Positions 1 through 64,000 of a DNA stretch of 64,000 bases are shown here, one piece after another (within the stretch, counting starts at the first letter, position 1; the number at the start of each line of letters is the position of its first letter). Under the pieces are notes generated by a model that worked only from the letters and a program-made list of their open reading frames with translations, was not told the origin of the DNA and did no database searches. The stretch spans positions 1,860,001 to 1,924,000 of the forward strand of contig NZ_CP120653.1 in the NCBI RefSeq assembly GCF_030545015.1, in the 5' to 3' direction. The stretch comes from Myroides sp. JBRI-B21084. Its GTDB lineage: Bacteria; Bacteroidota; Bacteroidia; Flavobacteriales; Flavobacteriaceae. The position numbers and the translations under genes are program-made.

Positions 1-636
1 TTGATAAATCAACACATTACCCGGGTGGCCAGCAAAAAACCGAAAGGGAAACATTTTTTTTAGTCCAACAAACGTCATGGGCACCACCGGAATTTCAAAA
101 TCAATAGCCAAACGAAAAGCACCGTCTTTAAAATCATCTAAAATTATTGATTCTTCGTTAGGCACACCACCTTCAGGAAAAATACAAACACTTAACCCTT
201 TAGAAAGCCTTTCGGCAGCCGCAACCATAGTTTGTTGTCTGCTTACTGCACTAGATCTATCAACTAAAATACAGGCTTTTTTATAAAAATATCCAAAAAT
301 GGGTAGTTTAGCCAATTCTTGCTTTCCTACAAAAACAAACGGGTTTTTAACCAAAATAAGCATTAGCATTATATCCATCATCGATGTATGGTTAGCTGTA
401 AGCATATAACTTCTATCGGGGTTAAAATTTTGTTTTGTTACTATGGTTTTTCTAAAACCGGTACCGTAAAACACTGCATAAGCCCAAATACGAGCCAATT
501 TAAAAAAGTATCGGTAAAATTTATCACTTGATAATGAAACAATTAAAAAAGGTGACAGCACCAAAATTACCACTAAAATAATAAGGTAAAACCACGTTTT
601 CCATAAAAACCAAACGGCATTCTTAAAAAGATTCAT
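1..636 (-). CDS. 1-acyl-sn-glycerol-3-phosphate acyltransferase (PlsC family), 3' end outside window
   Basis: This gene is open from its ATG at 636 to the left edge, 212 codons visible. The translation starts MNLFKNAVWFLWKTW and has a hydrophobic N-terminal segment (about residues 8-32). It carries the acyltransferase signature NHTSMMD (NHx4D catalytic motif), followed by FVGKQELAKLPIFG and the FPEGG glycerol-phosphate binding motif. By family it transfers an acyl chain to lysophosphatidic acid in the inner membrane, giving phosphatidic acid for phospholipid synthesis. It is divergent from trpS with a 95-bp gap. The C-terminus cannot be judged because the gene leaves the window. A paralogous role, such as acylation of another lysolipid, cannot be excluded. 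Confidence 0.9.
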   Translation of the reverse strand, partial: MNLFKNAVWFLWKTWFYLIILVVILVLSPFLIVSLSSDKFYRYFFKLARIWAYAVFYGTGFRKTIVTKQNFNPDRSYMLTANHTSMMDIMLMLILVKNPFVFVGKQELAKLPIFGYFYKKACILVDRSSAVSRQQTMVAAAERLSKGLSVCIFPEGGVPNEESIILDDFKDGAFRLAIDFEIPVVPMTFVGLKKMFPFRFFAGHPGNVLIYQ

Positions 637-702
637 GTATTTTTTTGTTAGACACTGCAAATTAATAAATAAATAAAATTAACAACTAACGTTATAAACT
701 TT

Positions 703-710
703 TAAATTTG
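703..710 (+). promoter_or_regulatory. Candidate -7 promoter element of trpS
   Basis: TAAATTTG matches the Bacteroidota TAnnTTTG -7 consensus and lies 21 bp before the trpS ATG. I see no clear TTTG -33 box at the usual distance, so this is a half-match. Confidence 0.4.
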
Positions 711-731
711 TAAAAATTTAATTTTTAAAGA

Positions 732-1700
732 ATGGCAAAAGTATTAACAGGAGTTCAAAGTACCGGAACCCCACACCTTGGAAATCTTTTAGGAGCTATT
801 TTGCCTGCTATTGAAATGGCAAATAATCCTGAAAATGAAACATTTTTATTTATCGCCGATCTACATTCGGCTACACAAATTAAAGATGCTAAAACATTAA
901 AAGAAAATACCTATAGTGTGGCTGCCACTTGGCTTGCATGTGGCCTAGATACCAACCGTGTTACGTTTTACAAACAATCTAGCGTACCGCAAACCTGCGA
1001 ACTTACTTGGTACTTAAGCTGTTTTTTTCCTTTTCAACGCTTAACATTGGCGCATTCGTTTAAAGATAAGTCAAGCTATTTAGAAAACGTAAATGCCGGC
1101 TTATTTACGTACCCAATGTTAATGGCTGCAGATATTTTATTGTACGATGCCGAATTTGTACCTGTTGGTAAAGACCAATTACAGCATTTAGAAATTACAC
1201 GCGATGTAGCTGCCCGTTTTAACAACCAAATGGGTGAAACGTTTGTGTTGCCTAACGCAAAAATTTCGGAAGAAATTATGACTGTTCCAGGTACCGATGG
1301 CGAAAAAATGAGTAAATCTCGTAACAACTTCATTAATATTTTTGAAGACGATAAAAAGCTACGTAAACAAATTATGGCTATTGTTACCGATGCTACTCCG
1401 TTAGAAGATCCTAAAAATCCAGATACCTGCAACGTGTTTGCTATTTACAAATTATTGGCAACGCCAGAACAAACTGATCAAATGCGTGCAAATTATTTAG
1501 GTGGAAATTATGGGTATGGACACGCAAAACAAGCGTTATTTGAATTGATTTGCGACAAGTTTAAAGATATTCGTGAAAAATACACATACTATATGAACCA
1601 CTTGGAAGAAGTTGACCAGTTTTTAACCGAAGGCGCTGCAAAAGCCGCTGTTATTGCCAACGGAACATTGAACCGAGTTAGAGAGAAGTTGGGATATTAA
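732..1700 (+). CDS. trpS: Tryptophan--tRNA ligase
   Basis: This 322-residue cytoplasmic class I aminoacyl-tRNA synthetase charges tRNA-Trp with tryptophan. The length is normal for bacterial TrpRS. The HIGH-type signature is seen as TPHLGN (residues 13-18) and the KMSKS loop as GEKMSKSRNN (about residue 195). The middle holds conserved TrpRS segments such as LMAADILLYDAEFVPVGKDQ. ATG 732 leads straight into the conserved KVLTGVQSTG start of the Rossmann fold, and no upstream extension is needed. It appears monocistronic: it ends at a clear hairpin terminator and is convergent with dprA. Confidence 0.97.
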   Translation: MAKVLTGVQSTGTPHLGNLLGAILPAIEMANNPENETFLFIADLHSATQIKDAKTLKENTYSVAATWLACGLDTNRVTFYKQSSVPQTCELTWYLSCFFPFQRLTLAHSFKDKSSYLENVNAGLFTYPMLMAADILLYDAEFVPVGKDQLQHLEITRDVAARFNNQMGETFVLPNAKISEEIMTVPGTDGEKMSKSRNNFINIFEDDKKLRKQIMAIVTDATPLEDPKNPDTCNVFAIYKLLATPEQTDQMRANYLGGNYGYGHAKQALFELICDKFKDIREKYTYYMNHLEEVDQFLTEGAAKAAVIANGTLNRVREKLGY

Positions 1701-1707
1701 AATGCAA

Positions 1708-1737
1708 AACGCTACTTTAGAAAAGTGGCGTTTTTTT
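1708..1737 (+). terminator. Intrinsic terminator of trpS
   Basis: An 11-bp stem (AACGCTACTTT / AAAGTGGCGTT, one G-U pair) is followed by seven T. It overlaps the end of the convergent dprA gene at 1736. Confidence 0.85.
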
Positions 1738-2845
1738 ATTTCATTTTAAACATTTTTCCGGGTAAACCCACAACAATTCCGTTTAGTTCCAACATCATTA
1801 ATTCAGCATTTAAAACTGGCATTGATAATTGTGTTTGCAAAGCCAATTCATCAATATGTAAGGCTTCGCTTTGTAACGTTTTTAAGATAGTTTGCTGTAA
1901 GTCGGTAAAATCATTTAGGTTGATTTGTTTTTTAACTTCCGCTTGTTTCTTTGGTTCAGCAGATGTATTCCAATTTAAATCTGCAATTAAATGTTCAAAA
2001 TTATAAAGTAACTGTGCACGGTTTTCATGAATCAAACGTAAACAACCTTTACTAAAATCATCATTTATTTTTCCAGGAACTGCATAAACTTCTCTAGCAT
2101 AACCGTTTGCAAAATACGCCGTAGAAAGCGATCCGCCTGTTTCGGCACTTTCAACTACTACAGTTGCGCTACACAAGCCAGCAATTATACGATTTCTGCG
2201 AGTGAACAATTCAGGCACTAAAGTATTAAAACCAGCATATTCTGTTATTATTAACCCATTATTAAACAAATCCTCGTAATATTTCTTGTGCACACTAGGG
2301 TACAATTTTTTAAAACTGGTACCCATTATCCCAACCGTAGGCAAATTATTTTTTCTGGCCTGAAAATAAGCCGCAATATCAACACCATAAGCCATGCCAC
2401 TAACAATTGTAGGCTTGTAAGGCTGTAAATGTTCTATTAATTGCGTTGTTATTTCGTTTCCATAGGCTGAAATTTTTCGTGTACCAACAATAGCTAAACA
2501 ACGGTTGTTTAAAAGCGATAAATCGCCTTTATAGAACAAAATAATAGGTGCATCAACACATTCTTTTAACAAGCTTGGGTAATCATCATCTAAAATACCA
2601 ACGCATTGAATATTGTTCTTTAAAATAAAATTTATTTCGTTTTGAATAATTTCGTGTTTATCAAAATTTTTTAAAGCGTTTTCAATATTTTTAGGAAGGT
2701 TAAAATCGGCAAAAACAGTTTGCTTACTGTTATCAAAAACAGCCTCAACGCTTTTAAAAGTATCTAAAATTTTACGCGTGTTTAAAACACCAACTCCATC
2801 ACAAGCCAGTAATTTTAAGTATGCCGTTAACGTATTTATGTGCAT
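1736..2845 (-). CDS. dprA: DNA-processing protein DprA (Smf)
   Basis: This 369-residue protein is of the family that loads RecA onto incoming single-stranded DNA during natural transformation. A helical SAM-like N-terminal part is followed by the Rossmann-fold core. Visible DprA motifs are VGTRKISAYG and VSGMAYGVDIAAY (the conserved SGxAxGID-type loop), then TRRNRIIAGL and VVVESAETGGSL. A C-terminal winged-helix-like DprA_WH segment (about residues 310-366) completes the normal architecture. The gene stands alone, convergent with trpS and divergent from the HU-CCDC81/SPOR gene. Other competence genes are not visible in the window, so an active transformation pathway is only inferred. Confidence 0.95.
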   Translation of the reverse strand: MHINTLTAYLKLLACDGVGVLNTRKILDTFKSVEAVFDNSKQTVFADFNLPKNIENALKNFDKHEIIQNEINFILKNNIQCVGILDDDYPSLLKECVDAPIILFYKGDLSLLNNRCLAIVGTRKISAYGNEITTQLIEHLQPYKPTIVSGMAYGVDIAAYFQARKNNLPTVGIMGTSFKKLYPSVHKKYYEDLFNNGLIITEYAGFNTLVPELFTRRNRIIAGLCSATVVVESAETGGSLSTAYFANGYAREVYAVPGKINDDFSKGCLRLIHENRAQLLYNFEHLIADLNWNTSAEPKKQAEVKKQINLNDFTDLQQTILKTLQSEALHIDELALQTQLSMPVLNAELMMLELNGIVVGLPGKMFKMK

Positions 2846-3010
2846 GTATTTGTAAAAATTCTTATTATTAATAAATATATATCTTTTTTTGGTTTGAAAA
2901 AAATCACGTTATCAATACGTTACAAATCACAAGAACGTTAAAACCAAAATTGTTGATAACATTTGTGAATAAATTTCTGCAAACAATGTTGATTTTCTTA
3001 TTTTTGCTCT

Positions 3011-3934
3011 ATGATGATCGAAAAACATATTTCCGCATTATTATACCGATACCAATGCGTAACGGTACCTGGTTTTGGTGCATTTATCACCGAAACAGTT
3101 TCGGCACGCTTTAACGAAACCAGCCAAACCTTTGTTCCACCTAAAAAAACCATATTGTTTAACAGCTTGTTACAGCAAAACGATGGTTTATTAGCCAACC
3201 ATATTGCTTTAGAAGAAAACATTTCTTTTAACCAAGCAGTTGCGTTAATTTACGAACAAGTGAACAGCTGGAAAAACACTTTGCACGAGCAACAGGTTAT
3301 TTACCTAAAAAACATTGGTGAATTAACTTTAAACAGCGAAGATAAAATTCAATTTGAACCAGTAGGTTCAACCAATTACCTAACATCTTCGTTTGGTTTA
3401 TCTGCAGTAGTAGCAACCGCAATAACAAACGAACAAACAAAACCTACAAAAGTAGTTTCAATATCAAAATCAAAGCCGCGTTTACAATGGGTGCGTTATA
3501 CAGCCGCTGCAGCCGCTTTAATTGGTTTATACAGTTCGGTTTCAACTTATCAAGAATATGAGTTGTACCAAGAAAAAAAGTTAGCAGTTGAAAAAGAAGT
3601 TCAAAATAAAATTGAACAAAAATTACAACAAGCAACTTTTGTAATTGAAACTCCTGAAATTATTACTCAAAAAGTAGCAGAAGTTACTAAGGAGGTTGAA
3701 AAAAAACCTTTTCATATTGTTGCTGGTGCTTTTAAAACCGAAGCTAAGGCTCAAATTTTAACTAATGAGTTAAAAGAAAAAGGTTACGAAAACGCTAAAT
3801 ATCTTGACCCTTCTAAACATAATATGCGACCAGTAGTTTACAACAGCTACACATCGCTTGAAGAAGCACAAACCGAATTGCGTTTAATTCACGAAAAAGT
3901 GAATAAAGACGCTTGGATTTTTATTGAAAATTAA
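3011..3934 (+). CDS. HU-CCDC81 and SPOR domain-containing membrane protein
   Basis: This 307-residue protein has a three-part architecture. An N-terminal HU-like CCDC81 pair (about residues 1-120, with VPGFGAFI and a PPKKTILFN segment) is followed by a single transmembrane helix near residues 160-180 (AAAALIGLYSSV). A C-terminal SPOR domain (about 230-305) begins KPFHIVAGAFKTEAKA. SPOR domains bind denuded septal peptidoglycan, so a role in cell division or envelope biogenesis is likely; the HU-CCDC81 part suggests DNA or protein binding on the cytoplasmic side. Two ATGs, at 3011 and 3014, are equally possible. A TATTTTTG element at 2999-3006 ends only 5 bp before the first ATG, so the transcript may be almost leaderless. 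Confidence 0.85.
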   Translation: MMIEKHISALLYRYQCVTVPGFGAFITETVSARFNETSQTFVPPKKTILFNSLLQQNDGLLANHIALEENISFNQAVALIYEQVNSWKNTLHEQQVIYLKNIGELTLNSEDKIQFEPVGSTNYLTSSFGLSAVVATAITNEQTKPTKVVSISKSKPRLQWVRYTAAAAALIGLYSSVSTYQEYELYQEKKLAVEKEVQNKIEQKLQQATFVIETPEIITQKVAEVTKEVEKKPFHIVAGAFKTEAKAQILTNELKEKGYENAKYLDPSKHNMRPVVYNSYTSLEEAQTELRLIHEKVNKDAWIFIEN

Positions 3935-3938
3935 GCTT

Positions 3939-3963
3939 AAAAAGACCGTTAAGGTCTTTTTTT
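3939..3963 (+). terminator. Intrinsic terminator after HU-CCDC81/SPOR gene
   Basis: Stem AAAAGACC / GGTCTTTT with a 5-nt loop, followed by a T run, five bases after the stop codon. Confidence 0.8.
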
Positions 3964-3985
3964 TATGTGTATAAATAAAAACTAC

Positions 3986-3993
3986 TACTTTTG
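3986..3993 (+). promoter_or_regulatory. Candidate -7 promoter element of the thioesterase gene
   Basis: TACTTTTG fits TAnnTTTG and lies 15 bp before the ATG at 4009, just downstream of the preceding terminator. No clear -33 box is visible. Confidence 0.4.
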
Positions 3994-4008
3994 TAAAAAA
4001 TAACAAAT

Positions 4009-4518
4009 ATGCAACCTAAAACCCCAAACGATTCTATTACTATTTTAACAGATATTGTTTTACCAGGCGAAACAAACCCTTTAAACAACCTTTTTGGTGG
4101 TGAATTATTAGCCCGTATGGATCGCGCAGCAAGTATTACTGCTCGCCGACATTCACGCAGAATTTGCGTAACAGCATCGGTAAACAACGTTGCTTTTAAC
4201 AAAAGTATTCCTTTAGGAAGTGTGGTTACCGTAGAAGCTAAAGTTTCTAGAACTTTTAGAAGTTCAATGGAGATATTTTTAGATGTTTGGATTGAAGATC
4301 GCGAATCGGGTAACCGACAAAAAGCGAACGAAGCCATTTATACTTTTGTTGCTGTTGATGAAATGGGTACACCTGTTGAAGTTCCTGCTCTTATTCCTGA
4401 AACAGAAGAAGAAAAAAGCCGTTTTGATGCTGCGCTTCGCCGCAAACAACTAAGCTTGGTTTTAGCAGGTAAAATGTTACCTAGTGAAGCTACCGAACTT
4501 AAAGCTTTATTTACATAA
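4009..4518 (+). CDS. Acyl-CoA thioesterase, hotdog fold
   Basis: This 169-residue cytosolic protein is of the YciA/ACOT-type hotdog thioesterase family, which hydrolyses acyl-CoA to free fatty acid and CoA. The defining segment NPLNNLFGGELLARMD (about residues 24-39) corresponds to the family's N-x-G-x-LFGG-x-L-x-x-MD helix start with its catalytic Asn and Asp region. It is followed by the conserved RRHSRRICVTASV strand. Length and single-domain structure are normal. It is monocistronic, between two hairpin terminators. Substrate chain length cannot be read from sequence. Confidence 0.88.
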   Translation: MQPKTPNDSITILTDIVLPGETNPLNNLFGGELLARMDRAASITARRHSRRICVTASVNNVAFNKSIPLGSVVTVEAKVSRTFRSSMEIFLDVWIEDRESGNRQKANEAIYTFVAVDEMGTPVEVPALIPETEEEKSRFDAALRRKQLSLVLAGKMLPSEATELKALFT

Positions 4519-4554
4519 AAAAAGAGTAGGCACTAACCTACTCTTTTTTTTTTG
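4519..4554. terminator. Bidirectional intrinsic terminator
   Basis: Stem AAAAGAGTAGG / CCTACTCTTTT around a 6-nt loop, with A and T runs on either side. It serves both the thioesterase gene and the convergent gene ending at 4565. Confidence 0.85.
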
Positions 4555-4564
4555 AATAATTTAA

Positions 4565-5788
4565 TTATCTACCTCCACGGGTCATTCCACTGCCTGATGA
4601 ACTTCTTCCGCCACCTATTGAACCACTACTGCGGTTCATTGAAGGAGCTGCAGAACGATTCATGCTTGGAGACGAGCTACGCATCGTAGATGAAGAACTT
4701 CTACTTGAACTTGGTTGACTAAAAGTTCTATTTGGTTGAGATGAAATACGTGATGAACGCTCTATTCTTGAACTTGCTGGTGCAGATTCTCTTCTTTCAA
4801 AAGTTGAATTTGAACGTATGTTTCTAAAATTATTATTTTCTACTTTAACGCGTTCTGTACTTGTTGAACGAACTCTTGAAAAATCACTGTTATTTACTCT
4901 TTGTCTTTCTGAATTTATGGTATTAGATCTACTAAAGCCCATATTACTTCGGTCTAAATTTTGGCTTCTTGAAACACTTTCAGCTCTATTACCGCTTCGC
5001 AAACCATTAGCTTGATTCATTGAGGAATTTCTAGAACTTCTCGATGCTTCTAACCCATGACGATTTGTAACATTTTCGTTACGACTTGCAAAAGATCTGT
5101 TTGGACTTTTACGTTCTAACGAATTCCCTCTTACATTGTTGTACATTCTATCTGCACGCACCATACGGCGGTTATCAGTATATGAATATCTATTTCTTTG
5201 GTCTATGTGCGAATATATATGGCGGTGGTATCTAAACACAGGCATTGGGCGCCAATATGAATAATACGTTGGATAATACCCCCAATACCAAGGTGAATAA
5301 TACGGACGATATGTTGCTAACCAAAACAAATCAAAAAACACAGGTGTTGAATAATAATAAGGCTCATAAATATAGTTAGGACCATAAATAAATGAGTTAC
5401 CAACAATTTGTACATGAACTGTTTTATTGCGTTGACGCTCTAATTCGATCGTTGCAACATCTTGAAACTGATCTTGTCCTAAAACTGATTGAATTACAAT
5501 TACACGCATATCGTTTTCGGCAACTTCAACAACACGTAAATAATCTACATAATTATCGTTGTTTAAATCCAAATTTGATATTTGTGCCGAAGGATCGTTT
5601 ATTCTTCGCTCAAAATCTTCTAAATCTCTAGATTCGCCAAAAATAGATGCTACTGCTTGCAAATCTAGATTGTCAGAAATATCGTAATTCTGAGCCACAA
5701 CAGTTGCATTACCTCTGTTGTACTGCGCATTACTTACACTTGCTGTAAGCATGGCTGCTGCTATTAATGCGAATCTAAATATTTTCAT
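4565..5788 (-). CDS. Exported Ser/Arg/Asn-rich low-complexity protein of unknown function
   Basis: I chose the ATG at 5788 rather than 5842 because it gives a clean Sec signal peptide (MKIFRFALIAAAMLTASVSNAQ) and a 407-residue product. After the signal is a soluble region of about 120 residues containing a Lys/Gln-rich strand pattern. It is followed by a striking Tyr/Pro/Trp-rich stretch (residues ~135-195, e.g. YYSPWYWGYYPTYYSYW), then about 190 residues dominated by Ser, Arg and Asn, and a Gly/Ser/Arg tail ending SGMTRGGR. No catalytic motif is visible and I do not recognise a family. The basic tail suggests binding to DNA, LPS or another polyanion in the envelope, which is inference only. 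It is flanked by terminators on both sides, so it is its own unit. Confidence 0.75.
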   Translation of the reverse strand: MKIFRFALIAAAMLTASVSNAQYNRGNATVVAQNYDISDNLDLQAVASIFGESRDLEDFERRINDPSAQISNLDLNNDNYVDYLRVVEVAENDMRVIVIQSVLGQDQFQDVATIELERQRNKTVHVQIVGNSFIYGPNYIYEPYYYSTPVFFDLFWLATYRPYYSPWYWGYYPTYYSYWRPMPVFRYHRHIYSHIDQRNRYSYTDNRRMVRADRMYNNVRGNSLERKSPNRSFASRNENVTNRHGLEASRSSRNSSMNQANGLRSGNRAESVSRSQNLDRSNMGFSRSNTINSERQRVNNSDFSRVRSTSTERVKVENNNFRNIRSNSTFERRESAPASSRIERSSRISSQPNRTFSQPSSSRSSSSTMRSSSPSMNRSAAPSMNRSSGSIGGGRSSSGSGMTRGGR

Positions 5789-5856
5789 TTTTATTGTTTT
5801 TAGTTTTTTATTACATTTTAAAAATATCAAGTACTGTGCCAAAGTTTTTAAAACAG

Positions 5857-5886
5857 AAAAAGACCTCGAAAATCGAGGTCTTTTAA
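5857..5886 (-). terminator. Intrinsic terminator of the OmpA-like gene
   Basis: A 12-bp stem (AAAAGACCTCGA / TCGAGGTCTTTT, 3-nt loop) lies 15 bases past the stop codon on the minus strand. Confidence 0.85.
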
Positions 5887-5901
5887 CATATAAAAGTATG
5901 T

Positions 5902-7812
5902 TTATTTTTTAGTAATAATAAACTCTGAACGGCGGTTAATTGCATGTTGATCTTCAGTACAATTTTCACCACAATCAACTTTTGGTTGGCTTTCACCGTA
6001 ACCACGAGCTTCTAAACGATCAGGGCTTATTCCTTTAGAAATAACATATTGTCTTGTTGAACGAGCACGCTCATCAGATAGTTTTAAGTTGTAAACATCA
6101 CTTCCTCTATTATCGGTATGTGATTCAATCTTAATCATCATTCCTGGGTTACGTTGTAAAATTTGAACTAATTTATTTAACTCAAACGCACCTTGTTGCG
6201 TAATATTAGCTTTGTTAAATTCAAAATAAATATCGCCTAATAAAATCTTCTCTGGAATTACAATCATTTCAATTGGTCGTAAAGCTACGTCAATTGGGTA
6301 TTTACCATTACCCCATTTTTGTAACTCAACATCTCTACCTTCGTAACCTTCTGCAGCTACTTGTAAAGCAAAAACTTTGTTACAGTCGGTATCGTAGCGT
6401 ACAATTCCGTAAGCATCGGTAAAGCGTGTTTCAATAACATTTTTATCGTAATCTAAGATTGCTACTTCTGCATTTTTAATAATAGCACCTGTTTTTACAT
6501 CTGTTACTGTAATTACCATTTCGGTAACACAAACCGGACGAACTTTGTAAATATCATCACGCCCTACACGGTTTGTTGACACAAAACCAATACCTTTATC
6601 AGGGTAGAATGATAAGTGAAAATCGTCTTTTGCTGTGTTAATAGGGTCACCAATATTGCGAACTGCAGCGTTAGGATCACTTAAATCGTACATATACAAA
6701 TCTAAACCACCAAAACCTTTATGAGCATTTGAAGCAAATATTAACTTTCCGTCTTCAGATATAAAAGGAAACGATTCGCGACCTTCGGTATTTACTATAG
6801 CACCTAAGTTTTCAGGTGTTCCGTAAGTTCCGTCTTCATTTAAATCAACTCTCCAAATATCCATATCACCTACAGAACCTGGCATATCAGATGCAAAATA
6901 CAATGTTTTACCATCTGGTGTAACAGCTGGGTTACTTACCATGTAATCTTTTGAGTTGAAAGGTACTGGTTCAATATCTTTCCAGCTTTTTCCGTTGTAT
7001 TTAGCACGGTAAACATGTACCTTATCTTTTTTCAAACGGTTTTTCTTATCTCTTTTAAAATCACCGCTACGGAAACCTTCTGTTGCAAAAAACATAGTTT
7101 GCCCATCTGCAGTAACTGTTGTTGGCCCGTCGTGATGTTTTGTATTTAGTTCATTAACTGGCTTAATGTCTATGAATTTATCTTCATCAGAAACATAAGT
7201 TGCTGCATAAACATTCAAAAAAGGTTGATTATTCCAGCCATATTTCTTTTTAGATTCGTCACGTGCCGATGCAAAATAAAGGGTATTATCGGTTGTTAAA
7301 ATACCACCAAAATCAGAAAAAAGAGAATTGTTAATACGGCTGTCTTCAAAAGTAAACAAAGCTTCTTGGCTTCTAAGAGCAGGTATGTAATCTGGATCTT
7401 TAAGAAATTCAATTGTACGAGAATCTTCTGGTTTTAAATCGGCGAATTTCTTCATGATTTTGTTCGAAGTATCGTAACGACCACTTGCCTTTAGCATTTG
7501 TGCATATTTAAAATAAACCTCAGGATCTTGGTTTGGGTTTAATTCAATTGCCTTTGCATACCATTTAGCCGACTCTACAGTGTTAAATAAATGGTAATAG
7601 CTTTCTGCAAGCTGCAATATAACGTAACTATCGGTTTTTTCACCGCGTACTAACTTTTTGTAATGCTCTACAGCTTCAACAAATTCGTATCGTTTAAACA
7701 AATTATCAGCATGCTTTAAGCGCTCTTGCGGAGTGCTTATAAACCCTGTGTTTTGTGCTTGTGCGGTATATAATGAACCTATTAATAGGAGTGATAAGTA
7801 AATTTTTCTCAT
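5902..7812 (-). CDS. TPR-PD40-OmpA family outer-membrane/peptidoglycan protein (PorE-like)
   Basis: This 636-residue protein has a signal peptide (MRKIYLSLLLIGSLYTAQAQ). TPR-like helices follow (about 25-125), then a PD40/WD40-like beta-propeller (about 165-405, repeated blades such as TPDGKTLYFASD and SEDGKLIFASN). A carboxypeptidase-regulatory-like beta-sandwich (about 415-505) precedes a C-terminal OmpA peptidoglycan-binding domain (about 525-634, with ESHTDNRGSDVYNLKLSDER and RRSEFIITKK). This order matches PorE of Porphyromonas, a T9SS component anchoring the outer-membrane machinery to peptidoglycan. It lies 18 bp downstream of a PorP/SprF gene, so the two likely form an operon and a complex. 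A paralogue with the same domains is at 35453-37414. Confidence 0.88.
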   Translation of the reverse strand: MRKIYLSLLLIGSLYTAQAQNTGFISTPQERLKHADNLFKRYEFVEAVEHYKKLVRGEKTDSYVILQLAESYYHLFNTVESAKWYAKAIELNPNQDPEVYFKYAQMLKASGRYDTSNKIMKKFADLKPEDSRTIEFLKDPDYIPALRSQEALFTFEDSRINNSLFSDFGGILTTDNTLYFASARDESKKKYGWNNQPFLNVYAATYVSDEDKFIDIKPVNELNTKHHDGPTTVTADGQTMFFATEGFRSGDFKRDKKNRLKKDKVHVYRAKYNGKSWKDIEPVPFNSKDYMVSNPAVTPDGKTLYFASDMPGSVGDMDIWRVDLNEDGTYGTPENLGAIVNTEGRESFPFISEDGKLIFASNAHKGFGGLDLYMYDLSDPNAAVRNIGDPINTAKDDFHLSFYPDKGIGFVSTNRVGRDDIYKVRPVCVTEMVITVTDVKTGAIIKNAEVAILDYDKNVIETRFTDAYGIVRYDTDCNKVFALQVAAEGYEGRDVELQKWGNGKYPIDVALRPIEMIVIPEKILLGDIYFEFNKANITQQGAFELNKLVQILQRNPGMMIKIESHTDNRGSDVYNLKLSDERARSTRQYVISKGISPDRLEARGYGESQPKVDCGENCTEDQHAINRRSEFIITKK

Positions 7813-7830
7813 GATTTATTTTAGCATAAT

Positions 7831-8757
7831 TTAGAAGAAACGTGGTGAACTGTATACTTTTTTCTTGTAGAAAACATCAAATAATAAAAACACCTCGTGT
7901 GAACCTTTTGATGTGAAATCTAATCTAGACGTTGTTTGATCATACGCATATCCAACTCTAATTTTTGGTGTTACTCTATAATTTACCATTGCACCAATTG
8001 CATCTTGTAAACGGTAAGTTACACCAAATTCTAATTTTTCATCGTACATTGCGTTAACAGATAAATCTACTGAAACTGGTGATTCAGTTGCCATTTTTAA
8101 CATGGTTGAAGGTTTAATTTTCCATTCTCTGTTTAAATCGAAAACATATCCACCTGTCAAAAACATATGGGCTACATCGGTACCAAATTTACGATTATTC
8201 TTCTCTACATAGGTATTTTTCATAAAATTCGGCATACTAAAACCTGCGTAGTATTTGTTTGTAAAATAAAACAAACCTGCACCAAAGTTAAATTGTGTAG
8301 AGCTGCTATCTTCAGCAAAAACAATATCGCTTTTGTTAGGTAAAGTACCGTTAATATCGCTAAAAAATCCAATTTCTTGCATTGTTACCCCACCCTTAAC
8401 ACCAAGTGCTAAACTGTGACCTTGCCCTAATCTAACAGTATAAGATACATCTGCAAATACATTATTTTCACTTACTGGACCAATTTGATCGTTGATATAC
8501 GATAAACCTACCCCAACATTTTTTGCTACAGGCGTATGTAAAAATGCTGTTGCTGTTTTAGGTGCATCGGTTATACCAACCCATTGTGTTCTGTACAAAA
8601 CACCAGTAGACAAGTAATCATTAATACCTGCATATGCTGGGTTAAATACACTTTGGTTGTACATATACTGCGTATAATGCGGGTCTTGTTGGGCAAACCC
8701 CTTTAAACTTCCTAGTAGAATACAAACTACTGCAACTATACTCTTATTTATTTTCAT
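7831..8757 (-). CDS. PorP/SprF family type IX secretion membrane protein
   Basis: I chose ATG 8757 over 8778 because it begins a normal signal peptide (MKINKSIVAVVCILLGSLKGFAQ), leaving a 308-residue precursor. The mature N-terminus QQDPHYTQYMYNQSVFNPAYAG is the diagnostic opening of the PorP/SprF family. The rest is an alternating beta-strand pattern ending in aromatic VYSSPRFF, as expected for an outer-membrane barrel. SprF is needed for surface delivery of SprB in gliding flavobacteria. This copy has no giant adhesin beside it, only the downstream OmpA-like partner. It may serve a client encoded elsewhere. Confidence 0.9.
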   Translation of the reverse strand: MKINKSIVAVVCILLGSLKGFAQQDPHYTQYMYNQSVFNPAYAGINDYLSTGVLYRTQWVGITDAPKTATAFLHTPVAKNVGVGLSYINDQIGPVSENNVFADVSYTVRLGQGHSLALGVKGGVTMQEIGFFSDINGTLPNKSDIVFAEDSSSTQFNFGAGLFYFTNKYYAGFSMPNFMKNTYVEKNNRKFGTDVAHMFLTGGYVFDLNREWKIKPSTMLKMATESPVSVDLSVNAMYDEKLEFGVTYRLQDAIGAMVNYRVTPKIRVGYAYDQTTSRLDFTSKGSHEVFLLFDVFYKKKVYSSPRFF

Positions 8758-8962
8758 AAGGACAAATTTATATTTCAATATTACAAAGTTAATTTTTAAT
8801 TTTTTCTACCATAATTATTGCTAATTATTTCTTTACAAACTGCCGTTGTTAAGAATTTACTAAAATAACAATATTAATTTAATATAATCAAGATTTTTTT
8901 CAATATTTAAAAAAAAGTATAATTACATAAAATAATTAACTATTTCTTAAATGCTATTTTAA

Positions 8963-8970
8963 TAAATTTG
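8963..8970 (+). promoter_or_regulatory. Candidate -7 promoter element of hflX
   Basis: TAAATTTG, a TAnnTTTG match, 29 bp before the hflX ATG. The surrounding 221-bp divergent spacer (8779-8999) is very AT-rich and holds nothing else I can support. Confidence 0.4.
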
Positions 8971-8999
8971 CAAGAAATACCCCGTTAAAAAAATAAAAA

Positions 9000-10226
9000 A
9001 TGTTAGAAAAAGAAGAAATAAATTACGAAAAAGCAATTTTGGTTGGTATAATTACCCAAAATCAATCAGAAGCTAAGTTATACGAATATCTAGATGAACT
9101 AGAGTTTTTAACACAAACGGCAGGGGGCGAAGTTGTGAAAAGATTCACGCAAAAAATGGATAAACCCAATCCTAAAACCTTTGTAGGAACAGGAAAGCTT
9201 GAAGAAATTGAAATTTTTGTTAAGGAACATAAAATTGATACGGTAATTTTTGACGATGAATTAACACCCGCACAACAAAAAAATTTATCGCGTTTGTTAG
9301 ACTCGAAAGTGTTAGATAGAACCAACTTAATTCTGGATATTTTTGCACAAAGAGCACAAACATCTTATGCAAGAACACAGGTTGAATTAGCCCAATTTCA
9401 ATATTTATTACCACGATTAACTGGTATGTGGACTCACTTAGAACGACAACGAGGTGGTATTGGTATGCGTGGTCCGGGTGAAACCGAAATTGAAACCGAC
9501 CGCCGTATTGTTCGCGATAGAATTGCTTTGTTAAAAGATAAAATTAGAACTATTGACCGACAAATGGCCGTTCAACGCAGCAATCGTGGCGCCATGGTAC
9601 GCGTTGCTTTAGTTGGTTATACCAATGTTGGAAAATCTACTTTAATGAATGCCTTAGGGAAAAGTGAGGTTTTTGTTGAAAATAAGTTATTTGCTACTTT
9701 AGACACTACCGTACGTAAAGTTGTTATTAAAAATTTACCTTTTTTACTTTCTGATACCGTTGGTTTTATAAGAAAACTACCTACTCAATTGGTTGAATCG
9801 TTTAAATCGACATTAGATGAAGTTCGTGAAGCCGATTTATTATTACATGTTGTTGATATTTCACATCCAGAATTTGAAGACCATATTGAATCGGTTGATC
9901 AAATTTTAAAGGATATTAAAAGTGATGATAAACCAACTATTATGATTTTTAATAAAATTGATGCGTACAAACCAGCTTATTTTGATGAAGAAGATTTAAT
10001 GATTGAACGTACTTCTAAACATTATTCTATTGACGAGTGGAAGAACACTTGGATGAGTAAAGTAGGTAAAGATTTATCGGTTTTTATATCGGCAACTGAA
10101 AAACAAAATTTTGACGAATTACGTCAAAAAGTATACGAAGCTGTTAGGCAAATACATATTACACGATTCCCATACAACAACTTTTTGTACCCTGAATACA
10201 CAGAAAATGATGCAACAGAAGAATAA
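9000..10226 (+). CDS. hflX: Ribosome-associated GTPase HflX
   Basis: This 408-residue GTPase splits stalled or stressed 70S ribosomes. The N-terminal HflX domain ends in the hallmark GGIGMRGPGETEIETDRR (about residues 152-169) and a coiled linker. The G domain follows: G1 P-loop GYTNVGKST (206-214), G3 DTVGF (252-256), G4 NKID (318-321). The ATG at 9000 gives the expected acidic N-terminus and I see no better alternative. Length and motif order are typical. It stands alone, ending at a strong bidirectional terminator. Confidence 0.96.
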   Translation: MLEKEEINYEKAILVGIITQNQSEAKLYEYLDELEFLTQTAGGEVVKRFTQKMDKPNPKTFVGTGKLEEIEIFVKEHKIDTVIFDDELTPAQQKNLSRLLDSKVLDRTNLILDIFAQRAQTSYARTQVELAQFQYLLPRLTGMWTHLERQRGGIGMRGPGETEIETDRRIVRDRIALLKDKIRTIDRQMAVQRSNRGAMVRVALVGYTNVGKSTLMNALGKSEVFVENKLFATLDTTVRKVVIKNLPFLLSDTVGFIRKLPTQLVESFKSTLDEVREADLLLHVVDISHPEFEDHIESVDQILKDIKSDDKPTIMIFNKIDAYKPAYFDEEDLMIERTSKHYSIDEWKNTWMSKVGKDLSVFISATEKQNFDELRQKVYEAVRQIHITRFPYNNFLYPEYTENDATEE

Positions 10227-10259
10227 AAAAGAGGAACTTAAAAGTTCCTCTTTTTTTTT
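10225..10259. terminator. Bidirectional intrinsic terminator after hflX
   Basis: Stem AAAAGAGGAACTT / AAGTTCCTCTTTT with a 2-nt loop and long A and T runs. It serves hflX and the convergent gene that stops at 10258. Confidence 0.88.
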
Positions 10260-10683
10260 ATCTATTTTCTTTAACTCTTCTTTGTAAGGTTTCCCAAACT
10301 ATTTTTGAATCGTACTTATTTAATAATTCACTACGTATTGCTTGTATAGAATTATTTGTTTGTTGCATGGTTTCGTTTAAGCTTACCATAGTTTTGTAAG
10401 CGGCCAATGCTTCTGTTTCGTTTGCAAATTTTGTTTTTGATGCATTTTTACTTAACCATCGTTCTTTATCATTTGCGCCTTTAAACTTATTGCTTACTTT
10501 GTAATCATCAAACTTTTCATAAAAATTTGACGTTGCTGCTTCATACTGTTGCGCTATATTGCTGCTACCTAATTGCAGGTAGGCTTGTTCGTATTTTAAA
10601 TACAACGCATCTTGCTCGATACTACTTTGTGCAAAACCATTGATTGTAACTAGTAAAAAAACAACGTATATTATATTTTTCAT
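10258..10683 (-). CDS. Small exported protein of unknown function, copy 1
   Basis: This 141-residue protein has a signal peptide (MKNIIYVVFLLVTINGFAQ) and a helical, charged mature part with no recognisable catalytic motif. It follows the T9SS-sorted gene at 10699 by 15 bp and is probably cotranscribed with it. An almost perfect second copy lies at 12734-13159; the proteins differ only in RRVKENR versus RRIKENR at the C-terminus. The conserved pairing suggests it works with the adjacent surface protein, for example as a periplasmic helper, but that is inference. I do not recognise a named family. Confidence 0.8.
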   Translation of the reverse strand: MKNIIYVVFLLVTINGFAQSSIEQDALYLKYEQAYLQLGSSNIAQQYEAATSNFYEKFDDYKVSNKFKGANDKERWLSKNASKTKFANETEALAAYKTMVSLNETMQQTNNSIQAIRSELLNKYDSKIVWETLQRRVKENR

Positions 10684-11690
10684 AATCTAGATTTTTAATT
10701 ATTTTACTTCGTACATTAACTGTATCCAATCTTGATATACTCCTTGTGGCGTTATTACATGCATAAAGTAAGTTCCCGATGGTAATACTTTATCGTTATT
10801 ATCTTGCCCATGCCATTGGCGTTTGTAGCCTATACCATGTTTGTAAACCATATTTCCATAACGATTGTATATTTTTAATTCTACTACATTATTGTATGTT
10901 AAATCTAAATAGTCGTTGTTACCATCGCCGTTTGGTGATATCCCTTTAGGGTAGCTACAGCTTTGAACCATTAACAAGTAACTTTTCACATCTTCACATC
11001 CGTATTCGTTTGTTTTTTTAACATAAACTAAATAATAACCCGCTTCGTTTATTACTTGCCCTTCTGCTATATTTGGAATTGTTTTTACTACAAACGAAGC
11101 ATTTTCGTCTAAACGTTCCATTTTTAAATAAAACTCGTCATTAGTTAAAACTGGCAATTTATATTCATCACATATAAATACGCTTTCTTTTGGCGTTACT
11201 TCAACAGGTACTTTTAAAATATTTGCTTCTAAAATTTCGTAACATTCCGTTAAGTCTGCATATTCTATACGTATATACAGTTTGTTTTCGCCCATATTAA
11301 TCGGGTAATCACGTAATGTTTTTATATCATTTACCTTATTTAAAGCATCGTCTTCTGTTTTGTAATAATAAAAACGTAGTTTATTAATTTCTGCTTGAGA
11401 TGCAGATTGTGCTGCTTTTATATCGGCTGTTAACGATGTTAAATCATATGTGTTTTGATCTTTATCACAAACAATTCGCTGTAAATCTAACGTATTAATC
11501 TCTATCGCAGGGCGCACCTTTATTTTATAGGTTTCCATGTAGGGCTCATCACATGTTTCTACAATTAAAGTTGCTGATATATCTTTTAATTCATCTATTA
11601 CTACGCTTAATTCACCCTCGCAATTATCTAATTCAGAAACGGTTCCTTTTGTATCGGTAACATTCCATTGTGTACGGTACATGCAAACAC
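10258..11690. repeat. Near-identical 1.43-kb duplicated block, copy 1
   Basis: This segment matches 12734-14166 at a constant offset of 2,476 bp. I count about three base differences by eye: near 10275, near 10875 and near 11680. It covers the small exported gene, the intergenic 15 bp and the C-terminal half of the type B surface protein. Identity falls off abruptly beyond about 11690. Confidence 0.9.
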
Positions 11691-12594
11691 CTGCTGGTGC
11701 AATACGCCATGATTCTTGAATAGCAGACCAAGGACTTACATTTCTATTAGGTGGTGTATATGAACGTGTTCCGTTTGCATTTGTAATACCAATTACAGCA
11801 GAAGCTTCCCAAGCGTCGGTTGCAGGACAATCATCATGACGTATGATATTTACATCGATAACATTTGTTAATTCGTGTAAAACAATTTGGTGATTTTGCA
11901 AAGGCGATGGAGGTGGACAATTTTGTGGACTAACCCCCGCCGTAGGCATATCAAAGAAACTGATTACAAATTTTCTACAAGGTGCTGTACCATAGACTTG
12001 GTAATTGATACTACCAACAAGATAAACAGTTTTATCCCAATGAGTATGTTGATAAGAACCAAATATTGAATTGTAAAAATTTGGATTTACTAAACCTCCT
12101 GGCAATGGACCAGTAAAAACTTCGGGGTTTAAATACGAGTGTCGTGGTGTAGGTGAGCATTGATCATTTGGCATAAAAGTAACCGCACCATTACTCCACA
12201 CGTGAATATATTCAAAAGTTTGGTCGAAAAAACAAAATTTAAACGGCAATTTTATAGGACATGACGTTCTATTATCGTCCCATCTTGGAACTGCATCATT
12301 TATTTCAACTCCACCATTAATAGCTGGATCTAACGGATAAGGGTTATGTGCAATTGGCTCTACTTCGTAAACATCCGTTTTTCGAAGGTATTGCGTTTGA
12401 AAGTTTGGAGAAACACCTATCCTTTTGTCTTTACAAACAATATACATATCAGGATCACCTGCATCACGAACAAAACGTGTATCAACATCTATATCAGTAA
12501 TATTTATGTCGAAACAATCATAGTCGGTTCCGATTTTCTGTGCATTAACACTTATGTTAGTTAACAACAAAAAGAAAAGTATTTTTCTAATCAT
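10699..12594 (-). CDS. T9SS type B sorting domain-containing surface protein, copy 1
   Basis: This 631-residue protein starts with a Sec signal peptide (MIRKILFFLLLTNISVNAQ). The N-terminal half (about 20-300) is a beta-rich region with many Cys and aromatic residues. It contains PFKFCFFDQTFEYIHVWSNGAVTF, a carbohydrate- or ligand-binding-like pattern I cannot assign. The second half ends in the gliding-motility-associated type B C-terminal sorting domain (about 545-631: YPKGISPNGDGNNDYLDL, then IYNRYGNMVY and LPSGTYFMHV). This targets the protein through T9SS to the cell surface. From about residue 303 onward it is identical to copy 2 (13175-15064), whereas residues ~90-300 differ. It is followed by the small exported gene. 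Confidence 0.85.
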   Translation of the reverse strand: MIRKILFFLLLTNISVNAQKIGTDYDCFDINITDIDVDTRFVRDAGDPDMYIVCKDKRIGVSPNFQTQYLRKTDVYEVEPIAHNPYPLDPAINGGVEINDAVPRWDDNRTSCPIKLPFKFCFFDQTFEYIHVWSNGAVTFMPNDQCSPTPRHSYLNPEVFTGPLPGGLVNPNFYNSIFGSYQHTHWDKTVYLVGSINYQVYGTAPCRKFVISFFDMPTAGVSPQNCPPPSPLQNHQIVLHELTNVIDVNIIRHDDCPATDAWEASAVIGITNANGTRSYTPPNRNVSPWSAIQESWRIAPAGVCMYRTQWNVTDTKGTVSELDNCEGELSVVIDELKDISATLIVETCDEPYMETYKIKVRPAIEINTLDLQRIVCDKDQNTYDLTSLTADIKAAQSASQAEINKLRFYYYKTEDDALNKVNDIKTLRDYPINMGENKLYIRIEYADLTECYEILEANILKVPVEVTPKESVFICDEYKLPVLTNDEFYLKMERLDENASFVVKTIPNIAEGQVINEAGYYLVYVKKTNEYGCEDVKSYLLMVQSCSYPKGISPNGDGNNDYLDLTYNNVVELKIYNRYGNMVYKHGIGYKRQWHGQDNNDKVLPSGTYFMHVITPQGVYQDWIQLMYEVK

Positions 12595-12698
12595 AATTCA
12601 TTAAATTAATAGAATAATCTGCTAAATTTAGACAAATACTTTAAATAATAAAAGTTAAATCTAAAATATCTTTACAAAATTTAACTTTTATTGAATTT

Positions 12699-12735
12699 AA
12701 AAAAAAGCCACTTCAATTATGAAGTGGCTTTTTTT
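12699..12735 (-). terminator. Intrinsic terminator separating the two duplicated units
   Basis: Stem GCCACTTC / GAAGTGGC extended by A and T runs on both sides, 6-nt loop. It overlaps the stop codon of the gene ending at 12734. Confidence 0.85.
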
Positions 12736-13159
12736 ATCTATTTTCTTTAATTCTTCTTTGTAAGGTTTCCCAAACTATTTTTGAATCGTACTTATTTAAT
12801 AATTCACTACGTATTGCTTGTATAGAATTATTTGTTTGTTGCATGGTTTCGTTTAAGCTTACCATAGTTTTGTAAGCGGCCAATGCTTCTGTTTCGTTTG
12901 CAAATTTTGTTTTTGATGCATTTTTACTTAACCATCGTTCTTTATCATTTGCGCCTTTAAACTTATTGCTTACTTTGTAATCATCAAACTTTTCATAAAA
13001 ATTTGACGTTGCTGCTTCATACTGTTGCGCTATATTGCTGCTACCTAATTGCAGGTAGGCTTGTTCGTATTTTAAATACAACGCATCTTGCTCGATACTA
13101 CTTTGTGCAAAACCATTGATTGTAACTAGTAAAAAAACAACGTATATTATATTTTTCAT
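12734..13159 (-). CDS. Small exported protein of unknown function, copy 2
   Basis: This 141-residue product is identical to the one at 10258-10683 except for one Val-to-Ile change near the C-terminus. It has the same signal peptide, the same 15-bp gap to the preceding surface-protein gene and the same helical charged mature region. The DNA is almost identical too, which implies recent duplication or gene conversion rather than slow purifying selection. Function unknown. Confidence 0.8.
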   Translation of the reverse strand: MKNIIYVVFLLVTINGFAQSSIEQDALYLKYEQAYLQLGSSNIAQQYEAATSNFYEKFDDYKVSNKFKGANDKERWLSKNASKTKFANETEALAAYKTMVSLNETMQQTNNSIQAIRSELLNKYDSKIVWETLQRRIKENR

Positions 13160-14166
13160 AATCTAGATTTTTAATTATTTTACTTCGTACATTAACTGTA
13201 TCCAATCTTGATATACTCCTTGTGGCGTTATTACATGCATAAAGTAAGTTCCCGATGGTAATACTTTATCGTTATTATCTTGCCCATGCCATTGGCGTTT
13301 GTAGCCTATACCATGTTTGTAAACCATATTTCCATATCGATTGTATATTTTTAATTCTACTACATTATTGTATGTTAAATCTAAATAGTCGTTGTTACCA
13401 TCGCCGTTTGGTGATATCCCTTTAGGGTAGCTACAGCTTTGAACCATTAACAAGTAACTTTTCACATCTTCACATCCGTATTCGTTTGTTTTTTTAACAT
13501 AAACTAAATAATAACCCGCTTCGTTTATTACTTGCCCTTCTGCTATATTTGGAATTGTTTTTACTACAAACGAAGCATTTTCGTCTAAACGTTCCATTTT
13601 TAAATAAAACTCGTCATTAGTTAAAACTGGCAATTTATATTCATCACATATAAATACGCTTTCTTTTGGCGTTACTTCAACAGGTACTTTTAAAATATTT
13701 GCTTCTAAAATTTCGTAACATTCCGTTAAGTCTGCATATTCTATACGTATATACAGTTTGTTTTCGCCCATATTAATCGGGTAATCACGTAATGTTTTTA
13801 TATCATTTACCTTATTTAAAGCATCGTCTTCTGTTTTGTAATAATAAAAACGTAGTTTATTAATTTCTGCTTGAGATGCAGATTGTGCTGCTTTTATATC
13901 GGCTGTTAACGATGTTAAATCATATGTGTTTTGATCTTTATCACAAACAATTCGCTGTAAATCTAACGTATTAATCTCTATCGCAGGGCGCACCTTTATT
14001 TTATAGGTTTCCATGTAGGGCTCATCACATGTTTCTACAATTAAAGTTGCTGATATATCTTTTAATTCATCTATTACTACGCTTAATTCACCCTCGCAAT
14101 TATCTAATTCAGAAACGGTTCCTTTTGTATCGGTAACATTCCATTGTGTACGGTACATACAAACAC
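12734..14166. repeat. Near-identical 1.43-kb duplicated block, copy 2
   Basis: Partner of 10258-11690. The matching region ends at the codons for GVCMYRTQWNVTD of the large protein; upstream of this point the two genes diverge sharply. Confidence 0.9.
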
Positions 14167-15064
14167 CTGCTGGTGCAAAACGCCATGATTCTTCAATAGC
14201 ATCCCAGTTTCCTAAGTTTCTATTAGGTGGCGCATAACCTTGTGTACCGTTTGCGTTAATGATACCAATTATTCCAAGAGATTCACCAGGATTATTAGCA
14301 GGACAGTTATCGTGACGTACAATATTAACATCTATAACATTTGTTAATTCGTGTAATACAATTTGATGACCTTGTAATGGAGTTGGGGGGGGACAGAATT
14401 GTGCATTAACACCTGATGCAGGCATTTGATAGAAACTTATAACAAATGTTCTACATGGTGCCGTTCCATACACTTGATAGTTTATACTACCATGGTTATA
14501 TCTAGAGCGATCCCAATGTGTGTGTTGAAAGGAACCAAATATTGAATTAAGAAAGTTGTTATTTGTTACATTCCCTGGAATTGGACCAGTAAAAACAGCT
14601 CCTAATGCAGAAACATAATCTGAATTTGAACATTGAGTGTTTTGAGTAAAACTCACTGCACCATTACCCCAAATAAAAATACGCTCAAAAGTTTGATCAA
14701 AAAAACAAAACTTAAAAGGTAAATCTATAGGACAAGGTGTTCTTTCATCGTGAAAAGAAACATTATTATTTGCTTCGGTTCCACCGTTTATAGCTGGATC
14801 TAAAGGATATGGATTGTAAGCAATAGGTTCTACTTCGTAGATATTTGTTTTACGAAGATATTGTGTTTGAAAATTAGGTGTAACCCCAATTCTTTTGTCT
14901 TTACATACAATGTACATATCGGGATCGCCCGCATCACGAACAAAACGCGTATCAACATCAATATCGGTTATATTAATGTCAAAACAATCATAGTCTGGAC
15001 CTATTTTCTGTGCATTAACACTTAAATTTGTTAATAGCAAAAAGAAAAGTATTTTTCTAAACAT
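13175..15064 (-). CDS. T9SS type B sorting domain-containing surface protein, copy 2
   Basis: This 629-residue paralogue of 10699-12594 has signal peptide MFRKILFFLLLTNLSVNAQ. The first ~90 residues are close to copy 1. The central region (about 95-300) is variable but keeps the same Cys and motif framework (CPIDLPFKFCFFDQTFERIF, YQVYGTAPCRTFVISFYQMP). From about residue 301 to the end the two are identical, including the type B sorting domain. The variable exposed half on a constant secretion/anchoring half suggests two alternative surface ligands or antigens. I do not recognise a named binding domain in the variable part. Confidence 0.85.
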   Translation of the reverse strand: MFRKILFFLLLTNLSVNAQKIGPDYDCFDINITDIDVDTRFVRDAGDPDMYIVCKDKRIGVTPNFQTQYLRKTNIYEVEPIAYNPYPLDPAINGGTEANNNVSFHDERTPCPIDLPFKFCFFDQTFERIFIWGNGAVSFTQNTQCSNSDYVSALGAVFTGPIPGNVTNNNFLNSIFGSFQHTHWDRSRYNHGSINYQVYGTAPCRTFVISFYQMPASGVNAQFCPPPTPLQGHQIVLHELTNVIDVNIVRHDNCPANNPGESLGIIGIINANGTQGYAPPNRNLGNWDAIEESWRFAPAGVCMYRTQWNVTDTKGTVSELDNCEGELSVVIDELKDISATLIVETCDEPYMETYKIKVRPAIEINTLDLQRIVCDKDQNTYDLTSLTADIKAAQSASQAEINKLRFYYYKTEDDALNKVNDIKTLRDYPINMGENKLYIRIEYADLTECYEILEANILKVPVEVTPKESVFICDEYKLPVLTNDEFYLKMERLDENASFVVKTIPNIAEGQVINEAGYYLVYVKKTNEYGCEDVKSYLLMVQSCSYPKGISPNGDGNNDYLDLTYNNVVELKIYNRYGNMVYKHGIGYKRQWHGQDNNDKVLPSGTYFMHVITPQGVYQDWIQLMYEVK

Positions 15065-15120
15065 AATAATGAATTAATAATAATTCGTTAAATTTAGAAA
15101 AATACTTTTATATAAAAAAA

Positions 15121-15966
15121 TTAAAAGATATAATTTAACCCAACACCTAAAGTATGACGTGTTTGAAAACCTTTATATGCGTTATCATCATACAGCGTTT
15201 GGAAGGTTAAATTTGTTGAAATGTATTTATTTACTTTTAAAACTGCGTTTAATTGGTAATCTACATCAACATTCTGCGGATCTTCTAAATAATTACTGTA
15301 AAGATTTAAAATATTTTCAACAGAAAAATTCTCCATTACATTAATTTTGTAGTATGCATTAACCGATGCTCCCAATTCAAAACGAGAAGTTTTTCCTTTT
15401 TCTACACCAAAAGATTCAGTAAATTCTGTAAAGTGTTTATGTACAAAAATAAACCTTGCGGTTACAGGTGCAAAATTTACTTTAAAGTTATCGTTCTTTT
15501 TCCACAACATACCTAAACCTGTTTGTAAATACGCAGGCGACATGAAATGTGAAATACGTTCTAGTTCATTATCAGGATTTAAACCGGTATCAAATTGGGT
15601 TTTAAAATTTAAAAACGCAGAGTAATACCATAATCCTTTTGATTTTTTACCTAATACTGAATTCAAGTCTAAACGGTCATCGGTTTTACGTTGCTCTTGT
15701 CCGCTAATTTTATTGATACCGTACGAAGCAATAAGTTTGTTATCCCAAAGCCAATCGCCTTTTTTGTAGTTTAAATCGTAGTTTAACGCCCCATTAATAG
15801 CTACATTGTTTGTTCCACCTGCTTGCCATTGCGAAAAGCTAGACTGACTACCTAAAATTGCAATTGTACCTTTTCTTAACCAAGTGCTATCGGTTTTTAC
15901 TTGATTATCTTGTGCATAATAAGCTTGTGAAGCCAAAAGTAGGCTTGCAAAAATCATTTTTTTCAT
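15121..15966 (-). CDS. DUF3078 domain-containing outer-membrane beta-barrel protein
   Basis: This 281-residue precursor has signal peptide MKKMIFASLLLASQAYYAQ. The DUF3078 pattern is clear: FSQWQAGGTNNVAINGALNY followed by YKKGDWLWDNKL and repeated amphipathic strands. It ends in a terminal aromatic strand (LGVGLNYIF), as expected for an outer-membrane barrel. It is the last gene of a tight five-gene minus-strand cluster with sufS, sufE, a DUF59 gene and DUF2480 (gap 12 bp). Why a barrel sits in a SUF cluster is not evident from sequence. The function of DUF3078 is unknown. Confidence 0.85.
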   Translation of the reverse strand: MKKMIFASLLLASQAYYAQDNQVKTDSTWLRKGTIAILGSQSSFSQWQAGGTNNVAINGALNYDLNYKKGDWLWDNKLIASYGINKISGQEQRKTDDRLDLNSVLGKKSKGLWYYSAFLNFKTQFDTGLNPDNELERISHFMSPAYLQTGLGMLWKKNDNFKVNFAPVTARFIFVHKHFTEFTESFGVEKGKTSRFELGASVNAYYKINVMENFSVENILNLYSNYLEDPQNVDVDYQLNAVLKVNKYISTNLTFQTLYDDNAYKGFQTRHTLGVGLNYIF

Positions 15967-15978
15967 ATAACGTAATTT

Positions 15979-16488
15979 CTATTTTTTTCTTTTGTAAATT
16001 GGTACTGCGCTACATGCTTCGCCAAACATTACAGAGCGTGCATATAGCATCATTTTTTTTGTAGCCATAACATATGCCTCTTCTGGTATGGCTTTTTTTG
16101 AACAACCTTTTATAATTACAGGTTGATCTTGATATATTGAAAAATCAATAGTATTTATTAATTGTTGATAATAAGCAATATACAAATCGTTAACTGAACC
16201 TTGGTTTACCATTTGCGCATAAGGTTGTACATAAACTGTTACTAACATAAATGCCCACGAAGGTAAAATTGCATCGGTTGTGCAAGTTAATGCTATTAAT
16301 TTATTGTTGTATATACTAAAATCAAAATTTTGTAAAGCTGCTCTAAATTCTTTTTCTTTTAAGATAAATCCTTGGAACAGCCATTGCGAAATATCTAAAA
16401 CAACCGCTTCTTGTTCAGGATAATAATCTTCTAAATCAAAAACAACTAAACTACTTTGTGCTACTTTGTTAACAATTTCGTTGGTCAT
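15979..16488 (-). CDS. DUF2480 family protein
   Basis: This 169-residue cytosolic protein has no signal peptide or membrane segment. I recognise the Bacteroidota DUF2480 family from IVNKVAQSSLVVFDLEDYYP at the N-terminus, LDISQWLFQGFILKEKEFR, and the C-terminal part with KGCSKKAIPEEAYV and GEACSAVPIYKRKK. Two conserved cysteines (in KGCS and EACS) could bind metal or an Fe-S cluster, which would suit its place two bases from the DUF59 gene in the sufS-sufE cluster. That role is inference. The tight spacing argues for cotranscription. Confidence 0.85.
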   Translation of the reverse strand: MTNEIVNKVAQSSLVVFDLEDYYPEQEAVVLDISQWLFQGFILKEKEFRAALQNFDFSIYNNKLIALTCTTDAILPSWAFMLVTVYVQPYAQMVNQGSVNDLYIAYYQQLINTIDFSIYQDQPVIIKGCSKKAIPEEAYVMATKKMMLYARSVMFGEACSAVPIYKRKK

Positions 16489-16490
16489 TT

Positions 16491-16814
16491 TTATAGCATT
16501 CCTAGTTCTAACTTAGCTTCTTCACTCATCATATCTTTATCCCAAGGTGGGTCAAAAGTAAGTTCAATTTCTACATCTTTAACTTTATCTAAAGAGCTTA
16601 CTTTTTCTTTAATTTCCATTGGCAATGTTTCGGCTACTGGGCAGTTTGGCGATGTAAGTGTCATTAAAATTTTAACTTCGTAACTTTCGTTTACAAAAAC
16701 ATCGTAAATTAATCCCAATTCATAAATATCAACAGGGATTTCGGGATCGAAAATAGTTTTTAAAACTTTAACAATATTTTCTCCCAATTCATTCATATCT
16801 ATTTGTTCTTCCAT
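16491..16814 (-). CDS. DUF59/MIP18 family Fe-S cluster assembly protein (SufT-like)
   Basis: This product of about 107 residues has the DUF59 fold: VLKTIFDPEIPVDIYELGLIYDV followed by KILMTLTSPNCPVAE with the conserved cysteine. Members act late in iron-sulfur cluster maturation. An upstream ATG at 16844 would overlap sufE. I prefer the ATG at 16814 (MEEQIDMNELG), which leaves a 4-bp gap to the sufE stop and starts close to the domain. It lies in the sufS-sufE cluster, consistent with a Fe-S role. Confidence 0.88.
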   Translation of the reverse strand: MEEQIDMNELGENIVKVLKTIFDPEIPVDIYELGLIYDVFVNESYEVKILMTLTSPNCPVAETLPMEIKEKVSSLDKVKDVEIELTFDPPWDKDMMSEEAKLELGML

Positions 16815-16818
16815 TATA

Positions 16819-17238
16819 TTAGTTGGGTTGAAGGGCGATTGCATATAATTTAATTTGTTTAATCATGGATACTAAACCGTTTGCACGTGTTGGCGATAAA
16901 TGTTCTTTTAAACCAATTTCATCAATAAAAGCGGTATTTGCATTTAATATATCGTTTGGTTTTTGATTTGAAAACGTACGAATAAGCACTGCAATGATTC
17001 CTTTTGTTAGAATGGCATCACTATCGGCAGTAAAAACTATATTATCGTTATTAAATTCGGCATGTAGCCATACTTTTGATTGGCATCCGCGAATTAAATT
17101 TTCTTCTATTTTGTACTTTTCATCAATTAAAGGCAATGATTTTCCTAGTTCAATAATGTATTCATAGCGTTGCATCCAATCATCGAACATTGCAAACTCG
17201 TCAATAATTTCTTCTTGTATTTGTTGTATTGTATTCAT
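16819..17238 (-). CDS. sufE: SufE family cysteine desulfuration protein
   Basis: This 139-residue cytosolic sulfur acceptor stimulates SufS and passes persulfide sulfur to the SUF scaffold. The acceptor cysteine is C52 in the loop IRGCQSKVWL. The N-terminal DWMQRYEYIIELGK helix and C-terminal LSPTRANGL segment are typical of SufE. It starts 5 bp after the sufS stop, so the pair is cotranscribed. Length is normal for the family. Confidence 0.94.
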   Translation of the reverse strand: MNTIQQIQEEIIDEFAMFDDWMQRYEYIIELGKSLPLIDEKYKIEENLIRGCQSKVWLHAEFNNDNIVFTADSDAILTKGIIAVLIRTFSNQKPNDILNANTAFIDEIGLKEHLSPTRANGLVSMIKQIKLYAIALQPN

Positions 17239-17243
17239 TGTAA

Positions 17244-18461
17244 TTAGTTTAGCATCATTTGAGCTTTTTTCAAAGCATCAATTAACACATCTATTTCTTC
17301 TTTTGTATTGTAAAACGCAAACGATGCGCGTATGGTACCTGGAATATTAAAAAATTGCATAATAGGTTGTGCACAATGGTGTCCTGTACGTACTGCAACC
17401 CCTAATTTATCAATTATTGCGCCTACATCGTAAGGGTGTAAACCTTTTATATTGAAAGATATTACCGATGTTTTTTCTGCAGCAGTACCATAAAATGTAA
17501 TTCCTTCAATTTCGTTTAATCGTTGGGTACCGTAGGTTAACAGTTCGTGTTCATACGCTGCAATATTATCAAAACCAATTTGGTTTAAATAATCAATTGC
17601 AACACCTAAAACAATTCCACCTGCAATATTAGGTGTACCAGCTTCAAATTTATGGGGTAAACAAGCGTAAGTGGTTTTTTCAAAAGTTACTTCTTTTATC
17701 ATTTCACCACCGCCTTGGTAAGGAGGTAATTTATTTAACCATTCTTCTTTTCCATACAAAACACCTGTACCAGTAGGACCGCCGATTTTATGGCCCGAAA
17801 AAACATAAAAATCGCAATTTAAAGCTTGTACATCGGGTTTAATATGTGGTGTTGCTTGAGCACCATCAATTAAAACGGCTGCACCTACTTTGTGCGCTTG
17901 TTCTATTATTGATTTTATAGGATTTATAATTCCCAATGCATTTGAAATATGATTTACTGCTACAACTTTTGTGTTGCTAGTTAGTAAATTTTTATAAGCA
18001 TCCATATCTAACGCACCATTTGGTAACATTGGTATTACTTTTAAAGTTGCTCCTGAACGCTCACAAGCAAATTGCCAAGGTACTATATTTGAATGATGTT
18101 CTAAATGCGATACTATAACTTCGTCACCTGGTTGTAACAACGAACCAAAACCACTAGCTACTAAGTTGATACCAAAGGTAGTACCCGCTGTAAAAAGCAC
18201 TTCGTAGTTGTGCTTAGCATTAAGATGTTTTTGAATTTTTAAGCGCGATTCCTCATAAGCATCAGTTGCAACCTGACTTAAATAATGAACACCACGGTGA
18301 ATGTTAGCGTTAATTTCGTTGTAATATTTAGCTTCGGCATCAATAACCACTTTTGGCTTTTGCGATGTTGCTGCATTATCAAAATACACCAAAGGCTTTC
18401 CGTTAATATTTTGGTGAAGTATAGGAAAATCGGCACGTATTTTTTTTATATCGAACTTCAT
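17244..18461 (-). CDS. sufS: Cysteine desulfurase SufS
   Basis: This 405-residue PLP enzyme converts L-cysteine to L-alanine and delivers persulfide sulfur to SufE. The PLP lysine is K225 in FSGHKIGGPTGTGVLYG. The catalytic cysteine is C363 in RTGHHCAQP, the class II (SufS-type) short loop. SHLEHHSNIVPW and DGAQATPH are further family motifs. It is the first gene of the five-gene sufS cluster and has its own candidate promoter. It is separated from sufABCD by a two-component system. Confidence 0.97.
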   Translation of the reverse strand: MKFDIKKIRADFPILHQNINGKPLVYFDNAATSQKPKVVIDAEAKYYNEINANIHRGVHYLSQVATDAYEESRLKIQKHLNAKHNYEVLFTAGTTFGINLVASGFGSLLQPGDEVIVSHLEHHSNIVPWQFACERSGATLKVIPMLPNGALDMDAYKNLLTSNTKVVAVNHISNALGIINPIKSIIEQAHKVGAAVLIDGAQATPHIKPDVQALNCDFYVFSGHKIGGPTGTGVLYGKEEWLNKLPPYQGGGEMIKEVTFEKTTYACLPHKFEAGTPNIAGGIVLGVAIDYLNQIGFDNIAAYEHELLTYGTQRLNEIEGITFYGTAAEKTSVISFNIKGLHPYDVGAIIDKLGVAVRTGHHCAQPIMQFFNIPGTIRASFAFYNTKEEIDVLIDALKKAQMMLN

Positions 18462-18481
18462 AGAAATCTTAAAAATTTATA

Positions 18482-18489
18482 CAAAGATA
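18482..18489 (-). promoter_or_regulatory. Candidate -7 promoter element of the sufS cluster
   Basis: On the minus strand this reads TATCTTTG, a TAnnTTTG match, 20 bp before the sufS ATG. The -33 region is unclear. It supports separate transcription of sufS from sufBCD. Confidence 0.5.
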
Positions 18490-18582
18490 CTAATATAAAA
18501 TAACAACATTGTGTTATTACAAACAGAATTTAGAATGAATGTAAATAAACAACATTTCAAAACTAAGCAATCAAAAGTTCAT

Positions 18583-19332
18583 TTAACTTAAAGGAATTTG
18601 AATATTAATCTCAAAACCATTCGTTAAATTTAATGTTTGAAGAGTACCGTTAAAGTTTTGCACTCTTTTTTTTATAGATTTTAACCCATAACCACTTTGT
18701 AAATTAACACCTTGCATACCTTTGCCGTTATCGGTTATTATAAAAAAAGCATGTGTATTGTTGTTAAAAACTGTAATTTGAACCGAACTGGCCGATGCGT
18801 GTTTTACGATATTTGTGAAGGCTTCGCGTGCAACACTTACTAGTTGCGTTTGAATTTGACTGTTTAGTAACTGAAGGGTTTCGTTTTCAATTTCAACAGA
18901 AACTTTATATGTACTTAAGGGAAAAAACTGTTCTACTAAAGTGCAAATTTCTGATTTAAAACTTGGAGTAGTTTCAGTTGTACTTTCAAACAATTCGTGG
19001 CTTTGTGTACGTACCTTTAAGTACATATTGGTAACTAATTGATTTGCTTTTACAAGCTGTTCATTAATTGAAACATCTTTATTTGAAAGTACAACTAAAC
19101 TTATAATATTTTTTAAAGCTGCCAAAGTTCCAGCTAGGTCGTCGTGTAAATTCTGAGCTAATTTTTGACGTTCATTTAAAACAACTTCGTTTATTTTTTG
19201 TTGTTTATTAAAATGCAATTGTTTTATGGTAATTAAATTCTTATTTAATTGCTTTTTATAATGTGAAATCTTAATTAAAAGAAATACGCAAAGTAAAAAC
19301 AACAAAAAAATTACACCATATAAATATAACAT
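18583..19332 (-). CDS. Membrane-anchored HisKA_3-type sensor histidine kinase
   Basis: This 249-residue kinase has a single N-terminal membrane helix (about residues 3-21), then a coiled linker. The HisKA_3 dimerization box is ERQKLAQNLHDDLAGTLAALK, with H63 the likely phosphorylated residue. A C-terminal HATPase_c domain shows AREAFTNIVKHA (N box) and DNGKGM (G1 box). There is no extracytoplasmic sensor domain of any size, so it senses through the membrane helix or a partner. It lies 17 bp behind the NarL-type response regulator, its probable partner. The pair sits between sufD and sufS. Confidence 0.9.
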   Translation of the reverse strand: MLYLYGVIFLLFLLCVFLLIKISHYKKQLNKNLITIKQLHFNKQQKINEVVLNERQKLAQNLHDDLAGTLAALKNIISLVVLSNKDVSINEQLVKANQLVTNMYLKVRTQSHELFESTTETTPSFKSEICTLVEQFFPLSTYKVSVEIENETLQLLNSQIQTQLVSVAREAFTNIVKHASASSVQITVFNNNTHAFFIITDNGKGMQGVNLQSGYGLKSIKKRVQNFNGTLQTLNLTNGFEINIQIPLS

Positions 19333-19349
19333 TTCACCAAAACTTTACT

Positions 19350-19988
19350 TTAATCTAGTATTAAACCTGTTTTACGAACGTACGATAGCAACTCGGTAAT
19401 AGAATTTGTTCTTGTTTTTTTCATCATTTTTCTACGATGCGATACAACTGTATGTCTGCTTAACGCAAATTCTTCAGCTGTTTGATTTACTGAATAACCT
19501 TTAGCAAAATATTCTAAAATCTCAATTTCACGTGAGCTAAGCAAAACTTCTTCTACTTTGTTGGCTTCTTTTAAAATATCGGCTATTATTGGGCAATAAA
19601 AGTTTTCGCCGTTACTCAATTTTGCTAAACATTCAATTACCACATCAAAACCAGCAATTTTTGAAACAAATGCATCAGGACGAGCCGATAAAATTGTACG
19701 TATAGCAACTACTTGTGTTACACTACTTAAAATTACAATTTTAACTTTTTTGTTAATGCGGCGTATATCGGCAATAATTTCTATGCCTAATTGGTTTTCC
19801 AGATAATAATCTAAAAATAAATAAATTTCTTTTCGAGGATTTTTTAAAAAATAATCTATACGTTCTTCATGATTGTTTAACACATGAACCTCATCAAAAT
19901 TTCCGAATCTTTCTAACAAAAGGGTAAATGAATCTGTAAACAATGCATGATCATCTACCACAATTGCAACTTTTTGCATATTTTCCAT
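19350..19988 (-). CDS. NarL/LuxR-type response regulator (suf-region two-component system)
   Basis: This 212-residue protein has an N-terminal receiver domain with the acidic pair in IVVDDHALF (D12, D13), phospho-acceptor D60 in YLFLDYYLEN, and the conserved lysine in FVSKIAGF. A C-terminal LuxR-type helix-turn-helix follows (about 145-205: LSSREIEILEYFAKGYSVNQ and SRHTVVSHRRKMMKK). It binds DNA when phosphorylated. The start could be M1 or M4. It precedes the kinase by 17 bp. Upstream is a palindromic element (20193-20232) shared with the giant adhesin gene, so it may be autoregulated or co-regulated with it. Confidence 0.92.
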   Translation of the reverse strand: MENMQKVAIVVDDHALFTDSFTLLLERFGNFDEVHVLNNHEERIDYFLKNPRKEIYLFLDYYLENQLGIEIIADIRRINKKVKIVILSSVTQVVAIRTILSARPDAFVSKIAGFDVVIECLAKLSNGENFYCPIIADILKEANKVEEVLLSSREIEILEYFAKGYSVNQTAEEFALSRHTVVSHRRKMMKKTRTNSITELLSYVRKTGLILD

Positions 19989-20192
19989 ATCTTAAATACT
20001 TAAAAAATTGAACAACAACTTTCACTAGCAGTAAATCAATGGTATTTATAAAAAGTATTAAACAAAAATCCCAATAATTTGTTTTTACAATTTTACTTAC
20101 CTTGTTTGAACAATTGATTTACTTTAAATATTTTGTTTTTAGTGGTTTACTTAATGTAAAAAACAAATATATAACGCTTAACTATAATTACA

Positions 20193-20232
20193 TGTAGTAC
20201 CATAAATGTGTTAAGTGTAGAATTTGTTCTAC
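20193..20232 (-). promoter_or_regulatory. Bipartite GTAGAA palindrome element, copy upstream of the response regulator
   Basis: On the plus strand this holds TGTAGTACCATAAATG (20193-20208) and, starting 24 bp later, the perfect inverted repeat GTAGAA-TTTG-TTCTAC (20217-20232). It is about 205 bp upstream of the response-regulator ATG. The same arrangement, 34 of 40 bases identical with identical spacing, occurs at 61327-61366 upstream of the giant adhesin. Confidence 0.65.
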
Positions 20233-20305
20233 TCAAAAAAGTGTTTTTGTTGTTACTTTTTAATTATTTTATGTTGCTCTTTTTTATTAACGAAAGAAAT
20301 AAAAA

Positions 20306-20336
20306 AAACAAGTTCAATAAATTATTAAACTTGTTT
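20306..20336. terminator. Hairpin with flanking A/T runs, possible second terminator
   Basis: Stem AAACAAGTT / AACTTGTTT followed on the minus strand by a T run. It lies beyond the sufD terminator. The spacer 19989-20390 otherwise holds only the sufD terminator, the GTAGAA element and AT-rich sequence. Confidence 0.5.
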
Positions 20337-20357
20337 CTTTTTAAATTTTAAACTAAA

Positions 20358-20387
20358 AAAATGACTTCTGTTAAAGAAGCCATTTTT
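20358..20387 (-). terminator. Intrinsic terminator of the sufD transcript
   Basis: Stem AAATGGCTTCT / AGAAGTCATTT (one G-U) on the minus strand with a following T run, immediately after the sufD stop at 20391. It argues that the sufB-C-D transcript ends before the two-component genes. Confidence 0.8.
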
Positions 20388-20390
20388 GTA

Positions 20391-21704
20391 TTAAATATCA
20401 AAACCTATATTTACGCCTAATTTCATAGAAATAAGCTTTTGCAGTTTTAATTGTAAATCAGGAATTGCTACCGATGATAAAACCTCATCAGTAAACGCAT
20501 ACATTAACAACGCTTTTGCTTCCTTCTTAGGAATACCACGTTGTTGCATATAAAACATTGCAGTTTCATCTAACTGCCCAATAGTACAACCGTGTGAACA
20601 TTTTACATCATCGGCAAAAATTTCTAATTGCGGTTTGGTGTTTAAAGTTGCTTTATCGGTTAACAAAATATTGTTGTTTTGCTGAAAAGCATCGGTTTTT
20701 TGAGCAATTTTATCAACATAAATCTTACCATTAAAAACTCCGGTTGATCTATCGTTATAAATACCTTTGTAATTTTGGTGGCTTTCGCAGTTAGGTTGTT
20801 CATGATTTACAAGTGTATAATGATCAACATGTTGCTTATCGCCAATAATTGTTATTCCTTTTAAGGTAGAATCGATTCGTTCACCTTTTTGGTAGAAATT
20901 TAAGTTGTTACGCGTAATGTTACCACCAAATGAAAACGTATGAACTGATGCGCGACTTTCTTGTTTTTGATCGATATAGGTATTATCAACTAAATCGGCA
21001 GTTAACAAATCGTTTTGTATTTTGTAATAATCTACAATGGCGCGTTTGGCAGCAAAAATTTCGGTTACGCTGTTTGTAAACATAGGCGTATCGGTAAGTG
21101 ATTGGTGGCGCTCTATAATTTGTACATGTGCGTTTTCGCCTACAATAATTAAGTTGCGTGGCTGTACAAAATTTGGAGTTGTACCCGTTGTAAAATACAA
21201 AATTTCAATTGGTTTTTGCACCACTTTAGATTTTGGTATGTTTACATAAGCACCTTCATAAGCGTACGCCGTATTCAAACTTGTTAAACTATCGTTGCTA
21301 TTAGCTATTTTATTAAAATACGCATCAATTGTCATTTTATACTTTGGCTTTGTTAAAACCGATGACATTAAACAAACATCTAGTCCATCGTGTGTAGTTG
21401 AAGACAAATGCGATGAAAAAACGCCGTTAATAAACACCACTTTATAGGTATCAACATCGTTTAAAAAATATTTTTTAACGTCTTTCCATTCAACCGCCGA
21501 TTCATTTTTAGGCAAAATATTAAAATCGTTTGCTAAAACAGCATTTAACGATGTATATTTCCAAGCTTCTTCCTTTTTGGTAGGAAAACCTTTATTTTCA
21601 AAAATCTTTAAAGCATCTGTACGCAAATTGTGTAGGGTAGAATTAATATCTACTTTTTGTTCAAATGCTAAAAATGATGATAATACTTTTTCTTTTAAAT
21701 CCAT
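20391..21704 (-). CDS. sufD: Fe-S cluster assembly protein SufD
   Basis: This 437-residue paralogue of SufB is part of the SufBC2D scaffold that builds iron-sulfur clusters. The C-terminal core shows the SufBD beta-helix and the conserved VKCSHGCTIGQLDE motif with its Cys and His. It is followed by GIPKKEAKALLMYAFTDEV, typical of SufB/SufD C-termini. The N-terminal helical domain (KKEEAWKYTSLNA) is normal. It lies 83 bp downstream of sufC and is followed by terminators. Confidence 0.95.
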   Translation of the reverse strand: MDLKEKVLSSFLAFEQKVDINSTLHNLRTDALKIFENKGFPTKKEEAWKYTSLNAVLANDFNILPKNESAVEWKDVKKYFLNDVDTYKVVFINGVFSSHLSSTTHDGLDVCLMSSVLTKPKYKMTIDAYFNKIANSNDSLTSLNTAYAYEGAYVNIPKSKVVQKPIEILYFTTGTTPNFVQPRNLIIVGENAHVQIIERHQSLTDTPMFTNSVTEIFAAKRAIVDYYKIQNDLLTADLVDNTYIDQKQESRASVHTFSFGGNITRNNLNFYQKGERIDSTLKGITIIGDKQHVDHYTLVNHEQPNCESHQNYKGIYNDRSTGVFNGKIYVDKIAQKTDAFQQNNNILLTDKATLNTKPQLEIFADDVKCSHGCTIGQLDETAMFYMQQRGIPKKEAKALLMYAFTDEVLSSVAIPDLQLKLQKLISMKLGVNIGFDI

Positions 21705-21787
21705 TTTTTGTTTTTGTTTAAAGTTTAAAGTTTGGTATTTAAGTGTGTTGTAACCTTAAAATTTCACTTTAAACCATTTAAACTAAA

Positions 21788-22525
21788 TTATTTAAGCCAA
21801 TCGTATCCTTTTTCTTCTAATTCTAAGGCAAGTTCTTTACCACCTGTTTTTACAATTTTACCATCGTGTAACACGTGAACAAAATCGGGTACTATATAAT
21901 CAAGTAAACGTTGGTAATGGGTAATTACAACTACAGCGTTTTTATCGTTTTTAAGTTTGTTAACTCCATTTGCCACAATACGTAAAGCATCAATATCTAA
22001 ACCAGAATCGGTTTCATCTAAAATTGCAACTTTAGGGTTTAACATGGCCATTTGAAAAATTTCGTTACGTTTTTTTTCACCGCCTGAAAAACCTTCGTTT
22101 AATGAACGTGATAAAAATTTACGATCAATTTCTAACAACTCTGATTTTTCTTTAATTAACTTCAACATTTCGTTCGCAGGCATATCTTCTAATCCGTTTG
22201 CCTTGCGCGATTCGTTAATAGCTGTTTTCATAAAGTTTGTTACCGATACACCCGGAATTTCAACTGGGTACTGAAACGATAAAAAGATTCCTTTATGAGC
22301 ACGCTCTTCTGGCGCTAAATCACCTAAATCTTCGCCATCTAAAATAATTTCACCTTGTGTAACTTCAAAATTTTCATTCCCAGCAATTACCGATGATAAG
22401 GTAGATTTACCTGCACCATTTGGCCCCATGATTGCGTGTACTTCGCCAGCTTTTACTTCAAGGTTTATTCCTTTTAATATTTCTTTATCCTCTACAGAGG
22501 CATGTAAGTTTTTTATTTGTAACAT
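21788..22525 (-). CDS. sufC: Fe-S cluster assembly ATPase SufC
   Basis: This 245-residue ABC-type ATPase powers the SufBC2D scaffold. Walker A is GPNGAGKST (34-42), the signature loop is FSGGEKKRNE, and Walker B is VAILDETDSGLD followed by the switch histidine in VVVITHYQR. KKRNE in the signature loop is characteristic of SufC rather than ordinary transporters. In most SUF operons sufC directly follows sufB; here a broken four-helix-bundle gene lies between them. Confidence 0.96.
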   Translation of the reverse strand: MLQIKNLHASVEDKEILKGINLEVKAGEVHAIMGPNGAGKSTLSSVIAGNENFEVTQGEIILDGEDLGDLAPEERAHKGIFLSFQYPVEIPGVSVTNFMKTAINESRKANGLEDMPANEMLKLIKEKSELLEIDRKFLSRSLNEGFSGGEKKRNEIFQMAMLNPKVAILDETDSGLDIDALRIVANGVNKLKNDKNAVVVITHYQRLLDYIVPDFVHVLHDGKIVKTGGKELALELEEKGYDWLK

Positions 22526-22541
22526 ATATTTTTATTTGAAG

Positions 22542-22553
22542 ATTTGAAAATTT
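22542..22553 (+). repeat. Left 12-bp inverted repeat flanking the IVP-like gene
   Basis: ATTTGAAAATTT, the exact reverse complement of 22934-22945. A similar second copy (AAATTTGAAAAT) lies just after it at 22557-22568. Being A/T-only apart from one G, the match alone is weak evidence. Confidence 0.4.
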
Positions 22554-22581
22554 TTAAATTTGAAAATATTCGTATCTCTGA

Positions 22582-22935
22582 CTATTTAGTTTTTGATGAT
22601 ATTATTATTTTATTAATGATTTTTGAAATGATTTCAATTTGATTTTTTAGGTTGGTACAATCCGGATAATTTTTGCTCATGGAACATAAATCTAACCAAT
22701 AAATTGTTTCTTCAATTTCTTATGCAGCAATTTTAAATTTATGAATAAAATCGTTTTTACTTTCTGCATTTTGAGCTTCCCTTACATTCGCACCAATTGA
22801 AGTTCCTGATTTTAACAACTGATTCGCTATTACAAATCTTTTATTAGTCTCTAAAATTTCGCAAAATTCAATTATTTCTAACGCAAATTCAAAAGTTAAT
22901 TTAACAATTATGTTTTCCGAATTCTTCATCCTCAA
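22582..22935 (-). pseudogene. Four-helix-bundle protein (23S rRNA IVP family), interrupted by an in-frame stop
   Basis: Read through, the frame encodes 117 residues of the four-helix-bundle/S23 IVP family. Helix 1 is KLTFEFALEIIEFCEILE, helix 2 contains ANQLLKSGTSIGANVREAQ (the family's most conserved part) and helix 3 starts KNDFIHKFKIAA. A TAA at 22720-22722 (codon 72) then interrupts it. The same frame continues EIEETIYWLDLCSMSK to a TAG at 22582. The interrupted codon is where the family usually has Lys (AAA), so one A-to-T change explains it. The gene is inserted between sufB and sufC and is flanked by 12-bp inverted repeats (22542-22553 and 22934-22945). The function of these proteins is unclear. 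Confidence 0.85.
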
Positions 22936-22945
22936 ATTTTCAAAT
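22934..22945 (-). repeat. Right 12-bp inverted repeat flanking the IVP-like gene
   Basis: AAATTTTCAAAT on the plus strand, partner of 22542-22553. It overlaps the first codon of the IVP-like gene. Confidence 0.4.
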
Positions 22946-22963
22946 TATACCATTCGCAAATTC

Positions 22964-24412
22964 TTATCCCACCGATCCTTCTAACGAAATTTCTAATAGT
23001 TTTTTAGCTTCAACTGCAAATTCCATTGGTAATTTATCTAAAACCTCGCGTGAGAAACCGTTTACGATTAAGGCAATAGCTGTTTCGGTTGGAATTCCTC
23101 TTTGATTGCAATAGAAAATTTGATCTTCACCAATTTTACTTGTGGTTGCTTCGTGTTCTAATTTTGCGGTTGCATTTTTACTTTCGATGTACGGAAATGT
23201 ATGTGCGCCACACTCGTTACCCATTAATAAACTATCGCATTGTGAAAAGTTACGCGCGTTTTCGGCACGTGATCCTATTTGCACCAATCCACGGTAAGAA
23301 TTTTGCGATTTTCCTGCCGAAATACCTTTTGATATAATGGTTGATTTAGTGTTTTTACCTAAATGAATCATTTTGGTACCTGTATCGGCTTGTTGGTAAT
23401 TGTTGGTAACTGCAATTGAATAAAATTCACCTACCGAATTATCGCCTTTTAAAATACACGATGGATATTTCCAAGTTACTGCCGAACCGGTTTCTACCTG
23501 TGTCCATGAAATTTTAGCATTTTTTTCGGCTAAAGCACGTTTTGTAACAAAGTTAAAAACACCACCCTTACCATTTTTATCGCCTGGAAACCAGTTTTGA
23601 ACGGTAGAATATTTAATTTCGGCATCGTTCATAGCAATTAATTCTACAACGGCTGCGTGTAATTGGTTTTCATCACGGCTAGGTGCAGTACAACCTTCTA
23701 AATAAGATACGTACGAACCTTCATCTGCAATTAATAATGTACGTTCAAACTGACCTGTACCTGCTTGATTAATACGGAAATAGGTTGATAATTCCATTGG
23801 GCAACGAACGCCTTTTGGAATGTAACAGAACGATCCATCTGAAAAAACAGCCGAGTTTAAAGCTGCGTAAAAATTATCGGTTGTAGGAACAACAGTACCT
23901 AAATGTTTTTTTACTAATTCAGGATGTTCTTTGATAGCTTCGGAAATAGAACAAAAAATGATTCCCTTTTCGTTTAAAGTTTCTTTAAAAGTAGTAGCTA
24001 CTGATACCGAATCAACAACAATATCCATTGCAATGTTGTTCATTCGTTTTTGTTCTTCTAAAGAAATACCTAACTTTTTGTACATAGCCAAAAGCTCTGG
24101 ATCTACATCTTCTAAGGTTTTGTTAGGATCAACATCTTTTGGAGCCGAGTAATATGAAATTGCCTGAAAATCGGGTTTTTCATAGGTTACGTTAGCCCAG
24201 TTAGGCTCGGTCATTTCTTTCCAAACACGAAAAGCATTTAGGCGCCATTCGGTCATCCATTCAGGTTCTTCCTTCTTTTTAGAAATGGCACGAACAATGT
24301 CTTCATTTAGTCCCACAGGAAAGGTTTCAGATTCTAAATTAGTATAAAATCCGTATTCATATTCCTTCGTTTCTAATTCTTTTTTTAATTCTTCTTCGGT
24401 ATATTTACTCAT
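22964..24412 (-). CDS. sufB: Fe-S cluster assembly protein SufB
   Basis: This 482-residue core scaffold subunit of SufBC2D shows typical SufB motifs: [31 protein letters not shown], the tryptophan-rich [22 protein letters not shown], and the C-terminal [20 protein letters not shown] with conserved Cys and His. Normal length and complete. It lies 84 bp after sufA and heads sufB-(IVP)-sufC-sufD. The IVP-like insertion downstream may weaken coupling to sufC. Confidence 0.97.
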
Positions 24413-24495
24413 AATACGTTTATTGAATGTAGTTTAAGGTTTAGGTTAAAATTGGATGAATTACATGAAAACCTAAAACTTAAAAACTGTACTTT

Positions 24496-24825
24496 TTAAA
24501 GCGAAAAACTTTCGCCGCAACCACAGGTTCTAGCAGCGTTAGGATTGTTAAAAACAAAACCTTTACCGTTTAATCCGCCTGAAAATTCAAGGGTTGTACC
24601 TACTAAATACAAAAAGCTTTTTTTATCAACGGCAATTTTTACACCGGCGTCTTCAAAAACTTTATCGCTTTCGGTAGTTGCTTTGTCAAATTTTAATTCA
24701 TATTCTAAACCCGAGCAGCCGCCGCTTTTCACGCCTACTCTAATAAAGTCAGTTTCAGGGTTAAAACCGTCATCTTCCATCAACATTTTAGCTCTTTTAG
24801 CTGCCGATTCTGATACTTTTATCAT
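24496..24825 (-). CDS. sufA: HesB/IscA-type Fe-S carrier protein (SufA)
   Basis: This 109-residue A-type carrier has the three expected cysteines: one in VKSGGCSGLEYEL and two in the C-terminal CGCGESF. The IRVGVKSGGCSG and NPNAARTCGCG segments are diagnostic. It accepts clusters from SufBCD and passes them to apoproteins. It is the first gene of the suf cluster with a TATCTTTG element 30-37 bp upstream. Function as SufA rather than ErpA is assigned by neighbourhood. Confidence 0.92.
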   Translation of the reverse strand: MIKVSESAAKRAKMLMEDDGFNPETDFIRVGVKSGGCSGLEYELKFDKATTESDKVFEDAGVKIAVDKKSFLYLVGTTLEFSGGLNGKGFVFNNPNAARTCGCGESFSL

Positions 24826-24854
24826 GATCTACTGGTTTTTAAATTTTAATTATG

Positions 24855-24862
24855 CAAAGATA
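24855..24862 (-). promoter_or_regulatory. Candidate -7 promoter element of the suf operon
   Basis: Minus-strand TATCTTTG (TAnnTTTG), 29 bp before the sufA ATG. No clear -33 TTTG. It is the same octamer as found before sufS. Confidence 0.5.
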
Positions 24863-24952
24863 GTTACAAAATATGATTTTTATCACATTAATAACAATAT
24901 TATAACTTATTGCAATAATGTTTGGTTTTATATTGAAGTTAAAAGTTTTAGC

Positions 24953-24990
24953 TAAAAAAAACGCAACGAAATAAATCGTTGCGTATAAAA
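24953..24990 (-). terminator. Intrinsic terminator of the M1 peptidase gene
   Basis: Stem ACGCAACGA / TCGTTGCGT with a 6-nt loop, then a T run on the minus strand, right after the stop codon at 24991. Confidence 0.82.
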
Positions 24991-26880
24991 TTAAAAATCT
25001 TTTGAATTGTTTGCTTTGTTTACATCGGCCATTAATTGTGTTGGATCTATAACCAATGTTTTCATTTTTTTGCCTTTGGTATCAAATTTAAAATTGTAGG
25101 TTTCATAAGCCCAATCCCAACCGTTTAAAACAGTTCGACTAATGTTTGGATATGGATTTGCCTTTGTGTAACGCATTAACGTATTTGGTATGTAAAATGT
25201 TTCAGACGATTCATCCTCATAAATCACTAACACATCTAAAGGCATAGGCATTTGCCCAATGCGTTCTAAAGTAACATTTACTTGGTTTTGGTTTACTTCT
25301 ACATTTTTTACACCGTAATCTATGGTGTTGGTAGTTTGTGTCCAATCTACTAAATACCAATCTAAAACAGCGCCCGAAACGCGTTCGGCAGTGCGTTTAA
25401 AATCGTTTGGTGTTGGATGCGAAAAGCTAAAATCGTGGTAAAAACGTTTTAAGGTTTCTAAAGTTTTGTCCCAACCAATTACGTAAGCTAATTGCGTAAT
25501 AAAAACCGACCCTTTGTTGTAAGCCGAAATTCCGTAATTCATATTGTCTGAATAGCGATCTGCATGAGTTGATAAAGGTTGTTGACCGTTTTTCTTAACC
25601 ATGTAGTAATATCCATTGTAAGCACTTTGAAACGGATTTTCGTCTTCTTGGTTTTTCTTATCCATGATTTGGTTTACAGCAAAATCAGATATAAACGATG
25701 TAAAACCTTCGTCCATCCACTCATGTTTACTTTCGTTAGTTGCTAATAAATGCTGAAACCACATGTGTGCCATTTCATGCGCTGTAACGCCAATTAAACT
25801 TGGTAAGCTGCGTTTGCCGGTTATTAACGTACACATGGCATATTCCATACCACCATCGCCACCTTGTATTACCGAATATTGTTTGTAAGGATAATTACCA
25901 ATGTTTTTATTAAAAAAATCTAACAACTTAACTGTTTCGGGTTGTAATTTTTTCCAATTTTCAATAATAGAAGGATCGTTTTTGTAAAAGAAATGCAATT
26001 CTACATTATTAGCACCTAATACTTTATCGTGAATAAAATTAGGATCGGCACCCCAAGCAAAATCGTGAACATTTGGCGCCACAAAATGCCAAGTTAATGT
26101 TTTTTGTTTTTTAGGAATTGATACATTTACACCTGCATCTTGATAGCCATGACCAATTTCGTTTTTATTTTGCAAGTAACCAGTTGCGCCAACCGTGTAG
26201 TTTTTATCAAGGGTTAGTTTTACATCAAAATTTCCCCAAACACCGTGAAATTCACGACCAATATACGGATCGGCATGCCAACCTTCAAAATCAAACTCGG
26301 CCATTTTAGGGTACCACTGCGTCATAGAAAGGGCAACACCTTCTTCTGAGTTTCTACCGGCTCTGCGTACCATTACCGGTACTTGCCCATTAAACTTCAT
26401 GGTAAATGTAGTTTTTGCTTTTGGTAACAAAGGTTTAGCCAATTCAACTTCTAAAATAGTACCAACCACTTTGTTTTTTAAGGCAACACCGTCTTGTTTT
26501 AAATCAACAACATTTAAAAAACCTATTTCGGTTGGTTTTAATTCGGCAATTTTACTTTGTTTTTTCTCGATACCATCGGCACCTTTAAACGATTTAACCA
26601 TGCGTTTATCAGGATCGGAAATTGAAGTTAAACGCGCATCCATTTCACTACCCGGCTTAAAAGCGTTAAAATACAAATGGCAAAAAACCTTTTTTAAAGT
26701 ATCGTTAGAATTATTGGTATAAACCAATTCTTGTGTTCCTGAATATTGAAATTTTTCAACATCCATAGTTACATCCATTTTATAATCAACATGTTGTTGC
26801 CAGTAACCCGGATTTGGGTTTTTATGCTGTGCGTAACTACTAACCGAAACGGTAAAAAGTAAAAATATTAGTTTTTTCAT
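24991..26880 (-). CDS. Exported M1 family metallopeptidase (aminopeptidase)
   Basis: This 629-residue protein has a signal peptide (MKKLIFLLFTVSVSSYAQ). The zinc site is HEMAH followed 18 residues later by E in WMDEGF (HEXXH-X18-E). The substrate-recognition GGMEYAM segment stands in for the usual GAMEN and lies upstream of it, and a conserved tyrosine region follows (ISAYNKGSVF). It should remove N-terminal residues from peptides in the periplasm or at the surface. There is no T9SS sorting domain at the C-terminus. It stands between terminators, so it is its own unit beside the subtilase gene. Confidence 0.92.
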   Translation of the reverse strand: MKKLIFLLFTVSVSSYAQHKNPNPGYWQQHVDYKMDVTMDVEKFQYSGTQELVYTNNSNDTLKKVFCHLYFNAFKPGSEMDARLTSISDPDKRMVKSFKGADGIEKKQSKIAELKPTEIGFLNVVDLKQDGVALKNKVVGTILEVELAKPLLPKAKTTFTMKFNGQVPVMVRRAGRNSEEGVALSMTQWYPKMAEFDFEGWHADPYIGREFHGVWGNFDVKLTLDKNYTVGATGYLQNKNEIGHGYQDAGVNVSIPKKQKTLTWHFVAPNVHDFAWGADPNFIHDKVLGANNVELHFFYKNDPSIIENWKKLQPETVKLLDFFNKNIGNYPYKQYSVIQGGDGGMEYAMCTLITGKRSLPSLIGVTAHEMAHMWFQHLLATNESKHEWMDEGFTSFISDFAVNQIMDKKNQEDENPFQSAYNGYYYMVKKNGQQPLSTHADRYSDNMNYGISAYNKGSVFITQLAYVIGWDKTLETLKRFYHDFSFSHPTPNDFKRTAERVSGAVLDWYLVDWTQTTNTIDYGVKNVEVNQNQVNVTLERIGQMPMPLDVLVIYEDESSETFYIPNTLMRYTKANPYPNISRTVLNGWDWAYETYNFKFDTKGKKMKTLVIDPTQLMADVNKANNSKDF

Positions 26881-26902
26881 ATATTAGGTTTATGTTGTTG
26901 CA

Positions 26903-26934
26903 TAAAAAAAGCTGTTCCCGAAAAGAGAACAGCT
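26903..26934 (-). terminator. Intrinsic terminator of the subtilase gene
   Basis: Stem AGCTGTTC / GAACAGCT with a 9-nt loop, followed on the minus strand by seven T. Confidence 0.8.
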
Positions 26935-26954
26935 AAAATACTAAATTATATTAA

Positions 26955-28589
26955 TTATTTTTTTGCTTTAGAAACTTTATCTGCCATAATTAAAGCGTTG
27001 TAAAGATTTACAAATTTACCCGATGTTGAAATATCTTTAAAATCGCGTTTGTCATCTTTATTGCCCGAAACAATAACTTGTTTGTTAACAGCAACACCTG
27101 AATCTTTCATGATTTGTTTTACTTGTGAAGCTGTTAAGTTTGGATAGTACGAACGTATCATAGCTGCTACACCTGCTGCGTTTGGCGATGCCATTGATGT
27201 ACCTTGTAAATATTCATAACCTGCGTGTGGTACTGTTGCATAAATTTTAACACCTGGTGCAAAAACGTCAACATCTACATTACCAAAGTTAGAGAAATTA
27301 GCTACCATTTTTTCACCAAAAGTTGGGTTTAAAGCACCTACCACTAAAAAGTTATCTGCAACTTCGGTAGTTGTTCCCGGAACACGGTCGTTAGGGTAAC
27401 GTTTTACCTCTTCACCTTCAGGGTTTAAGTCTAACGCATCGTTACCAGCTGCAACAACAATTAACACATCTTTTTTAGCTGCGTATTTAATTGCATCCAT
27501 AACCCATTGACTGTTTTGTGCAAAATATTTACCAAAACTTCCGTTAATAACTTTAGCACCATTATCTGCTGCGTAACGTATTGCCAAAGCAACATCTTTA
27601 TCGTACTCATCGCCATCTGGCACAGCACGAACCGACATGATTTCTACGTTGTTTGATGCAACACCATCGCCCCCAACATTGTTAAAACGAGTTTGAGCAA
27701 TGATACCTGCAACGTGTGTACCGTGTTTCGCATGATCGCGGTTACCCATTACATCGTTATTACCGTATTTTGTATCATTAATATCAAAAATATCGTCGCC
27801 AGTTTTACGTCCTTTAAAATCAGGGTTTAAGTTATAATCTAACTGTCCACCTAAGTAATCGCTGTAATCTTTAATAACATCGGCAGCTGTATTACCGCGC
27901 GATATTAACATATAACCAATATTTTTAGCTTTAGCAATATCAGCAGGTGCATCTTTACTAATTTTATCTAAATCTTCTTTGGTGTAATTATCTGTTTTAA
28001 GGTATTTTGTAAGTTTTGCGTGCGCATCGCTCATTATAGCCAATTGCTTTTTAACAGGATCTAACTCAGCACGTTTCTCTTCTAATTCTTTTACTGCACG
28101 TTTGTATTCATCGGTTCCATCATCGCCACGAGAAACAATACGTGTTAATTCTAATTGTTCTTCATTTGTTTCGCCCAATAAATTCCATCCATGAATATCA
28201 TCGATATAACCGTTTTTATCATCGTCTTTACCATTTGCAGCAACTTCTTTAGGGTTAACCCACATTTGTGTTTTTAAATCGGGGTGATCTACTTCAATTC
28301 CTGAATCAATTACGGCAACTAAAACTTTTTTCCCTGGTTTGTTTTTAATGATTTCGTTATAAGCACGATCTACCGACATACCCGGAACGGTATCTTTTAA
28401 AATATCTAAATGACTCCAACGTTGCAATTCACTTTCTGGTAAAGTTGCTTTTTTAGTTGTAAGATGATCTGCCGATTGTATTGGTTTTAAAGCGCTTAAA
28501 TCTTGTAAATAAGATGTTTGGGCAGTTTTACAGCTTGTTAAGGCTAATGCAACCAAAGCTGATACGTAAATAGATTTATTGATTTTCAT
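26955..28589 (-). CDS. S8 family subtilisin-like serine peptidase, lipoprotein
   Basis: This 544-residue protein has a lipoprotein signal (ALVALALTSC, lipid Cys20). The catalytic triad is readable: D95 in VAVIDSGIEVDHPD, H289 in HGTHVAG, S465 in GTSMASP, with oxyanion N383 in AAGND. Between Asp and His there is a large insertion of about 190 residues, charged and partly helical (residues ~145-245), which is unusual for the minimal fold and may be a regulatory or substrate-docking part. It is probably tethered to the inner leaflet of the outer membrane or exported to the surface. It ends at a terminator, separate from the M1 peptidase. Confidence 0.92.
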   Translation of the reverse strand: MKINKSIYVSALVALALTSCKTAQTSYLQDLSALKPIQSADHLTTKKATLPESELQRWSHLDILKDTVPGMSVDRAYNEIIKNKPGKKVLVAVIDSGIEVDHPDLKTQMWVNPKEVAANGKDDDKNGYIDDIHGWNLLGETNEEQLELTRIVSRGDDGTDEYKRAVKELEEKRAELDPVKKQLAIMSDAHAKLTKYLKTDNYTKEDLDKISKDAPADIAKAKNIGYMLISRGNTAADVIKDYSDYLGGQLDYNLNPDFKGRKTGDDIFDINDTKYGNNDVMGNRDHAKHGTHVAGIIAQTRFNNVGGDGVASNNVEIMSVRAVPDGDEYDKDVALAIRYAADNGAKVINGSFGKYFAQNSQWVMDAIKYAAKKDVLIVVAAGNDALDLNPEGEEVKRYPNDRVPGTTTEVADNFLVVGALNPTFGEKMVANFSNFGNVDVDVFAPGVKIYATVPHAGYEYLQGTSMASPNAAGVAAMIRSYYPNLTASQVKQIMKDSGVAVNKQVIVSGNKDDKRDFKDISTSGKFVNLYNALIMADKVSKAKK

Positions 28590-28655
28590 ATTTGATAAAA
28601 CTTAATTTATTTTAATAGTTGGTACTTAAATGGGTGCATGTGTTACAATGCATTA

Positions 28656-29513
28656 TCATAAAATATCGTTAATTTCAAAAATGTTGTTTAAACGCACGCC
28701 TTTTTCGGTTTGTTGCACGGTAATAATTGGGTTATGTGCATCGTGTTCTAAAAACAAATAATAATTGTTAGCTGCTGCATCATTTAAAAATTGTTCTTTT
28801 TCGCCCATAGTAAGCAATGGTCGGGTATCGTAGCCCATTACATACGGTAAGGGAATATGACCTGCAGTTGGTAATAAATCGGCACAAAAAACAATGGTTT
28901 TGTCTTGGTATTTTATGTGCGGAATCATTTGTTTTTCGGTATGGCCATCAACAAACAAAACACCAAAATTAAGTTCGGGTATTATTGTATTTGGATTGTT
29001 GTTTGGTTGTATAAATTTAAGTTGACCGCTTTCTTGTAAAGGCAAAATATTTTCGGATAAAAACGATGCTTTTTCACGCGGGTTTGGTTGTGTTGCCCAT
29101 TGCCAATGGCTTTGATTGCTGTAATACGTTGCGTTTTTAAATGTAGGTTGGTAACCTGTACGCGCATCATTCCAAGAAACAGCACCGCCGCAATGGTCAA
29201 AATGCAAATGGGTTAAAAACACATCGGTAATATCATCTTTATGAAAGCCTTTTTCGTGCAATGATTTTTCTAATGAAAAATCGCCCCACATGTTGTAAAA
29301 TCCAAAAAATTTATCCGATTGTTTATTACCCATTCCGGTATCTATTAACATTAAACGGTTTCCGTCTTCAATTAAAAGGCAACGTGCGGCTAAATCAATC
29401 TGGTTGTTGGCATCGGCAGGGTTGGTTTTGTTCCACAATACTTTAGGAACCACGCCAAACATAGCGCCACCATCTAATTTAAAATTACCCGCTTCAATGG
29501 CATGAAGTTTCAT
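28656..29513 (-). CDS. MBL-fold metallo-hydrolase
   Basis: This 285-residue cytosolic protein is of the metallo-beta-lactamase superfamily. The metal-binding motif HLHFDHCGG (HxHxDH) is preceded by LIDTGMG, followed by VDGHTEKQM and FCADLLPT, and ends in LEHDAHNP. These supply the usual His/Asp ligands of a dinuclear zinc site. The arrangement resembles N-acyl-homoserine-lactonase-like and related hydrolases; the substrate is not predictable. It is divergent from rnpA. No signal peptide. Confidence 0.88.
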   Translation of the reverse strand: MKLHAIEAGNFKLDGGAMFGVVPKVLWNKTNPADANNQIDLAARCLLIEDGNRLMLIDTGMGNKQSDKFFGFYNMWGDFSLEKSLHEKGFHKDDITDVFLTHLHFDHCGGAVSWNDARTGYQPTFKNATYYSNQSHWQWATQPNPREKASFLSENILPLQESGQLKFIQPNNNPNTIIPELNFGVLFVDGHTEKQMIPHIKYQDKTIVFCADLLPTAGHIPLPYVMGYDTRPLLTMGEKEQFLNDAAANNYYLFLEHDAHNPIITVQQTEKGVRLNNIFEINDIL

Positions 29514-29571
29514 TGTTGTTTTGTTTTTTATGAATTAGTAAAAATACAATAATTTTTTTGTTTATCATTTT

Positions 29572-29605
29572 TTTGTTTCAAACCCAATACAAAATAGTAT
29601 TTTTG
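29572..29605 (+). promoter_or_regulatory. Bacteroidota-type promoter of rnpA
   Basis: TTTG (29572-29575), a 22-bp spacer, then TATTTTTG (29598-29605), matching the -33/-7 pattern. It ends 16 bp before the rnpA ATG. This is the most complete such promoter I found in the window. Confidence 0.6.
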
Positions 29606-29621
29606 CAGTATAGTAATTTTT

Positions 29622-30005
29622 ATGAACCACAACTACCCTAAAACCGAAAAGCTTAAAAAGAAAAAGTATATTGATTTGCTTTTTTCGGAAGGGCGTACCG
29701 TTACCAAATATCCTTTGCGTTTGGTTTATGTACCTGTAAACGATTTAGAAATGCCTTTGCAAATGGGCGTTTCGGTTTCTAAAAAATATTTTAAAAAGGC
29801 GGTAGATCGCAATTATTTTAAACGTGTTTTACGCGAGTGCTACCGTACAAATAAAGAACTTTTACTACACGATTTAAAAGAACCCTACGTATTGATGTTT
29901 TTTTACCAAACAAAAGAACGATTGACTTTTAATGAAATTGAAACTAAAACCAAACAACTTTTTGAAAAGTTTGCTGATAACATAAAAAAACGCCCTGACT
30001 ATTAA
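29622..30005 (+). CDS. rnpA: Ribonuclease P protein component
   Basis: This 127-residue basic protein binds RNase P RNA and helps remove the 5' leader of pre-tRNA. The signature VSKKYFKKAVDRNYFKRVLRECYR is the RNR motif region. Length is typical. It is not next to rpmH here. It ends inside a hairpin that includes its own stop codon. Confidence 0.94.
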   Translation: MNHNYPKTEKLKKKKYIDLLFSEGRTVTKYPLRLVYVPVNDLEMPLQMGVSVSKKYFKKAVDRNYFKRVLRECYRTNKELLLHDLKEPYVLMFFYQTKERLTFNEIETKTKQLFEKFADNIKKRPDY

Positions 30006-30024
30006 AATTCAGGGCGTTTCTGTT
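29988..30024 (+). terminator. Hairpin terminator overlapping the rnpA stop
   Basis: Stem AAACGCCCTGA / TCAGGGCGTTT with a 10-nt loop that contains the rnpA stop codon. The following T run is short, so it is a weaker terminator. Confidence 0.65.
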
Positions 30025-30082
30025 AATTTTTGCTAAAGTTACAAACTTTGGCAAAGTTGTTTTAAAGCTATAGAAAATAAAA

Positions 30083-31105
30083 CTACTTTTTAACCAATTT
30101 TTTAACCGCTGTACCTTGTGCTGTTTGTAAATAGAATAGATACGTACCGCTTGCTAAATGCTCTACGTTGAGCTGTATTTCTGCCTGGTTATTGTAATCT
30201 TGCTTGCTTATTTGTTTACCTGCTAAATTGTACACCGTAATTTGGTTTACCTGCATGTTTTCTGCATTGCTAATATTTACCACATTTGTTGCTGGGTTGG
30301 GGTACAAATTAAATTTTGTAGCTAATTGCTCATTTACACTTAAAGCTATTACATTGGGTGGTACTGCATTTATAGCGGTTAATTTAATGTTATCGTATTT
30401 ATTGCGGGTATAAGTTATTTGATTAAGATTACTTAAACTAACACGTAAAATAAAATTAGATATTGGGTAATCTTGTAAATAATCATTGGGAGACGTTTTT
30501 GAAGGGAAATCACGAACCGAAACTATATTATAATTTGGAAAAAAAGTATATGATTTTTTATTGGGATAATCTATGTAAACTATAACTGTAACCCAAGTAT
30601 TAAAAGGCATATAGGTATATGCATCTGCTACATGACCCGTTATTTTACTTATATGAAAAAAAGGAAAATAAACAGTATCTGGTGACGAATTGAACCAGTA
30701 ATTCTGCATGGGACTGATCAATTCCATACTGCTTACTCCATTGTATTGTTTAGTACCTGTAAAATAATCTACTTCAAACATAAACACATCGTTACCAGGT
30801 AAACGGTTAGCTAATAGTGTATTTAATCCTTGTTTACAAACGAGAAAATATTCATTAGTAGAATTTGAACCAGATGTAATATCTAATACTTTACCTCTAC
30901 CAGGTTCGTTTACAATGGTAAAAAAAGAATTTGATTTTGTATATTCTGAATAAGTACACCAACCACCTTGCCCAGGTATTTTACCTGTAGGGTCGGTACC
31001 TAAATAACCCCAATTAAAACTGTCAAAATTTTCAGCGTACAAAACTTGGCTGTATATGTAGTTAACACACAGTAAACTTATTATAATTAGTAAACACTTT
31101 TTCAT
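30083..31105 (-). CDS. T9SS type A sorting domain-containing secreted protein
   Basis: ATG 31105 gives a clean signal peptide (MKKCLLIIISLLCVNYIYSQ) and a 340-residue product; the upstream ATG at 31138 is less likely. The central part begins AENFDSFNWGYLG and is a beta-sandwich-like region of the kind often seen in Bacteroidota cleaved-adhesin or lectin-like domains; I cannot assign an activity. The C-terminus is a type A T9SS sorting domain (LYPNPATNVVNIS, VYNLAGKQI, LASGTYLFYLQT, ending VKKLVKK). It should be exported and anchored at the surface or released. Confidence 0.85.
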   Translation of the reverse strand: MKKCLLIIISLLCVNYIYSQVLYAENFDSFNWGYLGTDPTGKIPGQGGWCTYSEYTKSNSFFTIVNEPGRGKVLDITSGSNSTNEYFLVCKQGLNTLLANRLPGNDVFMFEVDYFTGTKQYNGVSSMELISPMQNYWFNSSPDTVYFPFFHISKITGHVADAYTYMPFNTWVTVIVYIDYPNKKSYTFFPNYNIVSVRDFPSKTSPNDYLQDYPISNFILRVSLSNLNQITYTRNKYDNIKLTAINAVPPNVIALSVNEQLATKFNLYPNPATNVVNISNAENMQVNQITVYNLAGKQISKQDYNNQAEIQLNVEHLASGTYLFYLQTAQGTAVKKLVKK

Positions 31106-31246
31106 AATTTTTAGTTTAATTATAAGGTCATTCATCATATACTGTATTTTTTATTAGTCGCAGTAAACTATTTATTATTGCACTAATTTAGCATGTAAAC
31201 TGAATGACCTTAGTAATTTAAATAATGGCTGTATTTTAACTTTTTA

Positions 31247-32119
31247 TTAATGTACACGTAAATGTAAGGTAGAACGTTGCCAAAAAGTTGGAACGTCTTG
31301 CCAAATTTCCATACTTAGCTTTTTAGGCACGCTACCTGTTATGGTTTGTTCGTGTTTAATGCCAGCTGCATCAAAAACTAATTCAAATGAATTACATTTT
31401 CCAGAACCACCTGAGGTGTTATCATATACAGTAGGATTAAATGAAGTATCAGTGTAATAATGCAAATTAAAGCTACCAAAAGATAAACTACCTTGTGCTT
31501 GGGCTGTACCTAATACATTTGGTACTGGATGCCATTTTTTATTTGTTCCTTGAGGTAAAGTTTGTATTTCGGGGTGTAAAATATATGTGCCAACAAAAGC
31601 ATTTGTAGCAGCTTCAAAAACATCAACTTCGTAAAAAAACACCTTTCCGTAATCTCTTAATAAAAGAAGTTCCATTGGTTGCAAAATTCCTCCATCATCA
31701 AAACCATTTGCCCATGCAGCCCAATTATATGGTGGTGGTGTATTAAGGTATCTAGGGTCTGTTCCACCTGGCATAGGTAAATGATCTTCCATATCTTCTA
31801 TTCTTGCACCTTCTTGTGGCTGGAAAAGTGTGCTAATAGTTGTTTTTACAAGATTCCCCACTTCTTCACCATTAGCAAACAAATTAGGATAACCACCGTT
31901 ATTAATTGCAAATGTATTTTGTGTGTGATGATCTTCAAATATACCATCATTCTTGCCATCAAAATAAGCTAAACCTACCCAAGCATGCACTTTTAAAACA
32001 TAAGGCGAAAAGTTTCCATCAACATCTCCGTTAGTAATTACATAAGATGGTTGTAAGCCTATAAAATCAGCCCCTCTGTTATACCAAATGTCCCATGGCG
32101 AAAAATAATTTGTTGCCAA
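31247..32119 (-). CDS. Unknown protein with a TGA codon in its apparent signal peptide
   Basis: As an open frame it begins at a TTG (32119) and encodes 290 residues (MATNYFSPWDIWYNRG...). The same frame continues upstream to an ATG at 32164, encoding MRFILG, then TGA (32144-32146), then ILGGGFSTLATNYF. Reading the TGA as Trp would give a normal signal peptide cleaved after TLA. So the gene is probably broken in its signal peptide, or starts at TTG without one. I recognise no domain. The region has many aromatic residues and a 'DDGGILQPMELLLLRDYG' segment. It is divergent from the DUF4349 gene. Confidence 0.6.
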   Translation of the reverse strand: MATNYFSPWDIWYNRGADFIGLQPSYVITNGDVDGNFSPYVLKVHAWVGLAYFDGKNDGIFEDHHTQNTFAINNGGYPNLFANGEEVGNLVKTTISTLFQPQEGARIEDMEDHLPMPGGTDPRYLNTPPPYNWAAWANGFDDGGILQPMELLLLRDYGKVFFYEVDVFEAATNAFVGTYILHPEIQTLPQGTNKKWHPVPNVLGTAQAQGSLSFGSFNLHYYTDTSFNPTVYDNTSGGSGKCNSFELVFDAAGIKHEQTITGSVPKKLSMEIWQDVPTFWQRSTLHLRVH

Positions 32120-32221
32120 GGTACTAAAACCGCCTCCTAAAATTCAACCTAAAATAAAACGCATATAAATGTGTTTTATATCGTAATTAAAATATACCTT
32201 AGTATAACAAATATTTGGTAT

Positions 32222-33118
32222 ATGAAAAAATACATTCTTTGGGTGCTATTATTAAACAGTTTACTACTTAGTGCCTGTAAAAAAAACAATACTGCCACAG
32301 CTATTGAAGAAGTAGCTGTTGAAGAAGTAGCTGTTACCGAAATTGAATTACCCGAAGAAACACCCAGCAGTAGCAAAATGTACGATGCACAAGAAGCACC
32401 TACCGAAGAACCTGTTGCTACAAGTGTTGAAAACGAAAACATGTTTGCTAAAAAAATTATAAAAACGGCAAACATAAAATACCAAGTAGTTAATTTACAA
32501 GCCGAAAAAACAAAACTGTTAACCCAAACCAACACTTTAAAAGGCTTTGTGGTTTCTGAAATTGCCGATGCTACTTACAACCACCCACAAATTGAATTTC
32601 AATTAAACATTCCGTCTGATAACTTTGACTCTTTTATTAATTCATTAGAAAAAGATGTTACCTATTTTGATTTAAAAGAAATTAAACGCGAAGATGTTAC
32701 CCGCGATTATGTAGATGTTGCTACCCGTTTAAAAAACCAACGCGCATTAGAAAACAGGTATTTAGAGTTACTTAAACAAGCAAAAAATGTTACCGAAATT
32801 CTAGAAATTGAAGACAAACTTAACCAAATACGTGTTGAGATTGAAATTTCGGAAAATCGTTTAAAACTTTACGACAGGCAAGTGCGTTACAGCACTGTAA
32901 CCCTTACTATTTTTAAAGAACTACCTTATGCAAAAGCACCCGATAGAACTTTTATGTTTAAAACCAAAAATGCTATTGTGGGTGGTTTTGAAAATTTTGT
33001 AGAATCGTTAATAGATATTTTATACCTTTGGCCGTTTTTTTTAATTATTCTTATTTTAGGCCTGTGGTTTTGGATAAAATATAAAAAATACAAAAAAAAA
33101 CAAACTAATTATAATTAA
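32222..33118 (+). CDS. DUF4349 domain-containing lipoprotein
   Basis: ATG 32222 gives the lipoprotein signal MKKYILWVLLLNSLLLSAC; the upstream ATG at 32171 would put 17 residues before it. The product is 298 residues. After an acidic linker rich in Glu and Val (AIEEVAVEEVAVTEIELPEE) comes the DUF4349 domain (VVNLQAEKTKLLTQTNTLKG ... EDVTRDYVDVATRLKNQRAL), a helical coiled segment, then one C-terminal membrane helix (IDILYLWPFFLIILILGLWFW). The family has unknown function. It ends 13 bp before kup, so they may be cotranscribed. Confidence 0.85.
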   Translation: MKKYILWVLLLNSLLLSACKKNNTATAIEEVAVEEVAVTEIELPEETPSSSKMYDAQEAPTEEPVATSVENENMFAKKIIKTANIKYQVVNLQAEKTKLLTQTNTLKGFVVSEIADATYNHPQIEFQLNIPSDNFDSFINSLEKDVTYFDLKEIKREDVTRDYVDVATRLKNQRALENRYLELLKQAKNVTEILEIEDKLNQIRVEIEISENRLKLYDRQVRYSTVTLTIFKELPYAKAPDRTFMFKTKNAIVGGFENFVESLIDILYLWPFFLIILILGLWFWIKYKKYKKKQTNYN

Positions 33119-33131
33119 AAATCCAATTTAA

Positions 33132-35105
33132 GTGGAATCTAAACACAGCTTAAACAAAGTAAGTGCAGGTGCTTTACTAATTACATTAGGTATTATTTAT
33201 GGCGATATTGGTACGTCACCATTATACGTAATGAAAGCCATTTTTGGAAACGCACCTATTAACGAAAATTTGGTTCTTGGAGCCGTTTCATGTGTACTTT
33301 GGACATTAACCATACAAACCAGTATAAAATATGTATGGCTAACTTTACAAGCCGATAATAACGGCGAAGGTGGAATTTTTTCGTTATACACCTTAGTAAA
33401 AAAATTAAAGAAAAAATGGTTAATTGTACCTGCTTTAATTGGTGGTAGTGCCATGCTAGCCGATGGTATTATTACGCCACCTATTTCAATTGCATCGGCC
33501 TTAGAAGGATTAAAAATCTATTACCCCGATTTGCAAACCATTCCGCTTGTAATTGCGGTTATTGTAGCCTTGTTCTTTTTTCAAAGTTATGGTACTAAAA
33601 CAATTGGTAAGTTTTTTGGGCCTATCATGTTTATATGGTTTAGTATGTTGGCTGTGGTTGGTGTTTTACAAATTGTACAACTTCCGCAAATATTAAAAGC
33701 CTTTAACCCGTATTACGCTTATTTACTTTTAAACGAACACCCCGAAGGTTTTTACGTATTAGGTTTTGTTTTTTTATGTACAACCGGTGCCGAAGCTTTG
33801 TATAGCGATTTAGGTCATTGTGGAATAAAAAACATACGTGCCAGCTGGCTTTTTGTAAAAACCACCTTAATTTTAAATTATTTTGGCCAGGGTGCTTACT
33901 TACTATCACACAGCAATATACAATTAAAAACCTTTGAAAACGGAGTAGAATTTATTCAAAATCCTTTTTATTTAATGATGCCGCAATGGTTTATACCAAT
34001 TGGTATTGTTGTTGCTACTTTGGCTGCAATTATTGCAGCGCAAGCTTTAATCACAGGATCTTTCACCATGATAAACGAAGCCATGCGTTTAAACCTTTGG
34101 CCACGTGTTTTGGTAAAATATCCATCAATAATTAAAGGCCAATTATACATACCTTCTACAAACTGGATGCTTTGCTTAGGTTGTATTTTAATTGTTTTAC
34201 ATTTTAAAGAATCAAGTAATATGGAAGCTGCGTATGGTTTAGCTATTGTTATGTGTATGATGGCTACTAGTATTTTACTTACTTATTACATGATTTTAAA
34301 ACGCTTTAACAAGTACATTATTGCAGCATTTGTTATGGTATATAGTGTTATAGAGGCATCGTTTTTTATTGCGAATATCGATAAATTTCACCACGGTGGT
34401 TATGTATCGTTAGTTGTTGCTGGTGGTTTGGCTAGCGTTATGGCTATTTGGTTTTTAGGTAAACGTATTCGTAAAAGTTATACCGAATTTGTTAAACTTG
34501 AAGATTACACCGCTGTTATTGAAGATTTAAGTAACGATGAAAGTATTCCGCAATATGCCAATAACTTAATTTACCTTACCAATTCTAATATTAAAAGCGA
34601 AATAGAATCAAAAGTTCTTTACTCTATTCTTTATAAACGACCAAAACGCGCCGATGTTTATTGGATGTTACACGTAAATGTGTTAGACGAACCTTATGGA
34701 ATGGAATACCAAATTAAACGTTTTTCTGATAAAATTATTCGTGTAGATTTTTATTTAGGATTTAGAATTGCCCCTAAAATTAGTCCGCTGTTTAAAAAGG
34801 TATTAGAAGATTTAAATAAATGCGGCGAATTTAACAAGTTAAGTACCTACCATTCGTTACGAAAAAATCAAATTCCGGCCGATCATAAATACATTATTAT
34901 AGAAAAAGTAGTTTCGTTTGATAATGATTTACCTTGGTACGAAAAATTTGTTTTAGATTGTTATGCCTTTATACGCAAACACAGTTTATCTGAAGAAAAA
35001 GCATTTGGTCTAGATAACAGTTCGGTAAAAATTGAATATTACCCTTTGTTGTTAAATAAAAACATTGCCGATATTCCTTTAAAACGCCGAGAAGACAAAA
35101 AATAA
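33132..35105 (+). CDS. kup: Low-affinity potassium transporter Kup
   Basis: This 657-residue K+ uptake protein of the KUP/HAK family has about 12 membrane helices. The N-terminal LGIIYGDIGTSPLYVMK is the family signature; GEGGIFSLYTL and ADGIITPPISIASALEG follow. The C-terminal ~200 residues are cytoplasmic. The start is GTG at 33132: the preceding in-frame codon is TAA, and the only conserved N-terminus begins here. It is 13 bp after the DUF4349 gene. It is probably an H+/K+ symporter in the inner membrane. Confidence 0.95.
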   Translation: MESKHSLNKVSAGALLITLGIIYGDIGTSPLYVMKAIFGNAPINENLVLGAVSCVLWTLTIQTSIKYVWLTLQADNNGEGGIFSLYTLVKKLKKKWLIVPALIGGSAMLADGIITPPISIASALEGLKIYYPDLQTIPLVIAVIVALFFFQSYGTKTIGKFFGPIMFIWFSMLAVVGVLQIVQLPQILKAFNPYYAYLLLNEHPEGFYVLGFVFLCTTGAEALYSDLGHCGIKNIRASWLFVKTTLILNYFGQGAYLLSHSNIQLKTFENGVEFIQNPFYLMMPQWFIPIGIVVATLAAIIAAQALITGSFTMINEAMRLNLWPRVLVKYPSIIKGQLYIPSTNWMLCLGCILIVLHFKESSNMEAAYGLAIVMCMMATSILLTYYMILKRFNKYIIAAFVMVYSVIEASFFIANIDKFHHGGYVSLVVAGGLASVMAIWFLGKRIRKSYTEFVKLEDYTAVIEDLSNDESIPQYANNLIYLTNSNIKSEIESKVLYSILYKRPKRADVYWMLHVNVLDEPYGMEYQIKRFSDKIIRVDFYLGFRIAPKISPLFKKVLEDLNKCGEFNKLSTYHSLRKNQIPADHKYIIIEKVVSFDNDLPWYEKFVLDCYAFIRKHSLSEEKAFGLDNSSVKIEYYPLLLNKNIADIPLKRREDKK

Positions 35106-35112
35106 TTTCAAT

Positions 35113-35154
35113 AAAAAAAATCCAACTGTTTCAATAACCCGTTGGATTTTTTTA
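35113..35154 (+). terminator. Intrinsic terminator of kup
   Basis: Stem AAAATCCAAC / GTTGGATTTT with a 14-nt loop and a T run, eight bases after the stop. Confidence 0.8.
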
Positions 35155-35168
35155 TTCTTACTTTTGAA

Positions 35169-35282
35169 TTAAGAAAATGAATATTTGCTGTAAATATCAC
35201 TATTCTCTTCATTTTTATAAAGCGAATCGCCTTTTAAAATTTGCTTACTCTCTACAATTAATTCATTTAAGTTGTTTTTAAA
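35169..35282 (-). pseudogene. Possible gene remnant: 37-codon open stretch without start
   Basis: On the minus strand a frame runs without a start codon, encoding ELIVESKQILKGDSLYKNEE and ending YSKYSFS before a TAA at 35169-35171. Upstream it is closed by TAG at 35283-35285. The charged, coding-like composition is unlike the surrounding AT-rich spacer. It may be a decayed 3' end, or chance. The rest of 35106-35452 holds two terminators and two GTAGAAT repeats. Confidence 0.3.
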
Positions 35283-35348
35283 CTAAAAATTTTTGTTATT
35301 TATTTTTTTTAGACTCTTTAAAATTAATAAGAAGCTATCCTTTTTTTT

Positions 35349-35378
35349 GTAGAATTTAATTGAGCTATATTGTAGAAT
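35349..35378. repeat. Two GTAGAAT repeats with 23-bp spacing
   Basis: GTAGAAT at 35349-35355 and 35372-35378, each within TTGTAGAAT/TGTAGAAT. The 23-bp spacing equals that between the GTAG of the two half-elements at 20194/20217 and 61328/61351. Confidence 0.4.
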
Positions 35379-35388
35379 GAATCCTATT

Positions 35389-35427
35389 AAAAAACCGAGT
35401 ATTACATTAGGTAACACTCGATTTTTT
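35389..35427 (-). terminator. Intrinsic terminator of the adhesin operon
   Basis: A 16-bp stem with two G-U pairs (AAAAAATCGAGTGTTA / TAATACTCGGTTTTTT on the minus strand) downstream of the OmpA-like gene that ends at 35453. Confidence 0.8.
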
Positions 35428-35452
35428 AGGTATTTATTAATTCAATTTTATC

Positions 35453-37414
35453 CTACATTTCTACAATAATAAACTCAGATCTGCGGTTTGCTTGGTGTTG
35501 TTCTTCGGTACATTTCACTCCGTCTGAACATTCGTTTACCAATTGGCGTTCGCCATAGCCTTTGGCTGTTAAACGCGATGCGCTTATTCCTTTAGCTATT
35601 AACCATGCTCTGGTTGATTTCGCTCGATTATCTGATAATTTTTCGTTGTATTTAAACGGCGCTCTACTATCGGTATGCGAACGTATATCTATCTTCATCG
35701 TTGGATATTCTTCTAATACCGCTAATACTTTGGCTAATTCTGCCGCTGCATCCGGACGTATATTATACTTGTCTAAATCAAAATAAATTGGATTTAAGTT
35801 TAATGCTTTAAACAAATCGTCGCCTAATTTTATTGGGGTTTTCGCTTGTTCTAAAACTATTGTGTGCTCCGTTACGCCACTTTCGTTTGGTAATACAACC
35901 ACGTCTTCTTTGGTTATATACCCTTCTTTTTCAGCTTTTAAACGGTAGGTTTCCCCACACTTAAACTCGTTTTTTAATTGATAGCTGCTGTTTTGGTATG
36001 TGGTAGTGCTTTCCAACGCTCCGTACATGTTGTTGTATAAACTTACTGTTGCATCGGTTATTAGCTCTCTGTTTTTTGCATCTACTACTTTTAATAGCAA
36101 CTTTTGTAAACATTCTAATTGTAATGGTTTTACTTCGGCAAAGCGGTAAATATCATCGTTCCCCTTGCCGCCATCGCGGTTGCTTGAGAAAAATCCTTCT
36201 TTACTTGCTGAGTCTATGTAATACGCAAAATCGTCCGCGTTGCTGTTTATTGGCGTTCCTAAATTTTGTATCTCGCCTGGGGTGCTGTTGCGATCTAATT
36301 TGGTGGCATAAACGTCTAATCCACCTAATCCTACACGACCATCACTTGAAAAATACAAGTCATTATCTGCTGTTACATAAGGAAAGGTTTCACGTGCTTC
36401 GGTGTTGATCCCTTCGCCCATGTTTACCGGACCGCCAAAGGCACCTGATGGATGAATGGCTACTTGCCATAAATCGGAACTTCCAAAGCCTCCCGGACGA
36501 TCGCTTGAAAAGTACATCGTGCGTTCGTCTTTACTTAATGTAGGGTGTGCCGTGTTAAATTCGTCGCTGTTAAAAGGTAATTCGCTTACGTTTTCCCACT
36601 TACCGTCTACCTTCTCGGCACGGTAAATCTTTAAGTTCGTGTTCTTCTTTGAATCGTACTTACGGCTTTTGTTTATGTAATTGTTGCGCGTAAAGTACAT
36701 CGTGTTCCCATCGGATGTGATGATCGCTGTTGACTCGTTTAATGGCGATTTTACACTGCCTTTTAATCGCGTTACTTTATCGTTTGCACTAGCACTTGAG
36801 GCTACGTTGTATAAACTGGTAAAGGCAGCTCCTGTCCAGCTGTGTTCGCGTTTGTGCATTCCTCCGGTATCGCGTGCACTGGTAAAATACAACTCGCTAT
36901 TGTATACATAGCTGCCGTAATCGGCATAGGCCGTGTTGATTTCTAAATTCTCTACCTTGTCATAACGCCCTGAGTTGGCTTGGATTTGCTGTTTTAGCTC
37001 GGCTTCGTTTTTACGTATTTTTGCTATTTGCGTGCTGCTGCCGGCTTTTGCTACAAACGCATCGTAATAGGTCTTTGCTTTGCTTTCTTGACCTAAATGC
37101 TGCAACGTTTGTGCATAGCGGTAATAGTATTCGCTGCCTATTTCATCGGTAGCGTTTTCGCTAAATAAGCGTGCGTAATGTTTGCTGGCTTCGCTGTAGC
37201 GCGCATTAAAATAGTACGCGTTGCCTAGCTTTTCTAACAAATCTTTACTTGCATAGCCTTTGTTGGCTACTTTTTCGTAAATGTCTAAGGCATCTATATA
37301 CGCCCATTGGTCGTATTGCTTATTGGCGGTTTTTACGCCTGCTTGTGCTTGCGCGGCCGTATTCCCTAGTAAAAAAACCGTGAATAAGGCTGCTGTGTAT
37401 ATTCCTTTTTTCAT
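35453..37414 (-). CDS. TPR-PD40-OmpA family protein of the adhesin operon
   Basis: This 653-residue protein has signal peptide MKKGIYTAALFTVFLLGNTAAQAQ. It then has TPR-like helices (about 28-145), a PD40 beta-propeller (about 165-410, e.g. TSDGNTMYFTRN, SKDERTMYFSSDRPGG), a carboxypeptidase-regulatory-like domain (about 430-515), and a C-terminal OmpA domain (about 540-652, with RSHTDSRAPFKYNEKLSDNR and RRSEFIIVEM). It is the paralogue of 5902-7812. It follows the PorP/SprF gene by 11 bp and is the third gene of the adhesin operon, probably linking the secretion or adhesin complex to peptidoglycan. Confidence 0.88.
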   Translation of the reverse strand: MKKGIYTAALFTVFLLGNTAAQAQAGVKTANKQYDQWAYIDALDIYEKVANKGYASKDLLEKLGNAYYFNARYSEASKHYARLFSENATDEIGSEYYYRYAQTLQHLGQESKAKTYYDAFVAKAGSSTQIAKIRKNEAELKQQIQANSGRYDKVENLEINTAYADYGSYVYNSELYFTSARDTGGMHKREHSWTGAAFTSLYNVASSASANDKVTRLKGSVKSPLNESTAIITSDGNTMYFTRNNYINKSRKYDSKKNTNLKIYRAEKVDGKWENVSELPFNSDEFNTAHPTLSKDERTMYFSSDRPGGFGSSDLWQVAIHPSGAFGGPVNMGEGINTEARETFPYVTADNDLYFSSDGRVGLGGLDVYATKLDRNSTPGEIQNLGTPINSNADDFAYYIDSASKEGFFSSNRDGGKGNDDIYRFAEVKPLQLECLQKLLLKVVDAKNRELITDATVSLYNNMYGALESTTTYQNSSYQLKNEFKCGETYRLKAEKEGYITKEDVVVLPNESGVTEHTIVLEQAKTPIKLGDDLFKALNLNPIYFDLDKYNIRPDAAAELAKVLAVLEEYPTMKIDIRSHTDSRAPFKYNEKLSDNRAKSTRAWLIAKGISASRLTAKGYGERQLVNECSDGVKCTEEQHQANRRSEFIIVEM

Positions 37415-37425
37415 CTTGTTGGCTT

Positions 37426-38358
37426 TTAAAAGAATCGCGGCGAGTTCACGCGGCGGTATTTGTTAAACAATTCAAAGCGCATAAAAATCTCATGTGAACC
37501 GTTGTTGTAGTTGCGTAATGCTCGTATATCGCTGTCGTAACTATAGCCTACAAATAACCCTTTGCTTACTTGAAAGCCTACTAATGCACTCCAAGCTGCG
37601 TCCCAACGGTATGCTGCTCCTAAGGTTAACTTTTCGTTGATTAAAAAGTTTCCCGTGATGTCTGCTTGTAAGGGCGCGCCTTCTACTGCTTTTAATAAAA
37701 AGGCTGGCTTGAATTTTAACATCGGATTCAGCTCAAATACATGACCTCCCATTAAGAAAAAGTGCATTCTTTGGTTCATCGTGCTTTGAATGTTGTCATC
37801 GTAGCGGGTGCTCTCTAAGAAATAAGGTACCGATAATCCTACGTAACTTTTGTTGGTATGCCAGTAAACACCTGCTCCTATGTTGGGAGTGAATTGATTG
37901 CTGATATCGTTTTGTACTTGTGGATCGTTCGGGTTGTACTTATTTAATTTTGAATACGATACATTTAAAAGGTTCGCCGAGCCTTTTAATCCAAAACTTA
38001 ACTTGCTATCGCGGTTGTTTAGATCAACTGTGTACGAAAAATCTACGCTTAATGTATTCTCATCCGTTACTCCTAACGCATCGTTTACAAAACTAATTCC
38101 TAAGCCTACTTTGCTCTCTGAAATAGGTGTGTTGATTGAAAACGAATTGGTTCGGGGTGCTCCTTCTAAGCCTACCCATTGGCTGCGGTGTAAACCAAAT
38201 ATGCTTAACGCTCCTCTACTTCCTGCATACGCCGGGTTGATGTTGATGGTGTTGTACATATAGTTGGTGTACTGTGGATCTTGTTGGGAATGTGCTTGTG
38301 CACATCCCAACAAAGTTAATCCTAACAATAATCTATTGATATTTCTTGAAATATTCAT
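37426..38358 (-). CDS. PorP/SprF family protein paired with the giant adhesin
   Basis: ATG 38358 begins MNISRNINRLLLGLTLLGCAQAHSQ; it is preferred to 38427, which would overlap the giant gene. The product is 310 residues. The mature start QQDPQYTNYMYNTININPAYAG is the family's diagnostic opening, and the barrel ends RRVNSPRFF. SprF, the Flavobacterium homologue, is needed for SprB to reach the surface, and here the gene lies 13 bp after the giant adhesin. The LLGC sequence also resembles a lipobox, so signal peptidase II processing cannot be excluded. Confidence 0.9.
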   Translation of the reverse strand: MNISRNINRLLLGLTLLGCAQAHSQQDPQYTNYMYNTININPAYAGSRGALSIFGLHRSQWVGLEGAPRTNSFSINTPISESKVGLGISFVNDALGVTDENTLSVDFSYTVDLNNRDSKLSFGLKGSANLLNVSYSKLNKYNPNDPQVQNDISNQFTPNIGAGVYWHTNKSYVGLSVPYFLESTRYDDNIQSTMNQRMHFFLMGGHVFELNPMLKFKPAFLLKAVEGAPLQADITGNFLINEKLTLGAAYRWDAAWSALVGFQVSKGLFVGYSYDSDIRALRNYNNGSHEIFMRFELFNKYRRVNSPRFF

Positions 38359-38371
38359 ATCCGTTTGCTTT

Positions 38372-41300
38372 TTAGTTGGTCTCCAAATGTAAATATCCGG
38401 CTTGTTCGGTTGGATACTGTCTGCCATCTCCTAAATCATACGTGTATTTTACTACGTAATAGTAAGTTCCCGTTGGTAATTTTGAATGCTGCTTAACAGT
38501 TACTCTTCCTTCTGAATACCCTTTAAAGGTATTTCCGCGTGAATTGTAGTCTCTGGTTTCATAAACCAATACTCCCCAACGGTTGTAAATCTCTACTGTA
38601 TTGCCTGGATAACAATTAATTCCTTTTAATACAAACTCGTCATTCATGCCATCTCCATTTGGTGTTACTGCATTGAATATTTCCATTGGACATGATAAGT
38701 GGATCGTTTGAGTGTAACGGGTTTCGTTGCCACACGAATCGGTTGCTACCCACGTTCTTATAATGTCGTATTTCGATTCACAGTCGCCTTCTACTTTTTC
38801 ATCGTAGCTGCGTACTTCTACTTCTCCACATTCGTCTTGCGCTTGTAAGGTTTCTGCTGCTGCTAATTCTTCACATCTTATGTAAATTTCTGCTGCTGGC
38901 ATGGTGCCTACAAAACTTGGTCCGGTGGTGTCTTCTACTGTTACTATTTGCGTATGTACCGTTGTGTTGCCACATGCATCGGTTGCTGTCCAAGTGCGTT
39001 CTAAGGTGTAGCTGTTTGCACATGCTCCGTCAATTCGCGCTTCTTTGTAGCTTACTTCCGCACTGCCACAAGTATCTACTGCTGTTAATACAGGTGCTGC
39101 TGGTACTGCGTTACATTCTACTGTTACATCTGATGGTAGGGCTTCTACAAACTCTGGTGCCGTGGTATCTTGTATCATTAAGTATACCGTTGCTCTATCG
39201 ATTGCTTGATCGCCGTTGGTGTCGCGTACTTCGTACACAAAACTATCTGGTCCTACGTAACATCCGTTTACCGTGTATGTAAAGGTTCCATCTTCATGAA
39301 GCTCTAATGTTCCATGTTTTGGTCCTATTACTGGGTTTATTTTGATGTCGATGTATTGTCCGTCTTTCTCTAAATCGTAGTCGTTATCTAATAAATTCAT
39401 ATCTGATAATGAACTACAGTTTATGTAGTACGAATCGTCTACCGCATATGTACTGTTTAAGTTGCTTGCTGGTAATATGGTTACTATTACCGTTGCTTCT
39501 TCACATGCTTGTGGCGTACCGTTATCGCATATAGTGTACATGAAACTGTCTTCGCCTACATAACCCGGATCTGGTGTATAGGTTACTGTTCCGTCTGCAT
39601 TTAACGTAACTTTTCCGTGCGATGGCTTGGTTAATGAGCCTTTTTGTACGCTAAAACTATCGCCTTGTGGATCAAAATCATTCGCTAATACAACTATCGC
39701 TATTGGTGTATCTACCTTGGTTATCACCGCATCGTTGTTGGCTACTACCACATTAACGTTTGGATCTATTAAGCCTTCTACATTAATGGTTACCGTTGCG
39801 GTTTCACATGCTTGTGGCGTGCCGTTGTCACATATGGTGTATGTGAAAGTGTCTACCCCTGTAAAGCCTGCGTTTGGTGTATACGTATAGCTTCCGTCTG
39901 CATTCATCTGTACCGTTCCGTTTGCTGGTTGGGTAACGCTTGTTAAATCGATGCTTTGGGTATGTCCTTCTCTGTCGAAATCATTTGTTAATACATTGCC
40001 TGATACCGGAGTATTTACAAAGGTATTGTTGATATCGTCGATCGCATGCGTTGTATTTGGTATTGCTACTATCGTACAATCTACACAGGTTGGTTCTACC
40101 GGACATGTGCTACATGGATTTGGATCTACTGATGCATCTGTTACTTCTGCTCCCGTTGGATCGGTTCCTTTTGCTGTTGCTAAGTTGTAAACATAGCCTG
40201 CTGCTAAATCGGTTGCCGTTAATACATGTACCGCTGTAAAGGTAGTACTGTCTGTTGCACCTATTGCTAAACTTGCTAATGGCCCGCCGCTTACTACTGC
40301 ATTATCATCGCTTACCGTTACGTTGGTTAACACTACGTTTCCAGTATTTTTAACTGTAAACACATAATGTATCTCATCGCCTGCGTTGGCTATACCGTCT
40401 TCATTAGTGTCTACATAGCTTCCTGCTTTTGTTATCTCTAATGAAGGTGCTGAATTTACGCTTAAGTAAACCGTTGCCGTGTCACATGCTTGTGGATCGC
40501 CATCATCACATACCGTGTATCTGAAACTATCTGGTCCTACATAGCCCGGTTCTGGGGTGTATATGAATTCACCTGTGATTGGGTCTATTGTTACCATTCC
40601 GTGTTTCGGTTGGTCTACTACTGTAAATGTATGTATTGTACTTGTATCGCTATCTGGATCTGAATCGTTATCAAATACACTACCTTCAATAGTTGGTCCA
40701 TCGCCGTTGTACGCATCGTCGTTTGCGTAGATTACGTTTTCTCCTGGTTCTGGTGTTGGTACTACGTTTACGCTTACTGTTGCCGTATCACATGCTGGTG
40801 TTGGCGTTGCGTCGTCACATACTGTGTAAGTGAACGTGTCAGTACCTTCAAAGCCTGGATTTGGTGTGTACGTAATCGTTCCGTCTGGGTTAACTGTAAC
40901 TGTTCCGTTTGCTGGTTGAGTTACTACCGTTGGTGTACCTACGGTATCGCCGTTTGGATCGAAATCGTTCGCTTTTACGTTGATCGTTACTGGTTGTCCT
41001 TCTTCGGTTGTTGCCGTATCGTTGTTCGCTACCACATCGTTTGGTCCTGTAAACGGATTTGGCATTACCTCAATTGTTAACGTTGCCGTGTCACATGCTT
41101 GTGGCGTGCCGCTGTCACATACCGTGTACGTATGTACAAACGTGCCTGTAAAGCCTGCTGCTGGTGTAAACGTATAGGTTCCGTTTGCATTCAATACTAA
41201 CGTACCTTCTGCTGTTGTGGTTGTTGAAGGAGTTACCGTTTGTGTATGTCCTTGTGGATCACTATCGTTCGTTGATACACTGCCTGATACTGGTGTATTC

Positions 41301-44300
41301 ACATACGTATTGTTGATGTCGTTCACCGCTAATGTTTCATTCGCTGGGTTTATGGTTAAGTAAACCGTTGCCGTGTCACATGCTTGCGGATTGCCGTTAT
41401 CACATACCTCATAAGTGAAACTAAGCGGTCCTGTGTACTCGTCTCCTGGTGTTGGAGTATACGTAAAGGTTCCGTCTGGATTCATCTGTACCGAGCCGTG
41501 TGCTGGTTGCGTATTCGATTTTACCGTTTGAATGTTTCCTGTTGCATTATCATCCGGATCTGTATCGTTATCTAATACACTACCTGTGATTGGTTGGTAT
41601 TGATCGCCATTGTACGCATCGTCGTTTGCATACGTTTCGTTCGTGTTGTTTGCTGGTACTACGTTTACGCTTACTGTTGCCGTATCACATGCTGGTGTTG
41701 GCGTTGCGTCGTCACATACTGTGTAAGTGAACGTGTCAGTACCTTCAAAGCCTGGATTTGGTGTGTACGTAATCGTTCCGTCTGGGTTAACTGTAACTGT
41801 TCCGTTTGCTGGTTGAGTGATTGAAGTCGGGTCTATTTCAAATGCATCTCCATTTGGATCGAAATCGTTCGCTTTTACGTCAATTGTTACTGGTTGTCCT
41901 TCTGGTGTTGTTGCCGTATCGTTGTTTGCTACCACATCATTTGGTGATGTTGGGTCGCTTGGATCTGGCATTACCTCAATTGTTAACGTTGCCGTATCAC
42001 ATGCTTGTGGCGTGCCGCTGTCACATACCGTGTACGTATGTACAAACGTGCCTGTAAAGCCTGCTGCTGGTGTAAACGTATAGGTTCCATTTGCATTTAA
42101 TACTAACGTACCTTCTGCCGTTGTGGTTGTTGAAGGAGTTACCGTTTGTGTATGTCCTTGTGGATCACTATCGTTCGTTGATACACTGCCTGATACTGGC
42201 GTATTCTCATACGTATTGTTGATGTCGTTCACCGCTAATGTTTCATTCGCTGGGTTTATGGTTAAGTAAACCGTTGCTATGTCACATGCTTGCGGATTGC
42301 CGTTATCACATACCTCATAAGTGAAACTAAGCGGTCCTGTGTACTCGTCTCCTGGTGTTGGAGTATACGTAAAGGTTCCGTCTGGATTCATCTGTACCGA
42401 GCCGTGTGCTGGTTGCGTATTCGATTTTACCGTTTGAATGTTTCCTGTTGCATTATCATCCGGATCTGTATCGTTATCTAATACACTACCTGTGATTGGT
42501 TGGTATTGATCGCCATTGTACGCATCGTCGTTTGCATACGTTTCGTTCGTGTTGTTTGCTGGTACTACGTTTACGCTTACTGTTGCCGTATCACATGCTG
42601 GTGTTGGCGTTGCGTCGTCACATACTGTGTAAGTGAACGTGTCAGTACCTTCAAAGCCTGGATTTGGTGTGTACGTAATCGTTCCGTCTGGGTTAACTGT
42701 AACTGTTCCGTTTGCTGGTTGAGTGATTGAAGTCGGGTCTATTTCAAATGCATCTCCATTTGGATCGAAATCGTTCGCTTTTACGTCAATTGTTACTGGT
42801 TGTCCTTCTGGTGTTGTTGCCGTATCGTTGTTTGCTACCACATCATTTGGTGATGTTGGGTCGCTTGGATCTGGCATTACCTCAATTGTTAACGTTGCCG
42901 TATCACATGCTTGTGGCGTGCCGCTGTCACATACCGTGTACGTATGTACAAACGTGCCTGTAAAGCCTGCTGCTGGTGTAAACGTATAGGTTCCATTTGC
43001 ATTTAATACTAACGTACCTTCTGCCGTTGTGGTTGTTGAAGGAGTTACCGTTTGTGTATGTCCTTGTGGATCACTATCGTTCGTTGATACACTGCCTGAT
43101 ACTGGCGTATTCTCATACGTATTGTTGATGTCGTTCACCGCTAATGTTTCATTCGCTGGGTTTATGGTTAAGTAAACCGTTGCTATGTCACATGCTTGCG
43201 GAGTGCCGTTGTCACATATCGTGTAAGTGAAACTAAGCGGTCCTGTGTACTCGTCTGTTGGCGTGTACGTGAACTCTCCTGTGATTGGGTCTATTGTTAC
43301 CGTTCCGTGAGCCGGTTGGGTATAACCTGTCACAAATTGATCGTTCCCTGTTACATCTGGATCTGTATCATTGTCTAATACATTACCTGTGATTGGTTGG
43401 TATTGATCACCGTTGTACGCATCGTCGTTTGCATACGTTTCGTTCGTGTTGTTTGCTGGTACTACGTTTACGCTTACTGTTGCCGTATCACATGCTGGTG
43501 TTGGCGTTGCGTCGTCACATACTGTGTAAGTGAACGTGTCAGTACCTTCAAAGCCTGGATTTGGTGTGTACGTAATCGTTCCGTCTGGGTTAACTGTAAC
43601 TGTTCCGTTTGCTGGTTGAGTGATTGAAGTCGGATCTATTTCAAATGCATCTCCATTTGGATCGAAATCGTTCGCTTTTACGTCAATTGTTACTGGTTGT
43701 CCTTCTGGTGTTGTTGCCGTATCGTTGTTTGCTACCACATCATTTGGTGATGTTGGGTCGCTTGGATCTGGCATTACCTCAATTGTTAACGTTGCCGTAT
43801 CACATGCTTGTGGCGTTGCATTGTCACATATCGTGTACGTATGTACAAACGTGCCTGTAAAGCCTGCTGCTGGTATAAAATTATAGGTTCCATTTGCATT
43901 TAAGAATAATGTACCTTCTGGTGTTACCGTTATTGAAGGGGTTACCATTTGTCCGTGTCCTTCTGCATCTGAATCGTTTGTTTTTACGTTTCCTGATACT
44001 GGTGTATCTGCATACGTGTTGTTGATATCGTTCTCTGCAAACGTAGTATTTGGAGTATCGGTATCGGTACACGTTGTACACGCTGGATTTGGATCTGGTG
44101 TTACACTTGTTACGGTTACGGTATTTGTTAAATTACCTGTCATTGTTGCTGGTACTGCTACATTTACTGTATAAGTAACTGTTTGTCCTACTGCTAATGT
44201 TGGTAATACATTGTTAACATCTCCTGTTCCTGATGATCCGTTACTACCTGTCCATGAACTAATTGTTGTTCCGGCTGGTGCTGTATCGGCTACTGTTACA

Positions 44301-47300
44301 TTAGTTGCTGCTGTTGGACCATTATTGGTTACTGTAATAGTATATGTTACCGTTGAACCTGCTACATACATCGTCTGTCCGTCGGTTTTTACTGTTACGA
44401 TATCCGCACATTCTTGTGGGTTTATCGTTACTGTTACCGGAGTACTTTCACATCCATTTAATATTGATTTAATGCTATACGTACCTGCTGCTGCTGTTAC
44501 TAAACCTGTTGCTGTTGGGCCTGATATTACAGAGCCGTCTGCTGATGTAATGCTGTATGTATTGGTAGCTAAATAGTTTCCTATTTTGAAACTTCCATTT
44601 GCTGATGTACAACTTGGTTGGATGATTTCAACTAAAGTTGGTACAGCTGGTGTCGCTTTTATAGTTAATGTTACAGGTGTTCTTGTTGTACTTGAACAGT
44701 TTGCTGATGTAACTGCTTCTGCGTAATACGTTACCGTACCTACTGTATTTAACGTTGGTGAAGTAACTATAGTTCCTCCCGTAGCTTGAGTATACCAAGT
44801 AACCGTATTACCTGTTGATGTTGCTATCGCTGTTAATGTTTGTATTGGCGATGTAGCACATTCAGTTATATCTCCTCCACTTGTTGGAGCTTCTGGTGTT
44901 TGGTTAATTGTTAATGTTACTAGTGTACGGGTTGCACTTTTACATGCTCCTAGTGTTGCTTCTGCATAATACGTTACCGTACCAACTGTACTTAACGTTG
45001 GTGTTACTGGTGTGGTACTTGTTGCATCTGCATACCAAGTTATTGTTGCTCCTGCTTCTGCTGATGCTGTTGCTGTTAAACTTGCTGGTGAACAAGAAAC
45101 TTGATCGCCGCCGCTTGTTGGTGCAGCTGGTGTTACCAATGGTGCTTGTAAACTAAACGAAGTAGATGCTGCACTTGAACAACCTCCTGGAGTTGAAACC
45201 GCTTTTACATTATAGGTTTCACCTGCTATCATACCAGAAATCACTCCAGTTGTAACGTCAACTGTTGGTCCTGTTGGTGAAACTACATAATTCACACCGC
45301 TTACCAAATTTGTAACCTTAACAATGTTAGCCGAACTACATGTTGCTGGCGTATTGCTAATTGTTGGCGTATCTGGTGTTTGGTTAATTGTCAATGTTAC
45401 CGGTGTACGGGTTGCACTTTTACATGTTCCTAGTGTTGCTTCTGCATAATACGTTACCATACCAACTGTACTTAACGTTGGTGTTACTGGTGTAGTACTT
45501 GTTGCATCTGCATACCAAGTTATTGTTGCTCCTGCTTCTGCTGATGCTGATGCTGTTAAACTTGCCGGTGAACAAGAAACTTGATCGCCGCCGCTTGTTG
45601 GTGCAGCTGGTGTTGCATTGATTGTTAATGTAACTGGCGTTCTTGTTGTACTTGAACAGTTTGCTGATGTAACTGCTTCTGCATAATATGTTACCGTACC
45701 TACTGCATTTAACGTTGGTGCTGTTGCAAGAGCTGTTCCGCCTGTTGCTTGTGTATACCAAACAACTGTATTACCTGGTGATGTTGCTGTCGCTGTTAGT
45801 GTTTGTATTGGCGATGCAGCACATTCCGTAATATTTCCGCCACTTGTTGGAGCGGTTGGTGTTTGATTAATTGTCAATGTTACTGCAGTACGGGTTGCAC
45901 TTTTACATGCTCCTAGTGTTGCTTCTGCATAATACGTTACCATACCAACTGTACTTAACGTTGGTGTTACTGGTGTGGTACTTGTTGCATCTGCATACCA
46001 AGTTATTGTTGCTCCTGCTTCTGCTGATGCTGTTGCTGTTAAACTTGCTGGTGAACAAGAAACTTGATCGCCGCCGCTTGTTGGTGCAGCTGGTGTTACC
46101 AATTGTGCTTGTAAACTAAACGAAGTAGATGCTGCACTTGAACAACCTCCTGGAATTGAAACCGCTTTTACAGTATAGGTTTCACCTGCTATCATACCAG
46201 AAATCACTCCAGTTGTAAGGTCAACTGTTGGTCCTGTTGGTGAAACTACATAATTCACACCGCTTACCAAATTTGTAACTTTAACAATGTTAGCCGAACT
46301 ACATGTTGCTGGCGTATTGCTAATTGTTGGTGTCAACGGTGTTGCTGGTTGTGGATTTAATGTTACATCTATCGATGCAGATCCTGTACAACCATAAGTA
46401 TTCGATACTGAAATGGTATAAGTTCCGGCTGTTGCAGTAACTGTACCAGTTGCTGTTGGTCCTGATATTACATCACCATCGGTTGATGTAATAGTATAAG
46501 TATTCGTAGCTAAATAGTTAGCTATTTTAAAACTTCCGTTTGCATTAATACATGTTGGATGTATTACAGATCCTACCGTTGGTGCATCTGGATTTGGATT
46601 AACTGTAAACGTTACATCATGTGTAGCCGGTGGACATACACTTGGTGCTACTGGAGTTAAAGTATAACGAACTGTAACAGAAGTAGGTGTAGTAACATTT
46701 GCAGGTGTATATGTAAACACATTAGGAGAAGAAGCTGCAGATATAGTACCGCCTCCAGACTGTACAGTCCAAACTCCTCCTGGAGTTGTTGCATATAATG
46801 TTTTAGTATTTACCTCACAAATAGGATCATTTGTGGTATAATTAGTAATAACAGGTGCATCGTAGAAAGTTTGTGTAACTGCTGTTAATGCACTTGCACA
46901 ACCTTGACTTGATACAGCTTGAGCATAAATTGTTCTTGTATACGCTGTTGAAGATGTATAAGTTGGACTTGTTATACCTGTACCATTGCTATTTTCATAC
47001 CAAGTAATGGTAGTACCTGCTTGTGACGACGCAACCGCTGTTAAAGTAGCTGATGAGCCAGTAGGAATACATACCGATTGATTTCCACCACTTACTGGTG
47101 CAGCTGGTGTACCAAATTGCGGTTGTAAACTAAATGTAACTGAAGCTGCACTTGAACAACTTCCTGAGGTTGAAACCGCTTTTACTGTATAGGTTTCACC
47201 TGCTGTCATACCAGAAATCACTCCAGTTGTAAGGTCAACTGTTGGTCCTGTTCGTGAAACTACATAATTCACACCGCTTACCAAATTTGTAACCTTAACA

Positions 47301-50300
47301 ATGTTAGCCGAACTACATGTTGCTGGCGTATTGCTAATTGTTGGTGTATCTGGTGTTACTAACTGTGCTCCGATTTGGAACGCTGCTGTTGCTACCGAAG
47401 TACATCCTGATCCATTGGTCGCTGTTAATGTATAAGCAACTCCTGGCGTCATACCTGTGATTACACCTGTTCCTGCAGATGGTCCTGCTGGTGCAAACGT
47501 GTATGAATAACTTGGATCAAAATTCGTGATTGTTGCTGTCCCTGCTGCTGTACATGTAGCTGCTGCTACTGTAATTGCTGGAACTACTGGCGTTGTTAAC
47601 ATTGGTTGGATGCTGAAACTTGCTGATGATGCTGAAGTACAACTTCCATTATTAGTAGTTACTACATAAGTAGTACCCGCTGTCATTCCACTAATTACTC
47701 CTGTTACAGTATCCACTGCTATTGATGGATCTGCTGGTGTAAACGTATATGTATTGCCTGATACCACATTAGTTATCGTTGCTACACCCGCTGCACTACA
47801 CGTTGCCGCTGTTACGCTGATTGTTGGCGTTGCTGGAGTTACTAACTGTGCTCCGATTTGGAATGCAACCATTGCTACCGAAGTACATCCTGAACCATTG
47901 GTCGCTGTTAATGTATAATCAACTCCTGGTGTCATACCTGTGATTACACCTCCAGTTGTCGCTGCTGGTCCTGCTGGTGCAAACGTGTATGAATAACTTG
48001 GATCAAAATTCGTGATTGTTGCTGTTCCTGCTGCTGTACATGTAGCTGCTGCTACTGTAATTGCTGGAACTACTGGCGTTGCTAATTGTGCTTGAACACT
48101 AAAGCTTAATGATGCTGTTGATGTACAACTTCCATTATTAGTAGTTACTGTGTATACTTCTCCCGCTGTCATACCACTAATCACACCCGTTGTGGTGTCA
48201 ACTGTTGGACCCACTGGTGCAAATGTATATGTATTGCCCGATACCACATTAGTTATCGTTGCAACACCCGCTGCGCTACACGTTGCCGCCGTAGTGCTTA
48301 TTGCTGGCGTTGCTGGTGTTACTAACTGTGCCCCGATTTGGAATGCAACCGTAGCTGTTGATGTACAACCCGATGCATTTGTAGCTGTTAATGTATAATC
48401 AACTCCTGGTGTCATACCTGTGATTACTCCTGTTCCTGCAGATGGTCCTGCTGGTGCAAACGTGTATGAATAACTCGGATCAAAATTCGTGATCGTTGCC
48501 GTACCTGCTGCTGTACATGTAGCTGCTGCTACTGTAATTGCTGGAACTACTGGTGTTGTTAACATTGGTTGGATGCTGAAACTTGCTGATGATGCTGAAG
48601 TACAACTTCCATTATTTGTTGTTACCGTATAGCTTGTGCCTGCAACCAAGTTACTAATCACACCCGTTGTGGTGTCAACTGTTGGACCCACTGGTGCAAA
48701 TGTATATGTATTGCCCGATACCACATTAGTTATCGTTGCAACACCCGCTGCGCTACACGTTGCCGCTGTTACGCTGATTGTTGGCGTTGCTGGTGTTACT
48801 AACTGTGCCCCGATTTGGAATGCAACCGTAGCTGTTGATGTACAACCCGATGCATTTGTAGCTGTTAATGTATAATCAACTCCTGGTGTCATACCTGTGA
48901 TTACTCCTGTTCCTGCAGATGGTCCTGCTGGTGCAAACGTGTATGAATAACTTGGATCAAAATTCGTGATTGTTGCCGTACCTGCTGCTGTACATGTAGC
49001 TGCTACTACTGTAATTGCTGGAACTACTGGTGTTGTTAACATTGGTTGGATGCTGAAACTTGCTGATGATGCTGAAGTACAACTTCCATTATTAGTAGTT
49101 ACTACATAAGTAGTACCCGCTGTAATACCACTAATCACACCCGTTGTGGTGTCAACTGTTGGACCCACTGGTGCAAATGTATATGTATTGCCCGATACCA
49201 CATTAGTTATCGTTGCAGTTCCTACTGCGCTACACGTTGCTGCCGTAGTGCTGATTGTTGGCGTTGCTGGAGTTACTAACTGTGCCCCGATTTGGAATGC
49301 AACCGTTGCTGTTGATGTACAACCCGATGCATTAGTAGCTGTTAATGTATAATCAACTCCTGGTGTCATACCTGTGATTACGCCTCCTGTTGTCGCTGCT
49401 GGTCCTGCTGGTGCAAACGTGTATGAATAACTTGGATCAAAATTCGTGATCGTTGCCGTACCTGCTGCTGTACATGTAGCTGCTGCTACTGTAATTGCTG
49501 GAACTACTGGTGTTGCTAATTGTGCTTGTACACTAAAGCTTAATGATGCTGTTGATGTACAACTTCCATTATTAGTAGTTACTGTGTATACTTCTCCCGC
49601 TGTCATACCACTAATCACACCCGTTGTGGTGTCAACTGTTGGACCCACTGGTGCAAATGTATATGTATTGCCTGATACCACATTAGTTATCGTTGCAACA
49701 CCCGCTGCGCTACACGTTGCCGCTGTTACGCTGATTGTTGGCGTTGCTGGAGTTACTAACTGTGCTCCGATTTGGAACGCTGCTGTTGCTGTTGATGTAC
49801 AACCCGATGCGTTAGTAGCTGTTAATGTATAATCAATTCCTGGTGTCATACCTGTGATTACGCCTGTTCCTGCAGATGGTCCTGCTGGTGCAAACGTGTA
49901 TGAATAACTTGGATCAAAATTCGTGATCGTTGCAGTTCCTGCTGCTGTACATGTAGCTGCTGTGGTGCTGATTGTTGGAACTACTGGCGTTGTTAACATT
50001 GGTTGGATGCCGAAACTTGCTGATGATGCTGAAGTACAACTTCCATTATTAGTAGTTACTGTGTATACTTCTCCCGCTGTCATACCACTAATCACACCCG
50101 TTGTGGTGTCAACTGTTGGACCCACTGGTGCAAATGTATATGTATTGCCCGATACCACATTAGTTATCGTTGCAGTTCCTACTGCTGTACACGTTGCCGC
50201 TGTTACGCTGATTGTTGGCGTATCTGGTGTTACTAACTGTGCTCCGATTTGGAACGCTGCTGTTGCTACCGAAGTACATCCTGATCCATTGGTCGCTGTT

Positions 50301-53300
50301 AATGTATAAGCAACTCCTGGTGTCATCCCTGTGATTACGCCTGTTCCTGCAGATGGTCCTGCTGGTACAAACGTGTATGAATAACTCGGATCAAAATTCG
50401 TGATCGTTGCCGTACCTGCTGCTGTACATGTAGCTGCTGCTACTGTAATTGCTGGAACTACTGGTGTTGCTAATTGTGCTTGTACACTAAAGCTTAATGA
50501 TGCTGTTGATGTACAACTTCCATTATTAGTAGTTACTACATAAGTAGTACCCGCTGTCATACCACTAATCACACCCGTTGTGGTGTCAACTGTTGGACCC
50601 ACTGGTGCAAATGTATATGTATTGCCTGATACCACATTAGTTATCGTTGCAGTTCCTACTGCTGTACACGTTGCCGCTGTTACGCTAATTGTTGGCGTTG
50701 CTGGAGTTACTAACTGTGCTCCGATTTGGAACGCTGCTGTTGCTGTTGATGTACAACCCGCTGCGTTAGTAGCTGTTAATGTATAATCAACTCCTGGTGT
50801 CATACCTGTGATTACACCTCCAGTTGTCGCTGCTGGTCCTGCTGGTGCAAACGTGTATGAATAACTCGGATCAAAATTCGTGATCGTTGCTGTTCCTGCT
50901 GCTGTACATGTAGCTGCTGTGGTGCTGATTGTTGGAACTACTGGCGTTGTTAACATTGGTTGAATGCCGAAACTTGCTGATGATGCTGAAGTACAACTTC
51001 CATTATTAGTAGTTACTGTGTATACTTCTCCCGCTGTCATACCACTAATCACACCCGTTGTGGTGTCAACTGTTGGACCCACTGGTGCAAATGTATATGT
51101 ATTGCCTGATACCACATTAGTTATCGTTGCAGTTCCTACTGCTGTACACGTTGCCGCTGTTACGCTAATTGTTGGCGTATCTGGTGTTACTAACTGTGCT
51201 CCGATTTGGAATGCAACCGTTGCTGTTGATGTACAACCCGCTGCGTTAGTAGCTGTTAATGTATAATCAACTCCTGGTGTCATACCTGTGATTACACCTC
51301 CAGTTGTCGCTGCTGGTCCTGCTGGTGCAAACGTGTATGAATAACTCGGATCAAAATTCGTGATCGTTGCCGTACCTGCTGCTGTACATGTAGCTGCTGC
51401 TACTGTAATTGCTGGAACTACTGGTGTTGCTAATTGTGCTTGTACACTAAAGCTTAATGATGCTGTTGATGTACAACTTCCATTATTAGTAGTTACTACA
51501 TAAGTAGTACCCGCTGTCATACCACTAATCACACCCGTTGTGGTGTCAACTGTTGGACCCACTGGTGCAAATGTATATGTATTGCCCGATACCACATTAG
51601 TTATCGTTGCAACACCCGCTGCACTACACGTTGCCGCTGTTACGCTGATTGCTGGTGTTGCTGGAGTTACTAACTGTGCCCCGATTTGGAATGCAACCGT
51701 TGCTGTTGATGTACAACCCGATGCATTAGTAGCTGTTAATGTATAATCAACTCCTGGTGTCATACCTGTGATTACACCTGTTCCTGCAGATGGTCCTGCT
51801 GGTGTAAACGTGTATGAATAACTCGGATCAAAATTCGTGATCGTTGCTGTTCCTGCTGCTGTACATGTAGCTGCTGTGGTGCTGATTGTTGGAACTACTG
51901 GCGTTGTTAACATTGGTTGAATGCCGAAACTTGCTGATGATGCTGAAGTACAACTTCCATTATTAGTAGTTACTGTGTATACTTCTCCCGCTGTCATACC
52001 ACTAATCACACCCGTTGTGGTGTCAACTGTTGGACCCACTGGTGCAAATGTATATGTATTGCCTGATACCACATTAGTTATCGTTGCAGTTCCTACTGCT
52101 GTACACGTTGCCGCTGTTACGCTAATTGTTGGCGTATCTGGTGTTACTAACTGTGCTCCGATTTGGAATGCAACCGTTGCTGTTGATGTACAACCCGCTG
52201 CGTTAGTAGCTGTTAATGTATAATCAACTCCTGGTGTCATACCTGTGATTACACCTCCAGTTGTCGCTGCTGGTCCTGCTGGTGCAAACGTGTATGAATA
52301 ACTCGGATCAAAATTCGTGATCGTTGCCGTACCTGCTGCTGTACATGTAGCTGCTGCTACTGTAATTGCTGGAACTACTGGTGTTGCTAATTGTGCTTGT
52401 ACACTAAAGCTTAATGATGCTGTTGATGTACAACTTCCATTATTAGTAGTTACTACATAAGTAGTACCCGCTGTCATACCACTAATCACACCCGTTGTGG
52501 TGTCAACTGTTGGACCCACTGGTGCAAATGTATATGTATTGCCCGATACCACATTAGTTATCGTTGCAACACCCGCTGCACTACACGTTGCCGCTGTTAC
52601 GCTGATTGCTGGTGTTGCTGGAGTTACTAACTGTGCCCCGATTTGGAATGCAACCGTTGCTGTTGATGTACAACCCGATGCATTAGTAGCTGTTAATGTA
52701 TAATCAACTCCTGGTGTCATACCTGTGATTACACCTGTTCCTGCAGATGGTCCTGCTGGTGTAAACGTGTATGAATAACTTGGATCAAAATTCGTGATCG
52801 TTGCCGTACCTGCTGCTGTACATGTAGCTGCTGCTACTGTAATTGCTGGAACTACTGGTGTAGCTAACTGCGATTGTACGCTAAAGCTTAATGATGCTGT
52901 TGATGTACAACTTCCATTATTAGTAGTTACTACATAAGTAGTACCCGCTGTCATACCACTAATCACACCCGTTGTGGTGTCAACTGTTGGACCCACTGGT
53001 GCAAATGTATATGTATTGCCCGATACTACATTAGTTATCGTTGCAACACCCGCTGCACTACACGTTGCCGCTGTTACGCTGATTGTTGGCGTTGCTGGAG
53101 TTACTAACTGTGCCCCGATTTGGAATGCAACCGTTGCTGTTGATGTACAACCCGATGCGTTAGTAGCTGTTAATGTATAATCAACTCCTGGTGTCATACC
53201 TGTGATTACGCCTGTTCCTGCAGATGGTCCTGCTGGTGCAAACGTGTATGAATAACTTGGATCAAAATTCGTGATCGTTGCTGTTCCTGCTGCTGTACAT

Positions 53301-56300
53301 GTAGCTGCTGTGGTGCTGATTGTTGGAACTACTGGTGTTGTTAACATTGGTTGGATGCTGAAACTTGCTGATGATGCTGAAGTACAACTTCCATTATTAG
53401 TAGTTACTACATAAGTAGTACCCGCTGTCATACCACTAATCACACCCGTTGTGGTGTCAACTGTTGGACCCACTGGTGCAAATGTATATGTATTGCCCGA
53501 TACCACATTAGTTATCGTTGCAACACCCGCTGCGCTACACGTTGCCGCTGTTACGCTGATTGTTGGCGTTGCTGGAGTTACTAACTGTGCTCCGATTTGG
53601 AACGCTGCTGTTGCTGTTGATGTACAACCCGATGCGTTAGTAGCTGTTAATGTATAAGCAACTCCTGGTGTCATACCTGTGATTACACCTGTTCCTGCAG
53701 ATGGTCCTGCTGGTGCAAACGTGTATGAATAACTCGGATCAAAATTCGTGATCGTTGCTGTTCCTGCTGCTGTACATGTAGCTGCTGCTACTGTAATTGC
53801 TGGTACTACTGGCGTTGTTAACATTGGTTGGATGCTGAAACTTGCTGATGATGCTGAAGTACAACTTCCATTATTAGTAGTTACTACATAAGTAGTACCC
53901 GCTGTAATACCACTAATCACACCCGTTGTGGTGTCAACTGTTGGACCCACTGGTGCAAATGTATATGTATTGCCCGATACCACATTAGTTATCGTTGCAG
54001 TTCCTACTGCGCTACACGTTGCCGCTGTTACGCTGATTGTTGGCGTTACTGGAGTTACTAACTGTGTTCCGATTTGGAACGCTGCTGTTGCTACCGAAGT
54101 ACATCCTGATCCATTGGTCGCTGTTAATGTATAATCAATTCCTGGTGTCATCCCTGTGATTACGCCTCCAGTTGTCGCTGCTGGTCCTGCTGGTGCAAAC
54201 GTGTATGAATAACTTGGATCAAAATTCGTGATCGTTGCCGTACCTGCTGCTGTACATGTAGCAGCAGTTGTACTTATTATAGGTGTATTAATAACACATA
54301 AATTAGCTGGATCAGATTCTAATAAAATACAAACATTTTCATTATGCTTAACTATAACCTGATAATCATAATCATTCATAGCTAATGTTGCTCCTGTAAT
54401 AGTTAATGTACTGCTAGTAGCTCCTGAATAAACACCTCCATTGGTGATATTTGACCATGTAGCTCCATTATTAGTACTTACTTGCCATTGATACGTTATA
54501 TTTAAACTAGAATCAGTTGCTGGTGGAACTGTATAATCAGGTGTGCCTGCAACAAAAGTTATTGTATTTTGAGCAGTTGCAATTACTGTAAAGGTTGCAT
54601 TACCTCCTACAGTAGTTGACTGTTGAACTGGTTGCGTTGTAATAGTCGCATTTGTAGCATTTTCTACATTAGTATAACTTCCTATGTAAGAAGCAGCTAC
54701 TACTTTTCCATTAATAGCTACTGCTGGTGCTCCAATTCCATAAACTCCACCATCTCCGCCGTCTGCTGTAGTTGAATTATAGTATTCATTTGCATCTGAA
54801 CAACCATCGTTGTCTGAATCTAAATCTAAACTGTTTGGTATTCCGTCTCCATCAAAATCACAACTAACTGAGGCATAAAAAGACCATCCTAAATTGTCAA
54901 CACCTATACCTGTTGTTTTAACCCTCAATGTGGAAACTAAAGTCGAAGACGTACCAATAATACCAAAAGCTTGATTGTCTAAACCTCCATTATCACTAAA
55001 GGCTCCAGTCTGTGCATTATAATTTACTGATGGCCTTGAAGGGAATGAAACTGCATTAAAAAGATTATTTGCCAAACCTCCATTTACTTCAATAATTCCT
55101 GTAAAACCAGTGGAACCTGAACTAGGATCAAAATCAGTCATAGCAAAAGCAATTTCACTTGCTGGCACAGCTGGTGACCAAGTTACGATATATTCGCCAT
55201 CTCCTGTTGATGAAAATCTTCTAGGTGCACCTAAAGTTGGATCTATATTCAAAGGATACTGACCATTACCTAATAGTGTAAAAGTAGCCGCTGGGTTTAT
55301 GGCCATAATATCTGCAGTAGTAACTGTAAATATTGAATTTGTAGTCCCCTTCCATGCTCCTGTTTCATTTTGTCCGATATAACCACTACTACATTCTTCT
55401 AAATCTAAAATTCCATCATTATCATCGTCATAATCACAGAAATTATCAATTCCGTCACTATCTGTATCTGCTGTTACAATTATATTATCAATACTGAATG
55501 AAGATGAAGTACTTGAAATACAACCTGAAGTATTGGTTGCAATAAGCGAATAACTTGTTCCAGGTATCATACCTGTGATTACACCTGATCCTGCAATTGG
55601 TCCTGTTGGGGTAAATGTATAGGTATATGCTGAGTTAAAATTTGTTATAGTTGCTGTACCTACTGCATTACAAGTTGCTGCTGTAACAGCAATTATTGGT
55701 TCTGTTGGTGCTAATGTAACTGTTAAATCACGTGTAGCGCTAACACTTGGACAAATTCCACTAGCTGGTATGGTATATGTCATTGTTGCGGTACCTGCAG
55801 CAACAGGTGTGATTACACCTGTATTTGCATCTATAGTTGCAACATTAATGTCTGATGAAGTCCATGAGCCGCTTGCTACGCTTGATGTAAATGTAGTAGT
55901 GCCGTTTGAACATATAGTTTGAGTTCCACTTAAAATTCCAGCTGAAACTGTTGTTAATGTAATGGTTGCTGCATTAGAAAGGTTTCCTTGTGCATCTTTA
56001 CCTGTATATTGTATTGGTGTAGGACTTCCTGTAAATCCAGAAGAAGGTGTAAATACTACTTGGTCTAAACCATTAATTGCCCAAGTTCCTTCACCAGGAA
56101 TAACAAATGAAACTATATCTCCTTGAACATCGGTAATAATACTTATAGCTGTACCAGGTGCAATTAAACTAAATGAATTAGCTACAACTGCATCTCCAGT
56201 TGTATCGTTTGTTAATATATTAATTGCTGGATAGGCTGTAGTGGAAATCACATAACAAGCACTATCATTAGTTGCAATTGGTAAAATATCTAATAGTGCT

Positions 56301-59300
56301 GAATTTGAATTTACACTTAAACATACATTATTTGGATGTGCAAGTACAGCTTTGTATAAATACCCATCCATTGATACTGTTGCACCCGTTAAGTTTAAAG
56401 TTGCAGTTGTAGCACCTGAATAAATACCTCCATTAGTAACATTTGACCAAGTTGCACCTCCATTAGTACTTACTTGCCACTGATAAGTAAGTAAAGGACT
56501 TACATCTGATGCAGGTGGTACTGAATAATTAGGAATACCTGTTGTAAACGTAGTTGTAGATTGTGCATTAGCTAATACGCTAAAAGTTGTTGAACCTCCT
56601 GTACTTATAATTTTATTTATAGGTTCCGTTGTTACTGTTGCACTTACAGCTGTTTGTGAATTTGTTATATTACCTGTGTAAGTAGCACCCACAACGGTAC
56701 CGTTTGTATTAATAGCTGGTGGATTTCCAGTACCAAAGTAATTATTTCCATCTGTACCAATTGCGGTAATGCTGTTATAATATTCATTTGCGTCTGGACA
56801 ACCGTCATTATCACTATCTAAATCACTGCTATTAAAAACACCATCCCCGTCAATATCACCAACACAATAATCAAAAGCTAAAACTAAGTCATCAAATTCT
56901 AAAACAGAATTTCCAACATTATAAAAATATACTCTTAAAGTATAATTTGATGATGGATTTAAATAATAGTCTGTATTGTTATAAGCTCTTCTCCCATTAG
57001 GGTAAGTTCCTCCGCCTTCACCAGCAATTTGGTGAATTGTACCTAAAATAGTGGTATTGTTTGATGTTAATGTATTATTTGTAATTTCAAATGCAAGAGA
57101 ATGCTGAGGATTTGTAATTGATCTATTATAATAACCAATCCAATCAACATAACCATTAAATGGTGTTGCTACCGATGTAAAAGAAAATTCAATATATTCA
57201 TTATTTGTTTTAGCTTCTTCTAAAGTAGTTGCTGTAATACCTGTAAATTCTAAATGTCCTGTTGGGTTATTATTTGCATCAAGACTTGAAATATGTACAT
57301 AATTAATGCCAGACCCAATAGTAGTCGAAGTTATAGAACTTGGCACAACAATAGGTGCCATATTTGCAGGTGAAGGAGTAAAAGTTGATACACTAAAAGG
57401 TTGCGTAATTAAAGCAACATTTGGCAAGCCTGTTGGGTTTACGTTGTCACCAGCGAAAGTTGTGTCTCTACACCCCTCTGAAGTATCTAAAATACCATCG
57501 TTATCGTTATCCAAATCGCAGCTGTCAATAACTCCATCGTTATCGTTATCAGAAGATCCTGTTTCTGTAGTGTTACAACATACACTTGTTGAAGCATCAT
57601 AAGATGATCCTGAACCTTGTCCTAACCCTACTATTGTAGGTACACCGTAATTTGCGCTTCCTACAGTAGTGTTAACAGTACCATTAATACTTCCATTCGA
57701 GTTTAATTGACTATAGGTAATAGTAGCATCACCTTCTACGGCATCGGGGCATCCATCGTTATCTGAATCTACATCTAAATAATTAGGAATTGAATCTCCA
57801 TCTGTATCACCGCATCCTTTAAAATAAATATCATCTATTGCAAAATCATTTCCAGTACCACCCGTAGAAATATTATAAATTTCAAATCGGTATTGCTCAG
57901 TTAAAGAACCCGTTGTAAAAGTTCCACTGGAATTTGTCCAAGTTTGCGAAGTTGAAATACTACCTGTACTACCACTAGCTACAATAGAATTATCACTAAT
58001 TTTTATAACTCTGTATCCTAAATTAACAGGATATGTTGGTGCCTCTAAAGGATTGGGATTAGCATTCAAAGCCCAAAAGCCAAAATTATAATTAGTATTA
58101 GCCGCTAAATAAAATGTGCTATTAAAGAAAATACCTGTATTGTTTGAACCATTAACTGCCAGAAACATATCTTCGGCAGTACCGTCGGTATGCCCAACAA
58201 TTCCATCGAAAAAATTATGCGCATTGTCTACATTAGCATTCATTACTAAGTAACCACCTGCTCCTATATTATTACCATCGGCATAATTTGGATCTAAAAA
58301 GCTTGCAAAAGTATAGCCAGTTCCAGGAGTTGATTGTAAGTTACGCACAAACCAACCCGTATTACTTCCAAAAGTTCCTGAATTTTCAATTGTAAATAAA
58401 CTGCCACACTCAACTGTGTCAAGTATACCGTCGTTGTCATCATCTAAATCACATTCGTCACCAATTGTATCTTTATCTGAATCAACAAAACTTGGAGAAG
58501 CAGGATCACAAGGAAAATTACAGTTTGTATCTATAACAGCTGTGTTTAATGTAGTACCTATTGCTTGGCCTGTTGTGTTATTATAATTTGCAGGATTTGC
58601 TAGTTGTGGTAAACCTTGAGTATTAACACACGCAGTTGTAAAACATAAATTTGTTGTTACTGGTTGGTTATATGCGCCTATTAACGCTCCTGAATTACCA
58701 CCAGGTAAAGTTGATGTTATTAATTGACTTAATGTTATAGTTGCTGATCCTTCTAAAGCGTCAGGACAACCATCGTTATCTGAATCTAAGTCTAAGAAAT
58801 TAGGAATAGTATCTAAATCAAAATCATCGTTGCAGTTTGTATCGTAATTATAATGTAATGATTGATTATAATTTGTTAAATTTAATATCGCTGATACTTC
58901 ATAAACACTTACTGCAGGTGAAGAGCCTGTAGTTTTGAATTTAATTTGATAATATTTATATGAAGTAGTTGGATGATTTTGGTTAGTGAAAACTTTAGGT
59001 GACGAATTTGTTGAAGTATCAACATTTGGAGATAACAATACCCAAGTGTTGTTGTCATTAGATCCGTATAAAACTGCACTTGATAATGTTCCCCAACTAC
59101 CAGAAGAATAAACAGACATACTTGTTAATAACACTTCTGTAGGATATGCAACATTATACAATACTGCATCTGTTTTTATACTACCTGCAGTAATATTATG
59201 ATTTTGTGAAGTTGATGATCCTGTTGTTCCATTGTGCATAGTTGGTATATCTGCACCACTCACAACTGCAATATTATTAACAGTACTTGCTAATGGTGTA

Positions 59301-60424
59301 CTTACTTTTTTAATAACACTAGCTTGTGTACTTGTTAAAAAACAATTTGGACTTTCAACAGCATTTAAAATACCATCGTTATCATTGTCGATATCAGCAT
59401 TGTTAGCAACCCCATCTGAATCGTAATCACATAAAGGTTGCATGCTATTTGGCTTACATAAAACTTGTAAACATGCCTGTGGAGTAATATCAACAATTAA
59501 ATTACTAGTGCTTGCACTTGTGTTAATATTATCAAATCCATTAGAAAAACCTTCATTATATTCACTACAACTAATATTTACCATTCCTGGTACGTTAGTA
59601 ACATTAACTGTAATAACAGAACTTTGGCCAGCTGCTAAAGTTAAATTTGAAACTGTTATTACATTTGATCCAGCAGTTGCTGTAACTGATGGACTACCTC
59701 CAGTGATTGTTATATTAGGACTTGCAGCAATTATAATACCCGATGGTAATAAATCTGTAAAAGCTAAACCCGAAAAAGTTTGACCTGTGGTTGAAGGGTT
59801 TGTAATAGTAAATGTATATGTTGCTGTGTTACCATCAATAATAGTTGTTGGCGATATAGTTTTTTTAAGCACTGCACCTTCAATATCAACAGATACAAAT
59901 AAGCTTCCTGCATAAAGAATGTCATTAGAAGTTGAAGTTAGCCTAAGATCTACAGAAATAGGAGATGCTGTTGTTGGTAATATTCCATTTGCATTTAAGA
60001 TATCTGAATCATAAAAATCAGTATAACCTTGAGCAGGATTTCTTGCTAGATAGTTACCACTCATTGCTGGACCACCATCTGCGCTAACATTATTATTAGA
60101 AGTAAATGCAATTGAAGAATTCATTACATCTGTAGCAATATTTTCAAGTGGGTCAATTAAATTGGTTAAAGATGTTCCAGTTTTACCAAATGATACTAAA
60201 TCACCTACAGGATAACTTGTATAATAAGAATTTCTATTTCCCCATAAACCTGATACACCAACTACTGCATTAGCACTACTTGATAAAGGCACTTTAACAC
60301 TAGGAAAGGTTGCTGTGTACGATGCAGTATTACCTCCTCCTCCTCCATATGTATGCCAATAATCTGCTAAAGCACATGTCTGTATTTTGAATTTGGATTT
60401 GAATATACAATTTGTAAAGTCCAT
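38372..60424 (-). CDS. Giant SprB-like T9SS type B adhesin, main open frame (7,350 codons, signal peptide out of frame)
   Basis: Order from N to C: the rest of an N-terminal beta domain (to about 59.9 kb); a DUF11-like module (about 59.9-59.55 kb); sandwich modules separated by acidic thrombospondin type-3-like repeats such as CDYDSDGVANNADIDNDNDG (near 59.4, 58.8, 58.4, 57.75, 57.5, 56.8, 55.4 and 54.8 kb); 15 + 14 alternating ~80-residue modules (54.3-47.36 kb); Ig-like SGGDQVSCSPASLTA modules (to 44.6 kb); DUF11; cadherin-like/Big_17 repeats (44.05-39.4 kb); HYR-like modules (DTTAPEFV, TWTATDACGNTT); and a type B sorting domain (NAVTPNGDGMNDEFVL, YNRWGVLVYE). SprF and OmpA genes follow. 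By analogy with SprB it is a mobile surface adhesin for gliding or attachment. The apparent ATG at 60424 is not a real start: the signal peptide is in the -1 neighbouring frame (60367-61020). Confidence 0.85.
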   Translation of the reverse strand: MDFTNCIFKSKFKIQTCALADYWHTYGGGGGNTASYTATFPSVKVPLSSSANAVVGVSGLWGNRNSYYTSYPVGDLVSFGKTGTSLTNLIDPLENIATDVMNSSIAFTSNNNVSADGGPAMSGNYLARNPAQGYTDFYDSDILNANGILPTTASPISVDLRLTSTSNDILYAGSLFVSVDIEGAVLKKTISPTTIIDGNTATYTFTITNPSTTGQTFSGLAFTDLLPSGIIIAASPNITITGGSPSVTATAGSNVITVSNLTLAAGQSSVITVNVTNVPGMVNISCSEYNEGFSNGFDNINTSASTSNLIVDITPQACLQVLCKPNSMQPLCDYDSDGVANNADIDNDNDGILNAVESPNCFLTSTQASVIKKVSTPLASTVNNIAVVSGADIPTMHNGTTGSSTSQNHNITAGSIKTDAVLYNVAYPTEVLLTSMSVYSSGSWGTLSSAVLYGSNDNNTWVLLSPNVDTSTNSSPKVFTNQNHPTTSYKYYQIKFKTTGSSPAVSVYEVSAILNLTNYNQSLHYNYDTNCNDDFDLDTIPNFLDLDSDNDGCPDALEGSATITLSQLITSTLPGGNSGALIGAYNQPVTTNLCFTTACVNTQGLPQLANPANYNNTTGQAIGTTLNTAVIDTNCNFPCDPASPSFVDSDKDTIGDECDLDDDNDGILDTVECGSLFTIENSGTFGSNTGWFVRNLQSTPGTGYTFASFLDPNYADGNNIGAGGYLVMNANVDNAHNFFDGIVGHTDGTAEDMFLAVNGSNNTGIFFNSTFYLAANTNYNFGFWALNANPNPLEAPTYPVNLGYRVIKISDNSIVASGSTGSISTSQTWTNSSGTFTTGSLTEQYRFEIYNISTGGTGNDFAIDDIYFKGCGDTDGDSIPNYLDVDSDNDGCPDAVEGDATITYSQLNSNGSINGTVNTTVGSANYGVPTIVGLGQGSGSSYDASTSVCCNTTETGSSDNDNDGVIDSCDLDNDNDGILDTSEGCRDTTFAGDNVNPTGLPNVALITQPFSVSTFTPSPANMAPIVVPSSITSTTIGSGINYVHISSLDANNNPTGHLEFTGITATTLEEAKTNNEYIEFSFTSVATPFNGYVDWIGYYNRSITNPQHSLAFEITNNTLTSNNTTILGTIHQIAGEGGGTYPNGRRAYNNTDYYLNPSSNYTLRVYFYNVGNSVLEFDDLVLAFDYCVGDIDGDGVFNSSDLDSDNDGCPDANEYYNSITAIGTDGNNYFGTGNPPAINTNGTVVGATYTGNITNSQTAVSATVTTEPINKIISTGGSTTFSVLANAQSTTTFTTGIPNYSVPPASDVSPLLTYQWQVSTNGGATWSNVTNGGIYSGATTATLNLTGATVSMDGYLYKAVLAHPNNVCLSVNSNSALLDILPIATNDSACYVISTTAYPAINILTNDTTGDAVVANSFSLIAPGTAISIITDVQGDIVSFVIPGEGTWAINGLDQVVFTPSSGFTGSPTPIQYTGKDAQGNLSNAATITLTTVSAGILSGTQTICSNGTTTFTSSVASGSWTSSDINVATIDANTGVITPVAAGTATMTYTIPASGICPSVSATRDLTVTLAPTEPIIAVTAATCNAVGTATITNFNSAYTYTFTPTGPIAGSGVITGMIPGTSYSLIATNTSGCISSTSSSFSIDNIIVTADTDSDGIDNFCDYDDDNDGILDLEECSSGYIGQNETGAWKGTTNSIFTVTTADIMAINPAATFTLLGNGQYPLNIDPTLGAPRRFSSTGDGEYIVTWSPAVPASEIAFAMTDFDPSSGSTGFTGIIEVNGGLANNLFNAVSFPSRPSVNYNAQTGAFSDNGGLDNQAFGIIGTSSTLVSTLRVKTTGIGVDNLGWSFYASVSCDFDGDGIPNSLDLDSDNDGCSDANEYYNSTTADGGDGGVYGIGAPAVAINGKVVAASYIGSYTNVENATNATITTQPVQQSTTVGGNATFTVIATAQNTITFVAGTPDYTVPPATDSSLNITYQWQVSTNNGATWSNITNGGVYSGATSSTLTITGATLAMNDYDYQVIVKHNENVCILLESDPANLCVINTPIISTTAATCTAAGTATITNFDPSYSYTFAPAGPAATTGGVITGMTPGIDYTLTATNGSGCTSVATAAFQIGTQLVTPVTPTISVTAATCSAVGTATITNVVSGNTYTFAPVGPTVDTTTGVISGITAGTTYVVTTNNGSCTSASSASFSIQPMLTTPVVPAITVAAATCTAAGTATITNFDPSYSYTFAPAGPSAGTGVITGMTPGVAYTLTATNASGCTSTATAAFQIGAQLVTPATPTISVTAATCSAAGVATITNVVSGNTYTFAPVGPTVDTTTGVISGMTAGTTYVVTTNNGSCTSASSASFSIQPMLTTPVVPTISTTAATCTAAGTATITNFDPSYSYTFAPAGPSAGTGVITGMTPGVDYTLTATNASGCTSTATVAFQIGAQLVTPATPTISVTAATCSAAGVATITNVVSGNTYTFAPVGPTVDTTTGVISGMTAGTTYVVTTNNGSCTSTASLSFSVQSQLATPVVPAITVAAATCTAAGTATITNFDPSYSYTFTPAGPSAGTGVITGMTPGVDYTLTATNASGCTSTATVAFQIGAQLVTPATPAISVTAATCSAAGVATITNVVSGNTYTFAPVGPTVDTTTGVISGMTAGTTYVVTTNNGSCTSTASLSFSVQAQLATPVVPAITVAAATCTAAGTATITNFDPSYSYTFAPAGPAATTGGVITGMTPGVDYTLTATNAAGCTSTATVAFQIGAQLVTPDTPTISVTAATCTAVGTATITNVVSGNTYTFAPVGPTVDTTTGVISGMTAGEVYTVTTNNGSCTSASSASFGIQPMLTTPVVPTISTTAATCTAAGTATITNFDPSYSYTFTPAGPSAGTGVITGMTPGVDYTLTATNASGCTSTATVAFQIGAQLVTPATPAISVTAATCSAAGVATITNVVSGNTYTFAPVGPTVDTTTGVISGMTAGTTYVVTTNNGSCTSTASLSFSVQAQLATPVVPAITVAAATCTAAGTATITNFDPSYSYTFAPAGPAATTGGVITGMTPGVDYTLTATNAAGCTSTATVAFQIGAQLVTPDTPTISVTAATCTAVGTATITNVVSGNTYTFAPVGPTVDTTTGVISGMTAGEVYTVTTNNGSCTSASSASFGIQPMLTTPVVPTISTTAATCTAAGTATITNFDPSYSYTFAPAGPAATTGGVITGMTPGVDYTLTATNAAGCTSTATAAFQIGAQLVTPATPTISVTAATCTAVGTATITNVVSGNTYTFAPVGPTVDTTTGVISGMTAGTTYVVTTNNGSCTSTASLSFSVQAQLATPVVPAITVAAATCTAAGTATITNFDPSYSYTFVPAGPSAGTGVITGMTPGVAYTLTATNGSGCTSVATAAFQIGAQLVTPDTPTISVTAATCTAVGTATITNVVSGNTYTFAPVGPTVDTTTGVISGMTAGEVYTVTTNNGSCTSASSASFGIQPMLTTPVVPTISTTAATCTAAGTATITNFDPSYSYTFAPAGPSAGTGVITGMTPGIDYTLTATNASGCTSTATAAFQIGAQLVTPATPTISVTAATCSAAGVATITNVVSGNTYTFAPVGPTVDTTTGVISGMTAGEVYTVTTNNGSCTSTASLSFSVQAQLATPVVPAITVAAATCTAAGTATITNFDPSYSYTFAPAGPAATTGGVITGMTPGVDYTLTATNASGCTSTATVAFQIGAQLVTPATPTISTTAATCSAVGTATITNVVSGNTYTFAPVGPTVDTTTGVISGITAGTTYVVTTNNGSCTSASSASFSIQPMLTTPVVPAITVVAATCTAAGTATITNFDPSYSYTFAPAGPSAGTGVITGMTPGVDYTLTATNASGCTSTATVAFQIGAQLVTPATPTISVTAATCSAAGVATITNVVSGNTYTFAPVGPTVDTTTGVISNLVAGTSYTVTTNNGSCTSASSASFSIQPMLTTPVVPAITVAAATCTAAGTATITNFDPSYSYTFAPAGPSAGTGVITGMTPGVDYTLTATNASGCTSTATVAFQIGAQLVTPATPAISTTAATCSAAGVATITNVVSGNTYTFAPVGPTVDTTTGVISGMTAGEVYTVTTNNGSCTSTASLSFSVQAQLATPVVPAITVAAATCTAAGTATITNFDPSYSYTFAPAGPAATTGGVITGMTPGVDYTLTATNGSGCTSVAMVAFQIGAQLVTPATPTISVTAATCSAAGVATITNVVSGNTYTFTPADPSIAVDTVTGVISGMTAGTTYVVTTNNGSCTSASSASFSIQPMLTTPVVPAITVAAATCTAAGTATITNFDPSYSYTFAPAGPSAGTGVITGMTPGVAYTLTATNGSGCTSVATAAFQIGAQLVTPDTPTISNTPATCSSANIVKVTNLVSGVNYVVSRTGPTVDLTTGVISGMTAGETYTVKAVSTSGSCSSAASVTFSLQPQFGTPAAPVSGGNQSVCIPTGSSATLTAVASSQAGTTITWYENSNGTGITSPTYTSSTAYTRTIYAQAVSSQGCASALTAVTQTFYDAPVITNYTTNDPICEVNTKTLYATTPGGVWTVQSGGGTISAASSPNVFTYTPANVTTPTSVTVRYTLTPVAPSVCPPATHDVTFTVNPNPDAPTVGSVIHPTCINANGSFKIANYLATNTYTITSTDGDVISGPTATGTVTATAGTYTISVSNTYGCTGSASIDVTLNPQPATPLTPTISNTPATCSSANIVKVTNLVSGVNYVVSPTGPTVDLTTGVISGMIAGETYTVKAVSIPGGCSSAASTSFSLQAQLVTPAAPTSGGDQVSCSPASLTATASAEAGATITWYADATSTTPVTPTLSTVGMVTYYAEATLGACKSATRTAVTLTINQTPTAPTSGGNITECAASPIQTLTATATSPGNTVVWYTQATGGTALATAPTLNAVGTVTYYAEAVTSANCSSTTRTPVTLTINATPAAPTSGGDQVSCSPASLTASASAEAGATITWYADATSTTPVTPTLSTVGMVTYYAEATLGTCKSATRTPVTLTINQTPDTPTISNTPATCSSANIVKVTNLVSGVNYVVSPTGPTVDVTTGVISGMIAGETYNVKAVSTPGGCSSAASTSFSLQAPLVTPAAPTSGGDQVSCSPASLTATASAEAGATITWYADATSTTPVTPTLSTVGTVTYYAEATLGACKSATRTLVTLTINQTPEAPTSGGDITECATSPIQTLTAIATSTGNTVTWYTQATGGTIVTSPTLNTVGTVTYYAEAVTSANCSSTTRTPVTLTIKATPAVPTLVEIIQPSCTSANGSFKIGNYLATNTYSITSADGSVISGPTATGLVTAAAGTYSIKSILNGCESTPVTVTINPQECADIVTVKTDGQTMYVAGSTVTYTITVTNNGPTAATNVTVADTAPAGTTISSWTGSNGSSGTGDVNNVLPTLAVGQTVTYTVNVAVPATMTGNLTNTVTVTSVTPDPNPACTTCTDTDTPNTTFAENDINNTYADTPVSGNVKTNDSDAEGHGQMVTPSITVTPEGTLFLNANGTYNFIPAAGFTGTFVHTYTICDNATPQACDTATLTIEVMPDPSDPTSPNDVVANNDTATTPEGQPVTIDVKANDFDPNGDAFEIDPTSITQPANGTVTVNPDGTITYTPNPGFEGTDTFTYTVCDDATPTPACDTATVSVNVVPANNTNETYANDDAYNGDQYQPITGNVLDNDTDPDVTGNDQFVTGYTQPAHGTVTIDPITGEFTYTPTDEYTGPLSFTYTICDNGTPQACDIATVYLTINPANETLAVNDINNTYENTPVSGSVSTNDSDPQGHTQTVTPSTTTTAEGTLVLNANGTYTFTPAAGFTGTFVHTYTVCDSGTPQACDTATLTIEVMPDPSDPTSPNDVVANNDTATTPEGQPVTIDVKANDFDPNGDAFEIDPTSITQPANGTVTVNPDGTITYTPNPGFEGTDTFTYTVCDDATPTPACDTATVSVNVVPANNTNETYANDDAYNGDQYQPITGSVLDNDTDPDDNATGNIQTVKSNTQPAHGSVQMNPDGTFTYTPTPGDEYTGPLSFTYEVCDNGNPQACDIATVYLTINPANETLAVNDINNTYENTPVSGSVSTNDSDPQGHTQTVTPSTTTTAEGTLVLNANGTYTFTPAAGFTGTFVHTYTVCDSGTPQACDTATLTIEVMPDPSDPTSPNDVVANNDTATTPEGQPVTIDVKANDFDPNGDAFEIDPTSITQPANGTVTVNPDGTITYTPNPGFEGTDTFTYTVCDDATPTPACDTATVSVNVVPANNTNETYANDDAYNGDQYQPITGSVLDNDTDPDDNATGNIQTVKSNTQPAHGSVQMNPDGTFTYTPTPGDEYTGPLSFTYEVCDNGNPQACDTATVYLTINPANETLAVNDINNTYVNTPVSGSVSTNDSDPQGHTQTVTPSTTTTAEGTLVLNANGTYTFTPAAGFTGTFVHTYTVCDSGTPQACDTATLTIEVMPNPFTGPNDVVANNDTATTEEGQPVTINVKANDFDPNGDTVGTPTVVTQPANGTVTVNPDGTITYTPNPGFEGTDTFTYTVCDDATPTPACDTATVSVNVVPTPEPGENVIYANDDAYNGDGPTIEGSVFDNDSDPDSDTSTIHTFTVVDQPKHGMVTIDPITGEFIYTPEPGYVGPDSFRYTVCDDGDPQACDTATVYLSVNSAPSLEITKAGSYVDTNEDGIANAGDEIHYVFTVKNTGNVVLTNVTVSDDNAVVSGGPLASLAIGATDSTTFTAVHVLTATDLAAGYVYNLATAKGTDPTGAEVTDASVDPNPCSTCPVEPTCVDCTIVAIPNTTHAIDDINNTFVNTPVSGNVLTNDFDREGHTQSIDLTSVTQPANGTVQMNADGSYTYTPNAGFTGVDTFTYTICDNGTPQACETATVTINVEGLIDPNVNVVVANNDAVITKVDTPIAIVVLANDFDPQGDSFSVQKGSLTKPSHGKVTLNADGTVTYTPDPGYVGEDSFMYTICDNGTPQACEEATVIVTILPASNLNSTYAVDDSYYINCSSLSDMNLLDNDYDLEKDGQYIDIKINPVIGPKHGTLELHEDGTFTYTVNGCYVGPDSFVYEVRDTNGDQAIDRATVYLMIQDTTAPEFVEALPSDVTVECNAVPAAPVLTAVDTCGSAEVSYKEARIDGACANSYTLERTWTATDACGNTTVHTQIVTVEDTTGPSFVGTMPAAEIYIRCEELAAAETLQAQDECGEVEVRSYDEKVEGDCESKYDIIRTWVATDSCGNETRYTQTIHLSCPMEIFNAVTPNGDGMNDEFVLKGINCYPGNTVEIYNRWGVLVYETRDYNSRGNTFKGYSEGRVTVKQHSKLPTGTYYYVVKYTYDLGDGRQYPTEQAGYLHLETN
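39400..44050 (-). repeat. Cadherin-like/Big_17 repeat block with ~0.9-kb higher-order copies
   Basis: The block encodes modules of the form NDTATTPEGQPVTIDVKAND ... GFEGTDTFTYTVCDDATPT. A higher-order unit of 906 bp (302 codons) is present at about 41384-42289 and 42290-43195 with almost no differences. A third 897-bp variant follows to about 44090, and more diverged copies lie at 39.4-41.3 kb. Confidence 0.85.
44630..47355 (-). repeat. Ig-like and VTNLVSG module block
   Basis: Repeated ~70-residue Ig-like modules (SPASLTATASAEAGATITWY ... GTVTYYAEA) alternate with diverged copies of the neighbouring modules (TISNTPATCSSANIVKVTNL). The units near 44.9-45.15, 45.4-45.6 and 45.87-46.1 kb are close copies. 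Confidence 0.75.
47355..54300 (-). repeat. Tandem array of 477/480-bp A-B units (15 A and 14 B modules)
   Basis: Module A (AATCTAAGTATITNFDPSYS ... GVITGMTPGVDYTL) and module B (AATCSAAGVATITNVVSGNT ... TTTGVISGMTAGTTYVV) alternate strictly, 15 A and 14 B by my count. One A-B unit is 159 or 160 codons. The DNA of neighbouring units is highly similar. A 957-bp double unit is repeated without visible differences (about 50850-51815 versus 51807-52772). A single diverged A-like copy remains near 55.5-55.7 kb. Confidence 0.88.
60367..60424 (-). other. Frameshift junction in the giant adhesin gene
   Basis: The two frames overlap for 58 bp and differ by -1. Within the overlap the minus strand has AAAA in TCA-AAA-TAC, a single-codon slip site, but no classic X-XXY-YYZ heptamer. 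The most natural repair is one extra base between CATGTG and CTTTAGCAG (about 60371-60376), giving HV-x-LADYW. Confidence 0.75.
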
Positions 60425-61020
60425 CCACCTCCATATGAATGTGAATATGTACCATTAGTATTGTTTTTTACATCGGCAACCCAATAACGTCCTCCTGTCC
60501 CACCTGCAGAGCTGGTTGAATACATTGTAGTTGGACTAGTAATATATTTAGTTACATCAAATACAACCTGATTATAACTTGTACCCGAATTTGATAATGC
60601 ATCGGTTAATGGAATTACAGAGTAATTTGTTTGCCCTGGTACTTTAAATTTAAAATCGTTTAAAAAAAAAGGACCTGAAGTTTCTAGATATAAGTAAGCC
60701 TTAACAATTGTACTATTAGCAGGTAATACTAAGTCGGCAGATGTAGATCTGATAGTTGTTGCATCAGCATCTAAATCTAAAAGTGTATGTGAATGAGTTG
60801 GAAAACCTGAAGTACCGCTTGTAGCTCCACTATCAAAAGTATTTCCTGTTTTTGTTGTTCCACCTTTTATTTCATTTTGATATCTGATAATAGCTTGCCC
60901 ATTTGAAGTAAAACTTATACTCAAAGCAAATAACATCGCCAAAACATAATAATTAAACTTTACCGATTTTTTAATCGATAAAGAAAATTCTAATAAGAAT
61001 TTAGAATAATTATTTTTCAT
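60367..61020 (-). CDS. 5' part of the giant adhesin gene (signal peptide and N-terminal domain), ending at a frameshift
   Basis: This 217-codon frame encodes a long signal peptide (hydrophobic part YYVLAMLFALSISFTSNGQ) and a beta-rich N-terminal domain. That domain has DVTKYITSPTTMYSTSSAGG and RYWVADVKNNTNGTYSHSYG, ending abruptly GGWTLQIVYSNPNSKYRHVL then TAG. This is the standard beginning of flavobacterial type B-sorted giant proteins, and its natural continuation (LADYWHTYGGGGG...) is in the overlapping frame of 38372-60424. It is best read as one gene, 38372-61020, of about 7,550 codons, with one base missing (or two extra) near 60.37-60.42 kb. An internal M29 is an alternative start. 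Confidence 0.85.
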   Translation of the reverse strand: MKNNYSKFLLEFSLSIKKSVKFNYYVLAMLFALSISFTSNGQAIIRYQNEIKGGTTKTGNTFDSGATSGTSGFPTHSHTLLDLDADATTIRSTSADLVLPANSTIVKAYLYLETSGPFFLNDFKFKVPGQTNYSVIPLTDALSNSGTSYNQVVFDVTKYITSPTTMYSTSSAGGTGGRYWVADVKNNTNGTYSHSYGGGWTLQIVYSNPNSKYRHVL

Positions 61021-61314
61021 ATCTAGAACAATTTCAAAATTTTAACATAAATATATGAATTTTATAAACAAGTAACATAAATATGTTATATAAAAAAATA
61101 TTTTAACCAAATTTTTACAAAAACATTAAAAACAAACGTTTTTTAAAATCATTTAATAAAGATTATTAATAATTTTTAGTCATATACGTTTAAAAATTAA
61201 TTCAAAAAAATAATTTTAACATATGTATATTTTTGTTATTTTTCACATTTTAATAACGTAAACATGTTATTATAAGTCACTAATAAAATCACAAGTACAA
61301 AATTAGAAGCAGTT

Positions 61315-61331
61315 CTACAAAAAATTTGTAG
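61315..61331. promoter_or_regulatory. CTACAAA/TTTGTAG inverted repeat
   Basis: CTACAAA-AAA-TTTGTAG, perfect 7-bp arms, overlapping the first half of the bipartite element at 61327. Confidence 0.5.
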
Positions 61332-61366
61332 TACCACAAATGAGGTGTTTGTAGAATTTGTTCTAC
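61327..61366 (-). promoter_or_regulatory. Bipartite GTAGAA palindrome element, copy upstream of the giant adhesin
   Basis: TGTAGTACCACAAATG (61327-61342), then GTAGAATTTGTTCTAC (61351-61366), the latter extended to TTGTAGAA-TTTG-TTCTACAA (61349-61368). Both halves and the 24-bp offset are shared with 20193-20232. It lies about 307 bp upstream of the adhesin ATG, in the same orientation relative to the gene. Confidence 0.65.
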
Positions 61367-61468
61367 AATAAATATCTTCAAAAAATTAAAAAAGATTTTA
61401 TTATGTTAAAAAAATATATATTTATTAAAAAATATTATAAAAAAAATTATTTTTAAAAAAAACTGAAC

Positions 61469-61499
61469 AAGTAGTTCTACAAAAAAAGTAGAACTACTT
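61469..61499. promoter_or_regulatory. Perfect 12-bp inverted repeat AAGTAGTTCTAC / GTAGAACTACTT
   Basis: Two 12-bp arms around seven A. Each arm again contains the GTAG/CTAC core. It could be an operator cluster or a hairpin. On the minus strand a T run follows a few bases downstream, so a terminator role is also possible. Confidence 0.5.
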
Positions 61500-61657
61500 C
61501 TTAAAAAAACGCTTACATAAAGATAATTTGCAAAGCTGTTTTGTAGAGTTATTTTTTCTATAGCCAATAAAATTGTAGGATACAGTAGCTTTTAAATTTA
61601 CAAATTTTCGAAAAAAAAAATTAAACCATTGGTTTACAGTCTACTTGAATATGTTAA

Positions 61658-61686
61658 ATAAAAAAAGCTGCCTTAAAGGCAGCTTT
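61658..61686 (-). terminator. Intrinsic terminator of the response regulator gene
   Basis: Stem AAAGCTGCCTT / AAGGCAGCTTT followed by a T run on the minus strand, 19 bases past the stop codon. It indicates that the adhesin has its own promoter. Confidence 0.85.
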
Positions 61687-61704
61687 ATCTTAAAGTTTAT
61701 TGTT

Positions 61705-62352
61705 TTAGGCTTCTTTATACAAACCAAATAATTGAATTAAATCTGACAGATTTTCAATTTCTAATTTTTCAAAAATTCTTGTTTTATAAGTACTTACGGT
61801 AGATTTTTGTAAATCTAGTGCAGTACATATTTCTAAATTTCCATAACCTTCTACCATTAACCTTGCAATTTCAAGCTCACGGTTTGATAGTTGCGCCATT
61901 GGATTTATTGGCTTTTTAAAAATATAACTATCGGTAATTTTTTCTTGTATATGCTTACTAAAATATTTACCTGAACTCATTACTAAAGATATAGCATTTT
62001 GAATTTCGTGTTCGTTACTCAATTTATTCAAATAACCACAAGCACCAGCTTGTATGTATCTCAAAGCATAAATATCTTCATCATGACCCGAAAATATTAA
62101 TATTCTGATATTTGGCTGAAGCTTTTTTATAGTTGATATTAAGTTTAACGAATTTCCATCTGGAAACGAAACATCAAGCATTAATAAGTCAATTGGTTCC
62201 GTTTGTACAACTTTCATTACATCGGTTAAATTATCCAATTCATGAATTTTTGCACCGCTATATAACTCTTTCAATATAAACGATATTGATTTGGTTACAA
62301 CTCGGTGGTCATCTGCTGTAATAAAAGTAAAGTTGTGTAATTTTTTTTCCAT
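61705..62352 (-). CDS. NarL/LuxR-type response regulator upstream of the adhesin operon
   Basis: This 215-residue protein has a receiver domain with ITADDHRVV (D14, D15), phospho-acceptor D60 in LLMLDVSFPDG, and the Lys in GYLNKLSNE. A LuxR-type HTH follows (about 150-212: LSNRELEIARLMVEGYGNLE and QKSTVSTYKTRIFEKL). It is 95 bp downstream of the histidine kinase gene, its likely partner. It directly precedes the adhesin operon, separated by a terminator and the palindrome-rich spacer, which makes it the best candidate to control that operon. Confidence 0.92.
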   Translation of the reverse strand: MEKKLHNFTFITADDHRVVTKSISFILKELYSGAKIHELDNLTDVMKVVQTEPIDLLMLDVSFPDGNSLNLISTIKKLQPNIRILIFSGHDEDIYALRYIQAGACGYLNKLSNEHEIQNAISLVMSSGKYFSKHIQEKITDSYIFKKPINPMAQLSNRELEIARLMVEGYGNLEICTALDLQKSTVSTYKTRIFEKLEIENLSDLIQLFGLYKEA

Positions 62353-62447
62353 GTGATTTATAAGGTGTACAATTTACATTGCACGTTTTTGCCCTAGTGT
62401 TATTTAAACAATATAATATTTTAGTCTTAATTTACTTTTGTAATATT

Positions 62448-64000
62448 TTATAAAACAATATAAAATGTTACTTCTGTTTCAACGTTTTGTTTGCTTTTAA
62501 CATTAATTTTTCCATTAAACAATTCTACAATTTCTTTACAAAGATTTAATCCTAATCCTGCCCCTAAATCTTTAACATCGGCTGCTGCTTTGCCTTGTTG
62601 GTAACTATTAAAAATATGCTTTAAATCTTCTTCACTTATGCCGGCACCATTATCTTTTATGGTTACTTTTAAAGTGTGGGTATTGTTTTTACTTTTCTCT
62701 ATACCTACCCATGCATGTATCACGCCTTTACGTGTAAATTTATTAGCATTTCCTACAATGTTATAAAATAATTGATGTATTTTAACGATGTCTGATGTAA
62801 TCATTACATCATTTTTTACATGGTTTTCTACAATTAATTTATTTTCATTATTTTCAACAAATTGCGTTAACGCTTTTAAAATTTCATCTAATTCTGTTTT
62901 TAAATTAAATGTTGATTTATTTAGTGTTAGCTTTTTGTTTTCGTTTTTAGAAAATTCTAAAATTTGATTGGCTAATAACGATAATGACTGTGTTGTGAAT
63001 TGTATTGATTTTAACGAATCTTGAACGTCTTCATCGGTTACTTGCTTACTAATTCCACGCGTATAAATTGATATAATATTTAAAGGCGATCTTATTTCGT
63101 GGCTTATCATTCCAACAATTCTATTTTTAAAATTTAAGTTTTGTTGAATTTTCTTTTGTGCTTTAACCAAGTTACTTTCGTACATAAATGCTAACCTGGT
63201 TAAAAAAGCTAATAATATTGATATTAGAACAATTAAACCAATTAAACCAATTACGGCATAATTGCGTATTTGCTTGTTTTGTTGGTATTGATCTTGAAAT
63301 TTTTTACGTGCATCGTTGGTAAAAGATACTAAAATATCGTTATACTTTGTTAGCAGCATGTTACTGTACGATAACAATTCTGAATTTACATTGAAAAAAT
63401 TAGTGTCTTGATTTTTACTGTTATTTTTTACCGTTGCTAATTTTTTCTTATAATTTAAAAATTCTTTTTGGTAATAATCATTAGTTGTTTTAAACAGGTT
63501 TTGAATTTGTTCTTCAATACTTCCTGAACTAACGTTTTTACCTTGACGAACTGTTAAAACTACTTTCGATTTTTCTTTTTGTACATCAACTTTACCCGAA
63601 ATAGCACTTCCTAATCTAGAGAATAATCCCTTTTTTTGAACACTATCAACAGATACAGATGTTTCTACATTTAAACTATCTATAACATCATCGTATTTTA
63701 TAGCGTTAATTTTAAACAAACCTTCATTTGTTTGTACACTTGGCTTAATTTCTACTTTACGTAACGAATCTATTTTTTTGTTAATATCGTTTACCGAAGT
63801 TTGCAACCCTTTATCTTTGTTTAAATACATTGAAAAAGTTGAACTTTTATCGGCCGTATGAACTAAGTTTTTAATGTTTTTATTTAGACTATCAAGCGCT
63901 TCATTGTACTTCACCAAATACTTTTCGTCTTTGGTTTGCATATAATATTGCAAATTATATTGCGCAGTAATATAATCGTTTTTAGTTAAATCGCTAAAGT
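62448..64000 (-). CDS. Membrane sensor histidine kinase, 5' end outside window
   Basis: The frame is open to the right edge (517 codons visible); the 'start' at 63953 is an internal TTG. The N-terminal ~240 visible residues are an extracytoplasmic, coiled, Lys/Asn/Asp-rich sensor region (e.g. YNEALDSLNKNIKNLV). One membrane helix follows (VIGLIGLIVLISILLAFL, near 63.23 kb). Then comes HisKA with MISHEIRSPLN (phospho-His codon near 63.10 kb) and HATPase_c with NIVGNANKFTRKG, DNGAGISEED and GAGLGLNLCKEIVE. A second N-terminal helix is expected outside the window. It is probably cotranscribed with the response regulator. Confidence 0.9.
   Translation of the reverse strand, partial: FSDLTKNDYITAQYNLQYYMQTKDEKYLVKYNEALDSLNKNIKNLVHTADKSSTFSMYLNKDKGLQTSVNDINKKIDSLRKVEIKPSVQTNEGLFKINAIKYDDVIDSLNVETSVSVDSVQKKGLFSRLGSAISGKVDVQKEKSKVVLTVRQGKNVSSGSIEEQIQNLFKTTNDYYQKEFLNYKKKLATVKNNSKNQDTNFFNVNSELLSYSNMLLTKYNDILVSFTNDARKKFQDQYQQNKQIRNYAVIGLIGLIVLISILLAFLTRLAFMYESNLVKAQKKIQQNLNFKNRIVGMISHEIRSPLNIISIYTRGISKQVTDEDVQDSLKSIQFTTQSLSLLANQILEFSKNENKKLTLNKSTFNLKTELDEILKALTQFVENNENKLIVENHVKNDVMITSDIVKIHQLFYNIVGNANKFTRKGVIHAWVGIEKSKNNTHTLKVTIKDNGAGISEEDLKHIFNSYQQGKAAADVKDLGAGLGLNLCKEIVELFNGKINVKSKQNVETEVTFYIVL

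Follow-up and report, generated by a model that had tools for sequence, protein, structure and literature searches.

Why would a giant surface adhesin and a second, separate response regulator be preceded by nearly the same 40 bp of DNA, and which protein reads them? The question arises from a stretch of 64,000 nucleotides from Myroides sp. JBRI-B21084 (the window, by which I mean the whole of that stretch), in which a first-pass annotation pointed to two 40-mers, at 20193-20232 and 61327-61366, that are identical at 34 of 40 bases, have 24 bp between the starts of their two parts in both copies, and lie 205 bp and 307 bp from the ATGs of two minus-strand genes (ATG at 19988 and 61020, respectively); all of these figures hold on recomputation. 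I will argue that the element is apparently what a sensor-controlled gene switch lands on in front of surface-adhesin and regulator genes in this Flavobacterium-like group, so that a single signal could determine when the cells turn sticky, and that the core idea of the annotation, a common operator of a LuxR-type regulator upstream of minus-strand genes, is well supported by the sequence comparisons.

A composite promoter and the genes behind it

On the minus strand, both 40-bp elements open a common composite promoter of 69 bp, which consists in order of an inverted repeat (GTAGAA-N4-TTCTAC), a half-site 23 bp on and, after 21 bp more, a -7 box (TAnnTTTG). The 40-bp unit is therefore real but was drawn too short, since it runs 21 bp on to a promoter box, and its description as a bipartite palindrome fits the right half, an inverted repeat, but not the left, which is a half-site only. 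Both window copies and the copy in a congeneric genome (G022), read on the minus strand, share the layout GTAGAACAARTTCTAC, 15 bp, GGTACTACA, exactly 21 bp, TAnnTTTG. The last of these is reported as the flavobacterial -7 box, spanning positions -12 to -5 (PMC9723704, PMC6847099). The Bacteroidetes sigma-A form of the box is present at both window sites, and with it set at -12 to -5 the centre of the inverted repeat falls at -65.5 and that of the box around the half-site at -42.5.

At the adhesin promoter (minus strand) the distal operator GTAGAACAAATTCTAC occupies 61351..61366 (centre about -65.5), the proximal half-site GGTACTACA 61327..61335 (box centre about -42.5) and the -7 box TAATTTTG 61298..61305, 21 bp past the half-site, which in the numbering of PMC6847099 predicts a start near 61293; a third box, GTAGAACTGCTTCTAA, with one mismatch, lies at 61303..61318 (about -25 to -10), where it overlaps the -7 box and may be a shut-off site. 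The suf-side regulator promoter, also on the minus strand, has its distal operator GTAGAACAAATTCTAC at 20217..20232, its proximal half-site GGTACTACA at 20193..20201 and its -7 box TATATTTG at 20164..20171, again 21 bp past the half-site and with a predicted start near 20159, and of the two window promoters it is the one that lacks the third box. A function of the element as an RNA hairpin was rejected because the element lies upstream of the predicted transcription start.

How specific are these parts? Within the window, GTAGAATTTGTTCTAC with up to 3 mismatches occurs five times against 1.21 expected (sd 1.08), a count that none of 100 shuffles reaches, and is exact only at the two element copies; TGTAGTACCAYAAATG, at the same tolerance, occurs seven times against 2.43 expected, with two exact occurrences. 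Across the genome to which the window belongs, the 16-base inverted repeat is matched 12 times at a tolerance of 2 mismatches, versus 7 times for the reversed pattern, and is thus only weakly specific when taken alone. The bipartite pattern (up to 3 mismatches) gives exactly the two window copies in the same genome and, in 100 further congeneric genomes, one match, upstream of the P0001 orthologue in G022; the reversed pattern gives none in either search. Many randomly placed copies had been named in advance as the outcome that would speak against a shared operator, and the genome scan left the claim standing.

A relaxed form of the composite pattern finds six sites in the 2.5 Mb of this genome and none when reversed; shortened by one base, it gives one 3-mismatch match. 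The clearer sites precede the adhesin unit (61298-61366), the second regulator P0001 (20164-20232), two exported-looking protein units and a curli-divergent gene. Of the exported-looking units, one is a 487-aa protein beside a second PorP-like cluster (site at contig position 84714) and the other a protein of at least 1088 aa, whose site at 1932562 follows a further regulator gene (L078:9857-10507; its product is 31% identical to P0002 and lacks the helix motif given below); neither the 487-aa nor the 1088-aa protein has a Pfam match, and they look exported by eye. The curli-related site, at 2378826, belongs to a 189-aa gene divergent from curlin-repeat and CsgG genes. The adhesin unit (minus strand) begins with a frame of 217 aa (60367..61020), with a signal-like N-terminus by eye and no Pfam or NCBIfam match, and continues with the giant SprB-like frame of 7350 aa (38372..60424) and a PorP/SprF-type adhesin partner (37426..38427); an OmpA/PD40 protein (35453..37414) belongs to the same cluster. 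In the final 599 residues of the giant frame there are Ig/cadherin-like repeats and, at the C-terminus, a T9SS type B signal (CHU_C, 88 bits). The 217-aa and 7350-aa frames overlap by 58 bases (60367-60424); two separate genes, phase variation or a mistake in the assembly could each account for this.

A weak composite site with two mismatches in the relaxed pattern lies at 35319..35385 (minus strand), in the gap between convergent genes and with no gene in front of it. Together with about 200 bases devoid of a long frame and a terminator-like hairpin, it makes up a minus-strand interval (35112-35385) that could specify a regulator-driven small RNA; conservation of that interval is not convincing, with six of seven relatives matching at E <= 0.01 and no match above 41.9 bits or longer than about 60 bases.

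Sites and one regulator family across the genus

Searches of 398 congeneric genomes found 31 sites, in 16 of them, for the form of the composite with parts 23 bp apart (27 fixed bases, at most 3 mismatches) and 98 sites, in 64 genomes, for the 22-bp form (at most 2 mismatches), with none for either reversed pattern; many of these genomes are related, so that the site counts are not independent. The spacing, which had been called fixed, is near-fixed, the arm-to-arm distance of the parts being either 22 or 23 bp in the genus as a whole and not any single value. In an alignment of 29 distinct sites, the central bases of the inverted repeat are conserved and a T stands at -27 in 27, though both had been left free in the search pattern, and the 15-base flanks are hardly conserved. 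A weight matrix scores its 29 training sites at 40.6 or above and 3 Mb of simulated sequence at 6.9 or below; sites outside the training set score 41.0 (L011, in the genome of the window), 39.5 (L059) and 30.1 (L100). The composite pattern is able to find candidate members in other genomes of the genus.

The window encodes two regulators that could be linked to these sites. P0002 (61705..62352, minus strand), beside the adhesin, has Response_reg and GerE domains (PF00072, 72.2 bits; PF00196, 55.5 bits; both above cut-off), as expected of a NarL/FixJ (LuxR-type) response regulator, and is accompanied by the histidine kinase P0005 (HisKA, HATPase_c; 62448..64000, minus strand), whose 525-aa frame runs 25 bases beyond the window end. 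P0001 (19350..19988, minus strand), on the suf side, is also of LuxR type (38.5 and 50.4 bits for the same two models, above cut-off), and the next gene after it encodes the histidine kinase P0004 (HisKA_3, HATPase_c; 18583..19332, minus strand). From this adjacency, P0002 with P0005 and P0001 with P0004 are presumably cognate pairs.

It is the P0002 family that keeps company with the operator. With at most one mismatch and within some 1.5 kb, the inverted repeat occurs at 29 of the 30 loci of best P0002 matches versus none of 28 loci of other LuxR-type regulators (L015-L042), and the sole exception, L119, is a sequence that ends 195 bases past the regulator. With no spacing preset, the half-site at these 30 loci falls at an offset of 22 (19 loci), 23 (six), 21 (one) or 32 (one), and the -7 box at 44 (21 loci) or 45 (four), six other offsets occurring once or twice each. 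All 30 linked orthologues carry T[VI]ST[YF]K[NT]R[IV]FEKL in the putative recognition helix, a motif absent from the aligned regulators of other types and from P0001. Among 20 mapped regions the site adjoins the P0002 orthologue in 10; it stands before the kinase gene in seven regions (L081-L085, L093, L094), after the regulator gene and before a large protein in four (L084, L085, L086, L092), and beside the orthologue in another arrangement in L088. In the window, a terminator-like hairpin 3' of the P0002 gene (61664..61686, minus strand) suggests that the operator begins a separate transcription unit, and a hairpin with exact 10-base arms between regulator gene and operator at 16 of the 30 loci makes the next gene there look like a separate unit too. 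Between the hairpin that follows P0002 and the operator there is another, at 61467-61500, with 12-base arms formed from GTAGAAC/GTTCTAC half-sites.

The association can also be followed at larger scale. Of the 98 sites of the 22-bp form, 77 have a listed P0002 homologue no more than 5 kb away, measured start to start; among the 21 that have none so near is at least one, in G283, that on the ORF map adjoins its regulator, which is not among the homologues listed. For the 23-bp form the figure is 12 of 31, and the other 19 comprise 13 in G000, G022, G107, G174 and G309, single sites in G027 and G283 (in the latter the regulator is again the unlisted one) and four in G150. The four in G150 (L050, L065, L071, L074) are all away from its P0002 homologue (43% identical), so that they may answer to another regulator or reflect a broader regulon. 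A regulator at E <= 1e-30 is found in 62 of the 64 genomes with a 22-bp-form site versus 76 of the 334 without one (kinship uncorrected); these 76, of 138 regulator-positive genomes, are without such a site at 2 mismatches, and the site genomes G027, G096 and G299 are without a regulator at that threshold. For the first 114 regulators listed, grouped in order of decreasing similarity to P0002, the share that have a site (of either form) no more than 5 kb away falls from 28/30 through 20/31 and 11/29 to 3/24. Family-wide, relatives of P0002 at E <= 1e-40 occur in three of 299 genomes, its own and two of one other genus, and in the latter (L165, L166) the -7 box is 32 bp past the half-site versus 21, one helical turn more.

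Two lineages have additional structures downstream of the operator. In seven loci of one lineage, the transcript predicted to arise from the operator after the regulator gene has a conserved leader hairpin (plus strand: L105:2353-2429, L106:2327-2404, L107:2368-2445 and L108:2356-2430; minus strand: L109:1237-1313, L114:1258-1328 and L121:1309-1382); the leader consensus folds at -33.9 versus -0.7 (sd 1.0) for column shuffles, and in the hairpin alone six of 17 pairs have changed sequence on both sides with pairing kept. Rfam gave no match in 11 regulator loci, L105 and L107 of these seven among them. In the other lineage (L111-L113, L118, L120), the intergenic DNA that separates the operator-promoter from the next gene contains an inverted repeat, GACGGC ... 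GCCGTC.

The likely binder, and what it would do

The annotation had proposed a NarL/LuxR-type response regulator as the binder, which stands as the likely class, and had treated the two encoded in the window as equal candidates, which does not, given that the adhesin-side protein (61705-62352) is the one linked to the operator genus-wide. P0002 with its kinase is the likely cognate factor of the operator, the regulator being narrowed to this one likely candidate and the regulon probably new but of known type. Composite architecture, conservation, spacing and linkage to the regulator were computed directly, and from them I place at roughly 80% the probability that the element is the operator of P0002, acting with the kinase P0005, and that it activates downstream genes through the fixed -7 box.

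If so, P0005 would sense a signal and phosphorylate P0002, two dimers of which would sit side by side, one near -65 on the inverted repeat and the other near -42 by way of the conserved half-site, close to where a -33 element would lie; P0002 would then recruit RNA polymerase to the fixed -7 box and turn on the gene downstream. The genes so switched would be the SprB-like adhesin unit, P0001/P0004 as a second tier, the two exported-looking units and the curli-divergent gene, and at the adhesin promoter the third box over the -7 box could stop transcription when much regulator is active. Binding, control by phosphorylation, activation as opposed to repression and the shut-off at the third box are in this scheme what I infer from the computed features.

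As to direction, the same regulator might act at these sites as a repressor. The third box of the adhesin promoter, which overlaps the -7 element in a classic repressing position, would suit such a role, but the suf-side promoter does without this box, and two conserved boxes near -65 and -42, upstream of the core promoter and at a fixed 21 bp from the -7 box, have the geometry of activation: centres near -65.5 and -42.5 are usual activator positions, and the one near -42 would fit a class II activator promoter. The -33 region is neutral in this respect, with TTG at two of 29 sites versus 2.6 expected by chance and hence no enrichment, which is compatible with activator dependence without proving it; the -33 motif is reported as much less evident in F. 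johnsoniae generally (PMC6847099). Repression thus seems unlikely to me.

It is more doubtful still that P0001 is the binder, regulating both itself and the adhesin. The composite site does stand before the P0001 gene or its orthologue in five genomes (G000, G022, G107, G174 and G309), as autoregulation predicts, but among 101 genomes strong matches to P0001 are confined to G000 and G022 (100 and 79%, the next by score being 28%), yet G004, G027 and G078, within the same 101, carry composite sites and have no orthologue; moreover, its putative recognition helix is unlike that of the linked family, and it is P0002 orthologues that the sites adjoin genus-wide. Against named genomes, P0001 and its G022 orthologue matched only Paenimyroides ummariense (Flavobacteriaceae; 65%), apart from one remote match (27%). 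P0001 as sole binder was rejected because it is absent from some site genomes and its recognition helix differs, and for these reasons it is more likely to be one of the genes that the operator controls, and is most simply read, with P0004, as a second tier under P0002. A scattered repeat of the REP or MITE-like kind, mobile or structural but without regulatory function, might be suggested by the presence of an inverted repeat at several locations, but the few copies, the poorly conserved flanks, the fixed distance to a promoter box and the genus-wide link to one regulator family make it scarcely credible, and it was rejected.

Returning to P0002 as activator, a broader and distinctly tentative picture, which I consider possible but on balance doubtful, is that of a hitherto undescribed, genus-wide adhesion switch in which one two-component system keeps its own tandem operator-promoter beside the regulator gene, and in which this promoter has come, from lineage to lineage, to stand before different genes (giant T9SS adhesins, curli-linked genes, further regulators). 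The third box of the adhesin promoter would provide shut-off at high activity, and another lineage would add a structured RNA leader, giving an output in the form of a pulse with an RNA layer.

Comparison with known systems

As the annotation had supposed, the operator seems to be of a form not previously described, inasmuch as no published description of it was found in the open-licence literature, and a search of open-licence papers for operators of related regulators, including EvgA and FimZ types, returned only the Gac-box, TGTAAG-N6-CTTACA (PMC11837529). Like the Gac/UvrY (GacA) system, the present one has a LuxR-type response regulator of a two-component pair and an 18-bp inverted repeat with TGTA...TACA ends and six central bases, the adhesin site of the window being TGTAGA-N6-TCTACA. 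However, the inner arm is GA/TC at the window operators instead of AG/CT (the suf-side one reads AGTAGA-N6-TCTACA), so neither matches the Gac-box, and the wider site sets, having been picked with GTAGAA/TTCTAC patterns, cannot speak to Gac-box identity. Two further differences are that the sites, as far as their neighbours are known, mostly adjoin protein genes and that the boxes are in tandem in a Bacteroidetes promoter. Membership in GacA/UvrY and the Gac-box was rejected on the inner arm bases and on the score of P0002 against the UvrY/SirA/GacA model (NF007018), its second NCBIfam model, which at 108.4 bits is under the cut-off of 280. Its first NCBIfam model is FimZ, a fimbria biosynthesis regulator (NF007403), at 113.3 bits against a cut-off of 271, so P0002 is no FimZ member, and its nearest solved structure by sequence is EvgA (5f64, 66.6 bits); the EvgA and FimZ types are response regulators of Proteobacteria.

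Among flavobacterial systems, the housekeeping promoter is described as -33 TTTG / -7 TAnnTTTG (PMC6847099) and shares its -7 box with the composite, which differs in having no TTG enrichment at -33 and a conserved operator half-site just upstream. The remFG-sprCDBF operon of F. psychrophilum likewise concerns a SprB-type gliding adhesin, but its reported promoters, sigma-54 and SM5, are of alternative types, and in the main text of that paper the terms 'response regulator' and 'LuxR' are absent (PMC9723704). The control described there for a SprB-type adhesin operon is by alternative sigma factor promoters (PMC9723704), and next to it a concrete operator with an exact promoter position, together with a candidate regulator, a candidate kinase and a set of proposed targets, makes the control of surface adhesion in this group directly testable.
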